Origin: Leptolyngbya sp. 'hensonii'
GTDB lineage: Bacteria > Cyanobacteriota > Cyanobacteriia > GCF-001939115
Direction: 5' to 3'
NCBI RefSeq assembly: GCF_001939115.1
Contig: NZ_MQTZ01000055.1
Coordinates: forward strand, 1 to 56,247
DNA length: 56,247 nt
In this document: piece after piece, positions 1 to 56,247 of the stretch
Numbering within the stretch: position 1 is the first letter of the stretch
Layout of the letters: each line of letters starts with the position of its first letter
Notes under the pieces: generated by a model
What the model was told of the DNA's origin: nothing
The model's input: only the letters and a program-made list of their open reading frames with translations
The model's database searches: none
Program-made: the position numbers and the translations under genes

Positions 1-1091
1 GGGGAGGGGCGATCGCTCCGTTGACACAGAATTTCAAAATGACGTTGGTGAACCTCATCCCCAATCCATCGGTGATAGATAGAATTGTGGACCTGCAGGC
101 TATGCCCCATTTGGGCGGCTGCAAGCTCGGATAGTAGACCAAAACTGATGGAGCGGATCGCCCAGGCATGTCTCAGGTCATAGGGATTGAATGGAATGCC
201 CATCCGATTGAAGGCGACTTGAACCCGATGCCCCAGTTCCCCATTATTTGGCCCTGTGCAGTTGGGAACCAGCATTTCTTTAACACTCCATGCATCAGCC
301 CATTCAGGGTAAATAGGCCAGATGCGACGGGGACCAGTTTTAGACCTGGCTCCAGCTTTTTCAATAATTTCAGCGATCGGGAATCGATCCAGGTTCAAAT
401 AGAAAATCTCGTGATTCCGCAACCCATAAACGGCGATCGCAGCATACGCCCATCGCCAGGAACCAGGCGAGAGCCGGTAGTAACATTCAGCAATCAGGTC
501 ATCACTGGGCACATCCCTGGGGGAAACCTGCTTGGGAGAGTAAGAGCCAATCAGGGGCTTTAGATCTACCTCAAGCCCAGCAAACTTGGTCAGGGCTGAC
601 AAAGCAATCACATACCGTTTCCTAGTGCGGGTATCGGGTTCGGTTTTGGCAATTAGCCCCAGCAGTAGCTCAGCCGTAATGGGCTGATCAGGAAGATGTT
701 TAAAGACATTGTGATAATCAGTCTTCCAGGTCAGTTCTGATTGGGGGGTGCGTTTATTGCGATTGAAATAATCTAATTCAAATCGGGCGATCCATTGGGA
801 GGCAGTTTCAGGATTGGCTGGAGTCTGCTTTAAGTACGGCTCCCAGCTAAATTCTCTACAATCCAGCAGAGCACCTATTTTCCTGGCTTCTGCTTCGGCC
901 AATTTTAGACCAGCCGGGTTTGCTCTGAGACCCAACGATATGCGCTGCTGCTTCGGCTCTCCCTGGATGCCAGGTTTGGGTGGAAGTGTAGCTCGCAAAT
1001 AGAGGCGATCGCCTAATTGTTGAATGACCACTCCAACACTGGCAGCTTTCAATCGTCCGTTTGCCTGGGAAATTTTTCCAGTCAACTCCAT
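1..1091 (-). CDS. Tyrosine recombinase/integrase (3' end beyond window)
   Basis: Reading leftward from ATG at 1091 gives an open frame of 363 codons with no stop before the window edge, so the C-terminal tail is missing. Residues 110-190 look like the core-binding domain. The catalytic domain shows the expected set: Arg in GLRNHE (about residue 225), HAWAIR (box II, His308 and Arg313), GH (about 330) and a Tyr nucleophile in SIYHRW (about 339). The protein would break and rejoin DNA at an att site. It lies 180 bp downstream, on the same strand, of a tRNA-Phe 3' remnant, the usual geometry for tRNA-targeting integrases. The family is clear; the integration target is inferred. Confidence 0.85.
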   Translation of the reverse strand, partial: MELTGKISQANGRLKAASVGVVIQQLGDRLYLRATLPPKPGIQGEPKQQRISLGLRANPAGLKLAEAEARKIGALLDCREFSWEPYLKQTPANPETASQWIARFELDYFNRNKRTPQSELTWKTDYHNVFKHLPDQPITAELLLGLIAKTEPDTRTRKRYVIALSALTKFAGLEVDLKPLIGSYSPKQVSPRDVPSDDLIAECYYRLSPGSWRWAYAAIAVYGLRNHEIFYLNLDRFPIAEIIEKAGARSKTGPRRIWPIYPEWADAWSVKEMLVPNCTGPNNGELGHRVQVAFNRMGIPFNPYDLRHAWAIRSISFGLLSELAAAQMGHSLQVHNSIYHRWIGDEVHQRHFEILCQRSDRPS

Positions 1092-1274
1092 TGGGGAAAA
1101 TTGGGGGAATCAGGAAAACCTTATCTAGCCTCAATTCGGCTTGCCTAAAAATTGCCTAAAAATTGCGGTTGAATCAGCCTATATTAGCGTGAATTATCGG
1201 AATACATACAAATTAACAAAGACTGAAAGCGTTGGTTTTCCTTGCTTTCAGCCCTTATTTAGTCAAATAAAATA

Positions 1275-1322
1275 TGCCAGGAACCAGACTTGAACTGGTG
1301 ACACGAGGATTTTCAGTCCTCC
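1275..1322 (-). other. tRNA-Phe 3' fragment, candidate attachment site
   Basis: Read on the minus strand, 48 bases match the 3' part of a tRNA: an anticodon arm with loop CTGAAAA (anticodon GAA, Phe), variable loop, a T arm with TTCAAGT loop, and the acceptor strand ending TTCCTGGCA. The 5' part is not a proper tRNA: about 20 bases upstream (to about 1342) contain a CCAGG resembling the 5' acceptor strand but no D arm. The sequence is therefore a remnant, as left at the att site of elements that integrate into the 3' end of tRNA genes. The adjacent integrase supports this. Nothing else was seen in the 1092-1512 gap. Confidence 0.75.
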
Positions 1323-1512
1323 AAAAAGTCTTGATATACCTGGATTTCAGCTACATAAATAGAAAATTACACCACTTTTACACCATTCACAGATTTCTTA
1401 GACTTTTTTAGGCAAATCTTGACATTTTGAGAGACCAGTAACTCAAAGCCTATATAACAAGAACTTATGAATCTGGTCTGCCTCAGATAATGGACAAAAC
1501 TAGCTTCATTGC

Positions 1513-2508
1513 TTAGTCTTCTAGAATTTCCTCCAATTCAGCTAGGATATCTTCTAGCCTTTTTCGTCGGTCAGAGTATTGCCACGTTCTAGTCTCTTTT
1601 GCTCTGGCAAAAACTTTTTTCAGCCTTTCTTGAAGGGGATCAAACTGAGGTTTCGTATCAATTCTTAACTCTTTGACCCTTATCTTAATATCTTCTACTG
1701 ACAGTTGCTTTTCTATTGCATCCTTTAATAGTGCCTGCTGTTGCTCTTCCTCCTTTACCCGCCGAATCTCACCAGCATGGCGCACATCAATTTTGCCAGC
1801 CCTTACCGCTGCAAGAATTGACTCAGGAGCATTTAGGAGAGGCAGCTCAAAGCGCATAAAGTGGCTGAATCGAATCCCAAGAAGCTCGAATACTCGCTCA
1901 ACAGTCACCCGAACTTCATTACCCGACATGAGTCGGGTAGCGCTCTTTCTTTTATTACCCGACTCGTGTCGGGTAACTTTCCCCTTGTTCTCATTCTCGA
2001 TTCGATACAAACCGGACTTGGCTTCAGCAACGGAGCATCCTAATTTGAATGCTAATTCTTGCAACACTGCATCGACCCTATCTACCGCATTTAGATCTTG
2101 CCGCTGTACGTTTTCGAGTAATGCTAATTCCCAAGCTTGCTCATCAGTCAGGTTCCGAATAACAACTGGTACTTTTTCAAGGTTAGCTAGCTTTGCGGCT
2201 CTATACCGCCGTTCCCCAGCTACAAGGCTATATCGTCCATTAGCGATCGGTCTAACAATCAACGGTTCCAGGATGCCATGTTCTTGAATCGAGACTGCTA
2301 ATTTCTCTAGCGCTGCCTCATCAAAATATCGTCTAGGTTGTTTTTCTGGTAAGGCGATCGCTGACCAAGGAATCTGCCGTGCCAACTCTTGTTCACCAGC
2401 AGTTCCTTCCTGATTGTTAGTTTGAACAACCGAGAGAGACTTTTCTGGCTGGGATTTCAGTCCTTTTAGCCCCTCGAATGCACTCTTTTTACGTTGTACT
2501 CCCGCCAC
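1513..2508 (-). CDS. parB: ParB-family partition protein
   Basis: This 331-aa protein has the N-terminal ParB/Srx-type domain (residues about 45-140) with the GERRYRAA box that in ParB proteins belongs to the CTP-binding fold, then LLENVQRQDL, an HTH region and a basic C-terminus. ParB binds centromere sites and works with ParA to segregate the replicon. Its start lies inside the end of parA (43-bp overlap), so the two are co-translated. The oddity is a roughly 20-residue insertion after the first HTH helices (around residues 175-200), encoded by two palindromes (1919-1976). A repeated TR-x2-SGN peptide comes from them. Confidence 0.88.
   Translation of the reverse strand: MAGVQRKKSAFEGLKGLKSQPEKSLSVVQTNNQEGTAGEQELARQIPWSAIALPEKQPRRYFDEAALEKLAVSIQEHGILEPLIVRPIANGRYSLVAGERRYRAAKLANLEKVPVVIRNLTDEQAWELALLENVQRQDLNAVDRVDAVLQELAFKLGCSVAEAKSGLYRIENENKGKVTRHESGNKRKSATRLMSGNEVRVTVERVFELLGIRFSHFMRFELPLLNAPESILAAVRAGKIDVRHAGEIRRVKEEEQQQALLKDAIEKQLSVEDIKIRVKELRIDTKPQFDPLQERLKKVFARAKETRTWQYSDRRKRLEDILAELEEILED
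1919..1976. repeat. Two palindromes inside parB, possible parS or palindromic insert
   Basis: ACCCGAC-N4-GTCGGGT occurs twice, at 1921-1938 and 1957-1974, with centres 36 bp apart. The arms are identical and only the four central bases differ (ATGA and TCGT). The second copy extends to TTACCCGAC and GTCGGGTAA. Both lie in frame within parB. They could be ParB-binding centromere sites, or in-frame palindromic repeat elements. The sequence alone does not decide between these. Confidence 0.6.
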
Positions 2509-3122
2509 TCCATCTCCTGCTTAATCTCTTGTCCTAGCGCTTGATAGCTTAACCATGCTTTCTGAGCGATCGCTCCACCAAAATCTTGTACCAATGCTCC
2601 ATGATCAGGTGCTTCCTCAAACACAGCTAGCTGTTGAATTTCTGTTTCAAAGACTGGAATCTTCTCTTGGTATAAAAATTCTCGTGCTGTCATTCGCTTC
2701 GTATGTTTATCTGTTCGCTTAGGTGGACGCACCATTGTAAGCAACACCTTATACGGAGCTTGTAGCTGCTCTAATGTCCGCACAGTTTGTAATAAAGCGT
2801 GCAAGTCCAAAAAAGATGGCCTAGAGGGTAAAACGAGGAGATCGCAGTTTTCTGCCAAAACTTGAATATCTTCTGGCTCAGGATGTGCTTTCGTATCAAC
2901 AATTACGTAGTCGTACTGTTGCTCTTGTAAGTGAGTCTGAACAATAGAGGAATCAATCGTCTTAAAGGGAAAAGATTCTCTGTTTGCCCAAGTCAATGCT
3001 GAATCATTTGGATCTCCATCTACTAGCAAGGTAGAACCCAAAGTTTGAAAATAAGCCGCAAGATGTACTGCTGTTGTGGTTTTTCCAATTCCGCCCTTAC
3101 GACCTGTAATTGTTATAACCAC
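2466..3122 (-). CDS. parA: ParA-family partition ATPase
   Basis: The 218-aa protein begins with the deviant Walker A GRKGGIGKTTTAVHLA (residues 7-22), followed by LLVDGDPNDSALTW and a Walker B-like YVIVDTKAHPEPED. This is the short ParA/MinD type without an N-terminal HTH. It is expected to form nucleotide-dependent gradients or filaments on DNA and move ParB-bound plasmids apart. Start ATG at 3122 comes before parB in the same transcript. The iteron region and the divergent rep gene lie directly upstream, a common arrangement for plasmid maintenance cassettes. Confidence 0.9.
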   Translation of the reverse strand: MVITITGRKGGIGKTTTAVHLAAYFQTLGSTLLVDGDPNDSALTWANRESFPFKTIDSSIVQTHLQEQQYDYVIVDTKAHPEPEDIQVLAENCDLLVLPSRPSFLDLHALLQTVRTLEQLQAPYKVLLTMVRPPKRTDKHTKRMTAREFLYQEKIPVFETEIQQLAVFEEAPDHGALVQDFGGAIAQKAWLSYQALGQEIKQEMEWREYNVKRVHSRG

Positions 3123-3217
3123 GACCTCTCCTCACATAAAGCCTGTTTCATTTCCTGTTTTATGGCTGCTTCTCCTTATGAATGCAAGGGATAATTCTGG
3201 AAGGACGTAATGCCCAT

Positions 3218-3573
3218 CCGGGAACTTTCGAGCGCCATCTTTATGAATCAGCATAGAGAGGTAGCCAATTTTAGGTGCAAGAAGGGCAAGGGGCAATCTG
3301 GTTAGCCTCCAAAATGACGAGCTAACAAACGTGAAATATCTTAATAAAAGGCTGAGAAGTAGTTATTTTGTCATAGGGAACTTTCGAGTTCTTAAAACTT
3401 GAATCCGGGAACTTTCAAGGTTAACTCAAAGGTATTACCGGGAACTTTTGAGCGAAATTATATAGGATTTCCGGGAACTTTTGAGTTCTAATCCGGGAAC
3501 TTTTAAGGTCAGAATCGGGAACTTTCAAGTTTAAAACCGGGAACTTTTGAGTTCCAATTCGGGAACTTTCGAG
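3218..3573. repeat. Iteron array, probable replication origin
   Basis: Nine direct copies of the 15-mer YCGGGAACTTTYRAG are present, starting at 3218, 3374 (weaker first base), 3405, 3438, 3471, 3493, 3515, 3537 and 3559. From 3405 on, starts are 33, 33, 22, 22, 22 and 22 bp apart, so the copies sit on one DNA face. The array lies upstream of the Rep gene, with an AT-rich stretch between. Iterons of this kind bind Rep, which opens the origin and controls copy number. Confidence 0.88.
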
Positions 3574-3627
3574 GCCAAAAAATCAAATAACTCATTGATA
3601 TCTGTATCGAAGTAGGCTAAAGACTCT

Positions 3628-3664
3628 TATGACTATTAAGACTATATAAGACTACGTAAGACTA
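3628..3664. repeat. Short phased repeats next to the iterons
   Basis: TAAGACTA occurs at 3637, 3647 and 3657, exactly 10 bp apart, preceded by TATGACTA at 3628. They lie between the iterons and an AT-rich stretch (about 3670-3705) just before the rep start codon. They may belong to the unwinding region or be a Rep operator. The role is inferred from position. Confidence 0.5.
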
Positions 3665-3714
3665 GGATCGTTCGTTCTCTTTTATATTTTTAATTTATGT
3701 TTTAAGACCTAACT

Positions 3715-4779
3715 ATGGCTCCAGCGAAACCACCTGTCTCCGTCGCAAAGAGCGTCCCCTTTGAAATTATTCGAGCAGAAACTACTCTCTCCAAATACCC
3801 AATTCACAATTTGGTTAAAGGCAAGCCAACAACGATCGATATCCGGACAGTGGATCGACAGGGAAGGAGTATTCGATGGGAGGTCTCTGCCAACCAAAAG
3901 TACGGTTTACCTGGTCAGCTTGCTTATAAACTCGATACTCTTGTTATTAACCGTCAAATAGAAGAATCTGGACAACCTATTCCAGAGATCATTTCACTCG
4001 GAAGTCTACGTCAAATCTGTCAAGCTCTAGGCTTAACCGACTCTGGTAAAAACAAGAAGAACATTACCCATGCACTCCAGCAGAATGCTTTGACTGGTAT
4101 TACTGCCTGGTTACGGTACAAAGGTAAGGACAAGGTTGAACACGAATTGAAAGCCACTTTTACTCGCTACAACGTTATCTTTACAGGTCAACAAATGCCT
4201 AATGGGCACAGTGCAGACGGTGTTTATCTCATCCTAAGCCAGACATATCGGGAAGTTCTTGCTCAATCTCCTACACGCCCCTTGGACTATGAGTACCTCA
4301 AAGCATTGACTCCGACTGCTCAACGGTTCTACGAGATCATCAGCTATCAGATCTTTGCAGCCTTGAAATACAACCACTCTCATGCTCGTCTACGATATTC
4401 AGACTACTGCCTTTACTCAGCTCAGACTCGGTATGAGGATTTGAGTGCCGCTAGAAAGCAGATGTACAAGGTGCATCAACCTCATTTGAAGTCTGGCTAT
4501 CTTGCACAAGTTGAGTTTGAGGGAGGTTTTGACCAGGAGGGGAAACCAGATTGGATAATGTCTTATCAACCAGGACCTAAAGCTAGAGCCGAGTATGAGA
4601 TTTTTACCCGTAAACGGAAGTCCAGAAATGAATTCTATAGCCAACCCGTTATTGATTCTTCTACGTTAGAGGCTGAGTTAATGGATGAGGAAGTTCCTGA
4701 GGAAGAGAACCTTTTCCAGCAAAGCCTTGCCTGGGATTTAGTGAATGACGTACTCAATAAAATGCGTCGAGTGCCTTAA
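3715..4779 (+). CDS. Plasmid replication initiator protein
   Basis: The 354-aa protein reads like a plasmid initiator with tandem winged-helix domains. There is a long N-terminal domain with LRQICQALGLTDSGKNKKNI (about residues 100-118), then SADGVYLILSQTYREVL and ALTPTAQRFYEIISYQIF, patterns typical of plasmid RepA-like initiators. An acidic tail follows. It would bind the upstream iterons (3218-3573) and recruit the host replisome. ATG 3715 follows an AT-rich leader. Two stem-loops follow the stop. The role rests mainly on the iterons, the divergent parAB and the overall fold pattern. Confidence 0.8.
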   Translation: MAPAKPPVSVAKSVPFEIIRAETTLSKYPIHNLVKGKPTTIDIRTVDRQGRSIRWEVSANQKYGLPGQLAYKLDTLVINRQIEESGQPIPEIISLGSLRQICQALGLTDSGKNKKNITHALQQNALTGITAWLRYKGKDKVEHELKATFTRYNVIFTGQQMPNGHSADGVYLILSQTYREVLAQSPTRPLDYEYLKALTPTAQRFYEIISYQIFAALKYNHSHARLRYSDYCLYSAQTRYEDLSAARKQMYKVHQPHLKSGYLAQVEFEGGFDQEGKPDWIMSYQPGPKARAEYEIFTRKRKSRNEFYSQPVIDSSTLEAELMDEEVPEEENLFQQSLAWDLVNDVLNKMRRVP

Positions 4780-4862
4780 ACATCTATTCTGAACCGTTCT
4801 AAAGCTTGTGGTAGCGATTTCTGATCTGCTCTTGGCAAAAACCATAGGCCATCCCAACTCTC

Positions 4863-4891
4863 CTACAGGGGCGTTCTCCAAGCCTCTGTAG
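4863..4891 (+). terminator. Stem-loop downstream of rep
   Basis: CTACAGGGGC and GCCTCTGTAG form a 10-bp stem with one G-U pair around a 9-nt loop, about 85 bp after the rep stop. There is no U-run, so it may stabilise the mRNA rather than terminate transcription. Confidence 0.4.
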
Positions 4892-4973
4892 CAATTGCCT
4901 TAAGACACAAGCAATTCTGGCTAAGAGATGTTCATGCTCTACAACGTCTTCGGCTCACTCTGAAAAATGTTCC

Positions 4974-5011
4974 ACAGTCATTTCAGAGTGATTTTACTCT
5001 GGACTGTTTTT
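4974..5011 (+). terminator. Intrinsic terminator after rep
   Basis: Nested arms ACAGTC/GACTGT and CAGAGT/ACTCTG enclose a GATTTT loop and are followed by TTTTT (5007-5011). This is a convincing rho-independent terminator for the rep transcript, and it separates rep from the next gene. Confidence 0.7.
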
Positions 5012-5103
5012 GAAAAAAGATGAATTATTACAGTTGTCTGGCTAGATATCGATAGTCGCATACTCGTGGAACATTAGAAAACTTTTTCCCATTGGGGGAT
5101 TGT

Positions 5104-5883
5104 GTGGAGGATCGTGAATTTCTGAAACGACAAGTTCTCAATCTTCGTCTTGCAGGAGTTACCACTCCAGAGATCTGTAGAAACCTCAGTTTAGATCTTG
5201 ATACTGTTCTTGCGTGGCTCATTAACGAACAACTTGTTCATACAGTAGCCCTCTTAGATCCTGAAGAACCCGTAAGGGGTAGCCACAAAAAATATAATTG
5301 GGTTCATCTGAGTACGATCATGTCACGACTGAGTGAGCCAGCATCCCGTTATGGTTACTCTGGAGATCTTTGGACACCGTGCCGTTTGATCTCTCAGTTC
5401 AATTTGCCACGAGGTACTGTTTACCGATGGATTGAGAAGACAGACCTCACATTTACCAATCGGCTCCGTTCTCAGTTTTTGAATAAGGGGCAGTATCAGC
5501 GGTGGATCACTACTATCCTTCCTAAGATCGCTGCGTTGGTGGAGCGTCGTAAAGCCTTGCTGTATTTGCTTGATGAATTGAGACCAGAGGATTGCCCGAA
5601 TACACACATAATTTGGGAATCGGCGCAAGATTGCGAAGAGTCAGAGGCAGGAGACCCTACTTTTATTTATGGTATTAGCTCTACAGGACGTATTGCCGGA
5701 CAACTGCATTGGTGTCGTAAGCGGGTAGCCTCTGGGCAGGTACTCCAAATTTTACAGGGATTTCTCAGTATCCACCCTCAACGGGAGATTGTCATTTTAG
5801 CTCGAATGAAAAGTACGTATCGAACTCGGTCTATCCAGGATTTTTTGGAACAGCAGCCAAACTTACGGCTTGTTACCTTTTAA
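5104..5883 (+). CDS. Degraded or domesticated IS630-like transposase protein
   Basis: The N-terminus carries an HTH (LRLAGVTTPEICRNLSLDLD), then a second winged-helix-like stretch ending in PRGTVYRWIEK, as in IS630-family transposases. After that comes a DDE-like fold in which the usual acidic positions are replaced: where a 'vDE' is expected the protein has IIWESA, and where 'DNaxxH' is expected it has LARMKSTYR. It stops before the region that normally carries the last acidic residue. No terminal inverted repeats were found. It may be a domesticated DNA-binding protein or decay product. GTG 5104 after GGGGGA is preferred; TTG 5092 is possible. Its 3' end overlaps the convergent gene. Confidence 0.55.
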   Translation: MEDREFLKRQVLNLRLAGVTTPEICRNLSLDLDTVLAWLINEQLVHTVALLDPEEPVRGSHKKYNWVHLSTIMSRLSEPASRYGYSGDLWTPCRLISQFNLPRGTVYRWIEKTDLTFTNRLRSQFLNKGQYQRWITTILPKIAALVERRKALLYLLDELRPEDCPNTHIIWESAQDCEESEAGDPTFIYGISSTGRIAGQLHWCRKRVASGQVLQILQGFLSIHPQREIVILARMKSTYRTRSIQDFLEQQPNLRLVTF

Positions 5884-6493
5884 CCAGAGCGGCATTGTAG
5901 TTGCCGCGAAGTAAATGGCGTTTGGCTTCCATCGGGTTAAAAGTAATGGGTTGTAGTCCGGCTACCTTACGGCGTTGATTCACGTAGTGAAGTAAGTGCT
6001 GTTTCTGCCGAACAACGCCAGGAAAGTTGTAGTAGGGGAGGGAGGCGATCGCCTCTTCAATGACTGATTGAGGTTGAAATATTAAATCTTCCATGTGCCG
6101 CTCAATCCTTCTCCAAACCCTGCTCGTGACTTGTACTGAAACTGTAGATCCCTTGAAACCAATTGAGTAGCTCTGGAAATGAAGGGGAGTATCTTTCATG
6201 TCATAGCTATGCAATCGGGCAAATGCTTCATGAGTGCCCTCAGTGGCAAGTAATACAAAGGAATGCCTAAACCGTAAGTACTGTACCCGTGCCTTACCTT
6301 GCCGTTTCATCCGCATCCGAGCCGTTCGGCAAGAGGTAACGTGGTAGGCAGCTCGAATTTTTTGGTCGATCGCGGCTGGGTCTTTGTTCAGAGGTATGTC
6401 TCTTAACACATACCGGGTATATCCAAATCTGGCGTAGTCGATCGCAATTCGACGTAAGAAGTCACCCAGTGATTGGGCTTCCCATTGTGCCAT
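5873..6493 (-). CDS. Hypothetical protein, 206 aa
   Basis: This is an open frame with GGAGGG just before ATG 6493. The protein is basic, with clustered Arg/Lys (residues about 45-75 and 165-206) and a central beta-rich region (SIGFKGSTVSVQVTSRVWRR). There is no signal peptide or membrane segment and no motif I recognise. The basic ends suggest nucleic-acid binding. It converges on and overlaps the IS630-like gene by 11 bp. I cannot name a family. Confidence 0.6.
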   Translation of the reverse strand: MAQWEAQSLGDFLRRIAIDYARFGYTRYVLRDIPLNKDPAAIDQKIRAAYHVTSCRTARMRMKRQGKARVQYLRFRHSFVLLATEGTHEAFARLHSYDMKDTPLHFQSYSIGFKGSTVSVQVTSRVWRRIERHMEDLIFQPQSVIEEAIASLPYYNFPGVVRQKQHLLHYVNQRRKVAGLQPITFNPMEAKRHLLRGNYNAALVKR

Positions 6494-6565
6494 AACCCTC
6501 CATCCAGAAATAGCGACTGGTTGATAGGCTCAACCAGCCAAAAGCCATAACAGCAAGCTACCCAG

Positions 6566-6585
6566 TCGCAGACAGCCGTCTGCGA
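6566..6585. other. Perfect 8-bp stem-loop
   Basis: TCGCAGAC and GTCTGCGA enclose AGCC. It lies upstream of the 5873-6493 gene in a stretch (6494-6813) that has no convincing coding frame. It may be a transcript end or regulatory hairpin. Confidence 0.35.
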
Positions 6586-6813
6586 GCATACGGGCAGCGG
6601 TAGCAGTCCAGTTGCCGCCGACCACTTTCCAATAAGCTGCAACTTTAGTTGTCGTTTCAGTCAGTTATGAACCTTGAAGAAACGATGTCTTATTGGTGTC
6701 AGCAAGAACGCTGCGATCGATAAATGCTGTCTTTTGGATTGTTAGTGAACTGTCTTTTGAGTTTGTCTCGTCATCCGAACTCCGTTTCGTAGAGTACCTG
6801 TGACGGCTGTGGT

Positions 6814-7485
6814 GGTTTACGAATGCCCCCTGTTTCAGGGACACTCGTAAACCCACGACAAAACGTCAGACTACGTGATCAATGTGAGTTCCGTCAGTGC
6901 TTTCGTTGTTGGTTATCTATATCGGTTACCAGCCGATACCCAAATGTTCATTGGACTGCCCAGCCCGCTGTACACGGCTTCAAAAAAGCCCTTCTACTTG
7001 CACCACGCTCCCAGACTCCTGCGTTTGACACCTGGTCTGTACTTGACCAGGCACCGGCTTACCACGTCCGGCAGCGAGAGTCCTTCCCCGATTAGTCATA
7101 ACAGTTGGCAGAGAAAGTCTTGTCACTAGTTGATTACTATCAACAGAACATACATACCGAGGGGTATCCCCTTTTCATTTCAGATTTCAGGAAGCAGAAA
7201 GCAGAAGCTCTTCCTTACTGATATGCAGTCTCTTCGTCGTTGGGCACAACTCTTTCTCTCCTCACCAGCAAGCGGTTTCCCGCCTTTCATCGTTGAGCTT
7301 TTCATGTTGGTCTTATTGAGACCATACCCGGAGATGTCATACTCCGGTCGCCACAGTCACCCGTGTACGAACTCCCGACGCTGGCAGAGGTTACACGCCA
7401 TAGAACTTCCGTAGGCTATGTCCCCTCTGATGGATTTTCACCATTTCTGTTATGACGGCCTTCTTTCTGAAATTAGAAAAAAGGT
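6814..7485 (-). ncRNA. Candidate large structured RNA (possible ORF-less intron or ornate RNA)
   Basis: About 670 bp lack a convincing gene but hold many strong hairpins: 7459-7484 (10 bp), 7328-7347 (CCGGAG/CTCCGG), 7309-7323 (GGTCT/AGACC), 7272-7283, 7031-7051 (CCTGGTC/GACCAGG), 6976-6990, 6920-6938 (TATCGG/CCGATA) and 6814-6853 (GGTTTACGA/TCGTAAACC with an inner CCCTG/CAGGG stem). On the minus strand one loop is a GNRA tetraloop (GCGG-GAAA-CCGC), which favours that orientation. The 5' part, with GGGCGACC and a GGTGAAAATCC motif, resembles domain I of group II introns, but I find no proper domain V. A decayed ORF-less intron or a GOLLD/ROOL-like RNA are both possible. Confidence 0.4.
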
Positions 7486-7558
7486 CTGTCTCGGTCGCCC
7501 CCTTTCATAAATGAGCGTTCACTTTATGGAATAGAAGCACGGGATTACTCTTTAACGG

Positions 7559-7789
7559 TCATCTCTCTTCGAGATGTCTTGTATAAAGTATTACTCCGTA
7601 CAGCCTTCCTCGTGCTGGGCGAGCGATTCTCATCGCACCCAGCGCTACGGATAACAGCACAATGCTTTCGGGGTAAATCGAAAGCAGCCCCTTAGCCAGA
7701 ATGGTAAGCTCTGGTTTACCGGGGTGTGCCGTCACACGATCAAGTAGCTGTTCCGGTTGCCATGTTGGGCGATTCAGGAACACAGCCAT
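7559..7789 (-). CDS. Small hypothetical protein, 76 aa
   Basis: The start codon overlaps the stop of the preceding small frame (TAATG), which suggests translational coupling. The middle is hydrophobic (LLSIYPESIVLLSVALGA), with a basic C-terminal part. No family is recognised. It may be a coincidental frame, since the next 700 bp look like non-coding structured sequence. Confidence 0.3.
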   Translation of the reverse strand: MAVFLNRPTWQPEQLLDRVTAHPGKPELTILAKGLLSIYPESIVLLSVALGAMRIARPARGRLYGVILYTRHLEER

Positions 7790-8013
7790 TAAGATTGGAA
7801 GATAGCGAAAAGAAATAGTAAATTAAAGCAAATTCTCAGTGCAGTAATTGGTGAGTAATAGGCAAAGAAAATTGTTTGGTGCGATCGCACCAACAGTGAA
7901 AAGAAAAGCAGGGACAAACCCGCAAGAAAGAAAGACAGCTCACGGGTATAAGTATGTCCCCGCGAACCTTTAAGTAACAACCAAAGGAAACGTATCAACA
8001 TCATCAAAAGCAC
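7789..8013 (-). CDS. Small membrane protein candidate, 74 aa
   Basis: The frame begins at GTG 8013 (ATG three codons later) and predicts three hydrophobic segments: MLIRFLWLLL, FFLAGLSLLFFSLLV and ICFNLLFLFAIF. It follows an intrinsic terminator and overlaps the next frame by TAATG. There is no clear ribosome-binding site. Low-complexity hydrophobic frames can arise by chance, so support is modest. Confidence 0.33.
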   Translation of the reverse strand: MLLMMLIRFLWLLLKGSRGHTYTRELSFFLAGLSLLFFSLLVRSHQTIFFAYYSPITALRICFNLLFLFAIFQS

Positions 8014-8038
8014 ACAAGAGAATCACAAAATGACTCCA

Positions 8039-8077
8039 TAAAAAATGAGCTTTCAACCTATAGGTGAAAAGCTCATT
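8039..8077 (-). terminator. Intrinsic terminator of the leftward cluster
   Basis: On the minus strand a long stem (arms 8044-8058 and 8063-8077, TATA loop, one mismatch) is followed by six T. It closes the transcript that ends with the 8146-8427 gene. Confidence 0.75.
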
Positions 8078-8145
8078 GTTAAGGTTATTAATAATACAAG
8101 GAGAGCAAGCCCCACTCAGGGGCTGATGTTCTGTTAATAATGAAA

Positions 8146-8427
8146 TCAACAAGGCTGAATCACATAGGCATCTTCAAACCAAATTGCTCGAAAGCGATCG
8201 CCTGCAATCTGCCCAAGTGACGCATGGATCTGAACCTGTCTTTGGGTTACCCAGTCCTGAAGCTGTTGGTCATCGCCCATCATGAGTTTTGTAGCAACTT
8301 CAGCGAGAGCTACGGTTGGACTGGTTACCACTATCCAGAATTGCTTTTCTCCATCATAGGGTTGCAAGGATTCACGAGGCACTATATCTATTTGCCCCTC
8401 AAAGTAAGTTGTATTAATTTTGTTCAT
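8146..8427 (-). CDS. Hypothetical protein, 93 aa
   Basis: ATG 8427 follows a GAGAG motif and a stem-loop with a T-run. The protein is acidic to neutral with no membrane segment: an N-terminal beta-like part (FEGQIDIVPRESLQPYDGE), then FWIVVTSPTVALAEVATKLM. No family is recognised. It is the last gene of the leftward cluster headed by 14030-14353 and ends just before an intrinsic terminator, which supports it being a real gene. Confidence 0.6.
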   Translation of the reverse strand: MNKINTTYFEGQIDIVPRESLQPYDGEKQFWIVVTSPTVALAEVATKLMMGDDQQLQDWVTQRQVQIHASLGQIAGDRFRAIWFEDAYVIQPC

Positions 8428-8446
8428 AATTGATCTCTCATAAAAG

Positions 8447-8568
8447 CCAGAGCACCCAACGAGGTACTCTGGGTTGTTTGTTAAGAGTGTTCAGTTCATC
8501 TCAGTGCCGTTTCGGTCATATGAGGCAAACGGGAAAAGGCTAAGGGAGGTCGTTAACCTAAACCCTTA
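8447..8568 (-). promoter_or_regulatory. Paired stem-loops between the 8584 and 8427 genes
   Basis: Two hairpins fill this gap. The first, next to the upstream stop, is TAAGGG/CCCTTA enclosing AGGT/ACCT (8541-8568). The second is CCAGAGCACC/GGTACTCTGG (8447-8472), followed on the minus strand by CTTTTA and then the next start codon. The arrangement repeats that of the gaps at 13147-13213 and 13968-14030. They may act as attenuators, processing sites or mRNA stabilisers. Confidence 0.55.
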
Positions 8569-8583
8569 ACCTTCTAAAATGAG

Positions 8584-11500
8584 CTAGCGCAAGAGCGTCA
8601 GCACTTTTTCGATCACCTCTGTTCCCATTCTTTCGTTAGACGGAATAAACACCCTGCGTCGCCATGAGATGATCTCTGTGAAACACCCTGCTGCTTTGAG
8701 CTGATCGCAGAGTGCATCAGAGACCGTTCCTGTTAACTCCAGGCGAAGTTCACTCATCACCGTTGATGACCGCAGTGACAGCCCTCCAGGAAGAGGAAAG
8801 CTTTGCCGTTGGGACATCACAACGTGGAAGATTTCAGAAGCAGAGAGATCGACTTGATGTAGCCCTAACGAAGCTGCAATGTGCTGCATCTTCTCTGGCT
8901 CAATCACTCGTCCAAGGAGTTGTTCTCCTGTATCTGTTTGGAGACGAAATACCCGTAGGTTCTCCGAATCCAAGGAATTCCAGATCGGCAGGAGCAATCC
9001 GCAGATGAGGAAGAACCGCTTTGTTGAGAAAGTAGGGGCTTCTGCCACCTCCTTTTCCCAGAAATGTTGCCATTCTTCCTGAGGAACCGATTGCCACGAG
9101 CTATGGGTTAGCTCTGCTTGGGTGATCTTGCTTCTTCCAGTTGGTCGCACCAATGCCATCCGTGGGACGACTGCTCCAGCTTCATCAACAGTTGATGAGG
9201 TAGGAATAGCCACCGCTGCACGGACTGACCGGGTGTTGAAAACCAAACGCCCTTGATGCTCCATGAAGAGCTGCAATGCTGCTGACGCAGACAGAACCTC
9301 TGTTGTCTGAGTTTCTTCAACCTCGACACAGATGGTCTCTGCACCGGATGCGTGGGTATAGACCACGTTACGGTTTAAGACCTCGAACTTCTCAGCTCTG
9401 AGGGTTTCTACCCCAAGCTCAAATGTTCCAGATGAGATCGCGGCCTCAATCCTGGTTTCAAGCAACAGCTCAAACACCTCGAACAAGTCATTCTGAAGCT
9501 GAATGGGTAGTGCCAGTAGCCGATTGAGAAACTGCTGAATGTTTGGCAGATTCTCCCTCAATTGGCCTTCATCAGTCTTCAGGGCTAGCCCGGTTGAGGC
9601 TTCAAAGTGAGCCAATGAACAGCACTTCACCTGCCCCGAATAAAGGAGCGTAAAGAGGTGATGGAGGGCTGCTGCTGCATAGATCGATTCCAAGTTATCC
9701 TTCGGATCAAAGAGTCCTTGACCTCCGGTTTGTCGTTGACCTCGTGTGAGTGCCCCTAGTGCATCAAGCCGTCGAGCAATGGTTGAGATAAACCGCCGCT
9801 CTCCGCGCACATCCGTAACAACAGGTCGAAAGATGGGAGCGATCGCCTGGTTCGTCCGGTGACTCCGGCCTAACCCTTGAATCGCGTTATCTGCTCTCCA
9901 ACCTGCTTCCAGCAAGTAATGCACCCGTCGCCTTGTATTGCGGCAGTTCAGATCCGCATGATACGAACGTCCTGTGCCACCCGCATCGCTGAAGATGAGC
10001 ACCTGTTTTTCGTCACCCATGAAAGCGAGGGCTTCATCCAAGTTGGCTGAGCCTGGGCGATTACTCACAAAGAGCCGTCCAGTTTCTCGCTCACAAAGAA
10101 TGCGTTGCGATCGCCCTGTCACTTCTGCCACACGATCATGACCAAAGTGATGAATCAACTGATCCAATGCTCCTGGTAAAGGAGGCAGGCTTGCTAAGCG
10201 TTCAATGAGTGCATCTCGCTGGGCTACCGCCTCACGAGACAAAACTGGATTCCCGTCAGCATCAACAACCGGACGAGACAAGACCTGTCCTTCCTCCGTG
10301 GTGTACTCCTCATAGAGATGCACCGGAAAGGCATGAACCAGATAGCTCATGACATTTTCGCGGGGAGTGATGTCGATGTTCAGATCGTTCCATTCCTCTG
10401 TCGGTATCTCTGCTAAACGTCGCTTCATCAGCTCTTCGTTCGTGGAGACAACCTGGATGACCACTGCCATACCTGCTTCCAGATCCGATTCAATTGCTCG
10501 AATCAGGATGGGGCATTTGATCGACGTGATCAAATGGTTGAAAAACCTTTGCTTGTGGGATTCAAACGCAGATTTCGCAGCCATCTTTGCAGCTCGATTG
10601 CGCGTGCTACCATCACGACCGACAATGTTGCAGATTTGCAGGGCTTGCTCCAGGTGATTGTGGATGACGATAAACGCATCCGCGTAGGCATCGTAGATGG
10701 CAATCTGCTCAGCCGTCAGCGGAACGTCTAAAGCTTCATACTCCACCCCTTCAAAGCTGATGTTACGGGCAAAGTAAAGCCCTAAGGCTTTCAGATCCCG
10801 ACAAACCACTTCCATTGCAGCAACACCACCAGACTCGATCGCGGAGATAAACTCTGATCGGCTCGCAAAGGGAAAATCCCCTGTTTGCCAGAGTCCTAAC
10901 CGTGACGCATAGGCTAGATTGCTCACTTTCGTTGCACCCGTGGCAGAGACATAAAGTACCCGTGCCCCTGGCAGTGCATGTTGTAAACGCAGACCCGCTA
11001 ATCCTTGCTGAGAAGCTTGCTTGAGTCCACGACTCCCTAACTCTGCGATCGCATTACCCATCGCGTGAGCCTCGTCAAAAGCGATCACCCCCTCAAAATC
11101 AGACCCAAGCCAATCAATGAGTTGCTCTAGCCGTGACTTTTTACCCTGCCGACTGGTGCCGCGCAGCGTAGCATAGGTTGTGAACAGAATGCCTTGAGCG
11201 AGAGAAATGTCGGTTCCTAAATTGAACTGTGACAGCGAGTAAACCTGGGCTTCATCACCTCCTAAAGCAGACCAATCCCGCCGAGCGTCTTCGATCAGTT
11301 TGTCTGACTTTGACACCCATAGTGCTTTGGTTCGCCCCTGCATCCAGTTGTCCAAAATAACACCAGCAACCTGGCGCCCTTTGCCTGACCCTGTACCGTC
11401 TCCCAGAAACCATCCTCTGCGAAATCGCACTGCATCGGGATCGTCGCTGCTACAAACTTCAACCGAGTCAAACGATTGATCAACCTTGTAGGCTCCACTC

Positions 11501-13128
11501 AAAAACTGCGTATGAGCCTCACCCGCGTAGACTACACTTTCCAGTTGCGCCTCTGATAACAGCCCCTCAATTACCTGTTTAGGTAGCCGAGGACGGTAGG
11601 TTGGTGCAGGTGGACGCACTGATGCCAGAGCAACGGACTCACACAACGTCGTTGGATGAGGTTTTGCCCCTTGAATCGCAATGCGTTGAGGATGATAAAC
11701 CTCATAGAGCGTCGCTTCCAGGGACTTCTTCTCAGTCACCTCAATGAGGTTGTACTGGAGTTCAGTGACCTCATCCCAGATTGAGATAGGGGTTGCCGCA
11801 GGGGACTCCGATAGTGGTGGTTCCGGCTCAGGCAATACTTCCGTAACCGACGCAGACTCCTCAATTGGGCGAGTGCTTCGTTTCAGACAGATGTCGAGTT
11901 CTGGGACAGAAATCACCTCTGGGGCAGAGACCTCATTCACTGGCTGAACTTCACTTCGTGGGGGAAGCGACTTCAGCAAGTAAGCAACCTTAGCTATCTC
12001 TAGCGATCGCACTTTGGTTGGCTGCTGATTCACGGGCAGAATTATCCATTCCGTGCCGATGTCCAGGGTGATAGGTTCTCCCTCAGGTGCTTGCTTATCA
12101 ATGATCGTCAATCGAGTTTCGATCGAAGTGCCATGTTTGGCATAGACCTCACCCGACAGCACGACTGTTGCTCGCACACACACCTGATCTTCCAGTCCAG
12201 CAAAAGCTGATTGCCAGAATGAGGAGGTAGGAGAGAACCAATGTCCGGTAATCAGTACCATACGTCCCCCTGGCGTGAGTCGAAGGAACGCTGAGCGCAC
12301 ATGTTTCCCTGTAGCCTGAGGATTCCGCCTGTCCTGTTTCGGGGAAGCCGAAAAGGGAGGGTTCATCAGTACAACCGACGGGCGGATTGTCTCAGGTAGA
12401 AAGTCATGAATCTGTTCCGCATTAAACGGGTAGATTGGACTTTTAGGAAACAAGAGCTTAAGAAGCTGTCGTCTGCGATCGCTTAATTCATTGAGAACGA
12501 CTTCAGCTCCCCGTAATGAGCAGAACCGAGCCAGAATGCCAGTCCCGGCTGATGGTTCTAACACGAGGTCTTCTGCACGAATTCGCGCACAGTGCGAGGC
12601 AACATATGCTAATTGCAGCGGTGTTGAAAACTGCTGCATTGCGATCGCCTCTTCACTGCGACGAGTATGGGTGAGACCTAAACTCTCCAGACGAGCAAAC
12701 TGCTGAAGTACAGTCATAGCTGGGAGATTCCTCAGGTGCTCAATGTAATACGGCAACATGAACACCAGCGAAACTTCCTGGGCTTCGTAAGCATCCTTCC
12801 ATTGCCATTTCCCTTCCGCATCTGAACCGCCAAACTCCTTTTGCATCAGAAGTTTGGCTTGGGTGTTTGGTAGTTTTTGATGTTTCCAGAAGATACGCGC
12901 CATCTGCCGCGCAACCTCTAGGACTTTAACCTCATAAGCGACTTCAACAGGTTCGATATCTGCGAGAGTCAACTGCGTTACATCTTCCATAACCGTTTCC
13001 TCTGTGTAGGACGAAAGGCTGGAGAACCTGAGGATCCCTTGCCTTTTCCTGTTCGCCTCTACCCATGACCTGGTTGTGGAGATGTCAGTATTAACTTGAT
13101 CACAGTCTTGAGTTATGTCATTTTTCAT
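8584..13128 (-). CDS. Methylase-helicase of strawberry-notch/DarB type
   Basis: A protein of about 1514 aa. Near residue 190 is a Rossmann methylase motif (LEPSAGTGILARF), with MNPPF near 255 as in N6-adenine methylases. Near 575 a Walker A-like GDGTGSGKGRQ begins a strawberry-notch-type SF2 helicase, with DEAHAMGN (about 690) and motif VI QGLGRSHRTNQ (about 1085). Phage P1 DarB and plasmid relatives combine these modules and act against host restriction, so this is probably an anti-restriction or DNA-modifying factor travelling with the element. A Pro/Glu-rich linker (about 400-460) joins the halves. ATG 13128 has TGGAA at the same spacing as the upstream gene; ATG 13140 is the alternative. 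It is the main gene of the leftward cluster. Confidence 0.85.
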   Translation of the reverse strand: MKNDITQDCDQVNTDISTTRSWVEANRKRQGILRFSSLSSYTEETVMEDVTQLTLADIEPVEVAYEVKVLEVARQMARIFWKHQKLPNTQAKLLMQKEFGGSDAEGKWQWKDAYEAQEVSLVFMLPYYIEHLRNLPAMTVLQQFARLESLGLTHTRRSEEAIAMQQFSTPLQLAYVASHCARIRAEDLVLEPSAGTGILARFCSLRGAEVVLNELSDRRRQLLKLLFPKSPIYPFNAEQIHDFLPETIRPSVVLMNPPFSASPKQDRRNPQATGKHVRSAFLRLTPGGRMVLITGHWFSPTSSFWQSAFAGLEDQVCVRATVVLSGEVYAKHGTSIETRLTIIDKQAPEGEPITLDIGTEWIILPVNQQPTKVRSLEIAKVAYLLKSLPPRSEVQPVNEVSAPEVISVPELDICLKRSTRPIEESASVTEVLPEPEPPLSESPAATPISIWDEVTELQYNLIEVTEKKSLEATLYEVYHPQRIAIQGAKPHPTTLCESVALASVRPPAPTYRPRLPKQVIEGLLSEAQLESVVYAGEAHTQFLSGAYKVDQSFDSVEVCSSDDPDAVRFRRGWFLGDGTGSGKGRQVAGVILDNWMQGRTKALWVSKSDKLIEDARRDWSALGGDEAQVYSLSQFNLGTDISLAQGILFTTYATLRGTSRQGKKSRLEQLIDWLGSDFEGVIAFDEAHAMGNAIAELGSRGLKQASQQGLAGLRLQHALPGARVLYVSATGATKVSNLAYASRLGLWQTGDFPFASRSEFISAIESGGVAAMEVVCRDLKALGLYFARNISFEGVEYEALDVPLTAEQIAIYDAYADAFIVIHNHLEQALQICNIVGRDGSTRNRAAKMAAKSAFESHKQRFFNHLITSIKCPILIRAIESDLEAGMAVVIQVVSTNEELMKRRLAEIPTEEWNDLNIDITPRENVMSYLVHAFPVHLYEEYTTEEGQVLSRPVVDADGNPVLSREAVAQRDALIERLASLPPLPGALDQLIHHFGHDRVAEVTGRSQRILCERETGRLFVSNRPGSANLDEALAFMGDEKQVLIFSDAGGTGRSYHADLNCRNTRRRVHYLLEAGWRADNAIQGLGRSHRTNQAIAPIFRPVVTDVRGERRFISTIARRLDALGALTRGQRQTGGQGLFDPKDNLESIYAAAALHHLFTLLYSGQVKCCSLAHFEASTGLALKTDEGQLRENLPNIQQFLNRLLALPIQLQNDLFEVFELLLETRIEAAISSGTFELGVETLRAEKFEVLNRNVVYTHASGAETICVEVEETQTTEVLSASAALQLFMEHQGRLVFNTRSVRAAVAIPTSSTVDEAGAVVPRMALVRPTGRSKITQAELTHSSWQSVPQEEWQHFWEKEVAEAPTFSTKRFFLICGLLLPIWNSLDSENLRVFRLQTDTGEQLLGRVIEPEKMQHIAASLGLHQVDLSASEIFHVVMSQRQSFPLPGGLSLRSSTVMSELRLELTGTVSDALCDQLKAAGCFTEIISWRRRVFIPSNERMGTEVIEKVLTLLR

Positions 13129-13146
13129 ATCGATTTCCATAAAAAT

Positions 13147-13213
13147 GGGGATTTAACCAATTGGTTAAATCCCCGCATGTTGATGAGTTGCTGAACTGGT
13201 ACTTCAGCAACTC
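13147..13213 (-). promoter_or_regulatory. Double stem-loop module, copy 1
   Basis: Hairpin B (13147-13174) is a perfect 28-nt palindrome with arms GGGGATTTAACC/GGTTAAATCCCC, followed on the minus strand by ATTTTT. Hairpin A (13185-13213) has perfect 11-bp arms GAGTTGCTGAA/TTCAGCAACTC. A smaller hairpin (about 13224-13244) and the pair GCACCT/AGGTGC lie further towards the upstream stop. The module precedes the methylase-helicase gene and matches copy 2 at 13968-14030. Confidence 0.7.
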
Positions 13214-13322
13214 GATTTCTTGGCTGCATCGTTAGCTACGGTGCAGCACCTCATTGTTTGTGGATCTGGCAGACCTCTTTTCTGGCTACCAGAGTGCTAG
13301 GTGCGCTAAGGATGATAATTCC

Positions 13323-13946
13323 TTAGATCTCTACAGGTAAGAGTGCAATGTGGGCTGTTGCTTCTGGTGTTTCTGCGAAACAGGTTGATTGCACCCATAT
13401 TTCTAGGAAGTCATGAGGGCAGTTAGTAAAGCCCATGCTTTCCTCATAAATGACTCTGTTGTTTTCATACTCACAAGTAAGAACGAACGGATTACCAGAG
13501 CTTCCTTGCAGTCGCCATACTTGAGGCTCGTTCCGTTGCGGATGATACTTGACGGTTGGGTAGTTTTGGAGCACAGCGATCTTCTCAAATAACCATTGAA
13601 GACCTCCATGATCAGCTACCGCTTTTGTTCCGTCGGAGAGTAGGAAATGAGGGAAGAGAAGTGAAAACCGATGATACCGTGTTATCCATCCAAAATGGCA
13701 TAGATCACTCAAGAGCCATCCACGCCTCATGTGCTCTAGGAAATCATCAAAGCTTAATGACATAAGCACCTTGATGGCTTTCCCAATATAGTTCTGGCGC
13801 TCTCTTGGATTTAACCATGCATACTCGGCTCTATCTTCATGAAGGCAGATTTGAAGGTTTTGGATAGCTTCCAAGACTTCGGAACTGAGGGGTTTTCTTT
13901 TATAATGCTTATCTTCTTGAGCAAGGATTTGAGTTGTGTTATTCAT
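13323..13946 (-). CDS. Hypothetical protein, 207 aa
   Basis: ATG 13946 with TGGAA upstream is preferred. A longer TTG-started frame would begin inside the stem-loop. The protein is soluble, rich in aromatic residues and His (GWLLSDLCHFGWITRYHRFS), with NPRERQNYIGKAIKVL near the N-terminus and an acidic middle. There is no catalytic motif I can name. It lies between two double stem-loop modules, upstream of the methylase-helicase gene, which suggests a linked function. Confidence 0.62.
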   Translation of the reverse strand: MNNTTQILAQEDKHYKRKPLSSEVLEAIQNLQICLHEDRAEYAWLNPRERQNYIGKAIKVLMSLSFDDFLEHMRRGWLLSDLCHFGWITRYHRFSLLFPHFLLSDGTKAVADHGGLQWLFEKIAVLQNYPTVKYHPQRNEPQVWRLQGSSGNPFVLTCEYENNRVIYEESMGFTNCPHDFLEIWVQSTCFAETPEATAHIALLPVEI

Positions 13947-13967
13947 ATTTTTATTCCAATGAAAAGG

Positions 13968-14030
13968 GGGATTCAACCAATTGGCTGAATCCCTAGTTTT
14001 TGGGGTTACTGAAGGATCAGTTCAGAAACC
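13968..14030 (-). promoter_or_regulatory. Double stem-loop module, copy 2
   Basis: Hairpin B (13968-13993) has arms GGGATTCAGCC/GGTTGAATCCC on the minus strand and is followed by CCTTTT. Hairpin A (14004-14030) has arms GGTTACTGAA/TTCAGAAACC with one mismatch and abuts the upstream stop codon. Compared with copy 1, hairpin B shows a T-A to C-G change on both arms and an A-T to G-U change, so pairing is kept while the sequence varies. Confidence 0.7.
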
Positions 14031-14353
14031 TACTCAAGAGCTGCACCGTTGACGTGCTTAGTAACGTGCTTCGGTGTGGCTTTTGTTTTTTGGCGTAGCT
14101 GCCTAGCACTGAACCGTTCAGAGATAACTCGTTCGAGTTTCTCGACCTGACCCGTGAGATCGGTCAGGGAGCTAGAGCTAGGCAATTTCTCCATGTGAGT
14201 TGCAATGACATTGAGGGTCTCATGCACTGCTTGCAGCTTCTTTCCTGGACGCAACCGCTCTAACCAGTCCGCTGCTCCATTCACTATGGAAGGGAAGTAC
14301 ACACCGATAGCGAAGCTACATACAGGCAATAGTCGTTCGTAGATGTTTTCCAT
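14030..14353 (-). CDS. Hypothetical protein, 107 aa
   Basis: ATG 14353 follows AAGGAG at good spacing. The N-terminus has one hydrophobic stretch (LLPVCSFAIGVYFPSIV), followed by an amphipathic, probably coiled-coil region (LQAVHETLNVIATHMEKL and LTGQVEKLERVISERF) and a basic tail. It could be a small membrane-anchored coiled-coil protein. No family is recognised. It heads the leftward cluster and is preceded by another hairpin (14390-14415). Confidence 0.6.
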   Translation of the reverse strand: MENIYERLLPVCSFAIGVYFPSIVNGAADWLERLRPGKKLQAVHETLNVIATHMEKLPSSSSLTDLTGQVEKLERVISERFSARQLRQKTKATPKHVTKHVNGAALE

Positions 14354-14848
14354 CTTTTCTCCTTATTTTTTACGTTAATGTTTTCCAAAAACACATTCCA
14401 GTTTTGGAGTGTGTTCTTGTTGCCAGAATATGGCGCGACGAATTTCGCGATATATTCCGGTTGCTTTAGTTAGCAATTTGGTAGAGGCATACTTCTGCAC
14501 AAGAATTCAGTGCTTTTTCTAGGAAAAGGTTTCGGCACGTTTCTTGTGATTTTTTGCGGAAAAACAGTACTGCTTTTTATCAGAGAACTGTTTAGGGATG
14601 ACGAGGAGATGCTGCGTACTTTAGAGGATTTCCACAGACTATCTCGGAAATAATTCCTGGCAATATTTCCGCTAATAAATACCAGAAAAAAGAGCGAGAA
14701 ACGTTCCGTTTCCTTATCCCGGTAATGCTTGACGGGAAACGTTTCGAGAGATGATTTCCTAAGGGGAAATCAGAAGAAAAAGCATTACACTAACGGTTTT
14801 ATCTTAGCAGATACAATAGAATTTGAGTTGTTGAAAAAGGATTGATTT
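14354..14848. promoter_or_regulatory. Divergent intergenic region with hairpins; possible oriT area
   Basis: This 495-bp gap lies between the leftward cluster and the relaxase gene. It holds a hairpin (arms 14390-14400 and 14405-14415) that on the minus strand runs into TTTTT, a small CGCGA/TCGCG pair (about 14424-14440), repeated GAAACGTT/AAACGTTTC words around 14700-14745, and GATTTCC/GGAAATC (about 14754-14772). Promoters for both directions should be here. Relaxase genes often lie beside oriT, but I cannot identify a nic site. Confidence 0.4.
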
Positions 14849-15100
14849 ATGCTTGCAATTGCGAGAGTTAAATCTCCCCGCTACTACATTGATACAGCAC
14901 AAAAACAGGATGAGTTTGATCCGACGACGAAGGGCGAGCCACCAGGTCGATGGCTTGAGACAGCAGGTGCCGTTTTTCTTGGGCTTGCTGGTCGAGTTAA
15001 ACGTTCTGACTTCCTTAGTCTGACTCAAGACTTCTCGATAGGTGAGAAGACACTCATTCATCCTGCTAAGGAAATACGACGAGTACCAGGCTGGGACTGA
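14849..15100 (+). pseudogene. N-terminal fragment of MobF relaxase (frameshifted)
   Basis: This 83-aa frame carries the start of a TrwC/TraI-type relaxase: MLAIARVKSPRYYID with a Tyr pair near residues 12-13, then WLETAGAVFLGLAGRVKRSDF. AAGGAT lies upstream of the ATG. It ends GWD-stop at 15100. Moving back one base at GAC (15095-15097) continues into LTFSAPKSVSLLW, the conserved relaxase motif, and then the next frame. One base has therefore been lost relative to an intact gene. Transesterase tyrosines lie on this fragment and the metal-binding histidines on the other, so neither piece alone should be active. Confidence 0.75.
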
Positions 15101-15135
15101 CCTTTTCTGCCCCCAAAAGTGTAAGCCTGCTCTGG

Positions 15136-17355
15136 ATGGTGGCAGACGTAGTGACAAGACTAATCATTGAGCAGGCCCATGCTCAGGCGATTGCAAAAGC
15201 GATTGCGTATCTTGAGCAGGAAGCATTTGGCGGCGACAAAAGCCTCATTATTGCCTCTTTTCAGCAGGGGAGTAGCCGGGAAGGGACAAATTCCATTCCT
15301 GATCCGCTGTTGCATACCCATGCGATCGCCTTACCGATGGTTTATGAAAAAGCCAGTGGGAGGATCGAAAGCCTATACCCTTATGCCAAAGCACTTTACC
15401 GTCACAAGATGGCAGCGGGAGCCGTGTACCGGGCAGAGTTTGCAGCACAATTGCAACAGAGCTTAGGGATTTCTCTCCAACGTGAGAAGAGCTGGTTTGA
15501 GCTAAAAGGCTTCTCCCGTGAAGAAGGAGTCTATCAGGAACTGATGAATCATTTCTCCTCACGTCGTCGTCAGATTGAGGCAGCAAATCCGCAGGATGCG
15601 ATCGAAGCCCAGAAAATTGCCTATGCAACCAGGCAACGAAAGGAAATAGCTATTGCTCGAAGTGAACTATTTGCTCAGTGGCAAGAGACCAGTGAGCAGT
15701 ATGGATTTGGTCAGAAACAGGCACTTAAACTTCTCCATGCTCCACGAGAACGAACAACAGTCCGGCAGAAGTGGCAGGAGTGGCGAACACTGAGGGAAGC
15801 TGCAACCGCCGTTGTGCGTCATCAGAGCCACTTTACCCGACGCGATATAGTGCGGGCTATTGCTGAAGCGGCTCAAACCAGAGGATTGAATAGCTACGAT
15901 GTGCTGAGACTCACCGATAAGTATCTTGCCTCTCGACAAGTAGTGGCGTTGGGTCTGATTGATCGGGATGAACGGTGGGCTAACAAACGGCTCTATAACT
16001 TGGAAAAGCAGATGCTTGCTCAGGTGCGAAAGTTGGAGCGAGATACTACGTTTCGGGTTTCGACTCGTTATGTGCGATCGACAGCAGAAAATCATCGTCT
16101 AACCCATGAGCAGACGCAGGCACTTGACGCGATTACGGCTAGAGGGCGAATTAAGGTGCTTTGTGGGCTTTCTGGAACAGGAAAAACTCATACCTTGGCT
16201 GCTGCCTATCAAATCTGGAAAAGCCAGGGGTATGAAGTGGTAGGAGTTTCCTTATCAGGTAGACAAGCCCAGCGGCTTACAGAGCAAACTGGTATCGGAC
16301 AGCAGAGTTTTCTTTCCAAGGTTTTTGTGGGGGAGAAACAGCAAAGTGTGACGCTCTCGAAGTTGTTGTGGGATATCGAGAGGGCAGCAGAGAGTCAGCG
16401 CCGCTACGGTAGCCGTTCCGTTGTTGAGTCGCCTCTGTCTACAAAGACCGTGGTAGTCGTCGATAATGCTCAAGCGATCGGTGTTTCTCATATGAAGCAG
16501 TTAGTTGATGAGACACAAAGGGCAGGTGCCAAGCTGGTGCTTTCTGGAGACTTACAGCAACCCCAGGCGTATGAGCATAGCGGGGCACTAAAGGCGATCG
16601 CCCAGAACGTAGGGACCGTAGAACTTAAAAGGATTCACCGCCAGGAAGAGCCGTGGGCACAACAGGTGGTGCAGAAAGTAGGGGAAGGTCAGGCGAAAAC
16701 AGCACTGGAGTTATTGGCTGACCGAGGGCTGCTCTCCATCGCTGAGACTAAAGAGGCTGCAATGTTGGCTGTGATTACTGCATGGTCAGAGCGGGGGATG
16801 AAGCGACCTCACGACCACCTCATCATTGCTGAGACTCAGGAGGATGTTCAGACTCTTAACCGTTTGGCTCAAGCCAGGTTAGTTGAGGCAGGGTATCTCG
16901 GAAACTCTGCCGTGCGGGTGGGTGCGGAACATATCCGGCGAGGAGAGCGGATTAGGTTCCAGGAAACATCCCGCACCTATGGCGTGATGAAGAACGGTAT
17001 GGGAACCGTGAACCATATTGACCCGATTACTAAGGTTGCGCTGGTGCGACTAGATACCGGAAAAATGAAAGCGATTAATGTACGGCATTATTCCGGGATT
17101 GAGCTAGGGTATGCCGTAACGACGACTGATGCCAGGAATATGGAGGTGAGACATTCCTATATCCTTACCCAGGGCAAAGGACGGGATGCAGCCCTGGTAC
17201 AGGTATCGCGAGCAAAGTCTGAGACGAGAGTGTTTACCTATTCTCTGGATAAAGAGGTGGAAGCATCCCTGAAGCTTGCACGGCAAATGAGCTGGGAAAA
17301 AGCAAATGAACTGGCAATTAAGCTTGAAGAACGAAGGCTGGAGCAAGAGAGGTAG
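15136..17355 (+). CDS. MobF relaxase-helicase, main part (HUH and RecD-like domains)
   Basis: These 739 aa continue the frame of 14849-15100 after a -1 shift; the conserved sequence starts at about 15097, before ATG 15136. Residues 45-70 hold the relaxase histidine motif SSREGTN..DPLLHTHAI. The first of the three metal-binding histidines seems replaced by Gln (FQQGSSRE). A RecD/TraI-like helicase follows with Walker A GLSGTGKTHT (about residue 345) and LSGDLQQPQ. The Walker B-like motif reads VVVVDNAQAI, where relatives usually have DEA. In intact form the protein nicks oriT and unwinds the transferred strand. The split and the replaced residues suggest reduced or lost transfer activity. Confidence 0.8.
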   Translation: MVADVVTRLIIEQAHAQAIAKAIAYLEQEAFGGDKSLIIASFQQGSSREGTNSIPDPLLHTHAIALPMVYEKASGRIESLYPYAKALYRHKMAAGAVYRAEFAAQLQQSLGISLQREKSWFELKGFSREEGVYQELMNHFSSRRRQIEAANPQDAIEAQKIAYATRQRKEIAIARSELFAQWQETSEQYGFGQKQALKLLHAPRERTTVRQKWQEWRTLREAATAVVRHQSHFTRRDIVRAIAEAAQTRGLNSYDVLRLTDKYLASRQVVALGLIDRDERWANKRLYNLEKQMLAQVRKLERDTTFRVSTRYVRSTAENHRLTHEQTQALDAITARGRIKVLCGLSGTGKTHTLAAAYQIWKSQGYEVVGVSLSGRQAQRLTEQTGIGQQSFLSKVFVGEKQQSVTLSKLLWDIERAAESQRRYGSRSVVESPLSTKTVVVVDNAQAIGVSHMKQLVDETQRAGAKLVLSGDLQQPQAYEHSGALKAIAQNVGTVELKRIHRQEEPWAQQVVQKVGEGQAKTALELLADRGLLSIAETKEAAMLAVITAWSERGMKRPHDHLIIAETQEDVQTLNRLAQARLVEAGYLGNSAVRVGAEHIRRGERIRFQETSRTYGVMKNGMGTVNHIDPITKVALVRLDTGKMKAINVRHYSGIELGYAVTTTDARNMEVRHSYILTQGKGRDAALVQVSRAKSETRVFTYSLDKEVEASLKLARQMSWEKANELAIKLEERRLEQER

Positions 17356-17413
17356 CACCCCCGATTTCATATCTGATTATCTGTAATAATCAAAACTTAA
17401 TCTGACGCTTCGA

Positions 17414-18508
17414 TTACTCCTCATCCTCTAACCTTCTTGGTCGTATCATATGACGAAGCTCATCCACGTCATCAAGGAGGTCACGTTCTCGTTGATAACG
17501 CTTTTCAGGATCGATAGCTACGCAACGTTTAACTATTCTGTCTATCAGGTGCCACGCATTAACTGGAAGTCGGTTCTTGTCAATGTTAAGAATGCTGGCT
17601 GCATGACTTGGAGGTTGGAACCTTTTCTCCATACCTTCGATGTCTTTTTCGGTTAAGTTATCGAAGTATCCCCCATATCCTCCATAAGGATACGTGAGCG
17701 TTAAAAGTTCGTACCAAATGACACCAAAACTAAACTGATCACTGCGATCATCAGCAAAGCCTTGTTCGGACTTTCTCGATAGTAGTTCTGGTGCTCGGTA
17801 CTTGGGATGAGTCCCATCTCCAGGATCTCGATTCATAGTGTGTTCTACAAGCCACGCACTTCCAAAATCGATCATCACGAGTCGGTTGGGGTTACGTTGA
17901 AGAATCAGATTGCTTGGATCAAGATCACCATGAACTATATTTAGTCGATGAAGTTGTCGTAGTCCATGGGCAAGACTGATCATTAACAGACAAACTTCAT
18001 AGGCAGTCGGTCGAGGTTCACATTTTATCCCTGTTTCACGCTTCTCAGCGCATATCAGCTTTCTCTGAATACATTTATTTCCCTCACGTTCACAGCGATG
18101 GCCGTTTTGGACACGTTTTAAATAGCGTCCTAAGTCTTCACCGTCAGTCCATGAGGTAACGAGGTAAACTCGTTCATTGCCTATCCGGTAGTAGCTATAA
18201 ATAACGGGAAGCCTGCCATCGTTTCCCGACAAGCGTTTCAGTTTCTCAATGAGTCCTGGCGGTCGATTCCTGTTTCTGGTATCTAGGTTTTTGCCATCAA
18301 TACCTAAGATGCACCACATCTCGCCTCTGTTTTTACTCCATCGATCGAACGCCATATACTGTTCACGTTTCCTTGAAAGGTCTTTAACGATGTAATAGGT
18401 CTTCTTCCCAAGAGTTAGAGTATGGGTGACGTCATAGCTTTTTCCGTGCCAGCGGACTTCTTCTGGCTCATCAAGTTTTTTAAGATATTTCCTACCCCAT
18501 TCATTCAC
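17414..18508 (-). CDS. Serine/threonine protein kinase-like protein
   Basis: A 364-aa protein with a Hanks-type kinase fold: an N-terminal lobe (YYIVKDLS), the catalytic loop HGDLDPSNLIL (about residue 193; Asp and Asn kept, Lys of HRDxKxxN replaced by Asp), VMIDFGSAW (DFG, about 213), YRAPELL (APE, about 243) and DQFSFGVIWYELL. A Cys-containing insert (about 150-180) is unusual. There is no membrane segment. It is the last gene of a leftward trio with a Cas4-like membrane protein (66-bp gap) and a second kinase-like protein. Confidence 0.82.
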   Translation of the reverse strand: MNEWGRKYLKKLDEPEEVRWHGKSYDVTHTLTLGKKTYYIVKDLSRKREQYMAFDRWSKNRGEMWCILGIDGKNLDTRNRNRPPGLIEKLKRLSGNDGRLPVIYSYYRIGNERVYLVTSWTDGEDLGRYLKRVQNGHRCEREGNKCIQRKLICAEKRETGIKCEPRPTAYEVCLLMISLAHGLRQLHRLNIVHGDLDPSNLILQRNPNRLVMIDFGSAWLVEHTMNRDPGDGTHPKYRAPELLSRKSEQGFADDRSDQFSFGVIWYELLTLTYPYGGYGGYFDNLTEKDIEGMEKRFQPPSHAASILNIDKNRLPVNAWHLIDRIVKRCVAIDPEKRYQRERDLLDDVDELRHMIRPRRLEDEE

Positions 18509-18574
18509 AGTACATATCTCCCCGTGTAATTGCTGTATCGGGACATGGATCTAAAGAATTGTGCGTGGAGGAAG

Positions 18575-19738
18575 TTATTGGAGATACTTGTCTGATGCTT
18601 TTTCATGAGGGGGCAACCATTTGAAGCGATCGCCACATTCGCTGTGATAGGGGCGGCGATCAAGACCACTAATATGGAAATTCACTGGAGAGTTTAGCCT
18701 TCCGGTTCTTGCATTACTCTCGCCCTCTCGATAGGCAAAAGGCTTTCCTTTTGGACAGTTTAGACAATTTCGTTGATTTGGGGGGGGTGAGGGGGTTTGT
18801 CCACCTTTGGCTGAGGATACAATGTGCCGAGCTTCCTTTAAACCTTTGTGAAATGCAGCACGCGATCCTGATCCTTCACGATTGGAGACAGTAATTCCTT
18901 CATACACTTCTCGCCCAAGCAGAATAATACCGTAGGGGCTACGTCCACCTTCGACCTTTTCAAGGAGATGGCAGTATGCAGCCATACGAGCATAGTGCTG
19001 TCCTTTCAGCTTCCGCGTTGACGCATTCTCATCTCTCCGTCTCCATACAGGTATACGTAAAGACCCTTTCTTAAGGACACGCCACGGTCGTCCTGCTACT
19101 CGATATTTGCGGTCTCGGAGCGGCTCTTGATAAGAAACTGATTCAAACCCAGCAGCGAGTAGATCCCACCAATTTACAGATTCATTATCAGTTAACTCAT
19201 TAGGTTCTTTTGGCCTTGCCCTCAACGCGGCAGCTCGTCTTGCTTGTAGAATTTTTATATCTGATTCTAAAGAAGATATATTTGAATCCGAATAATATAC
19301 TTTAGGGATACGAGAAAGAGCAAAAAGATAGGCGATACCAGCAATTAGAAGGTGTAACCATGAATTGAAGCCTAAGAAGTAGAGAACAACTGTTGCGACA
19401 AAAGCTATGACTGAAGTTACAATTAATCTTGTCTTTCGTAGTTGCTGTTGCTGAAGTAGTGATTCGTCTCTCTTTGCTACGCGAATTCGCAGTTCATTTA
19501 TAGACCAGTTTAGTCTTGTTGCTATTTCACTGGAGTTGTAACAGGGTAAGTACTGGAGGTTCGTTCGCTGCTCTTCGTAATACTCGTCATCGTCCTCCTG
19601 TCCTAACTCATACGCGATGAGACCAGCTCGTGGGCAGAACATAAATTCAGTCATGGCGTGAACCCCGATCCAAGGGGTATGCTCACGAGCTATCAACCCT
19701 TCACCTGGACTACTCTTGCCGCTAGATGAATACGTCAT
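18575..19738 (-). CDS. Membrane protein with Cas4-like/PD-(D/E)XK-like domain
   Basis: The 387-aa protein opens with MTEFMFCPRAGLIAYE, like the CPR motif at the start of Cas4/DUF83 nucleases. Two membrane helices follow (about 140-185), then a core GRPWRVLKKGSLRIPVWRR and QHYARMAAYCHLLE, the layout of Cas4 motifs II to QhxxY. The expected Asp and the E-x-K are replaced (W, W-R-R), so nuclease activity is doubtful. C-terminal CLNCPKG and a later YHSEC could be metal ligands. Its start overlaps the upstream kinase gene (ATGA), so the two are coupled. The Cas4 relation is inferred from motif order. Confidence 0.6.
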   Translation of the reverse strand: MTYSSSGKSSPGEGLIAREHTPWIGVHAMTEFMFCPRAGLIAYELGQEDDDEYYEEQRTNLQYLPCYNSSEIATRLNWSINELRIRVAKRDESLLQQQQLRKTRLIVTSVIAFVATVVLYFLGFNSWLHLLIAGIAYLFALSRIPKVYYSDSNISSLESDIKILQARRAAALRARPKEPNELTDNESVNWWDLLAAGFESVSYQEPLRDRKYRVAGRPWRVLKKGSLRIPVWRRRDENASTRKLKGQHYARMAAYCHLLEKVEGGRSPYGIILLGREVYEGITVSNREGSGSRAAFHKGLKEARHIVSSAKGGQTPSPPPNQRNCLNCPKGKPFAYREGESNARTGRLNSPVNFHISGLDRRPYHSECGDRFKWLPPHEKASDKYLQ

Positions 19739-20985
19739 GTCCTACCCCTGGTTCCTCCTAAACGCCAAAAAGATAGAGCTTTTGATATTTCCTCCGCTGA
19801 GTGAGGTCTTTCGTCAGGATAAATACTGAGACAAGCCTCTACTTGTTGGTAGAGTTTCTTAGGAAGCACATTGATGCAGTCAGGAAGATCGGCTCTTTGG
19901 GGTTGTAGGTTTCCGGTGGCGATCGCGACGAGGATCATTGCCCAACTGTAGAGATCAGATTCCACAGTTGAATCTGCCGCTCCTGGCTCAAGTCGTGGAT
20001 CTCTAAAAGGATTGGGTAGAAGCTCTTGATCGCACACTGTTGATGATCCTGTAAGAACTTTTGCTAACTCGAAGTCGAGTACAAATGGCTGCTTATCAAA
20101 TGGAATTACTATCGACTGTGGATGGAGGTCTCGCAGAATAATGCCTTCGGTATGAAGCTCATACAGTGTAGTTAAAAGGCAACGAGCAAAGGGAAGGATA
20201 TCTGTGCGAGAGAATTGCTTGTTCTTCACCAGTGCCTCTACGGTGTCTCCTTCAATCCATTGATCAATAACCCACCATTCATTAGGTTCATCTGGATTAT
20301 CGGGGAGGGCAGTGCGGTTTACAGGGATGCCTTTGGTGCGCCGTTCAGTGAGATGATCAACCACCTTCTTATGCCGGAAAAGCTTTGATTGAAGTGCCTT
20401 CTGCTCATCAGTGCTGAGATATCTGATGTCATAACATTTCCCCCTATCAATACGGTTGAGGTACTTTTCACGGAGACGAAAGACACGATATTGAATACCA
20501 TTTGAAGCGGTTATCCACGGAGTAATGCGGTCTTCAATAAGCCAATTATTGAAGCTTTTTTGTTTTGTGGTGGCAGATGGTTTTGCGGAAACTAAAGTGC
20601 CCAGTGGAGATTCTTGACTGGAATATGCGTCGATGTCATGAGGTTTCTCTCTAACAGACAAGCCAGTTTCAGGGCTTGAATCGGAGTATCTCTGTGGAGG
20701 AGTTTTAGTAAGGTATTCTTCTTTGAGTTCTAGCTTTAGTGCAGAGAAAAGTAGTTGAATTGAATCCTTGTCAGCACGTTTCTTTTGTCCAAATATATTT
20801 GAGATAACTGTCCTATCTCTATCTACGCCTCCATTACTTTCTGCAATCAAGTTTTGGAGGTATTCAAAGGACACACGATTTTTTCCCTCCTGTGAAGCTA
20901 ACTTCTCTCTCTGCTCTTCAAGGAGTTTTCTCGCCTCGTTAGTTATGAAGAAGCCGCGGTTACGTATTTGCTCCTCAAGGTTCAT
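19735..20985 (-). CDS. HTH-kinase-like protein
   Basis: A 416-aa protein. Residues about 40-95 (SFEYLQNLIAESNGGVDRDR, then TVISNIFGQKKRADKDSIQ) resemble the small N-terminal HTH-like domain found on cyanobacterial signalling and conflict proteins. A protein-kinase-like domain spans about 160-410, with LRDLHPQSIVI (catalytic Asp, about 283) and LDFELAK, where DFG is DFE. It may phosphorylate its partners or act as a pseudokinase sensor. It is the first gene of the trio. The upstream region holds two MITE-like elements rather than a plain promoter. Confidence 0.7.
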   Translation of the reverse strand: MNLEEQIRNRGFFITNEARKLLEEQREKLASQEGKNRVSFEYLQNLIAESNGGVDRDRTVISNIFGQKKRADKDSIQLLFSALKLELKEEYLTKTPPQRYSDSSPETGLSVREKPHDIDAYSSQESPLGTLVSAKPSATTKQKSFNNWLIEDRITPWITASNGIQYRVFRLREKYLNRIDRGKCYDIRYLSTDEQKALQSKLFRHKKVVDHLTERRTKGIPVNRTALPDNPDEPNEWWVIDQWIEGDTVEALVKNKQFSRTDILPFARCLLTTLYELHTEGIILRDLHPQSIVIPFDKQPFVLDFELAKVLTGSSTVCDQELLPNPFRDPRLEPGAADSTVESDLYSWAMILVAIATGNLQPQRADLPDCINVLPKKLYQQVEACLSIYPDERPHSAEEISKALSFWRLGGTRGRT

Positions 20986-21095
20986 GAATCATTATGTAGG
21001 GGATGCATATTTCTTCTACCTACAGGGAATTGATTTGATAATCCGGATAGTTGCATAAAAAAGTTTTGGTTATAGACATCTCACCACATTCGCTA

Positions 21096-21218
21096 GGGAG
21101 CATGTCACCTTTGCAAGGAGTATTTATACTCATAAGCTGTAATGCTCTATTTACGGGCTTTTAGCTATCCGGTTGCGCTACCACTCAAGTTCTGCATCTG
21201 CAAAAGTGACATACACCC
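21096..21218. mobile_element. 123-bp MITE with 9-bp target duplication
   Basis: The arms 21096-21115 (GGGAGCATGTCACCTTTGCA) and 21199-21218 are inverted repeats with 17 of 20 matches. The 9-mer CATTCGCTA lies directly outside both ends (21087-21095 and 21219-21227). This is the structure of a small non-autonomous transposon. A 9-bp duplication is usual for IS4-like and ISAs1-like families, but I cannot assign one. No coding capacity. Confidence 0.7.
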
Positions 21219-21376
21219 CATTCGCTACGCTTAAAGTCCCTGTGACTTTAGCGAGGAGCATGAATCTAAATTTATGTGCTATTTCAATCAAGGGATAAGG
21301 CTGATCGATCGCCACAAAGCTTTTCTGGAGAGGATCTTAGCGAGTTTAGGGTGTAACGCTTAAAGTCCCATCCTTA

Positions 21377-21492
21377 GAGGATGTCTGAAAAGTCAGCTAA
21401 AACTTTTGTCGGGAGTAACTTCTGGCCTTTCGAGGTATTTCCCTTGAGATCCTTACAAGGCAAGCCTTCCAGGAAACTTTTCAGACATCCTC
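21377..21492. mobile_element. 116-bp MITE with TTA target duplication
   Basis: Perfect 17-bp terminal inverted repeats GAGGATGTCTGAAAAGT (start 21377) and its complement (end 21492) enclose about 80 bp without a gene. TTA flanks both ends (21374-21376 and 21493-21495), a 3-bp duplication of TNA type as used by the IS1031 group of IS5. The small frame across it is not credible as a gene. Confidence 0.75.
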
Positions 21493-21661
21493 TTAAAGCC
21501 CCTATTCTCCCAGACAAACCATTGTGGATGTGCAATTCTGAATTATCGAGCAAATCAAAAAGTGATTGCTGAAAGAGGCAGAAAGAACTGCTGAATTCAT
21601 AGTCATGAGATTCACATAGCCGCAACAAAACCAGTAACCTTCGCTGAGGAGAAACACAAAC

Positions 21662-22333
21662 TTGTTTACTAGCCATGCCCAGATCGGGCAGATTGCTTTG
21701 AATTTATCAATTTTGGGATTTGATGCATCTCTGAAATGTGAACTGAAGCTGGAAAGGAGTCCAGAGATAGCTCTTCCTTCTACTCATTCACTAGATGTAC
21801 AACCCAGAAGTGCTCAACCTAGATACCACGATCGCGCCGTACTCGTTGATTTAACGCACATCTATACAAGGGCACAACATGAAGGACTATGGATTGACGA
21901 TGTGCAACTTTACCACCAACTTACTAAAGATGAAGATGAACTATTGGGAGTCTTTGCCTACCTAGTGATTCGTCAAGATCAACAGGAGAAGGTGGAGAGT
22001 TTGCGACGAATTGGCTATCAGGTTAGCCCACGAGTTGTTCAGCCTCGATCCGATAATTCCGGAACCAGGAAGGATATCGATACGTGGCTGATCTCAGATG
22101 CAAGTCTCTATGCACCTTTCGTCAAGACACTTGTGGTTGTAAGCAGTGACTCGGACTACGCCTATCCGCTTAGGAAGCTTAAACAAGAGCTAAATAAGCG
22201 CATTGAGGTGATTTACTTCTCAGAGCAAAGCCTGAGTAGTGAGCTGAGATTTGTTGCAGATAAGTGTACACCCATAACCGCCCTTCCTGGTGTTTGTAAA
22301 CCACGTCTGCCTAGCAGGAAGCCTGAGAAATAA
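21662..22333 (+). CDS. NYN/LabA-like PIN-fold ribonuclease
   Basis: The 223-aa protein contains a NYN domain from about residue 58: AVLVDLTHIY, then RKDIDTWLISDA and VVVSSDSDYAYPLRKL, giving the four-Asp arrangement of PIN/NYN nucleases; VIYFSEQSLSSELRFVAD ends the fold. NYN proteins cut RNA. TTG 21662 follows GAGGAG at 10-base spacing; no in-frame ATG precedes the domain. Forty bases downstream begins a set of small DNA-binding genes that lead into the coupling protein. Confidence 0.75.
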   Translation: MFTSHAQIGQIALNLSILGFDASLKCELKLERSPEIALPSTHSLDVQPRSAQPRYHDRAVLVDLTHIYTRAQHEGLWIDDVQLYHQLTKDEDELLGVFAYLVIRQDQQEKVESLRRIGYQVSPRVVQPRSDNSGTRKDIDTWLISDASLYAPFVKTLVVVSSDSDYAYPLRKLKQELNKRIEVIYFSEQSLSSELRFVADKCTPITALPGVCKPRLPSRKPEK

Positions 22334-22392
22334 GTGTCCATAAGCTATGTAGGGTGCAGATGCCATATCCATCTACTAGCGTTTGAACCATT

Positions 22393-22749
22393 ATGCAAGC
22401 TAGAACAGCACAAACTGAAAATGAATCAATTGATCGCTCCCATGTTGCCGCTCTTGTTCAATCAATCGATGCTGCAAACCTACCTGCAACGCTTGTTGCG
22501 AAGCAAGGCATTATAGCAGCCATCTCAGTGAGTAATTCGACACTAAAGAATTACCGTAAACAGTTCTGGATCGAAGGCATTCACTATTTCTATCTTGGCC
22601 CAAAGTTGGTGCGCTACAACTTAGAACTGATTGTTGACTGGGCTATTCATCGAGGAGATCCACAAGCACATCAGCGTGCTATTGAGGCTTTTCTCTTCAA
22701 ATTGGAGAGCAATCAATCCACTAAGAAACGGCAACGACAATCTAAATAG
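22393..22749 (+). CDS. Small DNA-binding protein, excisionase-like HTH
   Basis: A 118-aa protein. The middle (SVSNSTLKNYRKQFWIEG then HYFYLGPKLVRYNLELIVDW) has the form of a MerR/excisionase-type helix-turn-helix with wing. The C-terminus is basic (KKRQRQSK). It probably regulates transfer genes or helps recombination. It is followed after 12 bp by the next gene. Confidence 0.55.
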   Translation: MQARTAQTENESIDRSHVAALVQSIDAANLPATLVAKQGIIAAISVSNSTLKNYRKQFWIEGIHYFYLGPKLVRYNLELIVDWAIHRGDPQAHQRAIEAFLFKLESNQSTKKRQRQSK

Positions 22750-22761
22750 AGAGGCTCAACT

Positions 22762-23208
22762 ATGTCAATTCGTCCCAACGCTGGGACTGGTGACGATGCA
22801 GAGCGAGAAGCTGCTTTTCTAAAGCGACTTGAATCTTTGGAGGCTAAACCTCGGCGGCGACAACAGAAAGCAACGCTGCGAGACCTTGTGGTCAAATATT
22901 ACCCCATTCTCAAACCTGCTCAGGAACGTGGTCAAACCTATGATGAACTCGCTTTGATCTTTGAGGAAGAGCTGGGGGTGAATATCTCGCCAGGAACCTT
23001 ACGGAAATACATGGCTTACGCCAAGAACCATTCAGGAGACAACGCTGCTCTTCCAAAGTTATCTGTTGCTAAGCCTACAAACACTCGCTCCCCTCAAGTA
23101 TCGCTCCAAGTCCAACCAAAATCTACAAGTATGCCGTCAGAACGGCGTGAGATGTTGTTACGCAACTCTCAATATGACGATATCGAGTCCGAATTTGAAA
23201 ATCTTTGA
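22762..23208 (+). CDS. Hypothetical mobilisation-region protein, 148 aa
   Basis: The segment LRDLVVKYYPILKPAQERGQ followed by TYDELALIFEEELGV and SPGTLRKYM is a helical, HTH-like region (about residues 40-90). The N-terminal third is charged, and the C-terminus is Ser/Pro-rich and probably disordered. ATG 22762 follows AGAGAGG. Such proteins often sit beside plasmid mobilisation genes as auxiliary DNA binders; this is inferred from context. Confidence 0.55.
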   Translation: MSIRPNAGTGDDAEREAAFLKRLESLEAKPRRRQQKATLRDLVVKYYPILKPAQERGQTYDELALIFEEELGVNISPGTLRKYMAYAKNHSGDNAALPKLSVAKPTNTRSPQVSLQVQPKSTSMPSERREMLLRNSQYDDIESEFENL

Positions 23209-23227
23209 ATCATTGGAGGTAGTTTCA

Positions 23228-23413
23228 ATGTATAAGCTACACAGACAAATACTTCCTCGTTCTCATCCAAGCATTGTCGTTGTTGGAGGGAAAAAGGGTG
23301 GAATTGATAAGCAGACATGGATTCGTATTCTGGCAGAGTTCCTGTTAGAGATGGAATTACAATCCAATTCTGCTGAGTGCGATCGTATCAACCTAAATGA
23401 AAACTGGAGGTAG
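23228..23413 (+). CDS. Truncated duplicate of the ParA-like ATPase N-terminus
   Basis: A 61-aa frame with its own leader TGGAGGTAGTTTCA before ATG. The peptide IVVVGGKKGGIDKQTWIRIL and SAECDRIN aligns with IVFFGGEKGGVGKSMSTSTA and LAECDRVN in the next gene, but the P-loop GK[ST] is changed to DKQ and the frame then stops. The next gene repeats the leader almost exactly (TGGAGGTAGCTTCA). It is a partial tandem duplication, either decaying or a short decoy peptide. Confidence 0.55.
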   Translation: MYKLHRQILPRSHPSIVVVGGKKGGIDKQTWIRILAEFLLEMELQSNSAECDRINLNENWR

Positions 23414-23418
23414 CTTCA

Positions 23419-24207
23419 GTGGATAAACTACTAGCGCGTACAGTTTCCATAAACCCTCAACGGAAAATTCGGAAGATTGTCTTTTTTGGAGGAGAAAAAG
23501 GTGGGGTTGGTAAGAGCATGTCTACTAGTACCGCCGTAGAGTTCTGTTTAGAGAAGGAGCTAAAATTTATTCTTGCGGAATGTGATCGTGTTAATCCAGA
23601 TACGGCAAGAATCTATCGCCCCAATGCTGATGTCTTGTTCGCTTACTTCAGTGAAGATCCAAACAAACGCGCAAAAGCCGATCCTGTGGTTAAAGCAGCC
23701 GTTGATTCCTCCTTAGTGCTTTGCAATCTCCCTGCTCAGTCTTATCAAGCTATGAAGGATTGGTTCATTGAAGATGGTCTTTACGAATTGGGACAGGAGT
23801 ACAATATCGCCTTCTATCATTGGTATGTTTCCAATGGAGGATATGACTCCGTTCAGATCTTCATCAAATCACTCAAAGAACTGGGTTCCTATATGCAGCA
23901 TATTTTTGTAAGGAACTGGGGGCTTTGTGATGATTGGACTCATGTAGAGGATCATAGAGATATGAAAGCTGCAAGAGCAGAGTATAACTTTCCTATCATT
24001 GATTTGCCCAAGCTTCCTTATGCAGAAAGGAACTTTATCGAGGACTACAACTTTTCCAGGAAAAAAGATGAGGATAAACTCACTTTTACCTCTGCTGTGA
24101 CTCATCCTGAATTAAGTTTGGTTTCAAGGAAACGGATCAAGAATTTCCTACGCGATAGCTTTGCCCAAATCGAAAGTACAGGAATACTGAGCGATGAAAA
24201 GCCCTAA
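23419..24207 (+). CDS. ParA/MinD-like ATPase of the transfer region
   Basis: A 262-aa protein starting at GTG 23419 behind GGAGG. It has the deviant Walker A GGEKGGVGKSMSTST (about residues 23-37), ILAECDRVNPDTAR, and a C-terminal helical part (NFSRKKDEDKLTF). ParA-like ATPases of mobilisation loci help position DNA or transfer proteins. It differs from the partition ParA at 2466-3122. The next gene starts within its end (14-bp overlap). Confidence 0.75.
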   Translation: MDKLLARTVSINPQRKIRKIVFFGGEKGGVGKSMSTSTAVEFCLEKELKFILAECDRVNPDTARIYRPNADVLFAYFSEDPNKRAKADPVVKAAVDSSLVLCNLPAQSYQAMKDWFIEDGLYELGQEYNIAFYHWYVSNGGYDSVQIFIKSLKELGSYMQHIFVRNWGLCDDWTHVEDHRDMKAARAEYNFPIIDLPKLPYAERNFIEDYNFSRKKDEDKLTFTSAVTHPELSLVSRKRIKNFLRDSFAQIESTGILSDEKP

Positions 24208-24685
24208 ACGACCTGGGGCTGGCGATCATGACTTGTTCAACGATGTGCTTGCAGGGGCTAGTCCAGAAGCAAGAGAGAAAATTCTCCGAATTCTTCACCA
24301 TCATGGCATTGATAAGAGTGATCCGATGTTTTTGGCACTCGCGGCTCTCACCAATTGCCAGATGTCAGTTGAGCCAATTCCAGAAGAATTGGCTGGTTTG
24401 AGGGAAGGTATTAAAGCCGTCTTACTAGCCCTTCATGAAGAGGTCGAAATGAGTCTCCATCGACACGAGGAGTTGAATCACAGCTTCTATGTCACTGCTG
24501 AACGGCTAAGCACTATTTTGAATCAGAAATTATCTGAAATCGAGCGGCATCAGAACCGCCATAAGAGTGCAATCTCTCTTTCTCTCAAAACAGCTTTGCT
24601 CTGGTGCCTTGTCACTTCTGCGATCGGTGGTATTGCTGGAGCACTCTTGATAGCAACCATCATGATCGTTGCTGCCGCCCATTAA
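24194..24685 (+). CDS. Hypothetical single-pass membrane protein, 163 aa
   Basis: The start overlaps the ParA-like gene. The N-terminal two thirds are helical and charged (LHRHEELNHSFYVTAERLST, probable coiled coil). One C-terminal hydrophobic segment (LLWCLVTSAIGGIAGALLIA) would anchor it in the membrane. It is probably part of the transfer apparatus or a tether for the ATPase. Confidence 0.6.
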   Translation: MKSPKRPGAGDHDLFNDVLAGASPEAREKILRILHHHGIDKSDPMFLALAALTNCQMSVEPIPEELAGLREGIKAVLLALHEEVEMSLHRHEELNHSFYVTAERLSTILNQKLSEIERHQNRHKSAISLSLKTALLWCLVTSAIGGIAGALLIATIMIVAAAH

Positions 24686-24744
24686 CAAGAGGAAGTAACT
24701 CGTTGGTTCAATAAATTCCTGACACAACGAGTTCTTCCTATCCC

Positions 24745-25263
24745 GTGATTCTGAATTCCATCCCTTCATTCGCTCATAAGCCTATGATTACATTTCTTCG
24801 GCGATTAGCCTCAACTGTAGGGCTAATCGTACTCTGGGCACGCTTATATCCATTTATTCTCGCAATAATCAGCGTTCTGCCCTACAGAGATAACCTCGCA
24901 TTCGGTTGGATTAGTCCTGAGTTGGTGCAAAGCATTTTCTTCAAGGTGATAACGCTTCTCTACCTCACATTTTGGTTTGGGATGTATCTCGATGGCTTCT
25001 TCAATGAGTGGTCTTTGTTGAGATTTCAGTCTCTCCAAATCATGGCTTGTGGGTGTCGTTGGCTGATTCAGTCGATTATCAGGCTGTTATTACCTTTCCT
25101 GGTCAGCATTGGTGAATATTGGGGGCTAGTTCACTTTACGACGACACCTCCGTTACTTCAGCGAACAACAGCCATTGTCTTTTTCATTATTTTGGCTCTT
25201 CTGGGTTGGTTCTATCCAAACACAAAAGTAGCTCAGATCCATTATTGGAAACAGTTTCAGTGA
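24745..25263 (+). CDS. Hypothetical multi-pass membrane protein, 172 aa
   Basis: About four hydrophobic segments are visible (around residues 20-45, 60-80, 105-125 and 145-165). No catalytic motif is present. The start is uncertain: GTG 24745 or ATG 24784, neither with a good ribosome-binding site. It precedes the coupling-protein gene by 34 bp and is probably co-expressed with it. Confidence 0.55.
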   Translation: MILNSIPSFAHKPMITFLRRLASTVGLIVLWARLYPFILAIISVLPYRDNLAFGWISPELVQSIFFKVITLLYLTFWFGMYLDGFFNEWSLLRFQSLQIMACGCRWLIQSIIRLLLPFLVSIGEYWGLVHFTTTPPLLQRTTAIVFFIILALLGWFYPNTKVAQIHYWKQFQ

Positions 25264-25297
25264 CACATTCCTCTTCATCTGAAAAAGGACAGCGAAT

Positions 25298-27259
25298 ATG
25301 CGTAACAAACAAACCGTAGATCTTCGTACAAGGATGCTTCAGTCTGTACAAAAATTTCCTGCATGGGGTAGGGGGGTAGTAGCCAGCCTCTTTATCATCA
25401 TCACCGCTCCATGCATTTATGCACTCGGTGCAGGAGTGACTGACCTCTTTCTGAATCTGTTTCAACTCTCATTCTTTAATCCTGGCAATGTTGTTGGTCA
25501 TTTCGTTGGTTTATTGTGTTCAGCAGGGAGTTCCTACGTCATCTTCAAGGCCATTTCTGTATTGGTTACTCTCAAGAATTGGCAAGAAGGGCTAATCCCG
25601 TTGAATTTCTGGGGACTGTCAGTCTTTGCGGTGATTGGTGCTGGGTTTGGGACTCTAAGCCTTAGTCTTATTCTCCTTCCCAGTATCAATCTTAAACTCG
25701 CTTTGGTGTTTGCTGTCTTTATAGCAGGATTAGTAACAGCGGCATTGGTGGAATCGCAATGGGTTCTTTGGGATCGAGTGATACGAGGGAAAAAGCTTCG
25801 ATACTCTGGCGATATCAGCAACCGTTTAACTGAAGTAGCAAATCATCCTCTGCCGTGGGGAAAACTGTGGGTCAAAAAGATTCAGGAATCCTTAGGCTAC
25901 TTCGTTTTAGGCGCACCTGGAATGGGGAAGAGTACTTGGCTAGAGGTGCTGATGACGATTGCCTTGTCAGGTATTGGCATTATCCCAAATCATCGTGGGT
26001 TGCTTTACGATGCAAAGCCCGATCAGACAGCAGGTTTGGTTCCGTTTCTAGAAGCACTAGGTATTCCCTATAAAATCCTTAACCCGCTCGATCGTCGTTG
26101 CACCGGATGGGCAATTGGTAAGGATATTCGAGGTGAAGCAAGTGCAGCGGAGTTTGCGGCGGTGCTGATTCCAGAGACTGAGAGCAACAATGACAATCAG
26201 TATTTTATTGATGCTCCTCGATTGCTGATCACAGCAGTAATTGTTGTTCTCATCAAAATATTTGGAGCGAACTGGACGTTGCGTCATCTGATTCTATTTT
26301 GTAGTGACAAAGTGCTCATGCAGAAATTGTTGGAGAAGCATCACCCACGCCATCAGGCATACATGGAGTTTTTTAAGGAGAAGAAGGGACAGAAAAACGA
26401 GGTGATCACAACAATTCAGTCAAATCTACTGCCCCTCGCTATTGTTGCTGCTCGTTGGGAACATGCTCAAGACATGATTTCAATTCGTGACTGGCTTAAG
26501 GGGGAATATGTCCTCATCATGGGCAGTGACTTTGAATTTCCAGAGACCCTCAAGCGGATTAACCAGCTCATGTTCCGCTTCGTAACAAGTGGTCTTAAGG
26601 GGCTACCTGATGACTCGGATCGTCGTGTCTGGATGTTTATTGATGAATTAGCAGCAATGGGTGAATTGCCTCAACTGGAAGACATTTTGGCGTTAGGTCG
26701 TTCCAAATCAATCTGTACGTTCTTGTCTACTCAGAATGTCCCTGCATTACTAAGGATTTTAGGTCGAGAGAAGACATGCGAAATCCTCGGTCTTTGCCGA
26801 TGGAAAGCAATTATGGGAGTCGATTCTGAATCCGCTAAGTTCTTAAGCGAGTACTTCTCTGACTACGAATATGTCGATACCAGCTACAGCGCTTCAGTCT
26901 CATCCGGGCCTCAAGGCAGCACCTTCACTTCAGGAACACAAGAGCGGATAGGCAATCGACGCACTGTTATAGCTCAACAATTTATGGATATGAACATTTC
27001 ATCTCCTGGCCCAGAGAATGGATTGCATGGTTACTTTGTTGGCCCTGGGGAAGGAATTCACTTTCACACATATGGGTGGGATGAAATCGAAGAGATGCGA
27101 GTCAAACGGGTTGACTATGTGACTGCCTACGATCGCATCAGTGACGATGACCCTACAACCTCACTGAATCCCTGGACGGATGAAGAGCGTGAAGCCTTAG
27201 GAATCTACAGCGATAGCGATTTTCAGGTCAGTAAGCCACGGAGAAACACTAAACAGTAG
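25298..27259 (+). CDS. Type IV coupling protein (TraG/TraD/VirD4-like)
   Basis: A 653-aa protein with N-terminal membrane segments (about 20-160), Walker A GAPGMGKSTW (about residue 206), and Walker B MFIDELAAMGELPQLEDIL (about 447) followed by GRSKSICTFLSTQN, the TraM-recognition/TraD signature. The protein links the relaxosome to a secretion channel and pumps DNA. AAAGGACAGCG precedes ATG 25298. No other type IV secretion genes appear in this window, so transfer would need genes elsewhere or help in trans. Confidence 0.88.
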   Translation: MRNKQTVDLRTRMLQSVQKFPAWGRGVVASLFIIITAPCIYALGAGVTDLFLNLFQLSFFNPGNVVGHFVGLLCSAGSSYVIFKAISVLVTLKNWQEGLIPLNFWGLSVFAVIGAGFGTLSLSLILLPSINLKLALVFAVFIAGLVTAALVESQWVLWDRVIRGKKLRYSGDISNRLTEVANHPLPWGKLWVKKIQESLGYFVLGAPGMGKSTWLEVLMTIALSGIGIIPNHRGLLYDAKPDQTAGLVPFLEALGIPYKILNPLDRRCTGWAIGKDIRGEASAAEFAAVLIPETESNNDNQYFIDAPRLLITAVIVVLIKIFGANWTLRHLILFCSDKVLMQKLLEKHHPRHQAYMEFFKEKKGQKNEVITTIQSNLLPLAIVAARWEHAQDMISIRDWLKGEYVLIMGSDFEFPETLKRINQLMFRFVTSGLKGLPDDSDRRVWMFIDELAAMGELPQLEDILALGRSKSICTFLSTQNVPALLRILGREKTCEILGLCRWKAIMGVDSESAKFLSEYFSDYEYVDTSYSASVSSGPQGSTFTSGTQERIGNRRTVIAQQFMDMNISSPGPENGLHGYFVGPGEGIHFHTYGWDEIEEMRVKRVDYVTAYDRISDDDPTTSLNPWTDEEREALGIYSDSDFQVSKPRRNTKQ

Positions 27260-27381
27260 CTTCTCAATCTGCCAAACCGTGTGACTTATCCAATCGGTAA
27301 CCGCTGTAAGAAATCTCACCGCTTTTTTCAGATTTAACTTCGCCTCATTTGTCATCTTCACATCTCAAGGAATAGAGAATT

Positions 27382-28635
27382 ATGCCGTTATCTTCAAACG
27401 ACTCAAAGCACAGCATCCTCGAAAACCAGGAGCAGCACCCTGAGCAGATCATTGACTATTTGAAGGGAGAACCAGCTTTAGCTCCCTTATGGGAAATTGC
27501 TGTTTCTGAAGGAGAACTGAAACTCCCGCAACCACCACTCTGGAAGAAACTGCTCAAACCTCTGACAGATGTTGCGTGGGCAGATGCAGAAACACTCTAT
27601 GGTCGCAGTTACGTCACCCCTGAGCTAGTTACTGAGGCGAAAACAACAGCAACGATCCTCAGTACTGCTAATCTCATCAACATTTTGACGACCTATCCCT
27701 ATCTTTACTATGCTTTCGCAGGAATGGGCGGTAGCGGTACAGTCCTCGCAGTTGTGCTGGGAATCTTGCTCAACAAAACGGGAAATGCCCTCGGAGAAGC
27801 TGCTTGTCGTAACCGCCATCCAAAAGGCGCGATCGCTGCCTTAGCGGGAACTATTCTTCTAAACGTTGTGCTCACGCTGACTGCGGGGCCAGGGACAGAA
27901 CTTTTGCTCAACTCATCAGGGCTGGCTGAGCAACGTGGGCGGGAACTGATTCAGGAGAAGGTTCTCGACACTACTCTCCAAGAGCAAAATCTTGCTCAAC
28001 GCCAGGAGTGGCTTAAAGCTGCTCAGGCAGACTGCCAAGGAGTGCTTGATGAGCTTCACGCTTTAGCACCGGATCACCCCAATCGAGACCTGTTGTATCA
28101 GCGAGCCTATGGAACCTGGAGTGAACGCGATCGCGACTGGAACCAGGTGCCCACGACGAATCTTCCCCTTTGCCGGAAAGCAGCTCAGTTAGAACAGGAG
28201 GTTCAGGTATATGCCACCAAACTCCAAACGGAGCAGGAAGCAAAACAGGCTGAGATTCATCGGCATGGAACTGCTTTGCTCTATTTGAAAGCAGTTCACC
28301 CAGACATTTACCACACTTATTTTGATGAGTATGGTCAGATTCGTTCTGGACTTGAGGCCAGCCGATTGTCACTTCAGGGTTTTACTCAAAAGTTTAGTAC
28401 CGGAGACCTCGCTGATTTGGGCTTTCCCCTGTTCTATTTCGTGATCAGTCTCGTAACCAGTGGTGTGGCGATCGCCAAGGTTGCTACGTTCGCTAGACGG
28501 AAGGATGTGTTGCGGAGTTGGGATCCGGCAATTTACCAATTGCGGGAAGAGCTTTTTTATCGAGCAGGGAAGGGGCTTCAGCAGCGGGAATACCAAGATG
28601 TTGCGGCATTGCCCAATGGCAAAGTTCCTCATTGA
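27382..28635 (+). CDS. Hypothetical membrane/coiled-coil protein, 417 aa
   Basis: Hydrophobic segments occur at about residues 90-135, 150-175 and 348-370. Between them is a long helical region (about 190-330) with likely coiled coil (LEQEVQVYATKLQTEQEAKQ). Topology suggests a cytoplasmic or periplasmic helical domain between membrane anchors. It follows the coupling-protein gene in the same direction after 122 bp and may be a transfer-apparatus component. No family is recognised. Confidence 0.6.
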   Translation: MPLSSNDSKHSILENQEQHPEQIIDYLKGEPALAPLWEIAVSEGELKLPQPPLWKKLLKPLTDVAWADAETLYGRSYVTPELVTEAKTTATILSTANLINILTTYPYLYYAFAGMGGSGTVLAVVLGILLNKTGNALGEAACRNRHPKGAIAALAGTILLNVVLTLTAGPGTELLLNSSGLAEQRGRELIQEKVLDTTLQEQNLAQRQEWLKAAQADCQGVLDELHALAPDHPNRDLLYQRAYGTWSERDRDWNQVPTTNLPLCRKAAQLEQEVQVYATKLQTEQEAKQAEIHRHGTALLYLKAVHPDIYHTYFDEYGQIRSGLEASRLSLQGFTQKFSTGDLADLGFPLFYFVISLVTSGVAIAKVATFARRKDVLRSWDPAIYQLREELFYRAGKGLQQREYQDVAALPNGKVPH

Positions 28636-28713
28636 AACCCTCGGTACTCAGGGTGCGATCGCACACGAAATTCTCCCAAGTATTTTGATGTCTCCTTCCC
28701 CCTATTCACCACA

Positions 28714-29268
28714 ATGAACAGCAATCATTTCATCACTTCAGCACAAGAACGCACGTCTCAACAACGGTTTTTGGCTCTCTGCCTCGAAGCAATTCGCCAA
28801 ACGGGGCAATGCTCCTATCCACCTCTGCTACGGCTGATTGAGCTGTCTGAGAAGAATGTATCAATGGAATCGGTTCCTCTTAAGCAGAGCCATCCTGAGG
28901 GACTTAAGCAACAGGTAATAGCAAGTCACCAAACCATCGTCACTGCGGTTCAAACACTGCAAGCCCAACCAACCTGGAACTCCTCATCAGAAATTGAACA
29001 AGCTGTCCAGGTAATCGCTCAAGAAACTACAGCCCTGGAGATGCTTCTCCAACCGATTTATCCAGCAGGCTCTCAAGGAGCATCAATTCTCAGCAGACTG
29101 AATTACCTGCGGGAGTATCTCTTCAAGAAATTGACCGATACCCACTTCCTTTCTCCTCAGGGCTTACGGGCTGAACAACCGATGGTGTTTCTCCAGCAGC
29201 ATCAACGAGTCTACCGCTACCTCAGCCAACTTCAATCTGTAACGCAAGAACTAATCGAGATGCTTTGA
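28714..29268 (+). CDS. Hypothetical helical protein, 184 aa
   Basis: A soluble, glutamine-rich helical protein with no membrane segment. Segments such as LKQQVIASHQTIVTAVQTLQ and IEQAVQVIAQETTALEMLLQ suggest a helical bundle. Same direction and spacing (78 bp) as the upstream membrane gene. Function unknown. Confidence 0.55.
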   Translation: MNSNHFITSAQERTSQQRFLALCLEAIRQTGQCSYPPLLRLIELSEKNVSMESVPLKQSHPEGLKQQVIASHQTIVTAVQTLQAQPTWNSSSEIEQAVQVIAQETTALEMLLQPIYPAGSQGASILSRLNYLREYLFKKLTDTHFLSPQGLRAEQPMVFLQQHQRVYRYLSQLQSVTQELIEML

Positions 29269-29298
29269 AATTCCAGTCTCAATGAATAGGTAATTGGT

Positions 29299-30111
29299 AT
29301 GAAGAACGTAACCGAGATGAATCCGTTCCATAAACGCGCCCTTACTCACCAGGAATTTGAACAGGACTATTACCGAGACCAGCGGGATTTTAGGCGTACC
29401 CGTCTGATTGGCGTTGACCTACAAGGGATTGAGCTGGCTTCGCTGAACCTTCAAGGTGCTGATCTGAGGCTTGCGATCAACCTGCATCGTGCAGTTTGGC
29501 AGGGTGCGAATCTGAGTCAGATAGACTTACGTGGCGTTGATCTAACAGAGCTAAATCTGAGTCAGGTGGTGTTCTGGAAAGCCAAACTTCAGGCAACCAA
29601 CCTCACCCATGCACTGTTGACGGGAAGCAACTTAACTCGTGCGAACCTAAACGGTGCCAACCTGAGTGGAGCGTTGATTGATCATGCCAACCTCGCTTAT
29701 GTCAGATTTCAGGGTGCCAATCTCAGCAAGGCTGTTCTCATAGGCAGCAACTTAAGCTTTGCCCGGATGGAGCAGGCAAATTGTGCCCAAGCCTGTTTTA
29801 CGGATACCAACCTGGAGCAGACAAAGCTCATTGGGGTCAATTTCAGTGATGCGCTCCTCGATCGCAGTAATCTGAATCGTGCTGATCTAGCCTGGGCAAA
29901 TCTAACCAGAGCTGACCTATCAGGAGCTTCGTTAGCCCAAGCAAAGCTCTGGCAGAACAATCTCTACGATACTGACTTCCAGAATGCCAACCTCTCTCAA
30001 GCAGATAGACATGGGGCGAGTGAACGAGGGGTGAGTGCGAACCTGAGTCTGAAAGAGATATTTATGGGCAACTATTCTAGCCAGAATGCCCAGCAACAAA
30101 CACAGGGATAG
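29299..30111 (+). CDS. Pentapeptide-repeat protein
   Basis: From about residue 38 to 238 the protein is made of A(D/N)LxX repeats (LNLQGADLRLA, ANLSQIDLRGVDL, ANLTRADLSGASL and so on), which fold into a right-handed beta helix. The first 35 residues are helical and charged. Members include DNA-mimicking gyrase protectors and many cyanobacterial proteins of unknown role. DNA mimicry is possible here but not shown. ATG 29299 is spaced 30 bp after the upstream gene. Confidence 0.85.
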   Translation: MKNVTEMNPFHKRALTHQEFEQDYYRDQRDFRRTRLIGVDLQGIELASLNLQGADLRLAINLHRAVWQGANLSQIDLRGVDLTELNLSQVVFWKAKLQATNLTHALLTGSNLTRANLNGANLSGALIDHANLAYVRFQGANLSKAVLIGSNLSFARMEQANCAQACFTDTNLEQTKLIGVNFSDALLDRSNLNRADLAWANLTRADLSGASLAQAKLWQNNLYDTDFQNANLSQADRHGASERGVSANLSLKEIFMGNYSSQNAQQQTQG

Positions 30112-30343
30112 ATAACGGAATTCTCTGGAATTAGCCAGGGAAACGAATTTTCAGAAGGGGGGAATAAATGGTGGAATGTCCTAACGGACGGTTCGGACAC
30201 CTGAAATACCCCCGTCGTGTGTCAGCAGACGGAAGCCTTGGTGTGCCTGGGTTTGGGGCTGCATACAGATTGTCAGCGATTGCACTTTGAGAGTGCGTAC
30301 ACTTCTTGCTGTGAATGGGGTCAGCAGTGCTGGCTTAGGTTTC

Positions 30344-30697
30344 ATGAAAAAGCAGCTTTCTACAAAAACGGTTAGTTTTCGGATCGATGGTCAGTTAGCG
30401 GCAAAACTCAATCGACAAGCCTTAGATCAACGATTGAGTCTCCATGAGTATATCCGTGAACTTTTCCTGGATGCTCTCAGCCAACAGCCATTACGGGATG
30501 AGGTGATTGAGTTGCACAGTGAGTTGAGAAACATCAGTGCAGAAATTGATGACCTGCGGCATGACTTGTCTGTCATCTTGCAAAAGTTCCTGATGGAGCT
30601 AGCGGATATGGACGAGGATGAGGCACGAAGCTGGATGATCAGCAGATTGTCTTCTCAGGGGTTTCAGGTGGCAGATGAGGATAACGCTCTGGATTAG
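30344..30697 (+). CDS. Ribbon-helix-helix-like DNA-binding protein
   Basis: The start MKKQLSTKTVSFRIDGQLA, followed by LNRQALDQRLSLHEYIRELF, fits a ribbon-helix-helix fold (a basic beta strand, then two helices). The remainder is an acidic helix, probably a coiled coil (LRNISAEIDDLRHDLSVILQ). RHH proteins of mobilisation regions act as relaxase accessory factors or autoregulators. ATG 30344 is preferred to GTG 30287 because the fold begins there. A perfect 14-bp palindrome lies 15 bp after the stop. Confidence 0.6.
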   Translation: MKKQLSTKTVSFRIDGQLAAKLNRQALDQRLSLHEYIRELFLDALSQQPLRDEVIELHSELRNISAEIDDLRHDLSVILQKFLMELADMDEDEARSWMISRLSSQGFQVADEDNALD

Positions 30698-31115
30698 GGC
30701 ATGAGCGGATAGCGGTAGCTACCGCGTCAGTTGGAATAAAGTTACCCACGCTTGAGCTGGGGTGAAGGGCAAAAGGACGACCCGGAACCACAGCGAAGGG
30801 GTGGATAACTTGCGAAGTTGGTCATGGGTTTTGCATAGGGGCTGAATGCCACCTGTGTAAAACCTGTGAGCAAATGAGCGCGATTTCCCTAGCAGTTCTG
30901 AAAGCACCAGGGAGTTATGCCGCTCGGAACAATTCCATGCCGGGTGCCTTGTTACGGGTGAATGTTAAGAATTTTCATAATGTACCTGTCATTCCCCTAT
31001 CCCTGCTTCGCAGGCTACGAGGAATGACAGGTTCGATATCGAGAAGCCAGAAAAATATTGACAGAAGAAAATCCTTATCCAAACTCCTAAACAAATAACG
31101 TGACTCAGGAGGAGG
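30698..31115. promoter_or_regulatory. Intergenic region with palindrome and long stem-loop
   Basis: No credible gene is seen. It holds a perfect palindrome GCGGTAGCTACCGC (30712-30725), possibly the operator of the neighbouring RHH protein, and a long hairpin (30984-31032) with perfect 12-bp arms ACCTGTCATTCC/GGAATGACAGGT around an inner CCTGC/GCAGG stem. The latter lies about 85 bp before radC and could be a terminator, a REP-like element or part of an oriT. Confidence 0.5.
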
Positions 31116-31970
31116 ATGTCGTCACTGAACAGCCATAGAGAAGAGGACGAGTTTGAGCAGCTCTCCTTGGACATACAGCTAGAGGTTTCGCCCTCTGAGC
31201 AAAATTGGTCAGGTCATTGCTATGAATCCCCTCTTGCCCAACATTCATTTGGGGTGTCACTGAATGATCTACCGCCAGGGGAACGACCTCGCGATCGCCT
31301 CGTCGATGCTGGCCCCTCGGCATTATCTACGGCTGAATTACTCTCGATTGTGGTTGGCACAGGACAACGGATTGGAAAATTTTCGGCGTTAGCTCTGGGA
31401 CAACACCTTCTCCAAATTCTAGGAGCTGGCGGCATTGATCCTTTGAGACGGTTGCGAGGGATGACCGTAGAGGAACTCACCACGGTGCTGGGGATTGGGC
31501 CAGCGAAGGCAGCAACCCTGGTGGCAGCGATCGAGCTGGGGAAGCGAGTATTTTTACCTAAACCAGAGAAACGGGCGGTGATCGATGATCCAGGGGTGGC
31601 TGTCGAGGCACTGTCACAAGACCTGATGTGGCAAAGCCAGGAATGCTTTGCGCTTGTTCTGCTAGACGTTAAGCACCGACTGCTGGGTACCCAAGTGGTG
31701 ACAATTGGTACTGCAACAGAGACACTTGCCCATCCAAGGGAGGTGTTTCGAGCGGCAATTCATCGTGGAGCAACCCGAATCATTGTGGCTCACAACCATC
31801 CGAGTGGTGCGGTTGAGCCTAGCCCCGAAGATATAGCCTTGACGAAGCAATTGCTTCAGGCAGGATTAGTAGTGGGGATCCCAGTGCTGGATCATTTGAT
31901 CTTGGGGGGTGGGCAGTATTGCAGTTTGCGGCAGACGACGAATTTGTGGCAGGAGAACCCCCAGGAGTAA
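31116..31970 (+). CDS. radC: RadC-family JAB-domain protein
   Basis: 284 aa. After an acidic 45-residue leader, ERPRDRLVDAGPSALSTAEL begins the UPF0758/RadC fold, followed by the HhH motif VLGIGPAKAATLVAAIELG and the JAB/MPN metal motif HNHPSGAVEPSPEDI (about 227), with E in QECFAL and D in the motif. Despite the name, RadC proteins are not established repair enzymes; many sit on mobile elements near defence or anti-restriction genes. ATG 31116 directly follows AGGAGG. It lies 137 bp before drmD at the left edge of the defence block. Confidence 0.88.
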   Translation: MSSLNSHREEDEFEQLSLDIQLEVSPSEQNWSGHCYESPLAQHSFGVSLNDLPPGERPRDRLVDAGPSALSTAELLSIVVGTGQRIGKFSALALGQHLLQILGAGGIDPLRRLRGMTVEELTTVLGIGPAKAATLVAAIELGKRVFLPKPEKRAVIDDPGVAVEALSQDLMWQSQECFALVLLDVKHRLLGTQVVTIGTATETLAHPREVFRAAIHRGATRIIVAHNHPSGAVEPSPEDIALTKQLLQAGLVVGIPVLDHLILGGGQYCSLRQTTNLWQENPQE

Positions 31971-32106
31971 TTTTTAACTACTTCATGTCAGGGATTCCCA
32001 GCGAGATAGGAGACAATACTTTTCCTCTCTGGGTTGCCAGCCCTCCTGACGAGATGGGAAACCTAGAGTTAAGTTGATAGGATTATAAAATTTGTGAGTT
32101 GCTGCT

Positions 32107-35100
32107 ATGAGCCTCCAAGCAGGCCAGATTGTTCAAGTACGATCGCGCCAATACCTCGTTGAAGAAGTTATCAGTCCATTCCGTGAGGAAGGGGACACAC
32201 AGGTTCGGCTTGCTTGCTTGGAAGATGATGCTCAGGGACAGCAGCTTGAGGTTTTTTGGGAGCGCGAGGTTGATGCCCGAATTCTAGGCGCATCCTCCTG
32301 GGAGTCAGTGACCCAGAAGGGGTTCGATAACCCTCGCTACTTTTCAGCCTATTTTCATGCCTTGCGGTGGAATTGTGTGACCTCCACTGAACCAAAGCTT
32401 TTTCAGGCACCCTATCGGGCTGGGATCGAGGTTAAAGCGTATCAATTAGAACCCTTAAGAAAGGCACTACTGATGCCAAGGGTGTCGCTTTTTATCGCTG
32501 ACGATGTGGGGCTGGGAAAAACGATTGAAGCAGGTCTCATCCTCCGAGAAATGCTGATGCGTCAAAAAATTAAGCGCGTTGTCATTTCATGCCCTCCCTC
32601 AGTTGTGCGGCAATGGCAGGAGGAGATGGAAAGTCGCTTCGGCTTGCTGTTTCAGATTTTCGATCGCGAGTTTGTGGCGGCGAAGCGTCGAGAACGGGGG
32701 TATGGGGTTAATCCGTGGAAGACCCATACTCGCTTTATCATTTCCCATGCGCTGCTGAGAGACGAAACCTATGCAGCTCCCTTGCGAGACTGGCTAGAAG
32801 AGTTTAACGCTGGGTCAATCTTAATCCTGGATGAAGCTCATAATGCTGCACCTGCCAGTGGGTCTCGGTATGCGATCGACTCTCAATTGACCAAAACTGT
32901 GCGAGAACTGGCTCCTCGCTTTGAGCACAAGCTCTTTTTATCAGCGACTCCTCACAACGGTCATTCCAACAGCTTTGCGGCACTGCTCGAAATCCTGGAT
33001 CCTCAACGCTTTTGTCGAGGGGTTAAGGTTCATCCAAAGCTTTTGGATGCTGTAATGGTGCGTCGGCTGAAGCAGGACTTGCGAGAAATTGGCGATCGCG
33101 ATTTCCCTGAACGCCACATTATCCCAATGGTGATTGATGGGTTACCTGACGATGCCCCAGAGCTAGAACTGGCACGGTTGCTTCAGGAGTACCGATCCTG
33201 CCGGGAAGAGCGGCTGAAAGATGCGGCAAAATCAACCCAGGTAACCGCGATGTTGGTGATGACATCGCTTCAGAAGCGTCTGCTCTCGTCGATCGAAGCG
33301 TTTGCCCGAACGTTGCGCGTTCATCGGGCGGCGATCGCCCGTCAAGCTGAGAAACAGCGAATCGCCACTACTCACAACTTTTCTTTGTTGAAGGAATCGC
33401 CAGGTTCTGATGATGAACGAGCGGACTTGTCCGAGGATGAGATCCAGGCGGAAGAGGATGCTCAGATGGCTGCGGCTACTCAATCAGCAGCAGAGGCAGT
33501 CTCAGCCAGGGAGTTGGAACTTTTGGAGAAGATGACGCAGATTGCAGAGTCAACGCGGTATCAACCCGATGGACGGGTGAAAAAACTCATTGAGTGGGTT
33601 CAGCAAAACCAGTGTCCCGATTTAGGGCAGTCAGGAGCTAGGTGGAACAATCGCCGTGTGCTGATTTTCACGGAGTACACAGATACTAAGCGTTATCTTG
33701 AGCATCAACTGCAACAGGCGATCGCCCTTTCTGACCGAGAACGTGAGCGGATTGATGCTTTTACAGGCGGTATGGGCGATGAGCAGCGGGAGCGCGTTAA
33801 GTCTGCTTTCAATGCTGACCCACAGCATCATCCGCTGAGAATTTTGATTGCCACGGATGCGGCACGGGAGGGGGTGAATCTCCAGAACCACTGTGCTGAC
33901 CTCTTTCATTTTGATGTGCCCTGGAATCCGAGCCGGATGGAACAGCGGAATGGTCGGATTGACCGCAAGCTCCAGCGGGAATCTGAGGTTCGGTGTCATT
34001 ATTTTTATTTGGCGCAACGTCCTGAGGATCGGGTCATCGATGTGCTGGTGAAGAAGACTGTTACGATTCAGCAGGAGTTGGGTAGTCTCTCTCCAGTCAT
34101 TGAGCGGAACATCTCAAAGATTCTTGATACGGGCATTCGAGCCAAGGATGAGGTAAGCCTGACTGCTGCGATCGCCGTTGCCGACCACGCTGATGAGGAC
34201 TCGAAGGTTAAAGGGCAGGTCATAGAAGAAGAACTTGAGGCAGTTCGGATTCGGAAGCAAAAGCTATTCGAGCAGCAAGCCTTGCTTGAAGATATGCTTC
34301 AGGATTCTCAAAAGTGGTTAGGGCTAGACGATCGCCACTTTAGAGATGCCCTATCCGCCTCACTCGAAATCCTTGGTGCTCAATCATTGGAGCCAATGGA
34401 TGCAAAGGAGGCAATCAAAGATGCCGATCGTGCTAGATGGATCATTCCGGCTTTACATGAACGAGCAGGAGCGGATCCTACCTGGGCAACGACCTTGGAT
34501 ACTCTGAGGGCACCTCGCAAGAAGGGACAGAAGCTTTGGGAATGGCGTAACGAAACAGCGATTCGTCCGGTCGTATTCCGTGACCCAGGCACATTGGATG
34601 GAGAGGTGGTGCATCTTCACCTAGAGCACCGACTGGTGCAGCGTCTACTAGGACGCTTCCTGTCTCAGGGCTTTCTCTACCATGAGCTGACTCGCTCCTG
34701 TGTGTGTTTAACGGATGATCCGGTGCCGAAGGTTGTGATCTTGGGTAGGCTGTCCCTCTATGGCGATCGCGCCTCCAGGCTTCATGACGAAATTGTCGCG
34801 GTGGCAGCGGAATGGCTGGATCCAGAAGCGCGGGGACGGGGAAAGCTAAGACCGCTAACGGAAACGGAAAAGGCGGATGTGCTGAAAGAGCTGGAAACTT
34901 CACTGGTCACACCTCGATTGCGGGAGGTTTCTCCCTCGCTGTTAGAACGGTGCAAAACCTATGCATCTAGGGATGTGGAGGATTTGCTCTCTCATTTAGA
35001 GCGCCGCGCTGAAACACTGACAGAGCGAGCGGAACGCAAATTGCGGCAGCGTGGGGAGAAAGAAGCCGATGAAATGAAGCGTCTGTTGGAAGACCAGCGC

Positions 35101-35328
35101 GATCGCATCCTGAAGCAGGAGCAGAAGTATGGACAGTATCAGCTTGAGCTTTTTAACAGTGAGGAAATGCGGCAAATTGAAGCCGACCGTCGCCATTGGC
35201 GAATCCGGGTACAGCAATTAGAGGAGGAGATTCAAACTGAACCAGAGCGGATCAAGCAGGTGTATCAGGTGAAAGCAAGCCGAGTTGAACCCCTGGGCTT
35301 GGTTTACCTGTGGCCCGTGTCGAGTTGA
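32107..35328 (+). CDS. drmD: DISARM helicase DrmD (SNF2/HepA-like)
   Basis: 1073 aa. SF2 motifs are intact: DDVGLGKTIEAGLIL (about 134), LILDEAHNA (about 241), FLSATPHNGH (about 278), and the C-terminal ATDAAREGVNLQ and EQRNGRIDRKLQ (about 612). A long helical C-terminal part with coiled coil follows. DrmD is the SNF2 helicase of class 1 DISARM, which restricts phage DNA together with DrmABC and a methylase. The methylase gene follows almost without a gap, as in known loci. The 136-bp upstream gap repeats CGAGATRGGA (two copies) and must hold the promoter. Confidence 0.88.
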   Translation: MSLQAGQIVQVRSRQYLVEEVISPFREEGDTQVRLACLEDDAQGQQLEVFWEREVDARILGASSWESVTQKGFDNPRYFSAYFHALRWNCVTSTEPKLFQAPYRAGIEVKAYQLEPLRKALLMPRVSLFIADDVGLGKTIEAGLILREMLMRQKIKRVVISCPPSVVRQWQEEMESRFGLLFQIFDREFVAAKRRERGYGVNPWKTHTRFIISHALLRDETYAAPLRDWLEEFNAGSILILDEAHNAAPASGSRYAIDSQLTKTVRELAPRFEHKLFLSATPHNGHSNSFAALLEILDPQRFCRGVKVHPKLLDAVMVRRLKQDLREIGDRDFPERHIIPMVIDGLPDDAPELELARLLQEYRSCREERLKDAAKSTQVTAMLVMTSLQKRLLSSIEAFARTLRVHRAAIARQAEKQRIATTHNFSLLKESPGSDDERADLSEDEIQAEEDAQMAAATQSAAEAVSARELELLEKMTQIAESTRYQPDGRVKKLIEWVQQNQCPDLGQSGARWNNRRVLIFTEYTDTKRYLEHQLQQAIALSDRERERIDAFTGGMGDEQRERVKSAFNADPQHHPLRILIATDAAREGVNLQNHCADLFHFDVPWNPSRMEQRNGRIDRKLQRESEVRCHYFYLAQRPEDRVIDVLVKKTVTIQQELGSLSPVIERNISKILDTGIRAKDEVSLTAAIAVADHADEDSKVKGQVIEEELEAVRIRKQKLFEQQALLEDMLQDSQKWLGLDDRHFRDALSASLEILGAQSLEPMDAKEAIKDADRARWIIPALHERAGADPTWATTLDTLRAPRKKGQKLWEWRNETAIRPVVFRDPGTLDGEVVHLHLEHRLVQRLLGRFLSQGFLYHELTRSCVCLTDDPVPKVVILGRLSLYGDRASRLHDEIVAVAAEWLDPEARGRGKLRPLTETEKADVLKELETSLVTPRLREVSPSLLERCKTYASRDVEDLLSHLERRAETLTERAERKLRQRGEKEADEMKRLLEDQRDRILKQEQKYGQYQLELFNSEEMRQIEADRRHWRIRVQQLEEEIQTEPERIKQVYQVKASRVEPLGLVYLWPVSS

Positions 35329-35342
35329 GGGAGAGCAAGAAA

Positions 35343-38300
35343 ATGGCTGTCGATCCAGAAATTTTTCTTCATAAAGAATGGCTAGGACTCCTGCAACCCG
35401 TGGGATTAGTCGTTTCTCCCTTAGCACTAAGTAAGCATCAAGCCGTGGTGAATCGAGGTCGGGCGGTTGAGCTTCAGGCTCGGTTGCAAGCTGTCACCTC
35501 TACAGAAGCTATTCCCGGACGCATTGAGGCAGGAACCGCTTGGATTGAGAACTTTCCAGCCTTTGCCGAACAAGTACTGGAGTGGCTGCCAGAAGATTTG
35601 GTGGGAGCGCCTGAGCAGAATCTAATACCGACAGCGCTCGAAGTAGTGCTGCCAGATTATAACGAGACCCTTCGCCCCACCTATGCCGTGCCGGAACCCG
35701 ATAGCGGTCAGTGGTTGATGCTGGTTCAGACGGTGAAGCCAGGACTGCCCCTAGATGAGGTGGATCCAGAGGTTGAGAAAGGGCACGGTTGGAAAGCGAC
35801 ACTCCAGGCTAAGTTTGAGCGGCTTTTACGGGAAACGCAGATTCCCATCGGTTTGCTGTGTAACGGGATGGAGATCCGTCTTGTGTATGCGCCGCGTGGA
35901 GAGTCATCTGGGCATCTCACGTTCCCTGTTCAGGCAATGATGGAGGTAGCAGGGCGGCTGATCTTGGGTGCTCTGGAGATGTTGATTGGGGGCGATCGCC
36001 TGTTTAACGTGCCGAGCGATCGCCGTTTACCGAAGATTCTCAGTGACAGCCGTGACTACCAGGCAGAGGTCTCAACCAAACTCGCCGATCAGGTGTTGGA
36101 TGCCTTGTGGGAACTGCTCCGAGGTTTTCAAGCCGCAGATGCAGCCGTGGGTGGGGCATTACTTCAGGAATTAGCTAAGACAGACCCACAACATATCTAT
36201 GGAGGATTGCTCACAACCCTGATGCGGCTGGTGTTTCTCCTGTATGCCGAAGATGAAGGATTGATGCCAGATGATTCGGTGTATCAACAGAATTACTCGG
36301 TTTCGGGACTGTATGAGCGGTTGCGGGAAGATGCCGGAAACTACCCAGATACGATGGATCTGCGATATGGAGCCTGGACGTGGCTGTTGAGTCTGTTTCG
36401 TCTGGTTTATGACGGGGGAGGTTATACACCGGAATATCTACCCGCACGGCATGGGCAACTTTTTGAACCGGATGAGTACCCGTTTCTGGAAGGACGCGAT
36501 CGCACCAGCCATTTTCGGAAGGGTGAACCCCTTGAAGTACCCCGTATACCAGATGGGGTGATTTATCGAGTGCTAGAAAATCTGTTGATGTTGGATGGCG
36601 AGCGGCTGTCTTACCGATCTCTGGATGTGGAGCAGATTGGCTCGGTGTATGAGGCGATCATGGGCTTTGAGGTACAGGTAACTCAAGGGCTATCGATTGC
36701 TGTGCGACCGAAGGATGTGGTGGTGAATGTAGAGGCTCTGCTAGCAACCAAGCCGAAGGATCGAGCGAAGGTACTGAAGGATGAAGCGGAGTGTAAGCTG
36801 ACGGGCAAGGCACTGACTGCCTTAAGTGAGGCGAAGACACCGGAGGAGTTGCTAGCCGCCCTCGATCGCAAGGTATCGGCATCTCGAACACCGAATCTAT
36901 TGCCTGTGGGTTCACTGTTCTTGCAGCCCGGTGAAGAGCGACGACGATCGGGTTCTCATTACACCCCTCGGAAATTGACGCAACCAATTGTCGAAACCAC
37001 ACTTCGACCTGTGCTGGAGGGGCTGGGAGAGCGACCGACAGCGGAGCAAATTTTAGAGTTAAAAGTGTGTGACTTGGCGATGGGGTCAGGCGCATTTCTG
37101 GTGGAAGCCTGTCGGCAACTGGCAGAGAAGGTTCTGGAGGCTTGGACGCGGGATGATCAGCTTCAGGATTTGCCAGATGATGTGGAACCGCTATTGGCTG
37201 CACGACGATTGGTCGCCCAGCGGTGTCTGTATGGGGTAGATAAGAATCCGTTTGCGGTGAATTTGGCGAAACTGTCTTTGTGGTTGGTGACGTTAGCCAA
37301 GGATCGTCCCTTTACGTTTGTGGATCATGCCTTAAAGTGTGGGGACTCACTGGTAGGGGTTAGCAAGCCACAGGTCAGCCGCTTTATGGCTGCAAGTGAC
37401 TTGAGCGAATCAGCTTTAATCAACATGCTGGAAGATAATGCTCAGAAGTCAAAGTTTTATCGTGATTTGATCGCGTTTGCTGATGAAAGGGCAGATGAAG
37501 ATGACGAGCAAAAGCGCGGATATTTGAAGCAAGCAGACTCAGAATCCTACAATAGCCGTATTTTGAGTGATGTCGTGGTTGCATCCTTCTTTGCATCAAA
37601 CCGAAGCCATACTGACGACTTAAATGATGAAAAATTGATGAGCGATGTTGCACTCGCTGCATTTTTTTCAACACTCTCAAAATCAAAAAGGGATGCTAAG
37701 AAAATCGCTAAAGATTTGTCTACCAAGGTTAATCTATGGCGATTGGGCACCATTGATCGTTCGGAAGTGGAATTGATTGCCAGTATTCCGAGGCAGTTTA
37801 AGAGACCCGTTTCCTCCTTCCATTGGGAATCTGAATTTCCAGAAGTGTTTAAGCGGAAAAACCCTGGATTTGACGTAATTGCCGGAAACCCACCCTTCGC
37901 CGGAAAAAATACGCTGATTAACGCTCATCCAGAAGGCTACTTAGCTTGGCTGCAAGATACTCATCCAGAATCTCATGGCAACGCAGATCTAGTAGCTCAT
38001 TTTTTCCGTCGAGCCTTTGATCTACTACGGCAAGGTGGCAGTTTAGGGTTGATTGCAACGAATACCATTGCTCAAGGAGATACCCGCACTACTGGACTTC
38101 GATTTATTTGTAACAACGGCGGCACAATTTACAACGCTCAGAAGCGTGTGAAGTGGCCGGGACTTGCCGCAGTAGTAATTAGTGTGGTGAATATCTTCAA
38201 AGGAGCTTACACCGGAGTTAAGAAGATTGACGAGCGAGAAACAGATTTAATTTCTGCATTTCTATTTCATTCTGGTGGAAACAGTGATCCACAAGTATTA

Positions 38301-39485
38301 CTTGCAAACCAGAATAAGAGTTTTCAGGGCAGTATTTTACTAGGGATGGGCTTCACATTTGATGACTCCAACTTAGATGCCACCTCTATTTCAGAAATGC
38401 ATCGCTTAATTGAAAAAGATCCTCGTAACCAGGAACGGATCTTTCCTTATATCGGTGGGGAGGAGGTGAATAGCAGCCCTACCCATGCCCATCATCGTTA
38501 TGTGATTGACTTCTTCGACAGAAGTGAGGAAGAAGCATGGAAATGGCCAGATTTAATGCAGATTGTCAAAGATAAGGTCAAGCCAATTCGAGATGTCCAA
38601 AAGCGGGATGCTTTAAGAGAGCGTTGGTGGCAATATGCAGAAAAACGTCCTGGATTAGTTAGAGCGATCGACCAGTGTGATCGAGTGTTAGTTTGTTTAT
38701 TTTGTACACCACATCTTTCGTTTGCTTTTCTTCCCAACAGATGCGTATTTGCAAATACCTTAAATGTATTTGCTTTAGATAGCAATCTGAGTTTTTCTAT
38801 TTTACAGTCTAATATTCATAGTGTCTGGGCTTGGTTCTTTGGTTCATCAATGAAAGATGATCTTCGCTACACGCCAACTGATTGTTTCCAAACATTCCCT
38901 TTTCCAGAAAAATGGGAAGACGACCCTACCCTCGAAGAAATCGGTAAAACTTACTATGAATACCGTGCCGATCTTATGGTGCGAAATAATCAGGGTTTAA
39001 CTGATACCTATAACCGCTTCCACGACCCTGATGAACGTGAGGCCGATATCCTTAAGCTACGGGAACTTCATGAGCAGATGGATCGTGCCGTTCTTGATGC
39101 CTATGGCTGGTCAGATATTGATACCACCTGCGGCTTTGTCCTCGACTACCTGGACATCGACACTGACGAGCTTCCCACCGAAGTCCAGGATCGGATTGCT
39201 TCTGGTGATCTCTTCTTTCCAACCGTAGAAGAAGCCTCTACCTTCGATAGCCTGGTTCGTACTGGCAAACGTAAACTTCCCTGGCGCTACCGCTGGCCCG
39301 AAGCCACCCATGATGAGGTCTTGGCTCGACTCCTTGACCTCAACCAGAAACGTCATGAAGAAGAAGTGTTACAGGGTAAACAATCTCAGGAGGGAGATAA
39401 ATCTCAAGGACAGAAGAACAAACGAAAGCCGCGAAAATCGCCGGCTAGTGACTCACTAACTCTTGACATCCCTGGGCTTGGCTAA
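35343..39485 (+). CDS. drmMI: DISARM adenine methylase DrmMI
   Basis: 1380 aa from ATG 35343, which has GAGGGAGAG upstream; an in-frame alternative at 35310 would overlap drmD. It resembles type IIG/Eco57I-like enzymes: MTase motif I DLAMGSGAFLVEA (about 576), VDKNPFAVNLAKLSLW, and IAGNPPFAGKNT (about 848), marking N6-adenine methylation. In DISARM this enzyme marks host DNA so that it is spared. A Lys/Arg-rich tail ends the protein. It is followed by an insertion of other defence genes before drmA. Confidence 0.88.
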   Translation: MAVDPEIFLHKEWLGLLQPVGLVVSPLALSKHQAVVNRGRAVELQARLQAVTSTEAIPGRIEAGTAWIENFPAFAEQVLEWLPEDLVGAPEQNLIPTALEVVLPDYNETLRPTYAVPEPDSGQWLMLVQTVKPGLPLDEVDPEVEKGHGWKATLQAKFERLLRETQIPIGLLCNGMEIRLVYAPRGESSGHLTFPVQAMMEVAGRLILGALEMLIGGDRLFNVPSDRRLPKILSDSRDYQAEVSTKLADQVLDALWELLRGFQAADAAVGGALLQELAKTDPQHIYGGLLTTLMRLVFLLYAEDEGLMPDDSVYQQNYSVSGLYERLREDAGNYPDTMDLRYGAWTWLLSLFRLVYDGGGYTPEYLPARHGQLFEPDEYPFLEGRDRTSHFRKGEPLEVPRIPDGVIYRVLENLLMLDGERLSYRSLDVEQIGSVYEAIMGFEVQVTQGLSIAVRPKDVVVNVEALLATKPKDRAKVLKDEAECKLTGKALTALSEAKTPEELLAALDRKVSASRTPNLLPVGSLFLQPGEERRRSGSHYTPRKLTQPIVETTLRPVLEGLGERPTAEQILELKVCDLAMGSGAFLVEACRQLAEKVLEAWTRDDQLQDLPDDVEPLLAARRLVAQRCLYGVDKNPFAVNLAKLSLWLVTLAKDRPFTFVDHALKCGDSLVGVSKPQVSRFMAASDLSESALINMLEDNAQKSKFYRDLIAFADERADEDDEQKRGYLKQADSESYNSRILSDVVVASFFASNRSHTDDLNDEKLMSDVALAAFFSTLSKSKRDAKKIAKDLSTKVNLWRLGTIDRSEVELIASIPRQFKRPVSSFHWESEFPEVFKRKNPGFDVIAGNPPFAGKNTLINAHPEGYLAWLQDTHPESHGNADLVAHFFRRAFDLLRQGGSLGLIATNTIAQGDTRTTGLRFICNNGGTIYNAQKRVKWPGLAAVVISVVNIFKGAYTGVKKIDERETDLISAFLFHSGGNSDPQVLLANQNKSFQGSILLGMGFTFDDSNLDATSISEMHRLIEKDPRNQERIFPYIGGEEVNSSPTHAHHRYVIDFFDRSEEEAWKWPDLMQIVKDKVKPIRDVQKRDALRERWWQYAEKRPGLVRAIDQCDRVLVCLFCTPHLSFAFLPNRCVFANTLNVFALDSNLSFSILQSNIHSVWAWFFGSSMKDDLRYTPTDCFQTFPFPEKWEDDPTLEEIGKTYYEYRADLMVRNNQGLTDTYNRFHDPDEREADILKLRELHEQMDRAVLDAYGWSDIDTTCGFVLDYLDIDTDELPTEVQDRIASGDLFFPTVEEASTFDSLVRTGKRKLPWRYRWPEATHDEVLARLLDLNQKRHEEEVLQGKQSQEGDKSQGQKNKRKPRKSPASDSLTLDIPGLG

Positions 39486-39579
39486 ATCAACCTATCGTGG
39501 TCCATATCCATTAGAAGTAAAAATTGCCAGAAATCTGGGCTATATTGAGTCCAAGCATAATAGCTTGCGAGGATAGCAC

Positions 39580-40263
39580 ATGCCAGACAATCCAGAGAAA
39601 AGCATAAGCGAAGCTAATATAAGCGGTGTCGATCCTTTCAGTAACGTGATCAAGCAGAGTGGGGAGTTCGTAAAATATATTTATGTTGAGCAAAGGCTTC
39701 CAGCCCTGATCTTGATACTAACAATAGTTTCACTAGTTACTGTTATTGTTTCTAGTCCCTCAGAAAAGACTAGGCTCTTCTTATGGTTTACGACTATTCC
39801 ACTGCTTTTAATCCTTACGTTCTTTGTGTTGCCAAAGCAAGGAAAAGAAGTCCAAGAAATCAAGAGAGTAAATAAGTCTCTTACACAAGAGAATGGACAA
39901 TTGCAATCTGAGCGTGCTACTTGGAACGACAAGCTTCGAGAGGTAAGAGAACAGATTACTGATTTAACGAATGGCTCTATAAGTCACCTTGAAAGTATTG
40001 AAAGAAAGTTGAATGACATAAGAGGTCAGGTTAATGAATTCCTGATTACAGGGGAATTCAAGAAACCAGATGAGTACTTAAAGGAGCTAGATCAAGAGCT
40101 TTCTCGTTTACTTGAGTATATCAAGCTTAGAAGACAAGAGATTGATGGTTTACAAGCTCGTATACCCGGAGCAGAGCAAGTACTGGAGACATCGGCTGAA
40201 GCAGCAAAGCTATTTGCAGCACTTCAAATTGACCTAGAGAATAAGGAAAATACAAAAAATTAG
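39580..40263 (+). CDS. Membrane-anchored coiled-coil protein, 227 aa
   Basis: Two adjacent membrane helices (about residues 45-65 and 72-90) are followed by about 110 residues of strong heptad pattern (QEIKRVNKSLTQENGQLQSE and onward) and a short Gln/Glu-rich end. There is no catalytic motif. It lies between drmMI and the convergent gene at 40269. Anchored coiled coils occur in some defence systems as effectors, but a link here is only positional. ATG 39580 is 94 bp after drmMI. Confidence 0.6.
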   Translation: MPDNPEKSISEANISGVDPFSNVIKQSGEFVKYIYVEQRLPALILILTIVSLVTVIVSSPSEKTRLFLWFTTIPLLLILTFFVLPKQGKEVQEIKRVNKSLTQENGQLQSERATWNDKLREVREQITDLTNGSISHLESIERKLNDIRGQVNEFLITGEFKKPDEYLKELDQELSRLLEYIKLRRQEIDGLQARIPGAEQVLETSAEAAKLFAALQIDLENKENTKN

Positions 40264-40268
40264 TTGAG

Positions 40269-40751
40269 CTACTTGGAGTTGTTTATCACAAGGTTCCAGT
40301 GTTTAACCAAATATTCGCAGTACACTCTTGCCTGTGATGGCCATTTGAGTTGTTGAGATATCTGCTCCCAATGAGTCGTTGTTACAGAGTTAAATGTATT
40401 AACGTACTTAGGAAGCGGTTGAGCTAAGCAGGTGGGATTTTCAATTGGATACCGAATAGCCCACTTTTCGAGTAGAAAGTAGTTGCCAACTACAATAGAA
40501 TGTCCAACAAGCTCTATGAAATCTTGATAGTCACTTTCAAACTTGCCACTGCCAAACGGGTGGCATTGCGAGTAATAGCTGTCAACAAGATCTGTATAAC
40601 GACGTAGTCCCTCTGATACATCAAGAACTTCCTGATTGAGTTCTTCTCGAATTCTCTTCAGCTCTGTCTTAATGTCATTACAAGGTTTATTTGACGAAGA
40701 GTTAGATAGGGCTTTCATGGCATCCAAAATAGCAGAGCGAAATGGCAGCAT
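40269..40751 (-). CDS. Hypothetical alpha-helical protein, 160 aa
   Basis: An all-helical soluble protein (IKTELKRIREELNQEVLDVS, FIELVGHSIVVGNYFLLEK). A faint likeness to the phycobiliprotein helix around YYxRLVxYxxVxGD is seen in DFIELVGHSIVVGN, but no chromophore cysteine context is present and I do not rely on it. It converges on the upstream coiled-coil gene with a 5-bp gap. A second Met lies at residue 12. The 40752-41119 stretch to the Argonaute gene holds no gene or repeat that I could see. Confidence 0.5.
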   Translation of the reverse strand: MLPFRSAILDAMKALSNSSSNKPCNDIKTELKRIREELNQEVLDVSEGLRRYTDLVDSYYSQCHPFGSGKFESDYQDFIELVGHSIVVGNYFLLEKWAIRYPIENPTCLAQPLPKYVNTFNSVTTTHWEQISQQLKWPSQARVYCEYLVKHWNLVINNSK

Positions 40752-41119
40752 ACGAAGACCTTTAAACTCGTTTGATCTTCAATACGCTTAGGACACAGAA
40801 AGATCCGGATAATTTGGCTATCCAGAGAATTTGACAAGGTAGTTAAACAACGGCTGTAGTTCAAATGAACTATAACCAGGATAGTCTAATTAGTTTGTTT
40901 CGTCTAGTGTGTTGATAGATTGAGACAGTCGCCTCTTCCGTCCCAATAATCCGTTGGCGACGAATGGCTCCAGTAGACATCCAATTTGGAATGGATTATT
41001 CTATTGCTCCGGCGCTCTTGCTGAAGTTTTAGTAACCTAACAGCATTCCTCCTCAGTAGCTTTATAGGTGTATTATCTGGATTCGTTATTCTCTAAAGTT
41101 TGGCTTAGCGATGAAATGC

Positions 41120-42562
41120 CTACATGTAATATTTATATTTGGGCTGCGGCGATTGCTCTGCTGGGATTTCGCGCAAAATATTACCGACGAGTCGAGAGAA
41201 ACGCAGGTCGATCGGCATAGAACCCGCAAAATCAGCAGAGTTGAAATTCATCTTAGTCAGCAGCAAAATTTCCTGCTTGATTTGAGCATCGGAGGCATCC
41301 CCAATATGATCCGCAACCTGAAGCGGCGAGGGGACATGACCATGTGGATAGCCTCCTATTTCTGGGATGTAGCCAGTTGTGTAGAGGTAGGAAATATCCC
41401 CCACATTGAAGCTGGCACCTCGTAAAGGCGGGTACTGCCCTGCTCGGATCAGGCGAACATCATTCGAGATGCGAAGCGAAACCAAGTCATACTGCTCAAC
41501 GCCAGAGGCGCATAAGGCTTTCTCAAACCCCGATCGCTCTTCCGGCTCAAACCGCGAGCTTTTATGAATAACAACACGACGGGGCAGTTGCCGCCGTTCA
41601 CTGCGATAGCGATCGAGCACCATTTGCAGCAGCTCGTGAGCCATTTCTTCGGAGAGGTGGGGCGATCGCTCTTCTTGGTAACTATTCCAGTGAAAGGTAG
41701 GGCCACGAAGAACAAGTCCTTCACCATTTTCATCAAACGCTTGCACTACGCTGCTTCGTAGGGTGCTTGCACTACCGAGTGGTCGAAAGAAGCTAATTCC
41801 GATGAAGCAAGTGCCGGGAGTTAAACCAACTGGAGACCAGGGCAGACCTTCAACCTTGAAGTAGAGTCCGGTAAAGAGGTTCCAGGCAATACGAGATAGG
41901 TGATCCAATTGCCGCCGAGAATCAACTAAGCCGATCGTGGTTTCCTGAAGAATTTGCGTCGGCTTATGAAACTTCATCGCCAGTGCTTTGAATGCACGCC
42001 GAAGATCCCGATGGATAGGAATTTTCTGAACTCGGTAATCTGCAACCCGACATTTTTTGAAGAGGTCGTTGGGCGGAACAAAAACGATGTAATCGAGAGG
42101 ATAGTCCCGCTGTGTCAGCAGCTCTAGTTTAGTTTGTAGAACCCCTAGAAACCGCTCAAAACGCTCCTTTTGATTAGTGATACCCAGGATTTCAATTGTC
42201 TCTTTTCTGGTAATTGCTTCAAAAAGATTGTCATCCATGCGAAGCTCACAGCGAAAGCCTCGGTCAGCCTTGCAACCGGGGAATGAGATTTGTCCCGTGT
42301 CTCCAGCAACACCATCGGTTAGGTCGCTATAGAACTTCCTGGCAGCAGTCATCCCCTCACCAGTTCCAATGAACCCGATATGAACTTCCTGTTTGTGGCG
42401 ACTGGTTCCGAGCGACCGGGGGCCATAGAGGGCAATGCCAATTTTAGGATCGCTATGCTCTCTATTGTCGGCAAAAAGCAGCTTCGGCTCATCAAAATAC
42501 TGAGCGGAAAGTTTCGGACGATTCAATTCGAGCGGTTTAATTTTGTTCACTACCGTGTTCAT
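41120..42562 (-). CDS. Short prokaryotic Argonaute (MID-PIWI)
   Basis: 480 aa, the usual size of short Argonautes that lack N and PAZ domains. The C-terminal half has the PIWI pattern: RVVIHKSSRFEPEE, DLVSLRISNDVRLIRAGQYPPLRG, YLYTTGYIPEIG (about residue 390) and LLTKMNFNSADF. I do not see a DEDX catalytic set in its usual contexts, in line with the inactive short class, which uses a guide to sense invading DNA and switches on a partner. The start follows the HNH gene's stop with no gap (TAAATG), so the two are co-translated. Confidence 0.85.
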   Translation of the reverse strand: MNTVVNKIKPLELNRPKLSAQYFDEPKLLFADNREHSDPKIGIALYGPRSLGTSRHKQEVHIGFIGTGEGMTAARKFYSDLTDGVAGDTGQISFPGCKADRGFRCELRMDDNLFEAITRKETIEILGITNQKERFERFLGVLQTKLELLTQRDYPLDYIVFVPPNDLFKKCRVADYRVQKIPIHRDLRRAFKALAMKFHKPTQILQETTIGLVDSRRQLDHLSRIAWNLFTGLYFKVEGLPWSPVGLTPGTCFIGISFFRPLGSASTLRSSVVQAFDENGEGLVLRGPTFHWNSYQEERSPHLSEEMAHELLQMVLDRYRSERRQLPRRVVIHKSSRFEPEERSGFEKALCASGVEQYDLVSLRISNDVRLIRAGQYPPLRGASFNVGDISYLYTTGYIPEIGGYPHGHVPSPLQVADHIGDASDAQIKQEILLLTKMNFNSADFAGSMPIDLRFSRLVGNILREIPAEQSPQPKYKYYM

Positions 42563-43879
42563 TTACTCCTCATCATCCAGCTCGTCGTCCTCATCCTCAT
42601 CGATCTCCTCATAGTCGCTGTCTTCCCCTTCAAGTGCCTGGAGGTACTCGCTGAGGCTAAACAGGTCATGCGCGTAAACCTGGTTTTTGAATGGCTTCGT
42701 GTCTTCAGCAATTCCGGGCCACTCAATGTCAAAGGTAAGGAGCTGCGATGTATCGATGATGGCTGATTGATTCCCAAAGTTAAGAACAATCTGAGGCTTT
42801 CCTTGACTGAGGTAGTCTCGCCAGAAGTGAACTTCACTCAGATAGAGGTCGTTATACATTCGGGCTTTGAGCCGTGTCGCACGACGACCAATCTGTTTGG
42901 AAGGCAGAGGAGTAGAGCCATCTGATGTGAAATGACGTTCAGGTCGAATGCTCAAACCCCATTGCAAAGGGGCTACTTCATGAAACTTGAGTGAGCTTGC
43001 AAGATGGATCCAAAAGTTTTTGGTCTCGCCAGTTGCTTTACGTTTTTGCGGCCATGCAACATTCCGCTTAGATTGACTTTGATTCAGGGGTCGATAAATG
43101 ACGGCACGCTCTTTCTTGTCTTCAGTGGCAGGAAAAAAATAACGCCAATGGTCAGGATCGTACCGAATGTTCAATCGGGCTGTGAATTTATAGAGCGAAC
43201 GATTCAGTAAAGTTTGATACCGACGCTTTCCTTCCGCAGAATCCCAAAGCGTTTGAGCGGAAATCTGCTGAATATCTCGGTTAGAGGTGACTGTATGAAA
43301 TGGATTGCCAACTTCTCGCAGGTCATGGAAGGCGTACAGTCGTCCTTCTTTTAACAGAAAGGGAGCCAGTTCCCATTGGTCAGATGGATACTGCATCTGC
43401 TCCTTAACCTGATGCTCCTGGCGATCGTTGTAGTCGGTGGGTGCTGAAAATACGACAGCCGGGAGATGGGAAACCGCAAGCAGGCTACTGTGTAAACTAT
43501 CCTTAACAAAAGACTCCAAGATTTCGGGTTTGTCTGGTTGATTCAAGCCACGACTTCTAGCCTCGTGTGCTCGCTTCATTTCCCGCAGGACGGGAATACT
43601 GTACGTATTTAACTGAGAATCGATCAGCTTGTGATGATCGCCACAGAGCAAAATCAGATTCGTATGTTTGTTCAGATCCTCTTCAGGAAAGGAGCTATCT
43701 CCTCGTGGGCCTCCGGGTTCATAGGCGACAATGTGGGCAATCTCTCCCGTTACAACGGGGTCATCTAAATTGCTTCCTTCCTGAATCAAGGACTTTCCAC
43801 AATTCGGAAACGCGCATACTCCTCCTGATTGCAGGCAAAGCAGCTTAGTTTCCCGGTCTGAAATTTTTTTCCGACTCAC
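42563..43879 (-). CDS. HNH nuclease fused to APAZ-type domain (Argonaute partner)
   Basis: 438 aa from GTG 43879, preceded by AGGTAGGA; a TTG start at 43945 would add 22 residues. The N-terminus has a Cys pair (CAFPNCGK), GEIAHIVAYEPGG and NLILLCGDHHKLID, the HNH metal-binding core (about residues 15-90). The rest, about 160-420, matches the expected position of the APAZ domain that binds short Argonautes, ending in a run of Asp/Glu. The SPARHA systems pair such an HNH-APAZ protein with a short Argonaute to destroy DNA on infection. The APAZ call rests on context and length more than on a motif. Confidence 0.82.
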   Translation of the reverse strand: MSRKKISDRETKLLCLQSGGVCAFPNCGKSLIQEGSNLDDPVVTGEIAHIVAYEPGGPRGDSSFPEEDLNKHTNLILLCGDHHKLIDSQLNTYSIPVLREMKRAHEARSRGLNQPDKPEILESFVKDSLHSSLLAVSHLPAVVFSAPTDYNDRQEHQVKEQMQYPSDQWELAPFLLKEGRLYAFHDLREVGNPFHTVTSNRDIQQISAQTLWDSAEGKRRYQTLLNRSLYKFTARLNIRYDPDHWRYFFPATEDKKERAVIYRPLNQSQSKRNVAWPQKRKATGETKNFWIHLASSLKFHEVAPLQWGLSIRPERHFTSDGSTPLPSKQIGRRATRLKARMYNDLYLSEVHFWRDYLSQGKPQIVLNFGNQSAIIDTSQLLTFDIEWPGIAEDTKPFKNQVYAHDLFSLSEYLQALEGEDSDYEEIDEDEDDELDDEE

Positions 43880-44070
43880 GAGGCATCCTACCTGGAATTG
43901 AGTTAAGAAAGAGTAGCTGAAATTAGGCTCTGGAAAATCCCGCAATTCACCCGTATATATGTATTATTTTGGCTCATATGACCTGATTCTGCTGTCTGGT
44001 TAGGAATGAGGCAATTAAAATTCTTTATTAGGTGCTTTTGTAAGGATAGGGAGCAAAATTGGGGTTTTCA

Positions 44071-44085
44071 TTAGTACCATACTAA
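44071..44085. promoter_or_regulatory. Operator-like palindrome before drmA
   Basis: TTAGTA-CCA-TACTAA lies in the gap between the divergent HNH and drmA genes, 33 bp upstream of the drmA start. It could bind a repressor of either side. No regulator gene for it is evident nearby. Confidence 0.4.
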
Positions 44086-44118
44086 CTGGTCATTTTTGTC
44101 AATAGGGAGAGCTTGCTT

Positions 44119-47100
44119 GTGATCACATCCGCTGAAATCCGCACGAAACTCGTTGATGCTCTCCAATTAGATCTGGTCGGGCCAACTCCAGATGATGGAG
44201 AGCACGCACACGAGGTGCTGATTCAGGCCCCCTCAAAGTGGTACTTATGTGGTTTTCTTGCCCCCTTCGGTGCAGCTATTGACCTGAAATCAGATGAGAC
44301 CGTAGACGAAGAGCTGGATCAACAAGCCGGAAATGCTGCGAGTGAAGATGCGGCTGTGCCAGAAGCAGCGGCTGCACGTAAGGTGCCATTCCCGTCCTCA
44401 ATGGGGTTGAGCTTCCTGGTGTCGGAACAAGTCACCGAACTGAAGGCGACTGTCTGTTGGGGTGATTATCTACCGATCGACCTCGAAGAGGAGGAAACCC
44501 AGGAAGAAGAAGAGGAGCGGCGCAAGCAAATCGGCTGGCAGCGTGTCCCTCAAAAAGCAGAGCTAACGGTGCCACTCTCAGTAACGTCTCAACCAAAGCA
44601 TATCGACGTGCCGGGTGGCAGTGGTCTCACCTTGGTCATCGCCAATCGCCCGGTGCGATCGCACCGCTTTGCTGAAGGAACCCGTTCGGTTTCGGTTTTC
44701 CTTGTGAACTATCGCGCCAGTTCAATGGATCGCGATCGGGATACGACCTTTGCCTTTCAAACCAGTCTGTCCCTGGAATGTACTGAAGGCTTTATTCCTC
44801 GCTCTGACCCACGGGGCGGTGAAAGCATCGATTGGGATGAAGCAGTCGCCAGTGTGCAATATCGCGACGAATATGAGTTTGCGGTTGGGCATAACGTCTC
44901 TGTCATTGCTAAGTCGGAGGGCAAAAGCTGTACGAAAATCTGCACCAACTGGATTCCAACGGCTGAGGTCGCACGAGTAGCACCCGCTTATATTCCAGGG
45001 ATTGAGCTAAGCATGGAGGCTTTGGCAAGTGCTAACGATGCGGTCACGCTCCGACAAATGGTTGGGCCAATGGTCACAGCCTACGAGTCCTGGATAACGA
45101 AGCAAGGTAAAACTCCTTTACAAGGGCACGCTGCGCAGGTGAGCCAGAAGTTGCTCCAGAATGCTGATCGAGCGCGACAACGAATTGCGGCTGGGTTAAC
45201 AGCCCTCGACGATCCAGATGTGCTGGACGCTTTTCGGCTCATGAATCGCGTGATCGCAACTGCCCGACGGCAGCAACTCAGCCAGGAGGAAGGAAAACCT
45301 GCGGCTGAGTTCGAGCCACCATCATGGCGACCTTTTCAGATTGCCTTCATCCTGCTCAATCTGGTGAGTATTGCTGAGCCAGAGCATCCTGATCGGGAAG
45401 TTGTCGATCTTCTCTTTTTTCCGACAGGTGGTGGAAAAACGGAAGCCTACTTGGGACTCGCAGCTTTTGCGTTGGTACTGCGACGATTGAGGAATCCTGG
45501 TATTCAAGCGGCTGGTGTCAGTGTGCTGATGCGTTATACCTTGCGACTGCTCACCCTCGATCAGTTAGAACGGGCTTCACGGTTGATTTGTGCCTTGGAG
45601 CTAGAACGGCAACAGGATAAACGACTGGGGACATGGCCGTTTGAGATTGGGCTATGGGTGGGGCAGAGCGCAACTCCAAACCGGATGGGGAAAAAAGGCG
45701 ACAAGAATGACGAATATTCTGCCCGTGCCAGAACCTTGGCATTCCAACGAGATGATCGCAGTAAACCCTCTCCCATCCCCCTTGAAAAATGTCCCTGGTG
45801 TGGTGAGAAATTTAAGGCAGTCTCCTTTCAATTACTGCCAGATTCTGATGCTCCCAAAGACTTACGAGTGATCTGTAGCAATCGTCGGTGTTCATTCCGA
45901 GGGGATAACCCGCTGCCGATTATTGCAGTGGATGAACCCATTTACCGTAGGCTTCCCTGCTTCATCATTGCGACTGTTGATAAATTTGCTAACCTTCCGT
46001 GGGTGGGGCAGACAGGAGCATTGTTTGGTAAAGTGACTCACCACAGTGAAAAGGAAGGTTTCTATGGCCCTGCTGATCCGACCAAAGTGGGTAAACCTTT
46101 ACCGGGACATCTACCACCCCCTGATTTAGTCATTCAGGATGAGTTGCATCTAATCTCTGGTCCTCTCGGTACGATGGTGGGTCTTTATGAAACGGCAATC
46201 GATCGTTTGTGCTGTGTCCAGAAAAACGGAAAAGCCATCCGCCCAAAAGTGATTGCCTCTACTGCCACTGTGCGACGAGCCGATCGCCAGATTCAAGCCC
46301 TCTTTGGTCGCAGCCATGTGGATATTTTTCCGCCTCCTGGTCCCGATCGCCACGATTCCTTCTTTGCAGAAACCATCTCTACAGACAAATCTCCAGGTCG
46401 GCTATACATAGGGGTTGCAGCTCAAGGGCGAAGTTTGAAAGTCGTCCTCTTGAGGGCTTACCTTGCCCTGCTTGCTGCGGCTTGCAAGGAATGGGAGGAC
46501 GTAGGAGGAGCCAAAGCGTCACCCAATCCAGCCGATCCCTACATGACTCTGTTGGGCTACTTCAACTCTCTACGTGAACTGGGTGGTAGTCGCCGCATTA
46601 TCGAAGATGAGGTCAACTCCCGCTTAATTAAATACGGAGAACGACGACTGCGATACGGTGAGGAGTCTGGCCCTTTCGCTAATCGTAAGATTGATGATGA
46701 ACCGGAGGAACTCACCTCGCGTGTGAGTACTAATAAAGTGGCAAACACCAAGCGTCGTCTTGCACTGCCGTTTACTGAGACGGAGCGAGTGGATGTCGCA
46801 CTAGCCACCAATATGATTTCGGTGGGTCTGGACATCGTTCGTCTGGGATTGATGGTGGTGTTAGGCCAGCCGAAGACGGCAGCGGAGTACATCCAGACGA
46901 CCAGTCGGGTTGGACGGGATTCAAATCGACCAGGCTTAGTGGTCACGCTCCTGAATATTCATCGACCCCGCGATCGCTCCCACTACGAACGATTCCAGAG
47001 TTGGCACGCCAGTTTCTACCGAGCCGTTGAAGCAACGAGTGTCACTCCCTTTTCACCCCGTGCCCTCGATCGTGGACTTGCAGGAGTGACCGTTGCGTTG

Positions 47101-47514
47101 GCACGCATGAGCATTGACGAGATGCCCCCACCGTTGGGAGCCTCTCAGGTTGAGCAGAACCGTTCAGCGCTCGAAGCGGTAGTGAATACCATTGCACACC
47201 GAGCTGAAGGCCATAATCCTGATCTTTTAGCCGATGCAGCGGAAACTTTACGCCAGGAAGTCCGATCACAGGTTATCGATTTATTAGATACCTGGGAGCG
47301 CATTAGCGATCGCGAGAAGCGCATTCAGTACAACAAGCAGGAAGTTGACCTTGCTGCCCCACTGCTTTTGGATGCCTTTGACCCAAAAGCGGATGAAGCT
47401 CCTGAAGAGCAGCAAAAGTTTAAGACGCAGCGGAGTTTGCGAGATGTAGAACCCACAGTCAATGTATGGGTTCGTGATCCGGCAGGACAAGAGATCGATG
47501 GAGAGTCAATATGA
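44119..47514 (+). CDS. drmA: DISARM helicase DrmA
   Basis: About 1131 aa. GTG 44119 with GGGAG upstream is preferred over TTG 44113. The helicase core shows FFPTGGGKTEAYLGLAAF (about 435), VIQDELHLISGPLGT (about 673), IASTATVRRADRQIQ and TTSRVGRDSNRPGL (about 928), all typical of DrmA. Cys pairs CPWCGEKF and CSNRRCSF (about 555-590) suggest a zinc-binding insert. DrmA with DrmB forms the core complex that senses and attacks unmodified or partly single-stranded DNA. Its stop overlaps the drmB start (ATGA). Confidence 0.92.
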   Translation: MITSAEIRTKLVDALQLDLVGPTPDDGEHAHEVLIQAPSKWYLCGFLAPFGAAIDLKSDETVDEELDQQAGNAASEDAAVPEAAAARKVPFPSSMGLSFLVSEQVTELKATVCWGDYLPIDLEEEETQEEEEERRKQIGWQRVPQKAELTVPLSVTSQPKHIDVPGGSGLTLVIANRPVRSHRFAEGTRSVSVFLVNYRASSMDRDRDTTFAFQTSLSLECTEGFIPRSDPRGGESIDWDEAVASVQYRDEYEFAVGHNVSVIAKSEGKSCTKICTNWIPTAEVARVAPAYIPGIELSMEALASANDAVTLRQMVGPMVTAYESWITKQGKTPLQGHAAQVSQKLLQNADRARQRIAAGLTALDDPDVLDAFRLMNRVIATARRQQLSQEEGKPAAEFEPPSWRPFQIAFILLNLVSIAEPEHPDREVVDLLFFPTGGGKTEAYLGLAAFALVLRRLRNPGIQAAGVSVLMRYTLRLLTLDQLERASRLICALELERQQDKRLGTWPFEIGLWVGQSATPNRMGKKGDKNDEYSARARTLAFQRDDRSKPSPIPLEKCPWCGEKFKAVSFQLLPDSDAPKDLRVICSNRRCSFRGDNPLPIIAVDEPIYRRLPCFIIATVDKFANLPWVGQTGALFGKVTHHSEKEGFYGPADPTKVGKPLPGHLPPPDLVIQDELHLISGPLGTMVGLYETAIDRLCCVQKNGKAIRPKVIASTATVRRADRQIQALFGRSHVDIFPPPGPDRHDSFFAETISTDKSPGRLYIGVAAQGRSLKVVLLRAYLALLAAACKEWEDVGGAKASPNPADPYMTLLGYFNSLRELGGSRRIIEDEVNSRLIKYGERRLRYGEESGPFANRKIDDEPEELTSRVSTNKVANTKRRLALPFTETERVDVALATNMISVGLDIVRLGLMVVLGQPKTAAEYIQTTSRVGRDSNRPGLVVTLLNIHRPRDRSHYERFQSWHASFYRAVEATSVTPFSPRALDRGLAGVTVALARMSIDEMPPPLGASQVEQNRSALEAVVNTIAHRAEGHNPDLLADAAETLRQEVRSQVIDLLDTWERISDREKRIQYNKQEVDLAAPLLLDAFDPKADEAPEEQQKFKTQRSLRDVEPTVNVWVRDPAGQEIDGESI

Positions 47515-49397
47515 AGTCAAAGAGAAAGCCCACCCCTGCTGGAGAACTTCGGCAAAGCCAATTATTAAACACGTTTGGCCCAGGCTCAATGGTCGATCTC
47601 CCTGACCATTCCGTGGTCATTGCAGGACTGAACTATTGGAAAGGCGAACGAAAGGTGATTCGGGAAGATCGTCTTAGAAGCAAAGTCGCAAAGATCCTGG
47701 AAGTTGAGGATATTAAGTTCTACACACCGCCTAGACAAGCTGAAGATGCCAATGCTCCGCTCTCCGGTATCGATGCGTTCATCTTTCCCACCTGGTTCTT
47801 GGCTCAGATTGATCGCACGGTAAAAGTCAAAGGTAAGGAATATCGAACTCGCCCTTTTCTAACATGGAATGCGGTGAAAGGAGGCGCAAAGTTTGAAGGC
47901 AGTAAGGTGACAGCCGTTCCAGTCCGATTCGTTCAGGCATGTGTGAATGGGCATTTAGACGACATCGACTGGTATGCCTTCGTTCATGAAGACTTCAGGA
48001 CAACTTGTCGAGGCCAACTATGGCTAGATGAGGGTGGCTCAGGCAACGATTTTGAGGAGATTTTTGTTCGTTGCGAAGCCTGTAACGCTCGTCGTCCATT
48101 GGCAACAGCAAAAGTTAAAGACTCAAAGGTCTTAGGCCCCTGCAAAGGTAAACGACCCTGGTTAGGATATGGGGCACAGGAACCTTGTGTGGCTCATAAG
48201 ATTGATGATGCTGGCAATATTGTTACTACCGATAAGCCAGAATACAATCGGCTGCTTGTTCGTTCTGCCAGTAACGCCTATTTCAGTCAAACCCTCAGCG
48301 TTATTTCGCTTCCTGATCCAGATGCAGCACTCAAGAAAGCTCTCGATAAATTCTATGAGGGAGAGCTTGAGCATGTTCCTAATCTCGATATTCTCAAATA
48401 TGAATTTACAAAAGATCGTTATAGTGAGCTATCAAGATTTGGAGCCGCAGTTGTTTGGGCTGAAATAGAGCGGCGCAAGAGTGGGCAAGCAGCACCAGAT
48501 AAAAGCATCAAACAAGTTGAACTAGAAGCATTGCTTGCTTGCCCAGAGGAGATGGGGAAAGAGGCACTCAGTATGAGCAGCGACTTTGATGCTCGTGCTC
48601 GAAAGCTTGATGGTCTTGACCAAAAGTGGAAACCTTTTATTGATCGCGTTGTCCTGGTTCACCGTTTACGTGAAGTGATAGCCCAGGTTGGCTTTACCCG
48701 ATTTGAGGCATCAATGCCAAATATTGAAGGGGAATTGGACGACCTAGCGATTAACGTTAGACGAGCTGCTCTTGATTTTGAATCGTACTGGGTTCCTGCT
48801 GTTGAGAATAAAGGCGAGGGTGTATTTATCTCTTTCCCCAAGTCACGAGTTGAAGAGTGGGTAAAGCGATCGGCTGTTAAAGCACGAGGAAAAAGTCTTG
48901 AAGAAGGTTTTCTCAAATGGCTTGATAGCAGGGGGATTCCAAGAGATAAGGGGCGGTTTCCAGGTATTCCTTACATCATGCTGCATTCTTTATCGCACCT
49001 CTTGATTACCGCAGTTTCACTAGAGTGTGGCTATGCAGCCAGCGCAATTCGTGAACGTATCTATGCGAATGAAACAGGTTATGGAATTTTGCTCTATACC
49101 GGAACTTCTGGTTCTGAAGGAACTTTAGGTGGACTCGTTCAGGTTGGGAGACGCATTGAGCAACACCTTTCAAGAGCATTAGAACTAGGAAGGCTTTGCT
49201 CAAACGATCCGGTCTGCGCTCAACACGAACCAACCAATCCACAGGAAGACCGCTTCCTTCATGGCTCAGCGTGTCATGGCTGTTTACTCATTGCTGAAAC
49301 CTCTTGTGAACGTCGCAACGAATTTCTTGATCGGGCACTTGTTGTTAATACGGTTGAAGAACTCGGAGCCGAATTTTTCCCAGATGATGTCTTCTAA
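47511..49397 (+). CDS. drmB: DISARM protein DrmB (DUF1998)
   Basis: 628 aa. The N-terminus RQSQLLNTFGPGSMVDLP is characteristic of DrmB, and the C-terminal GSACHGCLLIAETSCERRN is the Cys-rich end of DUF1998. CEACNARR in the middle (about residue 185) gives a further metal site. DrmB joins DrmA in the DISARM core. Overlaps of 4 bp with drmA and 1 bp with drmC show tight translational coupling. Confidence 0.92.
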   Translation: MKSKRKPTPAGELRQSQLLNTFGPGSMVDLPDHSVVIAGLNYWKGERKVIREDRLRSKVAKILEVEDIKFYTPPRQAEDANAPLSGIDAFIFPTWFLAQIDRTVKVKGKEYRTRPFLTWNAVKGGAKFEGSKVTAVPVRFVQACVNGHLDDIDWYAFVHEDFRTTCRGQLWLDEGGSGNDFEEIFVRCEACNARRPLATAKVKDSKVLGPCKGKRPWLGYGAQEPCVAHKIDDAGNIVTTDKPEYNRLLVRSASNAYFSQTLSVISLPDPDAALKKALDKFYEGELEHVPNLDILKYEFTKDRYSELSRFGAAVVWAEIERRKSGQAAPDKSIKQVELEALLACPEEMGKEALSMSSDFDARARKLDGLDQKWKPFIDRVVLVHRLREVIAQVGFTRFEASMPNIEGELDDLAINVRRAALDFESYWVPAVENKGEGVFISFPKSRVEEWVKRSAVKARGKSLEEGFLKWLDSRGIPRDKGRFPGIPYIMLHSLSHLLITAVSLECGYAASAIRERIYANETGYGILLYTGTSGSEGTLGGLVQVGRRIEQHLSRALELGRLCSNDPVCAQHEPTNPQEDRFLHGSACHGCLLIAETSCERRNEFLDRALVVNTVEELGAEFFPDDVF

Positions 49398-50197
49398 TGT
49401 CTCCTTTCCATCAGTTGAGCCGTCCCGCCTTAATCAACATAGCGACAGCCCTCGAATCAGGAAGGTTGTCTGCTCCATTTCATTCCGTCAATGTGGCAAC
49501 CTATGTTCCGTCAGCAATATCTCAGAATATCGCTGATGAATTGCAGCGGCTCTACTCATCAGGAATGGCTGAGAGACATATTGCTTATACATTACGGCTG
49601 CTGGCAGAAGAGAGAGAGTCATCTCAAAATACCAAAGACCGCGTTAATTTAGTTTGGACTGGTCATGAGCTAACTGGAGCTGAATCGAGAGACACATCAG
49701 TAGTTGTGCGAGAACTTTTCAGCTCAGCTCAACAGAGCGTACTAATTTCAAGCTATGCGATCGACAGAGGTAAGAAGGCACAAGAACTATTTGAAGTGCT
49801 TTCATCTCGTATGGATTCAAATCCAAGCTTACAGGTCAGAATGTTTCTCAATGTGCAGCGGCCATATAAAAGTGATACCTCTGAGGTTTTCTTATTGAAG
49901 GAATTTTCCAAGGAATTTCGGAATGATATCTGGCTGGGGCAGCGCATCCCAGAGGTGTTTTACTATCCGCGATCGCTTTCAAAGGAAGCTGGCCCCAAAG
50001 CCTGTCTTCATGCAAAGTGCATCGTTGTTGATGATGAGCGATTACTAATCACCTCCGCTAATTTTACAGAGGCCGCACATGAAAGAAATCTTGAAGCAGG
50101 TGTTCTAATGATTGATTCTGTAGCAGCACGAGCAATACGGAGTCAGTTTGAAATGCTTGTTACAAAAGATATTCTCAGGCGTATTCCAGGATTATAG
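49397..50197 (+). CDS. drmC: DISARM phospholipase D-like nuclease DrmC
   Basis: 266 aa. The single PLD motif HAKCIVVDDERLLITSANF (about residues 204-222) has the required His, Lys, Asp and Asn. DrmC is the PLD-family nuclease of DISARM; in published systems it is partly dispensable. It starts at the last base of the drmB stop (TAATG). A second frame begins within its end, but the next gene more plausibly starts 62 bp after the drmC stop. Confidence 0.9.
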   Translation: MSPFHQLSRPALINIATALESGRLSAPFHSVNVATYVPSAISQNIADELQRLYSSGMAERHIAYTLRLLAEERESSQNTKDRVNLVWTGHELTGAESRDTSVVVRELFSSAQQSVLISSYAIDRGKKAQELFEVLSSRMDSNPSLQVRMFLNVQRPYKSDTSEVFLLKEFSKEFRNDIWLGQRIPEVFYYPRSLSKEAGPKACLHAKCIVVDDERLLITSANFTEAAHERNLEAGVLMIDSVAARAIRSQFEMLVTKDILRRIPGL

Positions 50198-50258
50198 AAA
50201 AAATACCAAGAAATTCCCCACTAGAGAAAGATACTTATACTACAAATCAAAACTGTTT

Positions 50259-53200
50259 ATGCCAGAAATCAACTTTCAACAAATTCGCCCTTTCAATGGT
50301 GGAGTACGAGAGGCATTTGAAGAACTTTGTTGCCAAATATTTCGTCGTCTAACCACCCCAGAAGTTGAACCTAACAGCGCATATCAACGTTTTCGAGGAG
50401 CAGGAGGGGATGGCGGTGTTGAAGCTCTTTGGATTTCACCGAATGGAGAGAAATGGGGGCTTCAGGCAAAATACTTTGATGGTCTTGGTGACTCTCAATT
50501 TGCACAAATGACTGAATCCTTACAGCAGGCTACGGGTAATCATCCTGAACTTAGGAGGTATACATTTTGTATCCCATTTAACCCTACAGGCCCTACAGCA
50601 AGGGGTCGCCGTGGTAGAAGTCAAAGTGAAAAGCTTTGTGATTGGATTCAAAATGCTCGACAAGAGCTTCAAACTAACGGTCTTGATATCGTCATTGAAG
50701 TCTGGACAGAAAGCGTCCTATGCGATCGATTACTTGCTGTTGATATAAATGGGGGATTACGTCGCTATTGGTTTGATAGCAATGTTATGGGTTGGGATTG
50801 GTTTGGTGCTAGGCTCGACGAAGCTAAAGTTCAAGCAGGAAGACGCTACACTCCTAGACTTTCGGTTGATGTACCTGCATTTGCTGCCTTAGAAGCATTT
50901 TCTTGTACTGACAAGTGGCGAAAGCGCACTGAGATTCTCCTTGCTTCTCTTCGTAAAACTATTAGTTCCTGGCATCAAGATATAAGTACTTCCAGTTCTT
51001 TACCAGAGGATGGTCAAGATTTAGCCGCATCTATTTCTAATCAACTTAGTCAATTAGAAATAGAACTCAGAGAGGCATCTTCCTGGGACCAACACCTAAA
51101 TTTAGAAGCTGTTAGTTCTCATGTTGAGCATTTACTTCAAGAAAGCCAGCAGGCAGAACAAATCTTTCTAGATGATCTAATAGCGAATCATGGTGATAAT
51201 GCTGATACACCTGGATTTCGCCAATTTGAAGCGGAATATAATGTACATTTTCCTGCTGCAAAACTCGATACATCGAGAGAACTAGTAACCGTACTCAGGA
51301 AACTAGAAGAGTGGCTGGAAAGTTCTGATGCACGACTGCCTCGGAGCAAAGTGATGCTTCTTCGGGGACCAGCAGGAGTGGGAAAAACACATGCAATTAT
51401 CGATCATGCTCTTCATCGGTATGCAGATGGACAACTCTGCCTTGTGTTTTACGGTGAAGACTTTGCTGGTGGAGAACCTTGGGAGGTGATGGTACGAAAG
51501 TTGGGGCTTCCAGGGGATGTTGGTCGTGATGAGTTCTGGAGCATGATTGATACGATTGGCGAATCGGCTGGAATTCCAGCTCTGATTTGTATTGATGCTC
51601 TCAATGAATCACAAGATAGAAGTCGCTGGAAACAAGCATGGTTACCTACTCTTCGTCAGCAGATCACTCAATTTCCTTGGCTAAAGCTCTGCATATCTTG
51701 TCGAGATACTTACCTAGATGAAGTGATTGAAGATGAAAGTGAGATCCCTTACTTTGAGCATAACGGTTTTGTCGGGAGAGAGTTTGAGGCAATACAGAAG
51801 TTTTTTGAGTTTTATCAACTAGAACCTCCAGCTACACCACTACTGCAACGAGAGTTTGCGAATCCACTTTTTCTACATCTTGTTTGTATTGGACTACAGG
51901 ATGAAGGGCTTGCATCCTTGCCTTTAGGGTCTCTTGGATTCACGGATATTCTTAGGCTTATTCTTGACAGTAAAAATAAGAGTGCTGCTCAAGTGTGTCG
52001 ATATGACTTCAGGGACAACAAAGTCTATTCGGCTGTCAAGGCACTTGCACAAGAGATGTCCCAACGTAGAACACGAATTCTTCCGCGTGAGATTGCTCAA
52101 GATATAGTTGGCAGAATATTTTCAACTGATGATCATAATCGTTCACTTTTTCTGCAATTAGAGAAGGAAGGACTTATTTCCTTTCTATTTCGGAAAGAAA
52201 GACCTCTTGCTCCTAGACAGTGGTTTTGTAGATTCACTTTTGAGCGCATCGGTGACTTTTTGATTGCTCTCTCAGTGATTAATGAAATTGACACCAGAAT
52301 TCACACAATTTCACAATCGCAAGAATTGCAGCCGCAGACAAACATCATCAGTTTCATTAGAGAGTCTATATTAGAGTACTCTAACGGAACTGCTCGTGCC
52401 AACTCAACTCAACCAACTTCTGACAACACTGAAGAACTGCTAAAAAATAGGGGTGTACTCGAAGCCTTATCCATCATTTTGCCTGAAAGATTTCACGTAG
52501 AACTGGCTGATGTGCTTGATACTGTAAATCGAGTTCAGGTTCTTCTACCGATTATATTTTCAGGATTTGAGTGGCGTTCACCGAGTAGTTTTTCTCGCCA
52601 CACTGAGCTTTTAGTTTATGAGGGTTTACGCAATAGCCAAATAGCATTCAATGTCATGAGTGCTTTATTTGGCATGGTTCCAGTTCCTAACCATCCATTG
52701 AATGCTGGATTTATAGACAGGCTGAACTGGGACGCTGATCTAACAACAAGGGATCCATTTTGGAGTTTCACTCTGCACAAGGACTTTGAGGAGAAAGGCA
52801 GAGCAAGGCAGTTAATTGAGTGGTCACTGAAAGCAGATCTTACTGCTTTCAGTGAAGAAACTGCACGGCTATGGTCATTGTTTCTGGCATGGTGTTGTGC
52901 ATCTTCAGACAGAAGGGTGCGCGATCGTGCTAGCAAAGGATTAACGCGATTCTTTCTGATACAACCTACAATCATTAAGCCAATTATTTTGCATTTTGCC
53001 GAAGTTGATGACGACTACATATTGGAACGTGTAAGCCTCGCAGCTTATAGTACTCTTTTACATCTCAAAGATGATCATTTTACTAAGGATACTGCTGAGG
53101 CCATCTATACCGAGTTCTTTGCTCAGGACTCTGTTCCAGATAGCGTGTTGACCAGAGACTGGTTGAGGCTCATTGTGGAGTTAGCATATCAGCAAAATAT

Positions 53201-54596
53201 CTTAGACCAAGCAATTAGTACCGACCGATTTAGACCACCTTATGCTAGTCACTGGCCTATTATGTTTCCAACAGAGGAGGATGTTAGTCACCTCGTAAAT
53301 GAGGAACCTTTTAGAAGAAATATGAACCTCAGTGATTTTGCGATAGGTACAGACTTTGCTCGATATGTAGTAGAGCCTCGGATACTAAGAGCGTATGATC
53401 TTGAGTCATTAGAAATCAGCCGAGAAGATGTTTTTCGCTGGTTTATAAGGAGTGTGTCTGAGCTGGGCTATCCAGGGCAAGGGCAGCAGTGTTTTCGATA
53501 TGACATGCATTTACTGAGTAAGTACGGTGGAGGACGCGCACGACCAGGCTGGGCTGAACGATTGGGCAAGAAGTATTACTGGATACTGTTGCGTCAACTG
53601 GCAGGTATTATCTCCGACCATGTACCAAGAAAAATAGAATTGTGGGGAGATGAACGAGAAACGTCTTTACCTAGAGTGCATGGAATCGATTTTAGAGATA
53701 TTGATTTGACGGATCTACGCTCATTCCTCCCACAAAATCCTGAATATCTAGCGTGGTGGAAGCCAATTGCTTACGATTTTAGTGCTTTTTCTCACTTGGA
53801 TCATGCAAGCTGGATATGGGATGAGAACTTCCTAAATACTATGGAGGTAATTGAGATATCTGACAATAGTAGCGACGATTGGGTTTACCTATCCTTGTAT
53901 TTAAGTCTGAGGGATACACCAGAACTTAGTGCTGATGATGAGCGCTCTTATCGAAACTTTTCTATCTTACTTAAATCAGCTTTTGTGCCATATGCAGACT
54001 TGAAAAGGATACGCCGAGCAGCACGCTCTACTGATGATTTCTACAATCGTTCTCATCTTGATGAGCCACATGATTATCGATTGCTCATCGGTGAATATCC
54101 CAATACATTGGTTCTTCAACAGAGAATAGAAGTTGGTGAGATAGATCTTAGTTGCTCTGTTCCCGGAACAGACGCAGCGCAGAACACCTGCATTGAGTTA
54201 CTAAGAGGAGGGGAATTTGAGTATGACTGTAGTGAGGAAGAATCAATACCAAATCTTTTAGTACCATACCCTGATCTTGTTGATTTCGGCAGATTGCAGT
54301 GGGATGGTTTGTACGGTTGGATAGATTCTGCTAGTTCTCTGCAAATAGCGACAATCAATAATGAGCAAGGTTCAGGATTACTTATTAAGAAAAATTATCT
54401 TCAGCAGTTTCTTGAAAACAGATCTCTTGCACTCATATATGTTGGTTTGCAGCGCAAATATTTTGTTAATGGTTTTAGACAAGGCCCAGGCTCACATGAA
54501 TTAAGAAGTATTTATGAGCTAAACGGGAATCAGATTCGAGCACTATCACAGTCGGCCCAACAATATCGCAATAGCCAGGGAGATATAGAAAGCTAA
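50259..54596 (+). CDS. PD-(D/E)XK nuclease-STAND ATPase, Avs-like
   Basis: 1445 aa from ATG 50259; a longer start at 50148 would overlap drmC. Residues 10-110 form an Mrr/PD-(D/E)XK nuclease: Glu in FEELCCQIF, GGDGGVEALW and GLQAKYF (Asp ... Q-x-K). Near 368 lies the P-loop LLRGPAGVGKTHAIIDHAL, and at about 443 ICIDALNESQ, a STAND/NACHT Walker B variant. The remaining 900 residues are helical repeats without clear motif, the likely sensor. Avs-type proteins bind a phage protein and then cut DNA. It directly follows drmC in the same direction and may be co-expressed with DISARM. Confidence 0.75.
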   Translation: MPEINFQQIRPFNGGVREAFEELCCQIFRRLTTPEVEPNSAYQRFRGAGGDGGVEALWISPNGEKWGLQAKYFDGLGDSQFAQMTESLQQATGNHPELRRYTFCIPFNPTGPTARGRRGRSQSEKLCDWIQNARQELQTNGLDIVIEVWTESVLCDRLLAVDINGGLRRYWFDSNVMGWDWFGARLDEAKVQAGRRYTPRLSVDVPAFAALEAFSCTDKWRKRTEILLASLRKTISSWHQDISTSSSLPEDGQDLAASISNQLSQLEIELREASSWDQHLNLEAVSSHVEHLLQESQQAEQIFLDDLIANHGDNADTPGFRQFEAEYNVHFPAAKLDTSRELVTVLRKLEEWLESSDARLPRSKVMLLRGPAGVGKTHAIIDHALHRYADGQLCLVFYGEDFAGGEPWEVMVRKLGLPGDVGRDEFWSMIDTIGESAGIPALICIDALNESQDRSRWKQAWLPTLRQQITQFPWLKLCISCRDTYLDEVIEDESEIPYFEHNGFVGREFEAIQKFFEFYQLEPPATPLLQREFANPLFLHLVCIGLQDEGLASLPLGSLGFTDILRLILDSKNKSAAQVCRYDFRDNKVYSAVKALAQEMSQRRTRILPREIAQDIVGRIFSTDDHNRSLFLQLEKEGLISFLFRKERPLAPRQWFCRFTFERIGDFLIALSVINEIDTRIHTISQSQELQPQTNIISFIRESILEYSNGTARANSTQPTSDNTEELLKNRGVLEALSIILPERFHVELADVLDTVNRVQVLLPIIFSGFEWRSPSSFSRHTELLVYEGLRNSQIAFNVMSALFGMVPVPNHPLNAGFIDRLNWDADLTTRDPFWSFTLHKDFEEKGRARQLIEWSLKADLTAFSEETARLWSLFLAWCCASSDRRVRDRASKGLTRFFLIQPTIIKPIILHFAEVDDDYILERVSLAAYSTLLHLKDDHFTKDTAEAIYTEFFAQDSVPDSVLTRDWLRLIVELAYQQNILDQAISTDRFRPPYASHWPIMFPTEEDVSHLVNEEPFRRNMNLSDFAIGTDFARYVVEPRILRAYDLESLEISREDVFRWFIRSVSELGYPGQGQQCFRYDMHLLSKYGGGRARPGWAERLGKKYYWILLRQLAGIISDHVPRKIELWGDERETSLPRVHGIDFRDIDLTDLRSFLPQNPEYLAWWKPIAYDFSAFSHLDHASWIWDENFLNTMEVIEISDNSSDDWVYLSLYLSLRDTPELSADDERSYRNFSILLKSAFVPYADLKRIRRAARSTDDFYNRSHLDEPHDYRLLIGEYPNTLVLQQRIEVGEIDLSCSVPGTDAAQNTCIELLRGGEFEYDCSEEESIPNLLVPYPDLVDFGRLQWDGLYGWIDSASSLQIATINNEQGSGLLIKKNYLQQFLENRSLALIYVGLQRKYFVNGFRQGPGSHELRSIYELNGNQIRALSQSAQQYRNSQGDIES

Positions 54597-54658
54597 CCGA
54601 CTAATCAACAACCTACAAGCTTCTGACTTCTCGAAGCGCAAATCCTAAGCTTGGTCGT

Positions 54659-55234
54659 TCATCTTGGAAAGCGGCTACTTCTTTGAGCTACACGCCTCTT
54701 AGCCCCCGTGACATTAATCCGCATGACGATCACATCCTTCGTTGCTCCATAAAAATCAACTGCCTCATCCATGCTCATTTTTGTCTTCACAATATGGAGC
54801 GCGGCTTCTTCAGAAATAAGCAGTGCTGGCCCCAGCCAGTTAGCTTCATCCTCCTGTTCCTTATTGAAATGACGGCACCCGTTCTTATCCAGGACAGGCA
54901 TAGGCATATGTCCGAGAATGCCGTGGCCCAGCTCATGGGCAATATTTGAAGCTTGCCGACGAGGGTGATGCGAATCGTTATGGATAATCCGCCGTCGATA
55001 ACCGTCGCAGATAGTAATTGCTGAAAAACTCTGCGAGTCATGGTTCATGTAGTACTGAACAGCCTCTGGGATCTCTCCCACATATGAGGACAAGGGATCG
55101 ACCGGGATTTCAAGATGAGCAGCTAATTTCCAGGGACAAAGTGGTGCATGAGGACTCAGCCCCAGATCAGCTCTAAATTCCCGTGCATAGTTGTTAGCTT
55201 CGGTCTTAAAACCACGACGGAACTCACCCATCAA
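54659..55234 (-). CDS. ImmA/IrrE-type metallopeptidase, CapP-like
   Basis: 191 aa. NIAHELGHGILGHMP is the HExxH zinc site (about residues 95-109), with ANWLGPALLI further on as in ImmA/IrrE peptidases. Such peptidases cleave a partner repressor. It overlaps the HTH gene by 4 bp (ATGA). In known CapH/CapP pairs, the peptidase cuts the HTH repressor on DNA damage and releases a defence operon. The divergent ubiquitin-like operon is the likely target here. Confidence 0.82.
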   Translation of the reverse strand: MMGEFRRGFKTEANNYAREFRADLGLSPHAPLCPWKLAAHLEIPVDPLSSYVGEIPEAVQYYMNHDSQSFSAITICDGYRRRIIHNDSHHPRRQASNIAHELGHGILGHMPMPVLDKNGCRHFNKEQEDEANWLGPALLISEEAALHIVKTKMSMDEAVDFYGATKDVIVMRINVTGAKRRVAQRSSRFPR

Positions 55235-55593
55235 TCTTCCCGATCCTTGCGTAGACGTTCATATCCAGCTTTGACAATGGCTTCGAGTGCTGCTGCTCCT
55301 TCCGGTGTGAGGTGAGGGTCTGCCCGTAAGTACGCCGTGATCTGGGCGAGTGGGTCAGACTCTACTTGAATCTCTTCACTACCTTGAACGAAAAATTCAG
55401 CCTTAAGACCTGACCATGCTAGCAACGCAGCGAGGCTATCGACATCAGGTCTTCTCCCTTGTGCCATGCGGGTTAATGTTGATGCGCTAACTCCAGACTG
55501 CTCAGCAACTTGCTTCCACGCCAATTTCTTCGACTGACGTTGACTGTCTAGTGCCGCATAAAAGGACTCCACGTTGAATTCGACCTTTCCCAT
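55231..55593 (-). CDS. XRE-family HTH repressor, CapH-like
   Basis: 120 aa. KLAWKQVAEQSGVSASTLTR then MAQGRRPDVDSLAALLAWSG is a Cro/C1-type HTH (about residues 20-70), and an acidic helical tail follows (PLAQITAYLRADPHLTPEGA), the likely cleavage/dimerisation part. It is co-translated with the metallopeptidase and divergent from the ubiquitin-like operon, with operator-like repeats between, so it probably represses both directions. Confidence 0.82.
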   Translation of the reverse strand: MGKVEFNVESFYAALDSQRQSKKLAWKQVAEQSGVSASTLTRMAQGRRPDVDSLAALLAWSGLKAEFFVQGSEEIQVESDPLAQITAYLRADPHLTPEGAAALEAIVKAGYERLRKDRED

Positions 55594-55648
55594 CTCGCCT
55601 CCCGGTTGCTCACTTGCAATTCTAAATCACATGTGCAATAAATAAAAG

Positions 55649-55668
55649 TGATTGCACTATAGCAATCA
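55649..55668. promoter_or_regulatory. Operator between HTH gene and ubiquitin-like operon
   Basis: TGATTGC-ACTATA-GCAATCA is a perfect inverted repeat. Related half-sites TTGCAATT, TGCAATA, GCAATC and AATTGCAT lie between 55610 and 55699. The position between divergent genes and next to the start at 55700 suggests an XRE repressor operator. Confidence 0.65.
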
Positions 55669-55699
55669 AAGTTCACTCTCGCAATCGGAGAATTGCATT

Positions 55700-56155
55700 A
55701 TGGTTACATCACAGAATTACCGGGTTAAAGTCGATGAGAACACCTACTCCGTCTCAGATCCAGTTATCACAGGACTTCAACTGCTGGACACGGCTGGTAA
55801 GAGACCATCAGATGAGTTCCTCATTTTCTATCTGCTGCCGGACGGTCAGCTTGAGGAAATCCGTTTGGATGAGACCGTTGACCTGAGACAGCGCGGTGTG
55901 GAGCGTTTCATCACTTGGCGCAGCGATCGCTCGTTCCGCTTTGTAATTGACGGTCGCCGTTTTGAGTGGGGCGCACCTCTCATCACAGGGCTGAAGCTTA
56001 AACAGCTCGCAGGGGTTGACCCTCAAACGTATGGAGTCTGGCTAGAAGTCAGAGGAGGGGAAGACCGTCCGGTAGAAAATACCGAGACAGTTGACCTTAC
56101 AGCTCCAGGGGTCGAGCGATTCTTCACTGGTAAGAAAACCACGACGGAGGGGTAG
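55700..56155 (+). CDS. Two-domain ubiquitin-like protein (multiubiquitin)
   Basis: 151 aa from ATG 55700 with CGGAG upstream; an earlier frame start at 55652 is unlikely because it lies inside the operator. Two similar domains are visible: YRVKVDENTYSVSDPVITG ... VDLRQRGVERFITW and FVIDGRRFEWGAPLITG ... VDLTAPGVERFF. This matches the Multi_ubiq family. It ends in GKKTTTEG rather than GG. In such operons the protein is probably activated and passed on by E1/E2-like proteins encoded downstream. It is followed after 3 bp by the E2-like gene. Confidence 0.85.
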   Translation: MVTSQNYRVKVDENTYSVSDPVITGLQLLDTAGKRPSDEFLIFYLLPDGQLEEIRLDETVDLRQRGVERFITWRSDRSFRFVIDGRRFEWGAPLITGLKLKQLAGVDPQTYGVWLEVRGGEDRPVENTETVDLTAPGVERFFTGKKTTTEG

Positions 56156-56158
56156 ACC

Positions 56159-56247
56159 ATGCCTTTTTTGCCTTCCCGCGATCGGGAATATTTGGAAAGC
56201 AAGGGGTTTGTCTACCAAGAAATCGTCGATGGAAGCCAGAAGGGGCT
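56159..56247 (+). CDS. E2-like protein, 5' end only
   Basis: Only the first 29 codons lie in the window. SRDREYLESKGFVYQEIVDG with a following QKG resembles the start of prokaryotic E2/UBC-like proteins of multiubiquitin operons. The catalytic Cys lies beyond the edge. The 3-bp gap to the ubiquitin-like gene shows one transcript; E1 (ThiF-like) and JAB-type genes would be expected next. Confidence 0.7.
   Translation, partial: MPFLPSRDREYLESKGFVYQEIVDGSQKG

What the first reader, a model, noticed from the sequence alone, without database searches (positions are those of the whole stretch)
17414..20985. Kinase, membrane Cas4-like protein and HTH-kinase trio, possible undescribed defence or signalling system
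Two kinase-like proteins flank a two-helix membrane protein whose C-terminal half follows Cas4/PD-(D/E)XK motif order but lacks the acidic catalytic residues. The genes are coupled (ATGA overlap) and sit on a mobile element. I know of no named system with this set.
Basis: partly seen in the sequence, partly recalled or inferred. Interest (0 to 1): 0.7.

Follow-up and report, generated by a model that had tools for sequence, protein, structure and literature searches.

The report
Kinase–dead-Cas4–pseudokinase module on mobile elements
On a cyanobacterial plasmid, three neighbouring genes encode a DNA-binding-type pseudokinase, a membrane protein built on a nuclease-dead Cas4 domain and an unusual kinase; the same trio recurs on mobile DNA in distantly related bacteria (Planctomycetota), so it is a real, apparently undescribed working unit, although whether it defends the cell or manages the plasmid's transfer is not yet known.

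Summary
The trio lies at 17414-20985 (-) with an ATGA junction between the first two genes, on a contig whose backbone (broken MobF relaxase, ParA-like protein, TrwB-type coupling protein) is shared with Leptolyngbya plasmid pLBX. Searches found 25 copies in 21 genomes (2 cyanobacteria, 19 Planctomycetota). Every copy of the middle gene has the first kinase gene beside it on the same strand; the second kinase gene is within 8 kb in 20 of 25. The middle protein is Cas4-like by profile comparison (hhalign 97.7%, E 2e-12 against Cas4-like nucleases with intact catalytic residues). It lacks the catalytic acids in 24 of 24 sequences but keeps the four cysteines: dead by conserved design, not decay. 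The 'HTH-kinase' is a pseudokinase; the other kinase keeps HxD...N and DFG but lacks the beta-3 lysine. In Planctomycetia the trio is tied to a VirD4/TraG-like ATPase (17 of 23 fetched loci; all 7 full-length ATPase copies in a separate survey share a contig with it). pLBX lacks the trio, so it is accessory in cyanobacteria. Best reading: a membrane signalling unit serving the mobile element. Defence is unproven.

The parts
19735..20985 (-). kinA: N-terminal extension (HTH in relatives) plus protein-kinase fold; pseudokinase by motif (beta-3 Lys K183 kept in 24/24; HRD Asp replaced by E/G/N in 22/24 though still D here; catalytic Asn lost in all; DFG reads (D/E)(F/L)E in 24/24)
   Evidence: Pfam Pkinase 1.3e-10; HTH_3 in 11/24 family members; alignment A11 and column counts
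18575..19738 (-). midB: membrane-anchored, nuclease-dead Cas4-like protein
   Evidence: hhalign of family profile with Cas4-like nucleases 97.7%, E 1.9e-12; alignment A10 and column counts
19307..19426 (-). midB residues 105-144: two hydrophobic segments predicted to cross the membrane, between the first Cys motif and the nuclease-like half
   Evidence: Kyte-Doolittle scan over 24 homologues
19622..19642 (-). midB residues 33-39, MFCPRAG: first Fe-S-type Cys (C35) motif
   Evidence: C35 24/24, R37 24/24
19034..19093 (-). midB residues 216-235, GRPWRVLKKGSLRIPVWRRR: degenerate PD-(D/E)XK motif (GRPDRI...IPEEWK in the Cas4-like relatives with intact catalytic residues)
18632..18766 (-). midB residues 325-369, C-x2-C ... 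CG: remaining three cysteines of the Cas4-type cluster
   Evidence: C325 and C328 23/24, C368 24/24
17414..18508 (-). kinC: protein kinase with intact HGD...N and DFG motifs but without the beta-3 lysine
   Evidence: Pfam Pkinase 8.1e-20; HxD, N, DFG/DYG 19/19 and Lys 0/19 at the beta-3 position; alignment to StkP/PknB
19735..19738 (-). ATGA stop/start overlap of kinA and midB
   Evidence: sequence
15136..17355 (+). backbone context: MobF/TrwC relaxase-helicase, converging on kinC; reading frame broken just upstream (14849-15100 / 15136-17355)
   Evidence: TrwC 1.9e-28, AAA_30 8.1e-36; frames
23419..24207 (+). backbone context: ParA-like ATPase of the plasmid operon read away from kinA
   Evidence: 50% identical to the CCT1 copy, 32% to the pLBX copy
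25298..27259 (+). backbone context: TrwB/VirD4-type coupling protein in the operon read away from kinA
   Evidence: TrwB_AAD_bind 1.4e-42

Best explanation
The three genes encode one membrane-tethered signalling unit that belongs to mobile genetic elements. midB sits in the membrane through two helices and carries, on the cytoplasmic side, a Cas4-derived domain that has kept its four cysteines but lost the nuclease site; it most likely acts as a DNA- or redox-responsive sensor or adaptor. kinC is the likely phosphotransferase (intact catalytic loop and DFG, no beta-3 Lys). kinA, a pseudokinase with an HTH region in many relatives, is the likely output, a DNA-binding switch acting on the element, usually on the divergently transcribed DNA-transfer operon next to it. 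The unit would thus control or gate the element's transfer, establishment or exclusion of rivals. Shown: the module, its conservation, the loss and retention pattern of catalytic residues, its linkage to transfer genes. Inferred: topology, sensing, direction of signalling, what is controlled.
For: Trio conserved in 25 copies/21 genomes of two phyla in different gene orders (kinC usually convergent; order kinC-midB-kinA in L060). Distance matrices of the three proteins correlate, r 0.79-0.89, permutation p 0.0005. Where kinC is separated from kinA-midB (L072, L074) it sits near the element's VirD4-like ATPase. Neighbours: VirD4/TraG-like ATPase family c3 at 17 of 23 loci, two unnamed families c2/c4, ParA/ParB, integrases, ArdC. 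In 179 Planctomycetia genomes all 7 full-length c3 copies share a contig with midB, and 7 of 9 midB copies share a contig with c3; shorter c3-like ATPases occur without it. kinA (or kinC) is head-to-head with the transfer operon in most loci, including two other backbones: cyanobacterial MobF/TrwB (window, CCT1) and Phycisphaerae VirD4/relaxase. Pseudokinase precedent in conjugation: TraF of pIP501 (PMC13037476).
Against: pLBX of Leptolyngbya boryana has the same backbone (relaxase - slot - ParA - coupling protein) with no trio, so transfer by that backbone does not need it. c3 shows no recognisable relationship to the window's own TrwB-type protein. No relaxase was identified in the Planctomycetia flanks among the families listed. 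No operator-like inverted repeat stands out upstream of kinA. An HTH is detectable in only 11 of 24 kinA proteins. No expression or biochemical data.
Confidence: 0.45

Rival explanations
1. An anti-phage or anti-plasmid defence system carried as cargo: midB senses invading DNA at the membrane, kinC/kinA relay, and the cell or the invader is stopped.
For: Same plasmid carries DISARM and pAgo genes 11-29 kb away; flanks of Planctomycetia copies include Lamassu, Druantia, reverse-transcriptase and CARF-type genes; accessory in the cyanobacterial backbone; low, scattered distribution (17 of 348 Planctomycetia genomes); kinases occur in known defence systems such as MADS and BREX PglW (profile resemblance only).
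Against: Constant partners are transfer/partition genes, not defence genes; no PADLOC or NCBIfam system matches at full length; no active nuclease or recognised toxic effector in the trio; absent from the phage and viral collections. The defence genes in the flanks vary while the VirD4-like ATPase does not.
Confidence: 0.3
2. A structural part of a conjugation-type membrane complex: the pseudokinase and the dead Cas4 domain act as scaffolds, like the pseudokinase TraF of pIP501 or EssB/YukC of type VII secretion.
For: Linkage to the VirD4-like ATPase; membrane anchor; degenerate catalytic sites; TraF precedent.
Against: TraF has its transmembrane segment in the pseudokinase protein itself, whereas here it is in the Cas4-like protein; kinC keeps its catalytic loop; backbone pLBX lacks the trio.
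Confidence: 0.13
3. A host-type signalling cassette unrelated to the element, merely hitch-hiking on it.
For: Planctomycete genomes hold dozens of kinases (56 matches of the kinA profile in one genome).
Against: The trio keeps the same element genes as neighbours across many genomes and is found beside transfer genes in three different backbones.
Confidence: 0.08
4. midB is still a nuclease that uses other catalytic residues, so the trio is a kinase-controlled DNA-cutting system.
For: The surrounding motifs and cysteines are conserved, and a conserved Q-H patch follows the motif (Q247 19/24, H248 18/24).
Against: No Asp/Glu at the metal-binding positions in any of 24 sequences.
Confidence: 0.04

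Closest known systems
Cas4 (PF01930) and the membrane-anchored Cas4-like nucleases of Planctomycetia (L049-L058)
   Same: Domain order, the GRPD/IPEEWK region by alignment, Cys motifs at the C-terminal end; hhalign 97.7%
   Different: Catalytic Asp replaced by W/F/Y/R and both Glu lost in 24/24; a two-helix insertion between first Cys motif and core; no linked cas1/cas2 recognised next to the trio; kinase partners
MADS (MAD6 kinase)
   Same: Both kinA and kinC score best among NCBIfam models against MAD6 (5.6e-21, 3.3e-21)
   Different: Scores far below the MAD6 cut-off (75 against 460 bits); rest of the MADS gene set absent next to the trio; no methyltransferase partner
TraF of pIP501 and EssB/YukC (T7SS)
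   Same: Pseudokinase linked to a DNA/protein translocation machine of a mobile element or secretion system (PMC13037476)
   Different: Single membrane pseudokinase; no Cas4-like partner, no second kinase; Gram-positive systems
Single-kinase anti-phage systems (PD-T4-6, Stk-type)
   Same: Ser/Thr kinase fold
   Different: Those are stand-alone kinases; here two degenerate kinases with a membrane Cas4-like protein
Leptolyngbya boryana plasmid pLBX
   Same: Same backbone around the trio slot (MobF relaxase, ParA-like, TrwB-type protein)
   Different: Slot between relaxase and ParA operon holds unrelated genes; no trio

Membership tests
Cas4 nuclease (CRISPR adaptation) | Cas4/PD-(D/E)XK domain by sequence profile | tested here: met
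   hhalign A10 vs A13 97.7%, E 1.9e-12; A13 members match Cas_Cas4 up to 4.9e-9
Cas4 nuclease (CRISPR adaptation) | Four-cysteine Fe-S motif | tested here: met
   C35, C325, C328, C368 in 23-24 of 24; the cluster itself was not measured
Cas4 nuclease (CRISPR adaptation) | Catalytic D...(D/E)xK | tested here: not met
   D->W/F/Y/R, both Glu positions non-acidic in 24/24
Cas4 nuclease (CRISPR adaptation) | Linkage to cas1/cas2/CRISPR | tested here: not met
   Scanned window neighbours by Pfam/PADLOC: none; flanks of 20 loci: one Cas1_IIIb-type hit only. CRISPR arrays were not searched for
Active Hanks-type kinase (kinC) | HxD, N and DFG motifs | tested here: met
   19/19
Active Hanks-type kinase (kinC) | beta-3 VAIK lysine | tested here: not met
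   0/19; aligns to H/Q/L and others. Another Lys could substitute, as in WNK kinases (own knowledge)
Active Hanks-type kinase (kinA) | HRD Asp, catalytic Asn, DFG Gly | tested here: not met
   Asp kept in 2/24 (window is one), Asn 0/24, Gly 0/24
MADS defence system | MAD6 at its curated cut-off plus the other MAD genes | tested here: not met
   75 bits against 460; no other MAD gene adjacent to the trio in the window, scattered mad2/mad3 hits in flanks only
Conjugative T4SS component | Required for transfer / part of the membrane complex | not testable with these tools
   Linkage only; absent from backbone pLBX
Anti-phage defence system | Protects cells from phage | not testable with these tools
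   No challenge data; genomic context mixed

The most novel reading that the evidence does not exclude
A new kind of mobile-element control device: a membrane-anchored, nuclease-dead Cas4 Fe-S domain that monitors DNA at the transfer pore, coupled to two complementary half-kinases (kinA keeps only the beta-3 lysine, kinC keeps only the catalytic loop and DFG) that signal, perhaps only together, to switch the element's transfer or exclude rivals.
Probability: 0.18. Interest if true: 0.85.

Novelty: categorically new. Interest (0 to 1): 0.62.

Why it matters
Cas4 is known as a nuclease of CRISPR adaptation and of some viruses. Here a conserved lineage has kept the Fe-S-type cysteines, shed the active site and been wired to kinases in the membrane, on mobile DNA. 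If confirmed, it would show the Cas4 fold reused as a sensor or adaptor and would add eukaryote-like kinase signalling to the control of bacterial gene transfer (or to immunity). Either outcome is testable with deletion, conjugation and phage-challenge experiments. The parts are known folds; the combination matches no system in the libraries or papers searched.

Tried and rejected
PDB profile search with the midB family gave no nuclease hit. Searches of plasmids, phages and viral contigs with midB were negative, apart from one annotated cas4 found with a relative's sequence. Inverted repeats upstream of kinA as an operator: not above shuffles. First genome-contig scan with one sequence found nothing; the alignment-based scan found two. 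Considered and rejected: chance neighbourhood (25/25 kinA-midB adjacency), decay of an active nuclease (loss pattern conserved in 24/24), MADS membership. Literature searches found no description; only open-access papers are covered. Two searches failed on term syntax.
Full report
WHAT IS THERE. Three minus-strand ORFs: kinA 19735-20985, midB 18575-19738, kinC 17414-18508. kinA and midB overlap as ATGA; kinC follows after 66 bases. kinA and kinC are kinase-fold proteins. midB alone gives only weak Cas4 hits. The contig is C55 (66.5 kb) of a 5.94 Mb genome that is the only held member of its order; its relatives place it among cyanobacteria (CCT1 of the same class; plasmid backbone pLBX).

CO-OCCURRENCE. 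One relative was found among 390 genomes of the class: Filamentous cyanobacterium CCT1, with the whole trio in the same order and strand. An alignment-based scan added a Phycisphaerae genome, and profile searches of Planctomycetota added more. In all 25 copies (21 genomes) midB has kinA beside it on the same strand (one copy, L067, with a 4.2 kb insertion between them); kinC is within 8 kb in 20, and in one more (L072) it lies about 20 kb away on the same contig beside the VirD4-like ATPase. The misses are three copies in one genome and one copy at a contig end. In most Planctomycetota copies kinC is on the opposite strand, tail to tail with midB, and in L060 the order is kinC-midB-kinA, so the association is not just operon inheritance. 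Pairwise distances of the three proteins correlate (r 0.79, 0.89, 0.89; permutation p 0.0005); this shows shared descent, not interaction. Prevalence is low: 17 of 348 Planctomycetia genomes at E<1e-50, 2 of 120 Phycisphaerae, 2 of 390 in the window's class, each count including the genome used as centre.

THE MIDDLE PROTEIN. The midB profile also picks up short membrane-anchored Cas4-like proteins with intact catalytic residues (GRPDRI...IPEEWK) in Planctomycetia, which match Cas_Cas4 and PDDEXK_1 in Pfam. Profile-profile comparison of the two families gives 97.7% and E 1.9e-12, with GRPD opposite GRPW and IPEEWK opposite IPVWRR. Over 24 midB sequences the Asp position is W 20, F 2, Y 1, R 1; the first Glu position is V in 24; the second is F/I/V/W/H; the Lys position is variable (K in 6). 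C35 and C368 are present in 24/24, C325 and C328 in 23/24. So the nuclease centre is gone while the cysteines and the surrounding motifs (FCPRAG, PWRVL..GSLRIPV, YHS.CGDRF.W.PPH) are strongly conserved: this is not decay. Two hydrophobic segments lie between the first cysteine and the core in most copies (some copies show one or none above the threshold). If the four cysteines bind one cluster, both ends must be on the same side of the membrane, which fits two helices (inference). Both structure predictions were too poor to use.

THE KINASES. kinA: the RGK lysine (K183) is invariant; HRD Asp is E in 18, G in 3, D in 2 (window and CCT1), N in 1; the catalytic Asn is absent in 24/24; DFG reads D/E-F/L-E in 24/24. 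HMMER alignments to PknB/StkP confirm the register of the C-lobe. 11 of 24 kinA proteins match HTH_3, best 4.7e-8; the window copy does not on its own. kinC: HxD, Asn and DFG/DYG in 19/19; the beta-3 Lys position holds H, Q, L, I, Y or M, never K. The two proteins are thus degenerate in complementary ways.

CONTEXT. In Planctomycetia the neighbours cluster into recurring families: c3, a VirD4/TraG-like ATPase (TraG-D_C 1.9e-7), at 17 of 23 fetched loci; c2 and c4, with no Pfam family; c5 of about 140 aa; ParA (c8) and ParB (c6). Integrases and ArdC anti-restriction proteins occur in the flanks. In a survey of 179 genomes all seven full-length c3 copies lie on a contig with midB, and seven of nine midB copies lie with c3, while shorter c3-like ATPases occur without it. 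That set overlaps the one in which midB was found, and the c3 profile was built from copies found next to midB, so the exclusivity may be somewhat overstated. In the Phycisphaerae copy the neighbours are a VirD4 protein and a relaxase-type protein; in the cyanobacteria a MobF relaxase and TrwB-type coupling protein. In most loci the end gene of the trio (kinA, or kinC in five) is read away from the transfer operon next to it.

COUNTER-EVIDENCE. Leptolyngbya boryana pLBX has the same backbone order with no trio in the slot, so in cyanobacteria the trio is accessory. The window plasmid also carries DISARM and pAgo genes, and some Planctomycetia flanks carry Lamassu, Druantia and others. A defence role therefore remains a serious rival.

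LITERATURE. No paper found describes this set. The closest idea is the finding that TraF of pIP501, essential for conjugation, has a pseudokinase fold like EssB/YukC (PMC13037476). DefensePredictor (PMC13092281) mentions neither Cas4 nor pseudokinases in its main text.

VERDICT. A real, conserved, apparently undescribed three-protein module of mobile elements. Its parts are known folds, two of them clearly without classical catalysis. I favour a membrane signalling unit acting for the element (0.45) over defence cargo (0.30).

Noticed in passing
window 32107-49397: DISARM genes drmD (32107-35328), drmMI (35310-39485), drmA (44113-47514), drmB (47511-49397), with a pAgo pair on the other strand inside the cluster (41120-42562 PIWI half, pAgo_I 1.9e-142; 42563-43945 with an endonuclease-type N-terminus and pAgo N-half match).
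   Followed up: partly
window 14849-17355: The MobF relaxase is split over two frames near 15088-15136, either a broken gene or a sequencing error; CCT1 has an intact 856-aa copy.
   Followed up: partly
L049-L058: A family of short membrane-anchored Cas4-like proteins with intact catalytic residues in Planctomycetia; their surroundings were not examined.
   Followed up: partly
L060, L068-L071, L073, L075, L078: A recurring gene set c5-c4-c2-c3(-c4-c2) with ParA/ParB: an apparently undescribed family of Planctomycetia mobile elements built around a VirD4/TraG-like ATPase.
   Followed up: partly
window 21376-21493: Perfect 18-bp inverted repeat 82 bp apart (AGAGGATGTCTGAAAAGT) upstream of kinA, like a small MITE; no further copy in the window.
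   Followed up: partly
window 8584-13140: 1518-aa Strawberry-notch-type helicase (AAA_34, Helicase_C_4) with a mad2-like N-terminal stretch, next to a DUF6876 gene.
   Followed up: no
L059, L062, L077 (genome G1032): Three kinA-midB copies in one genome, none with kinC nearby; kinC was not looked for elsewhere in that genome.
   Followed up: no
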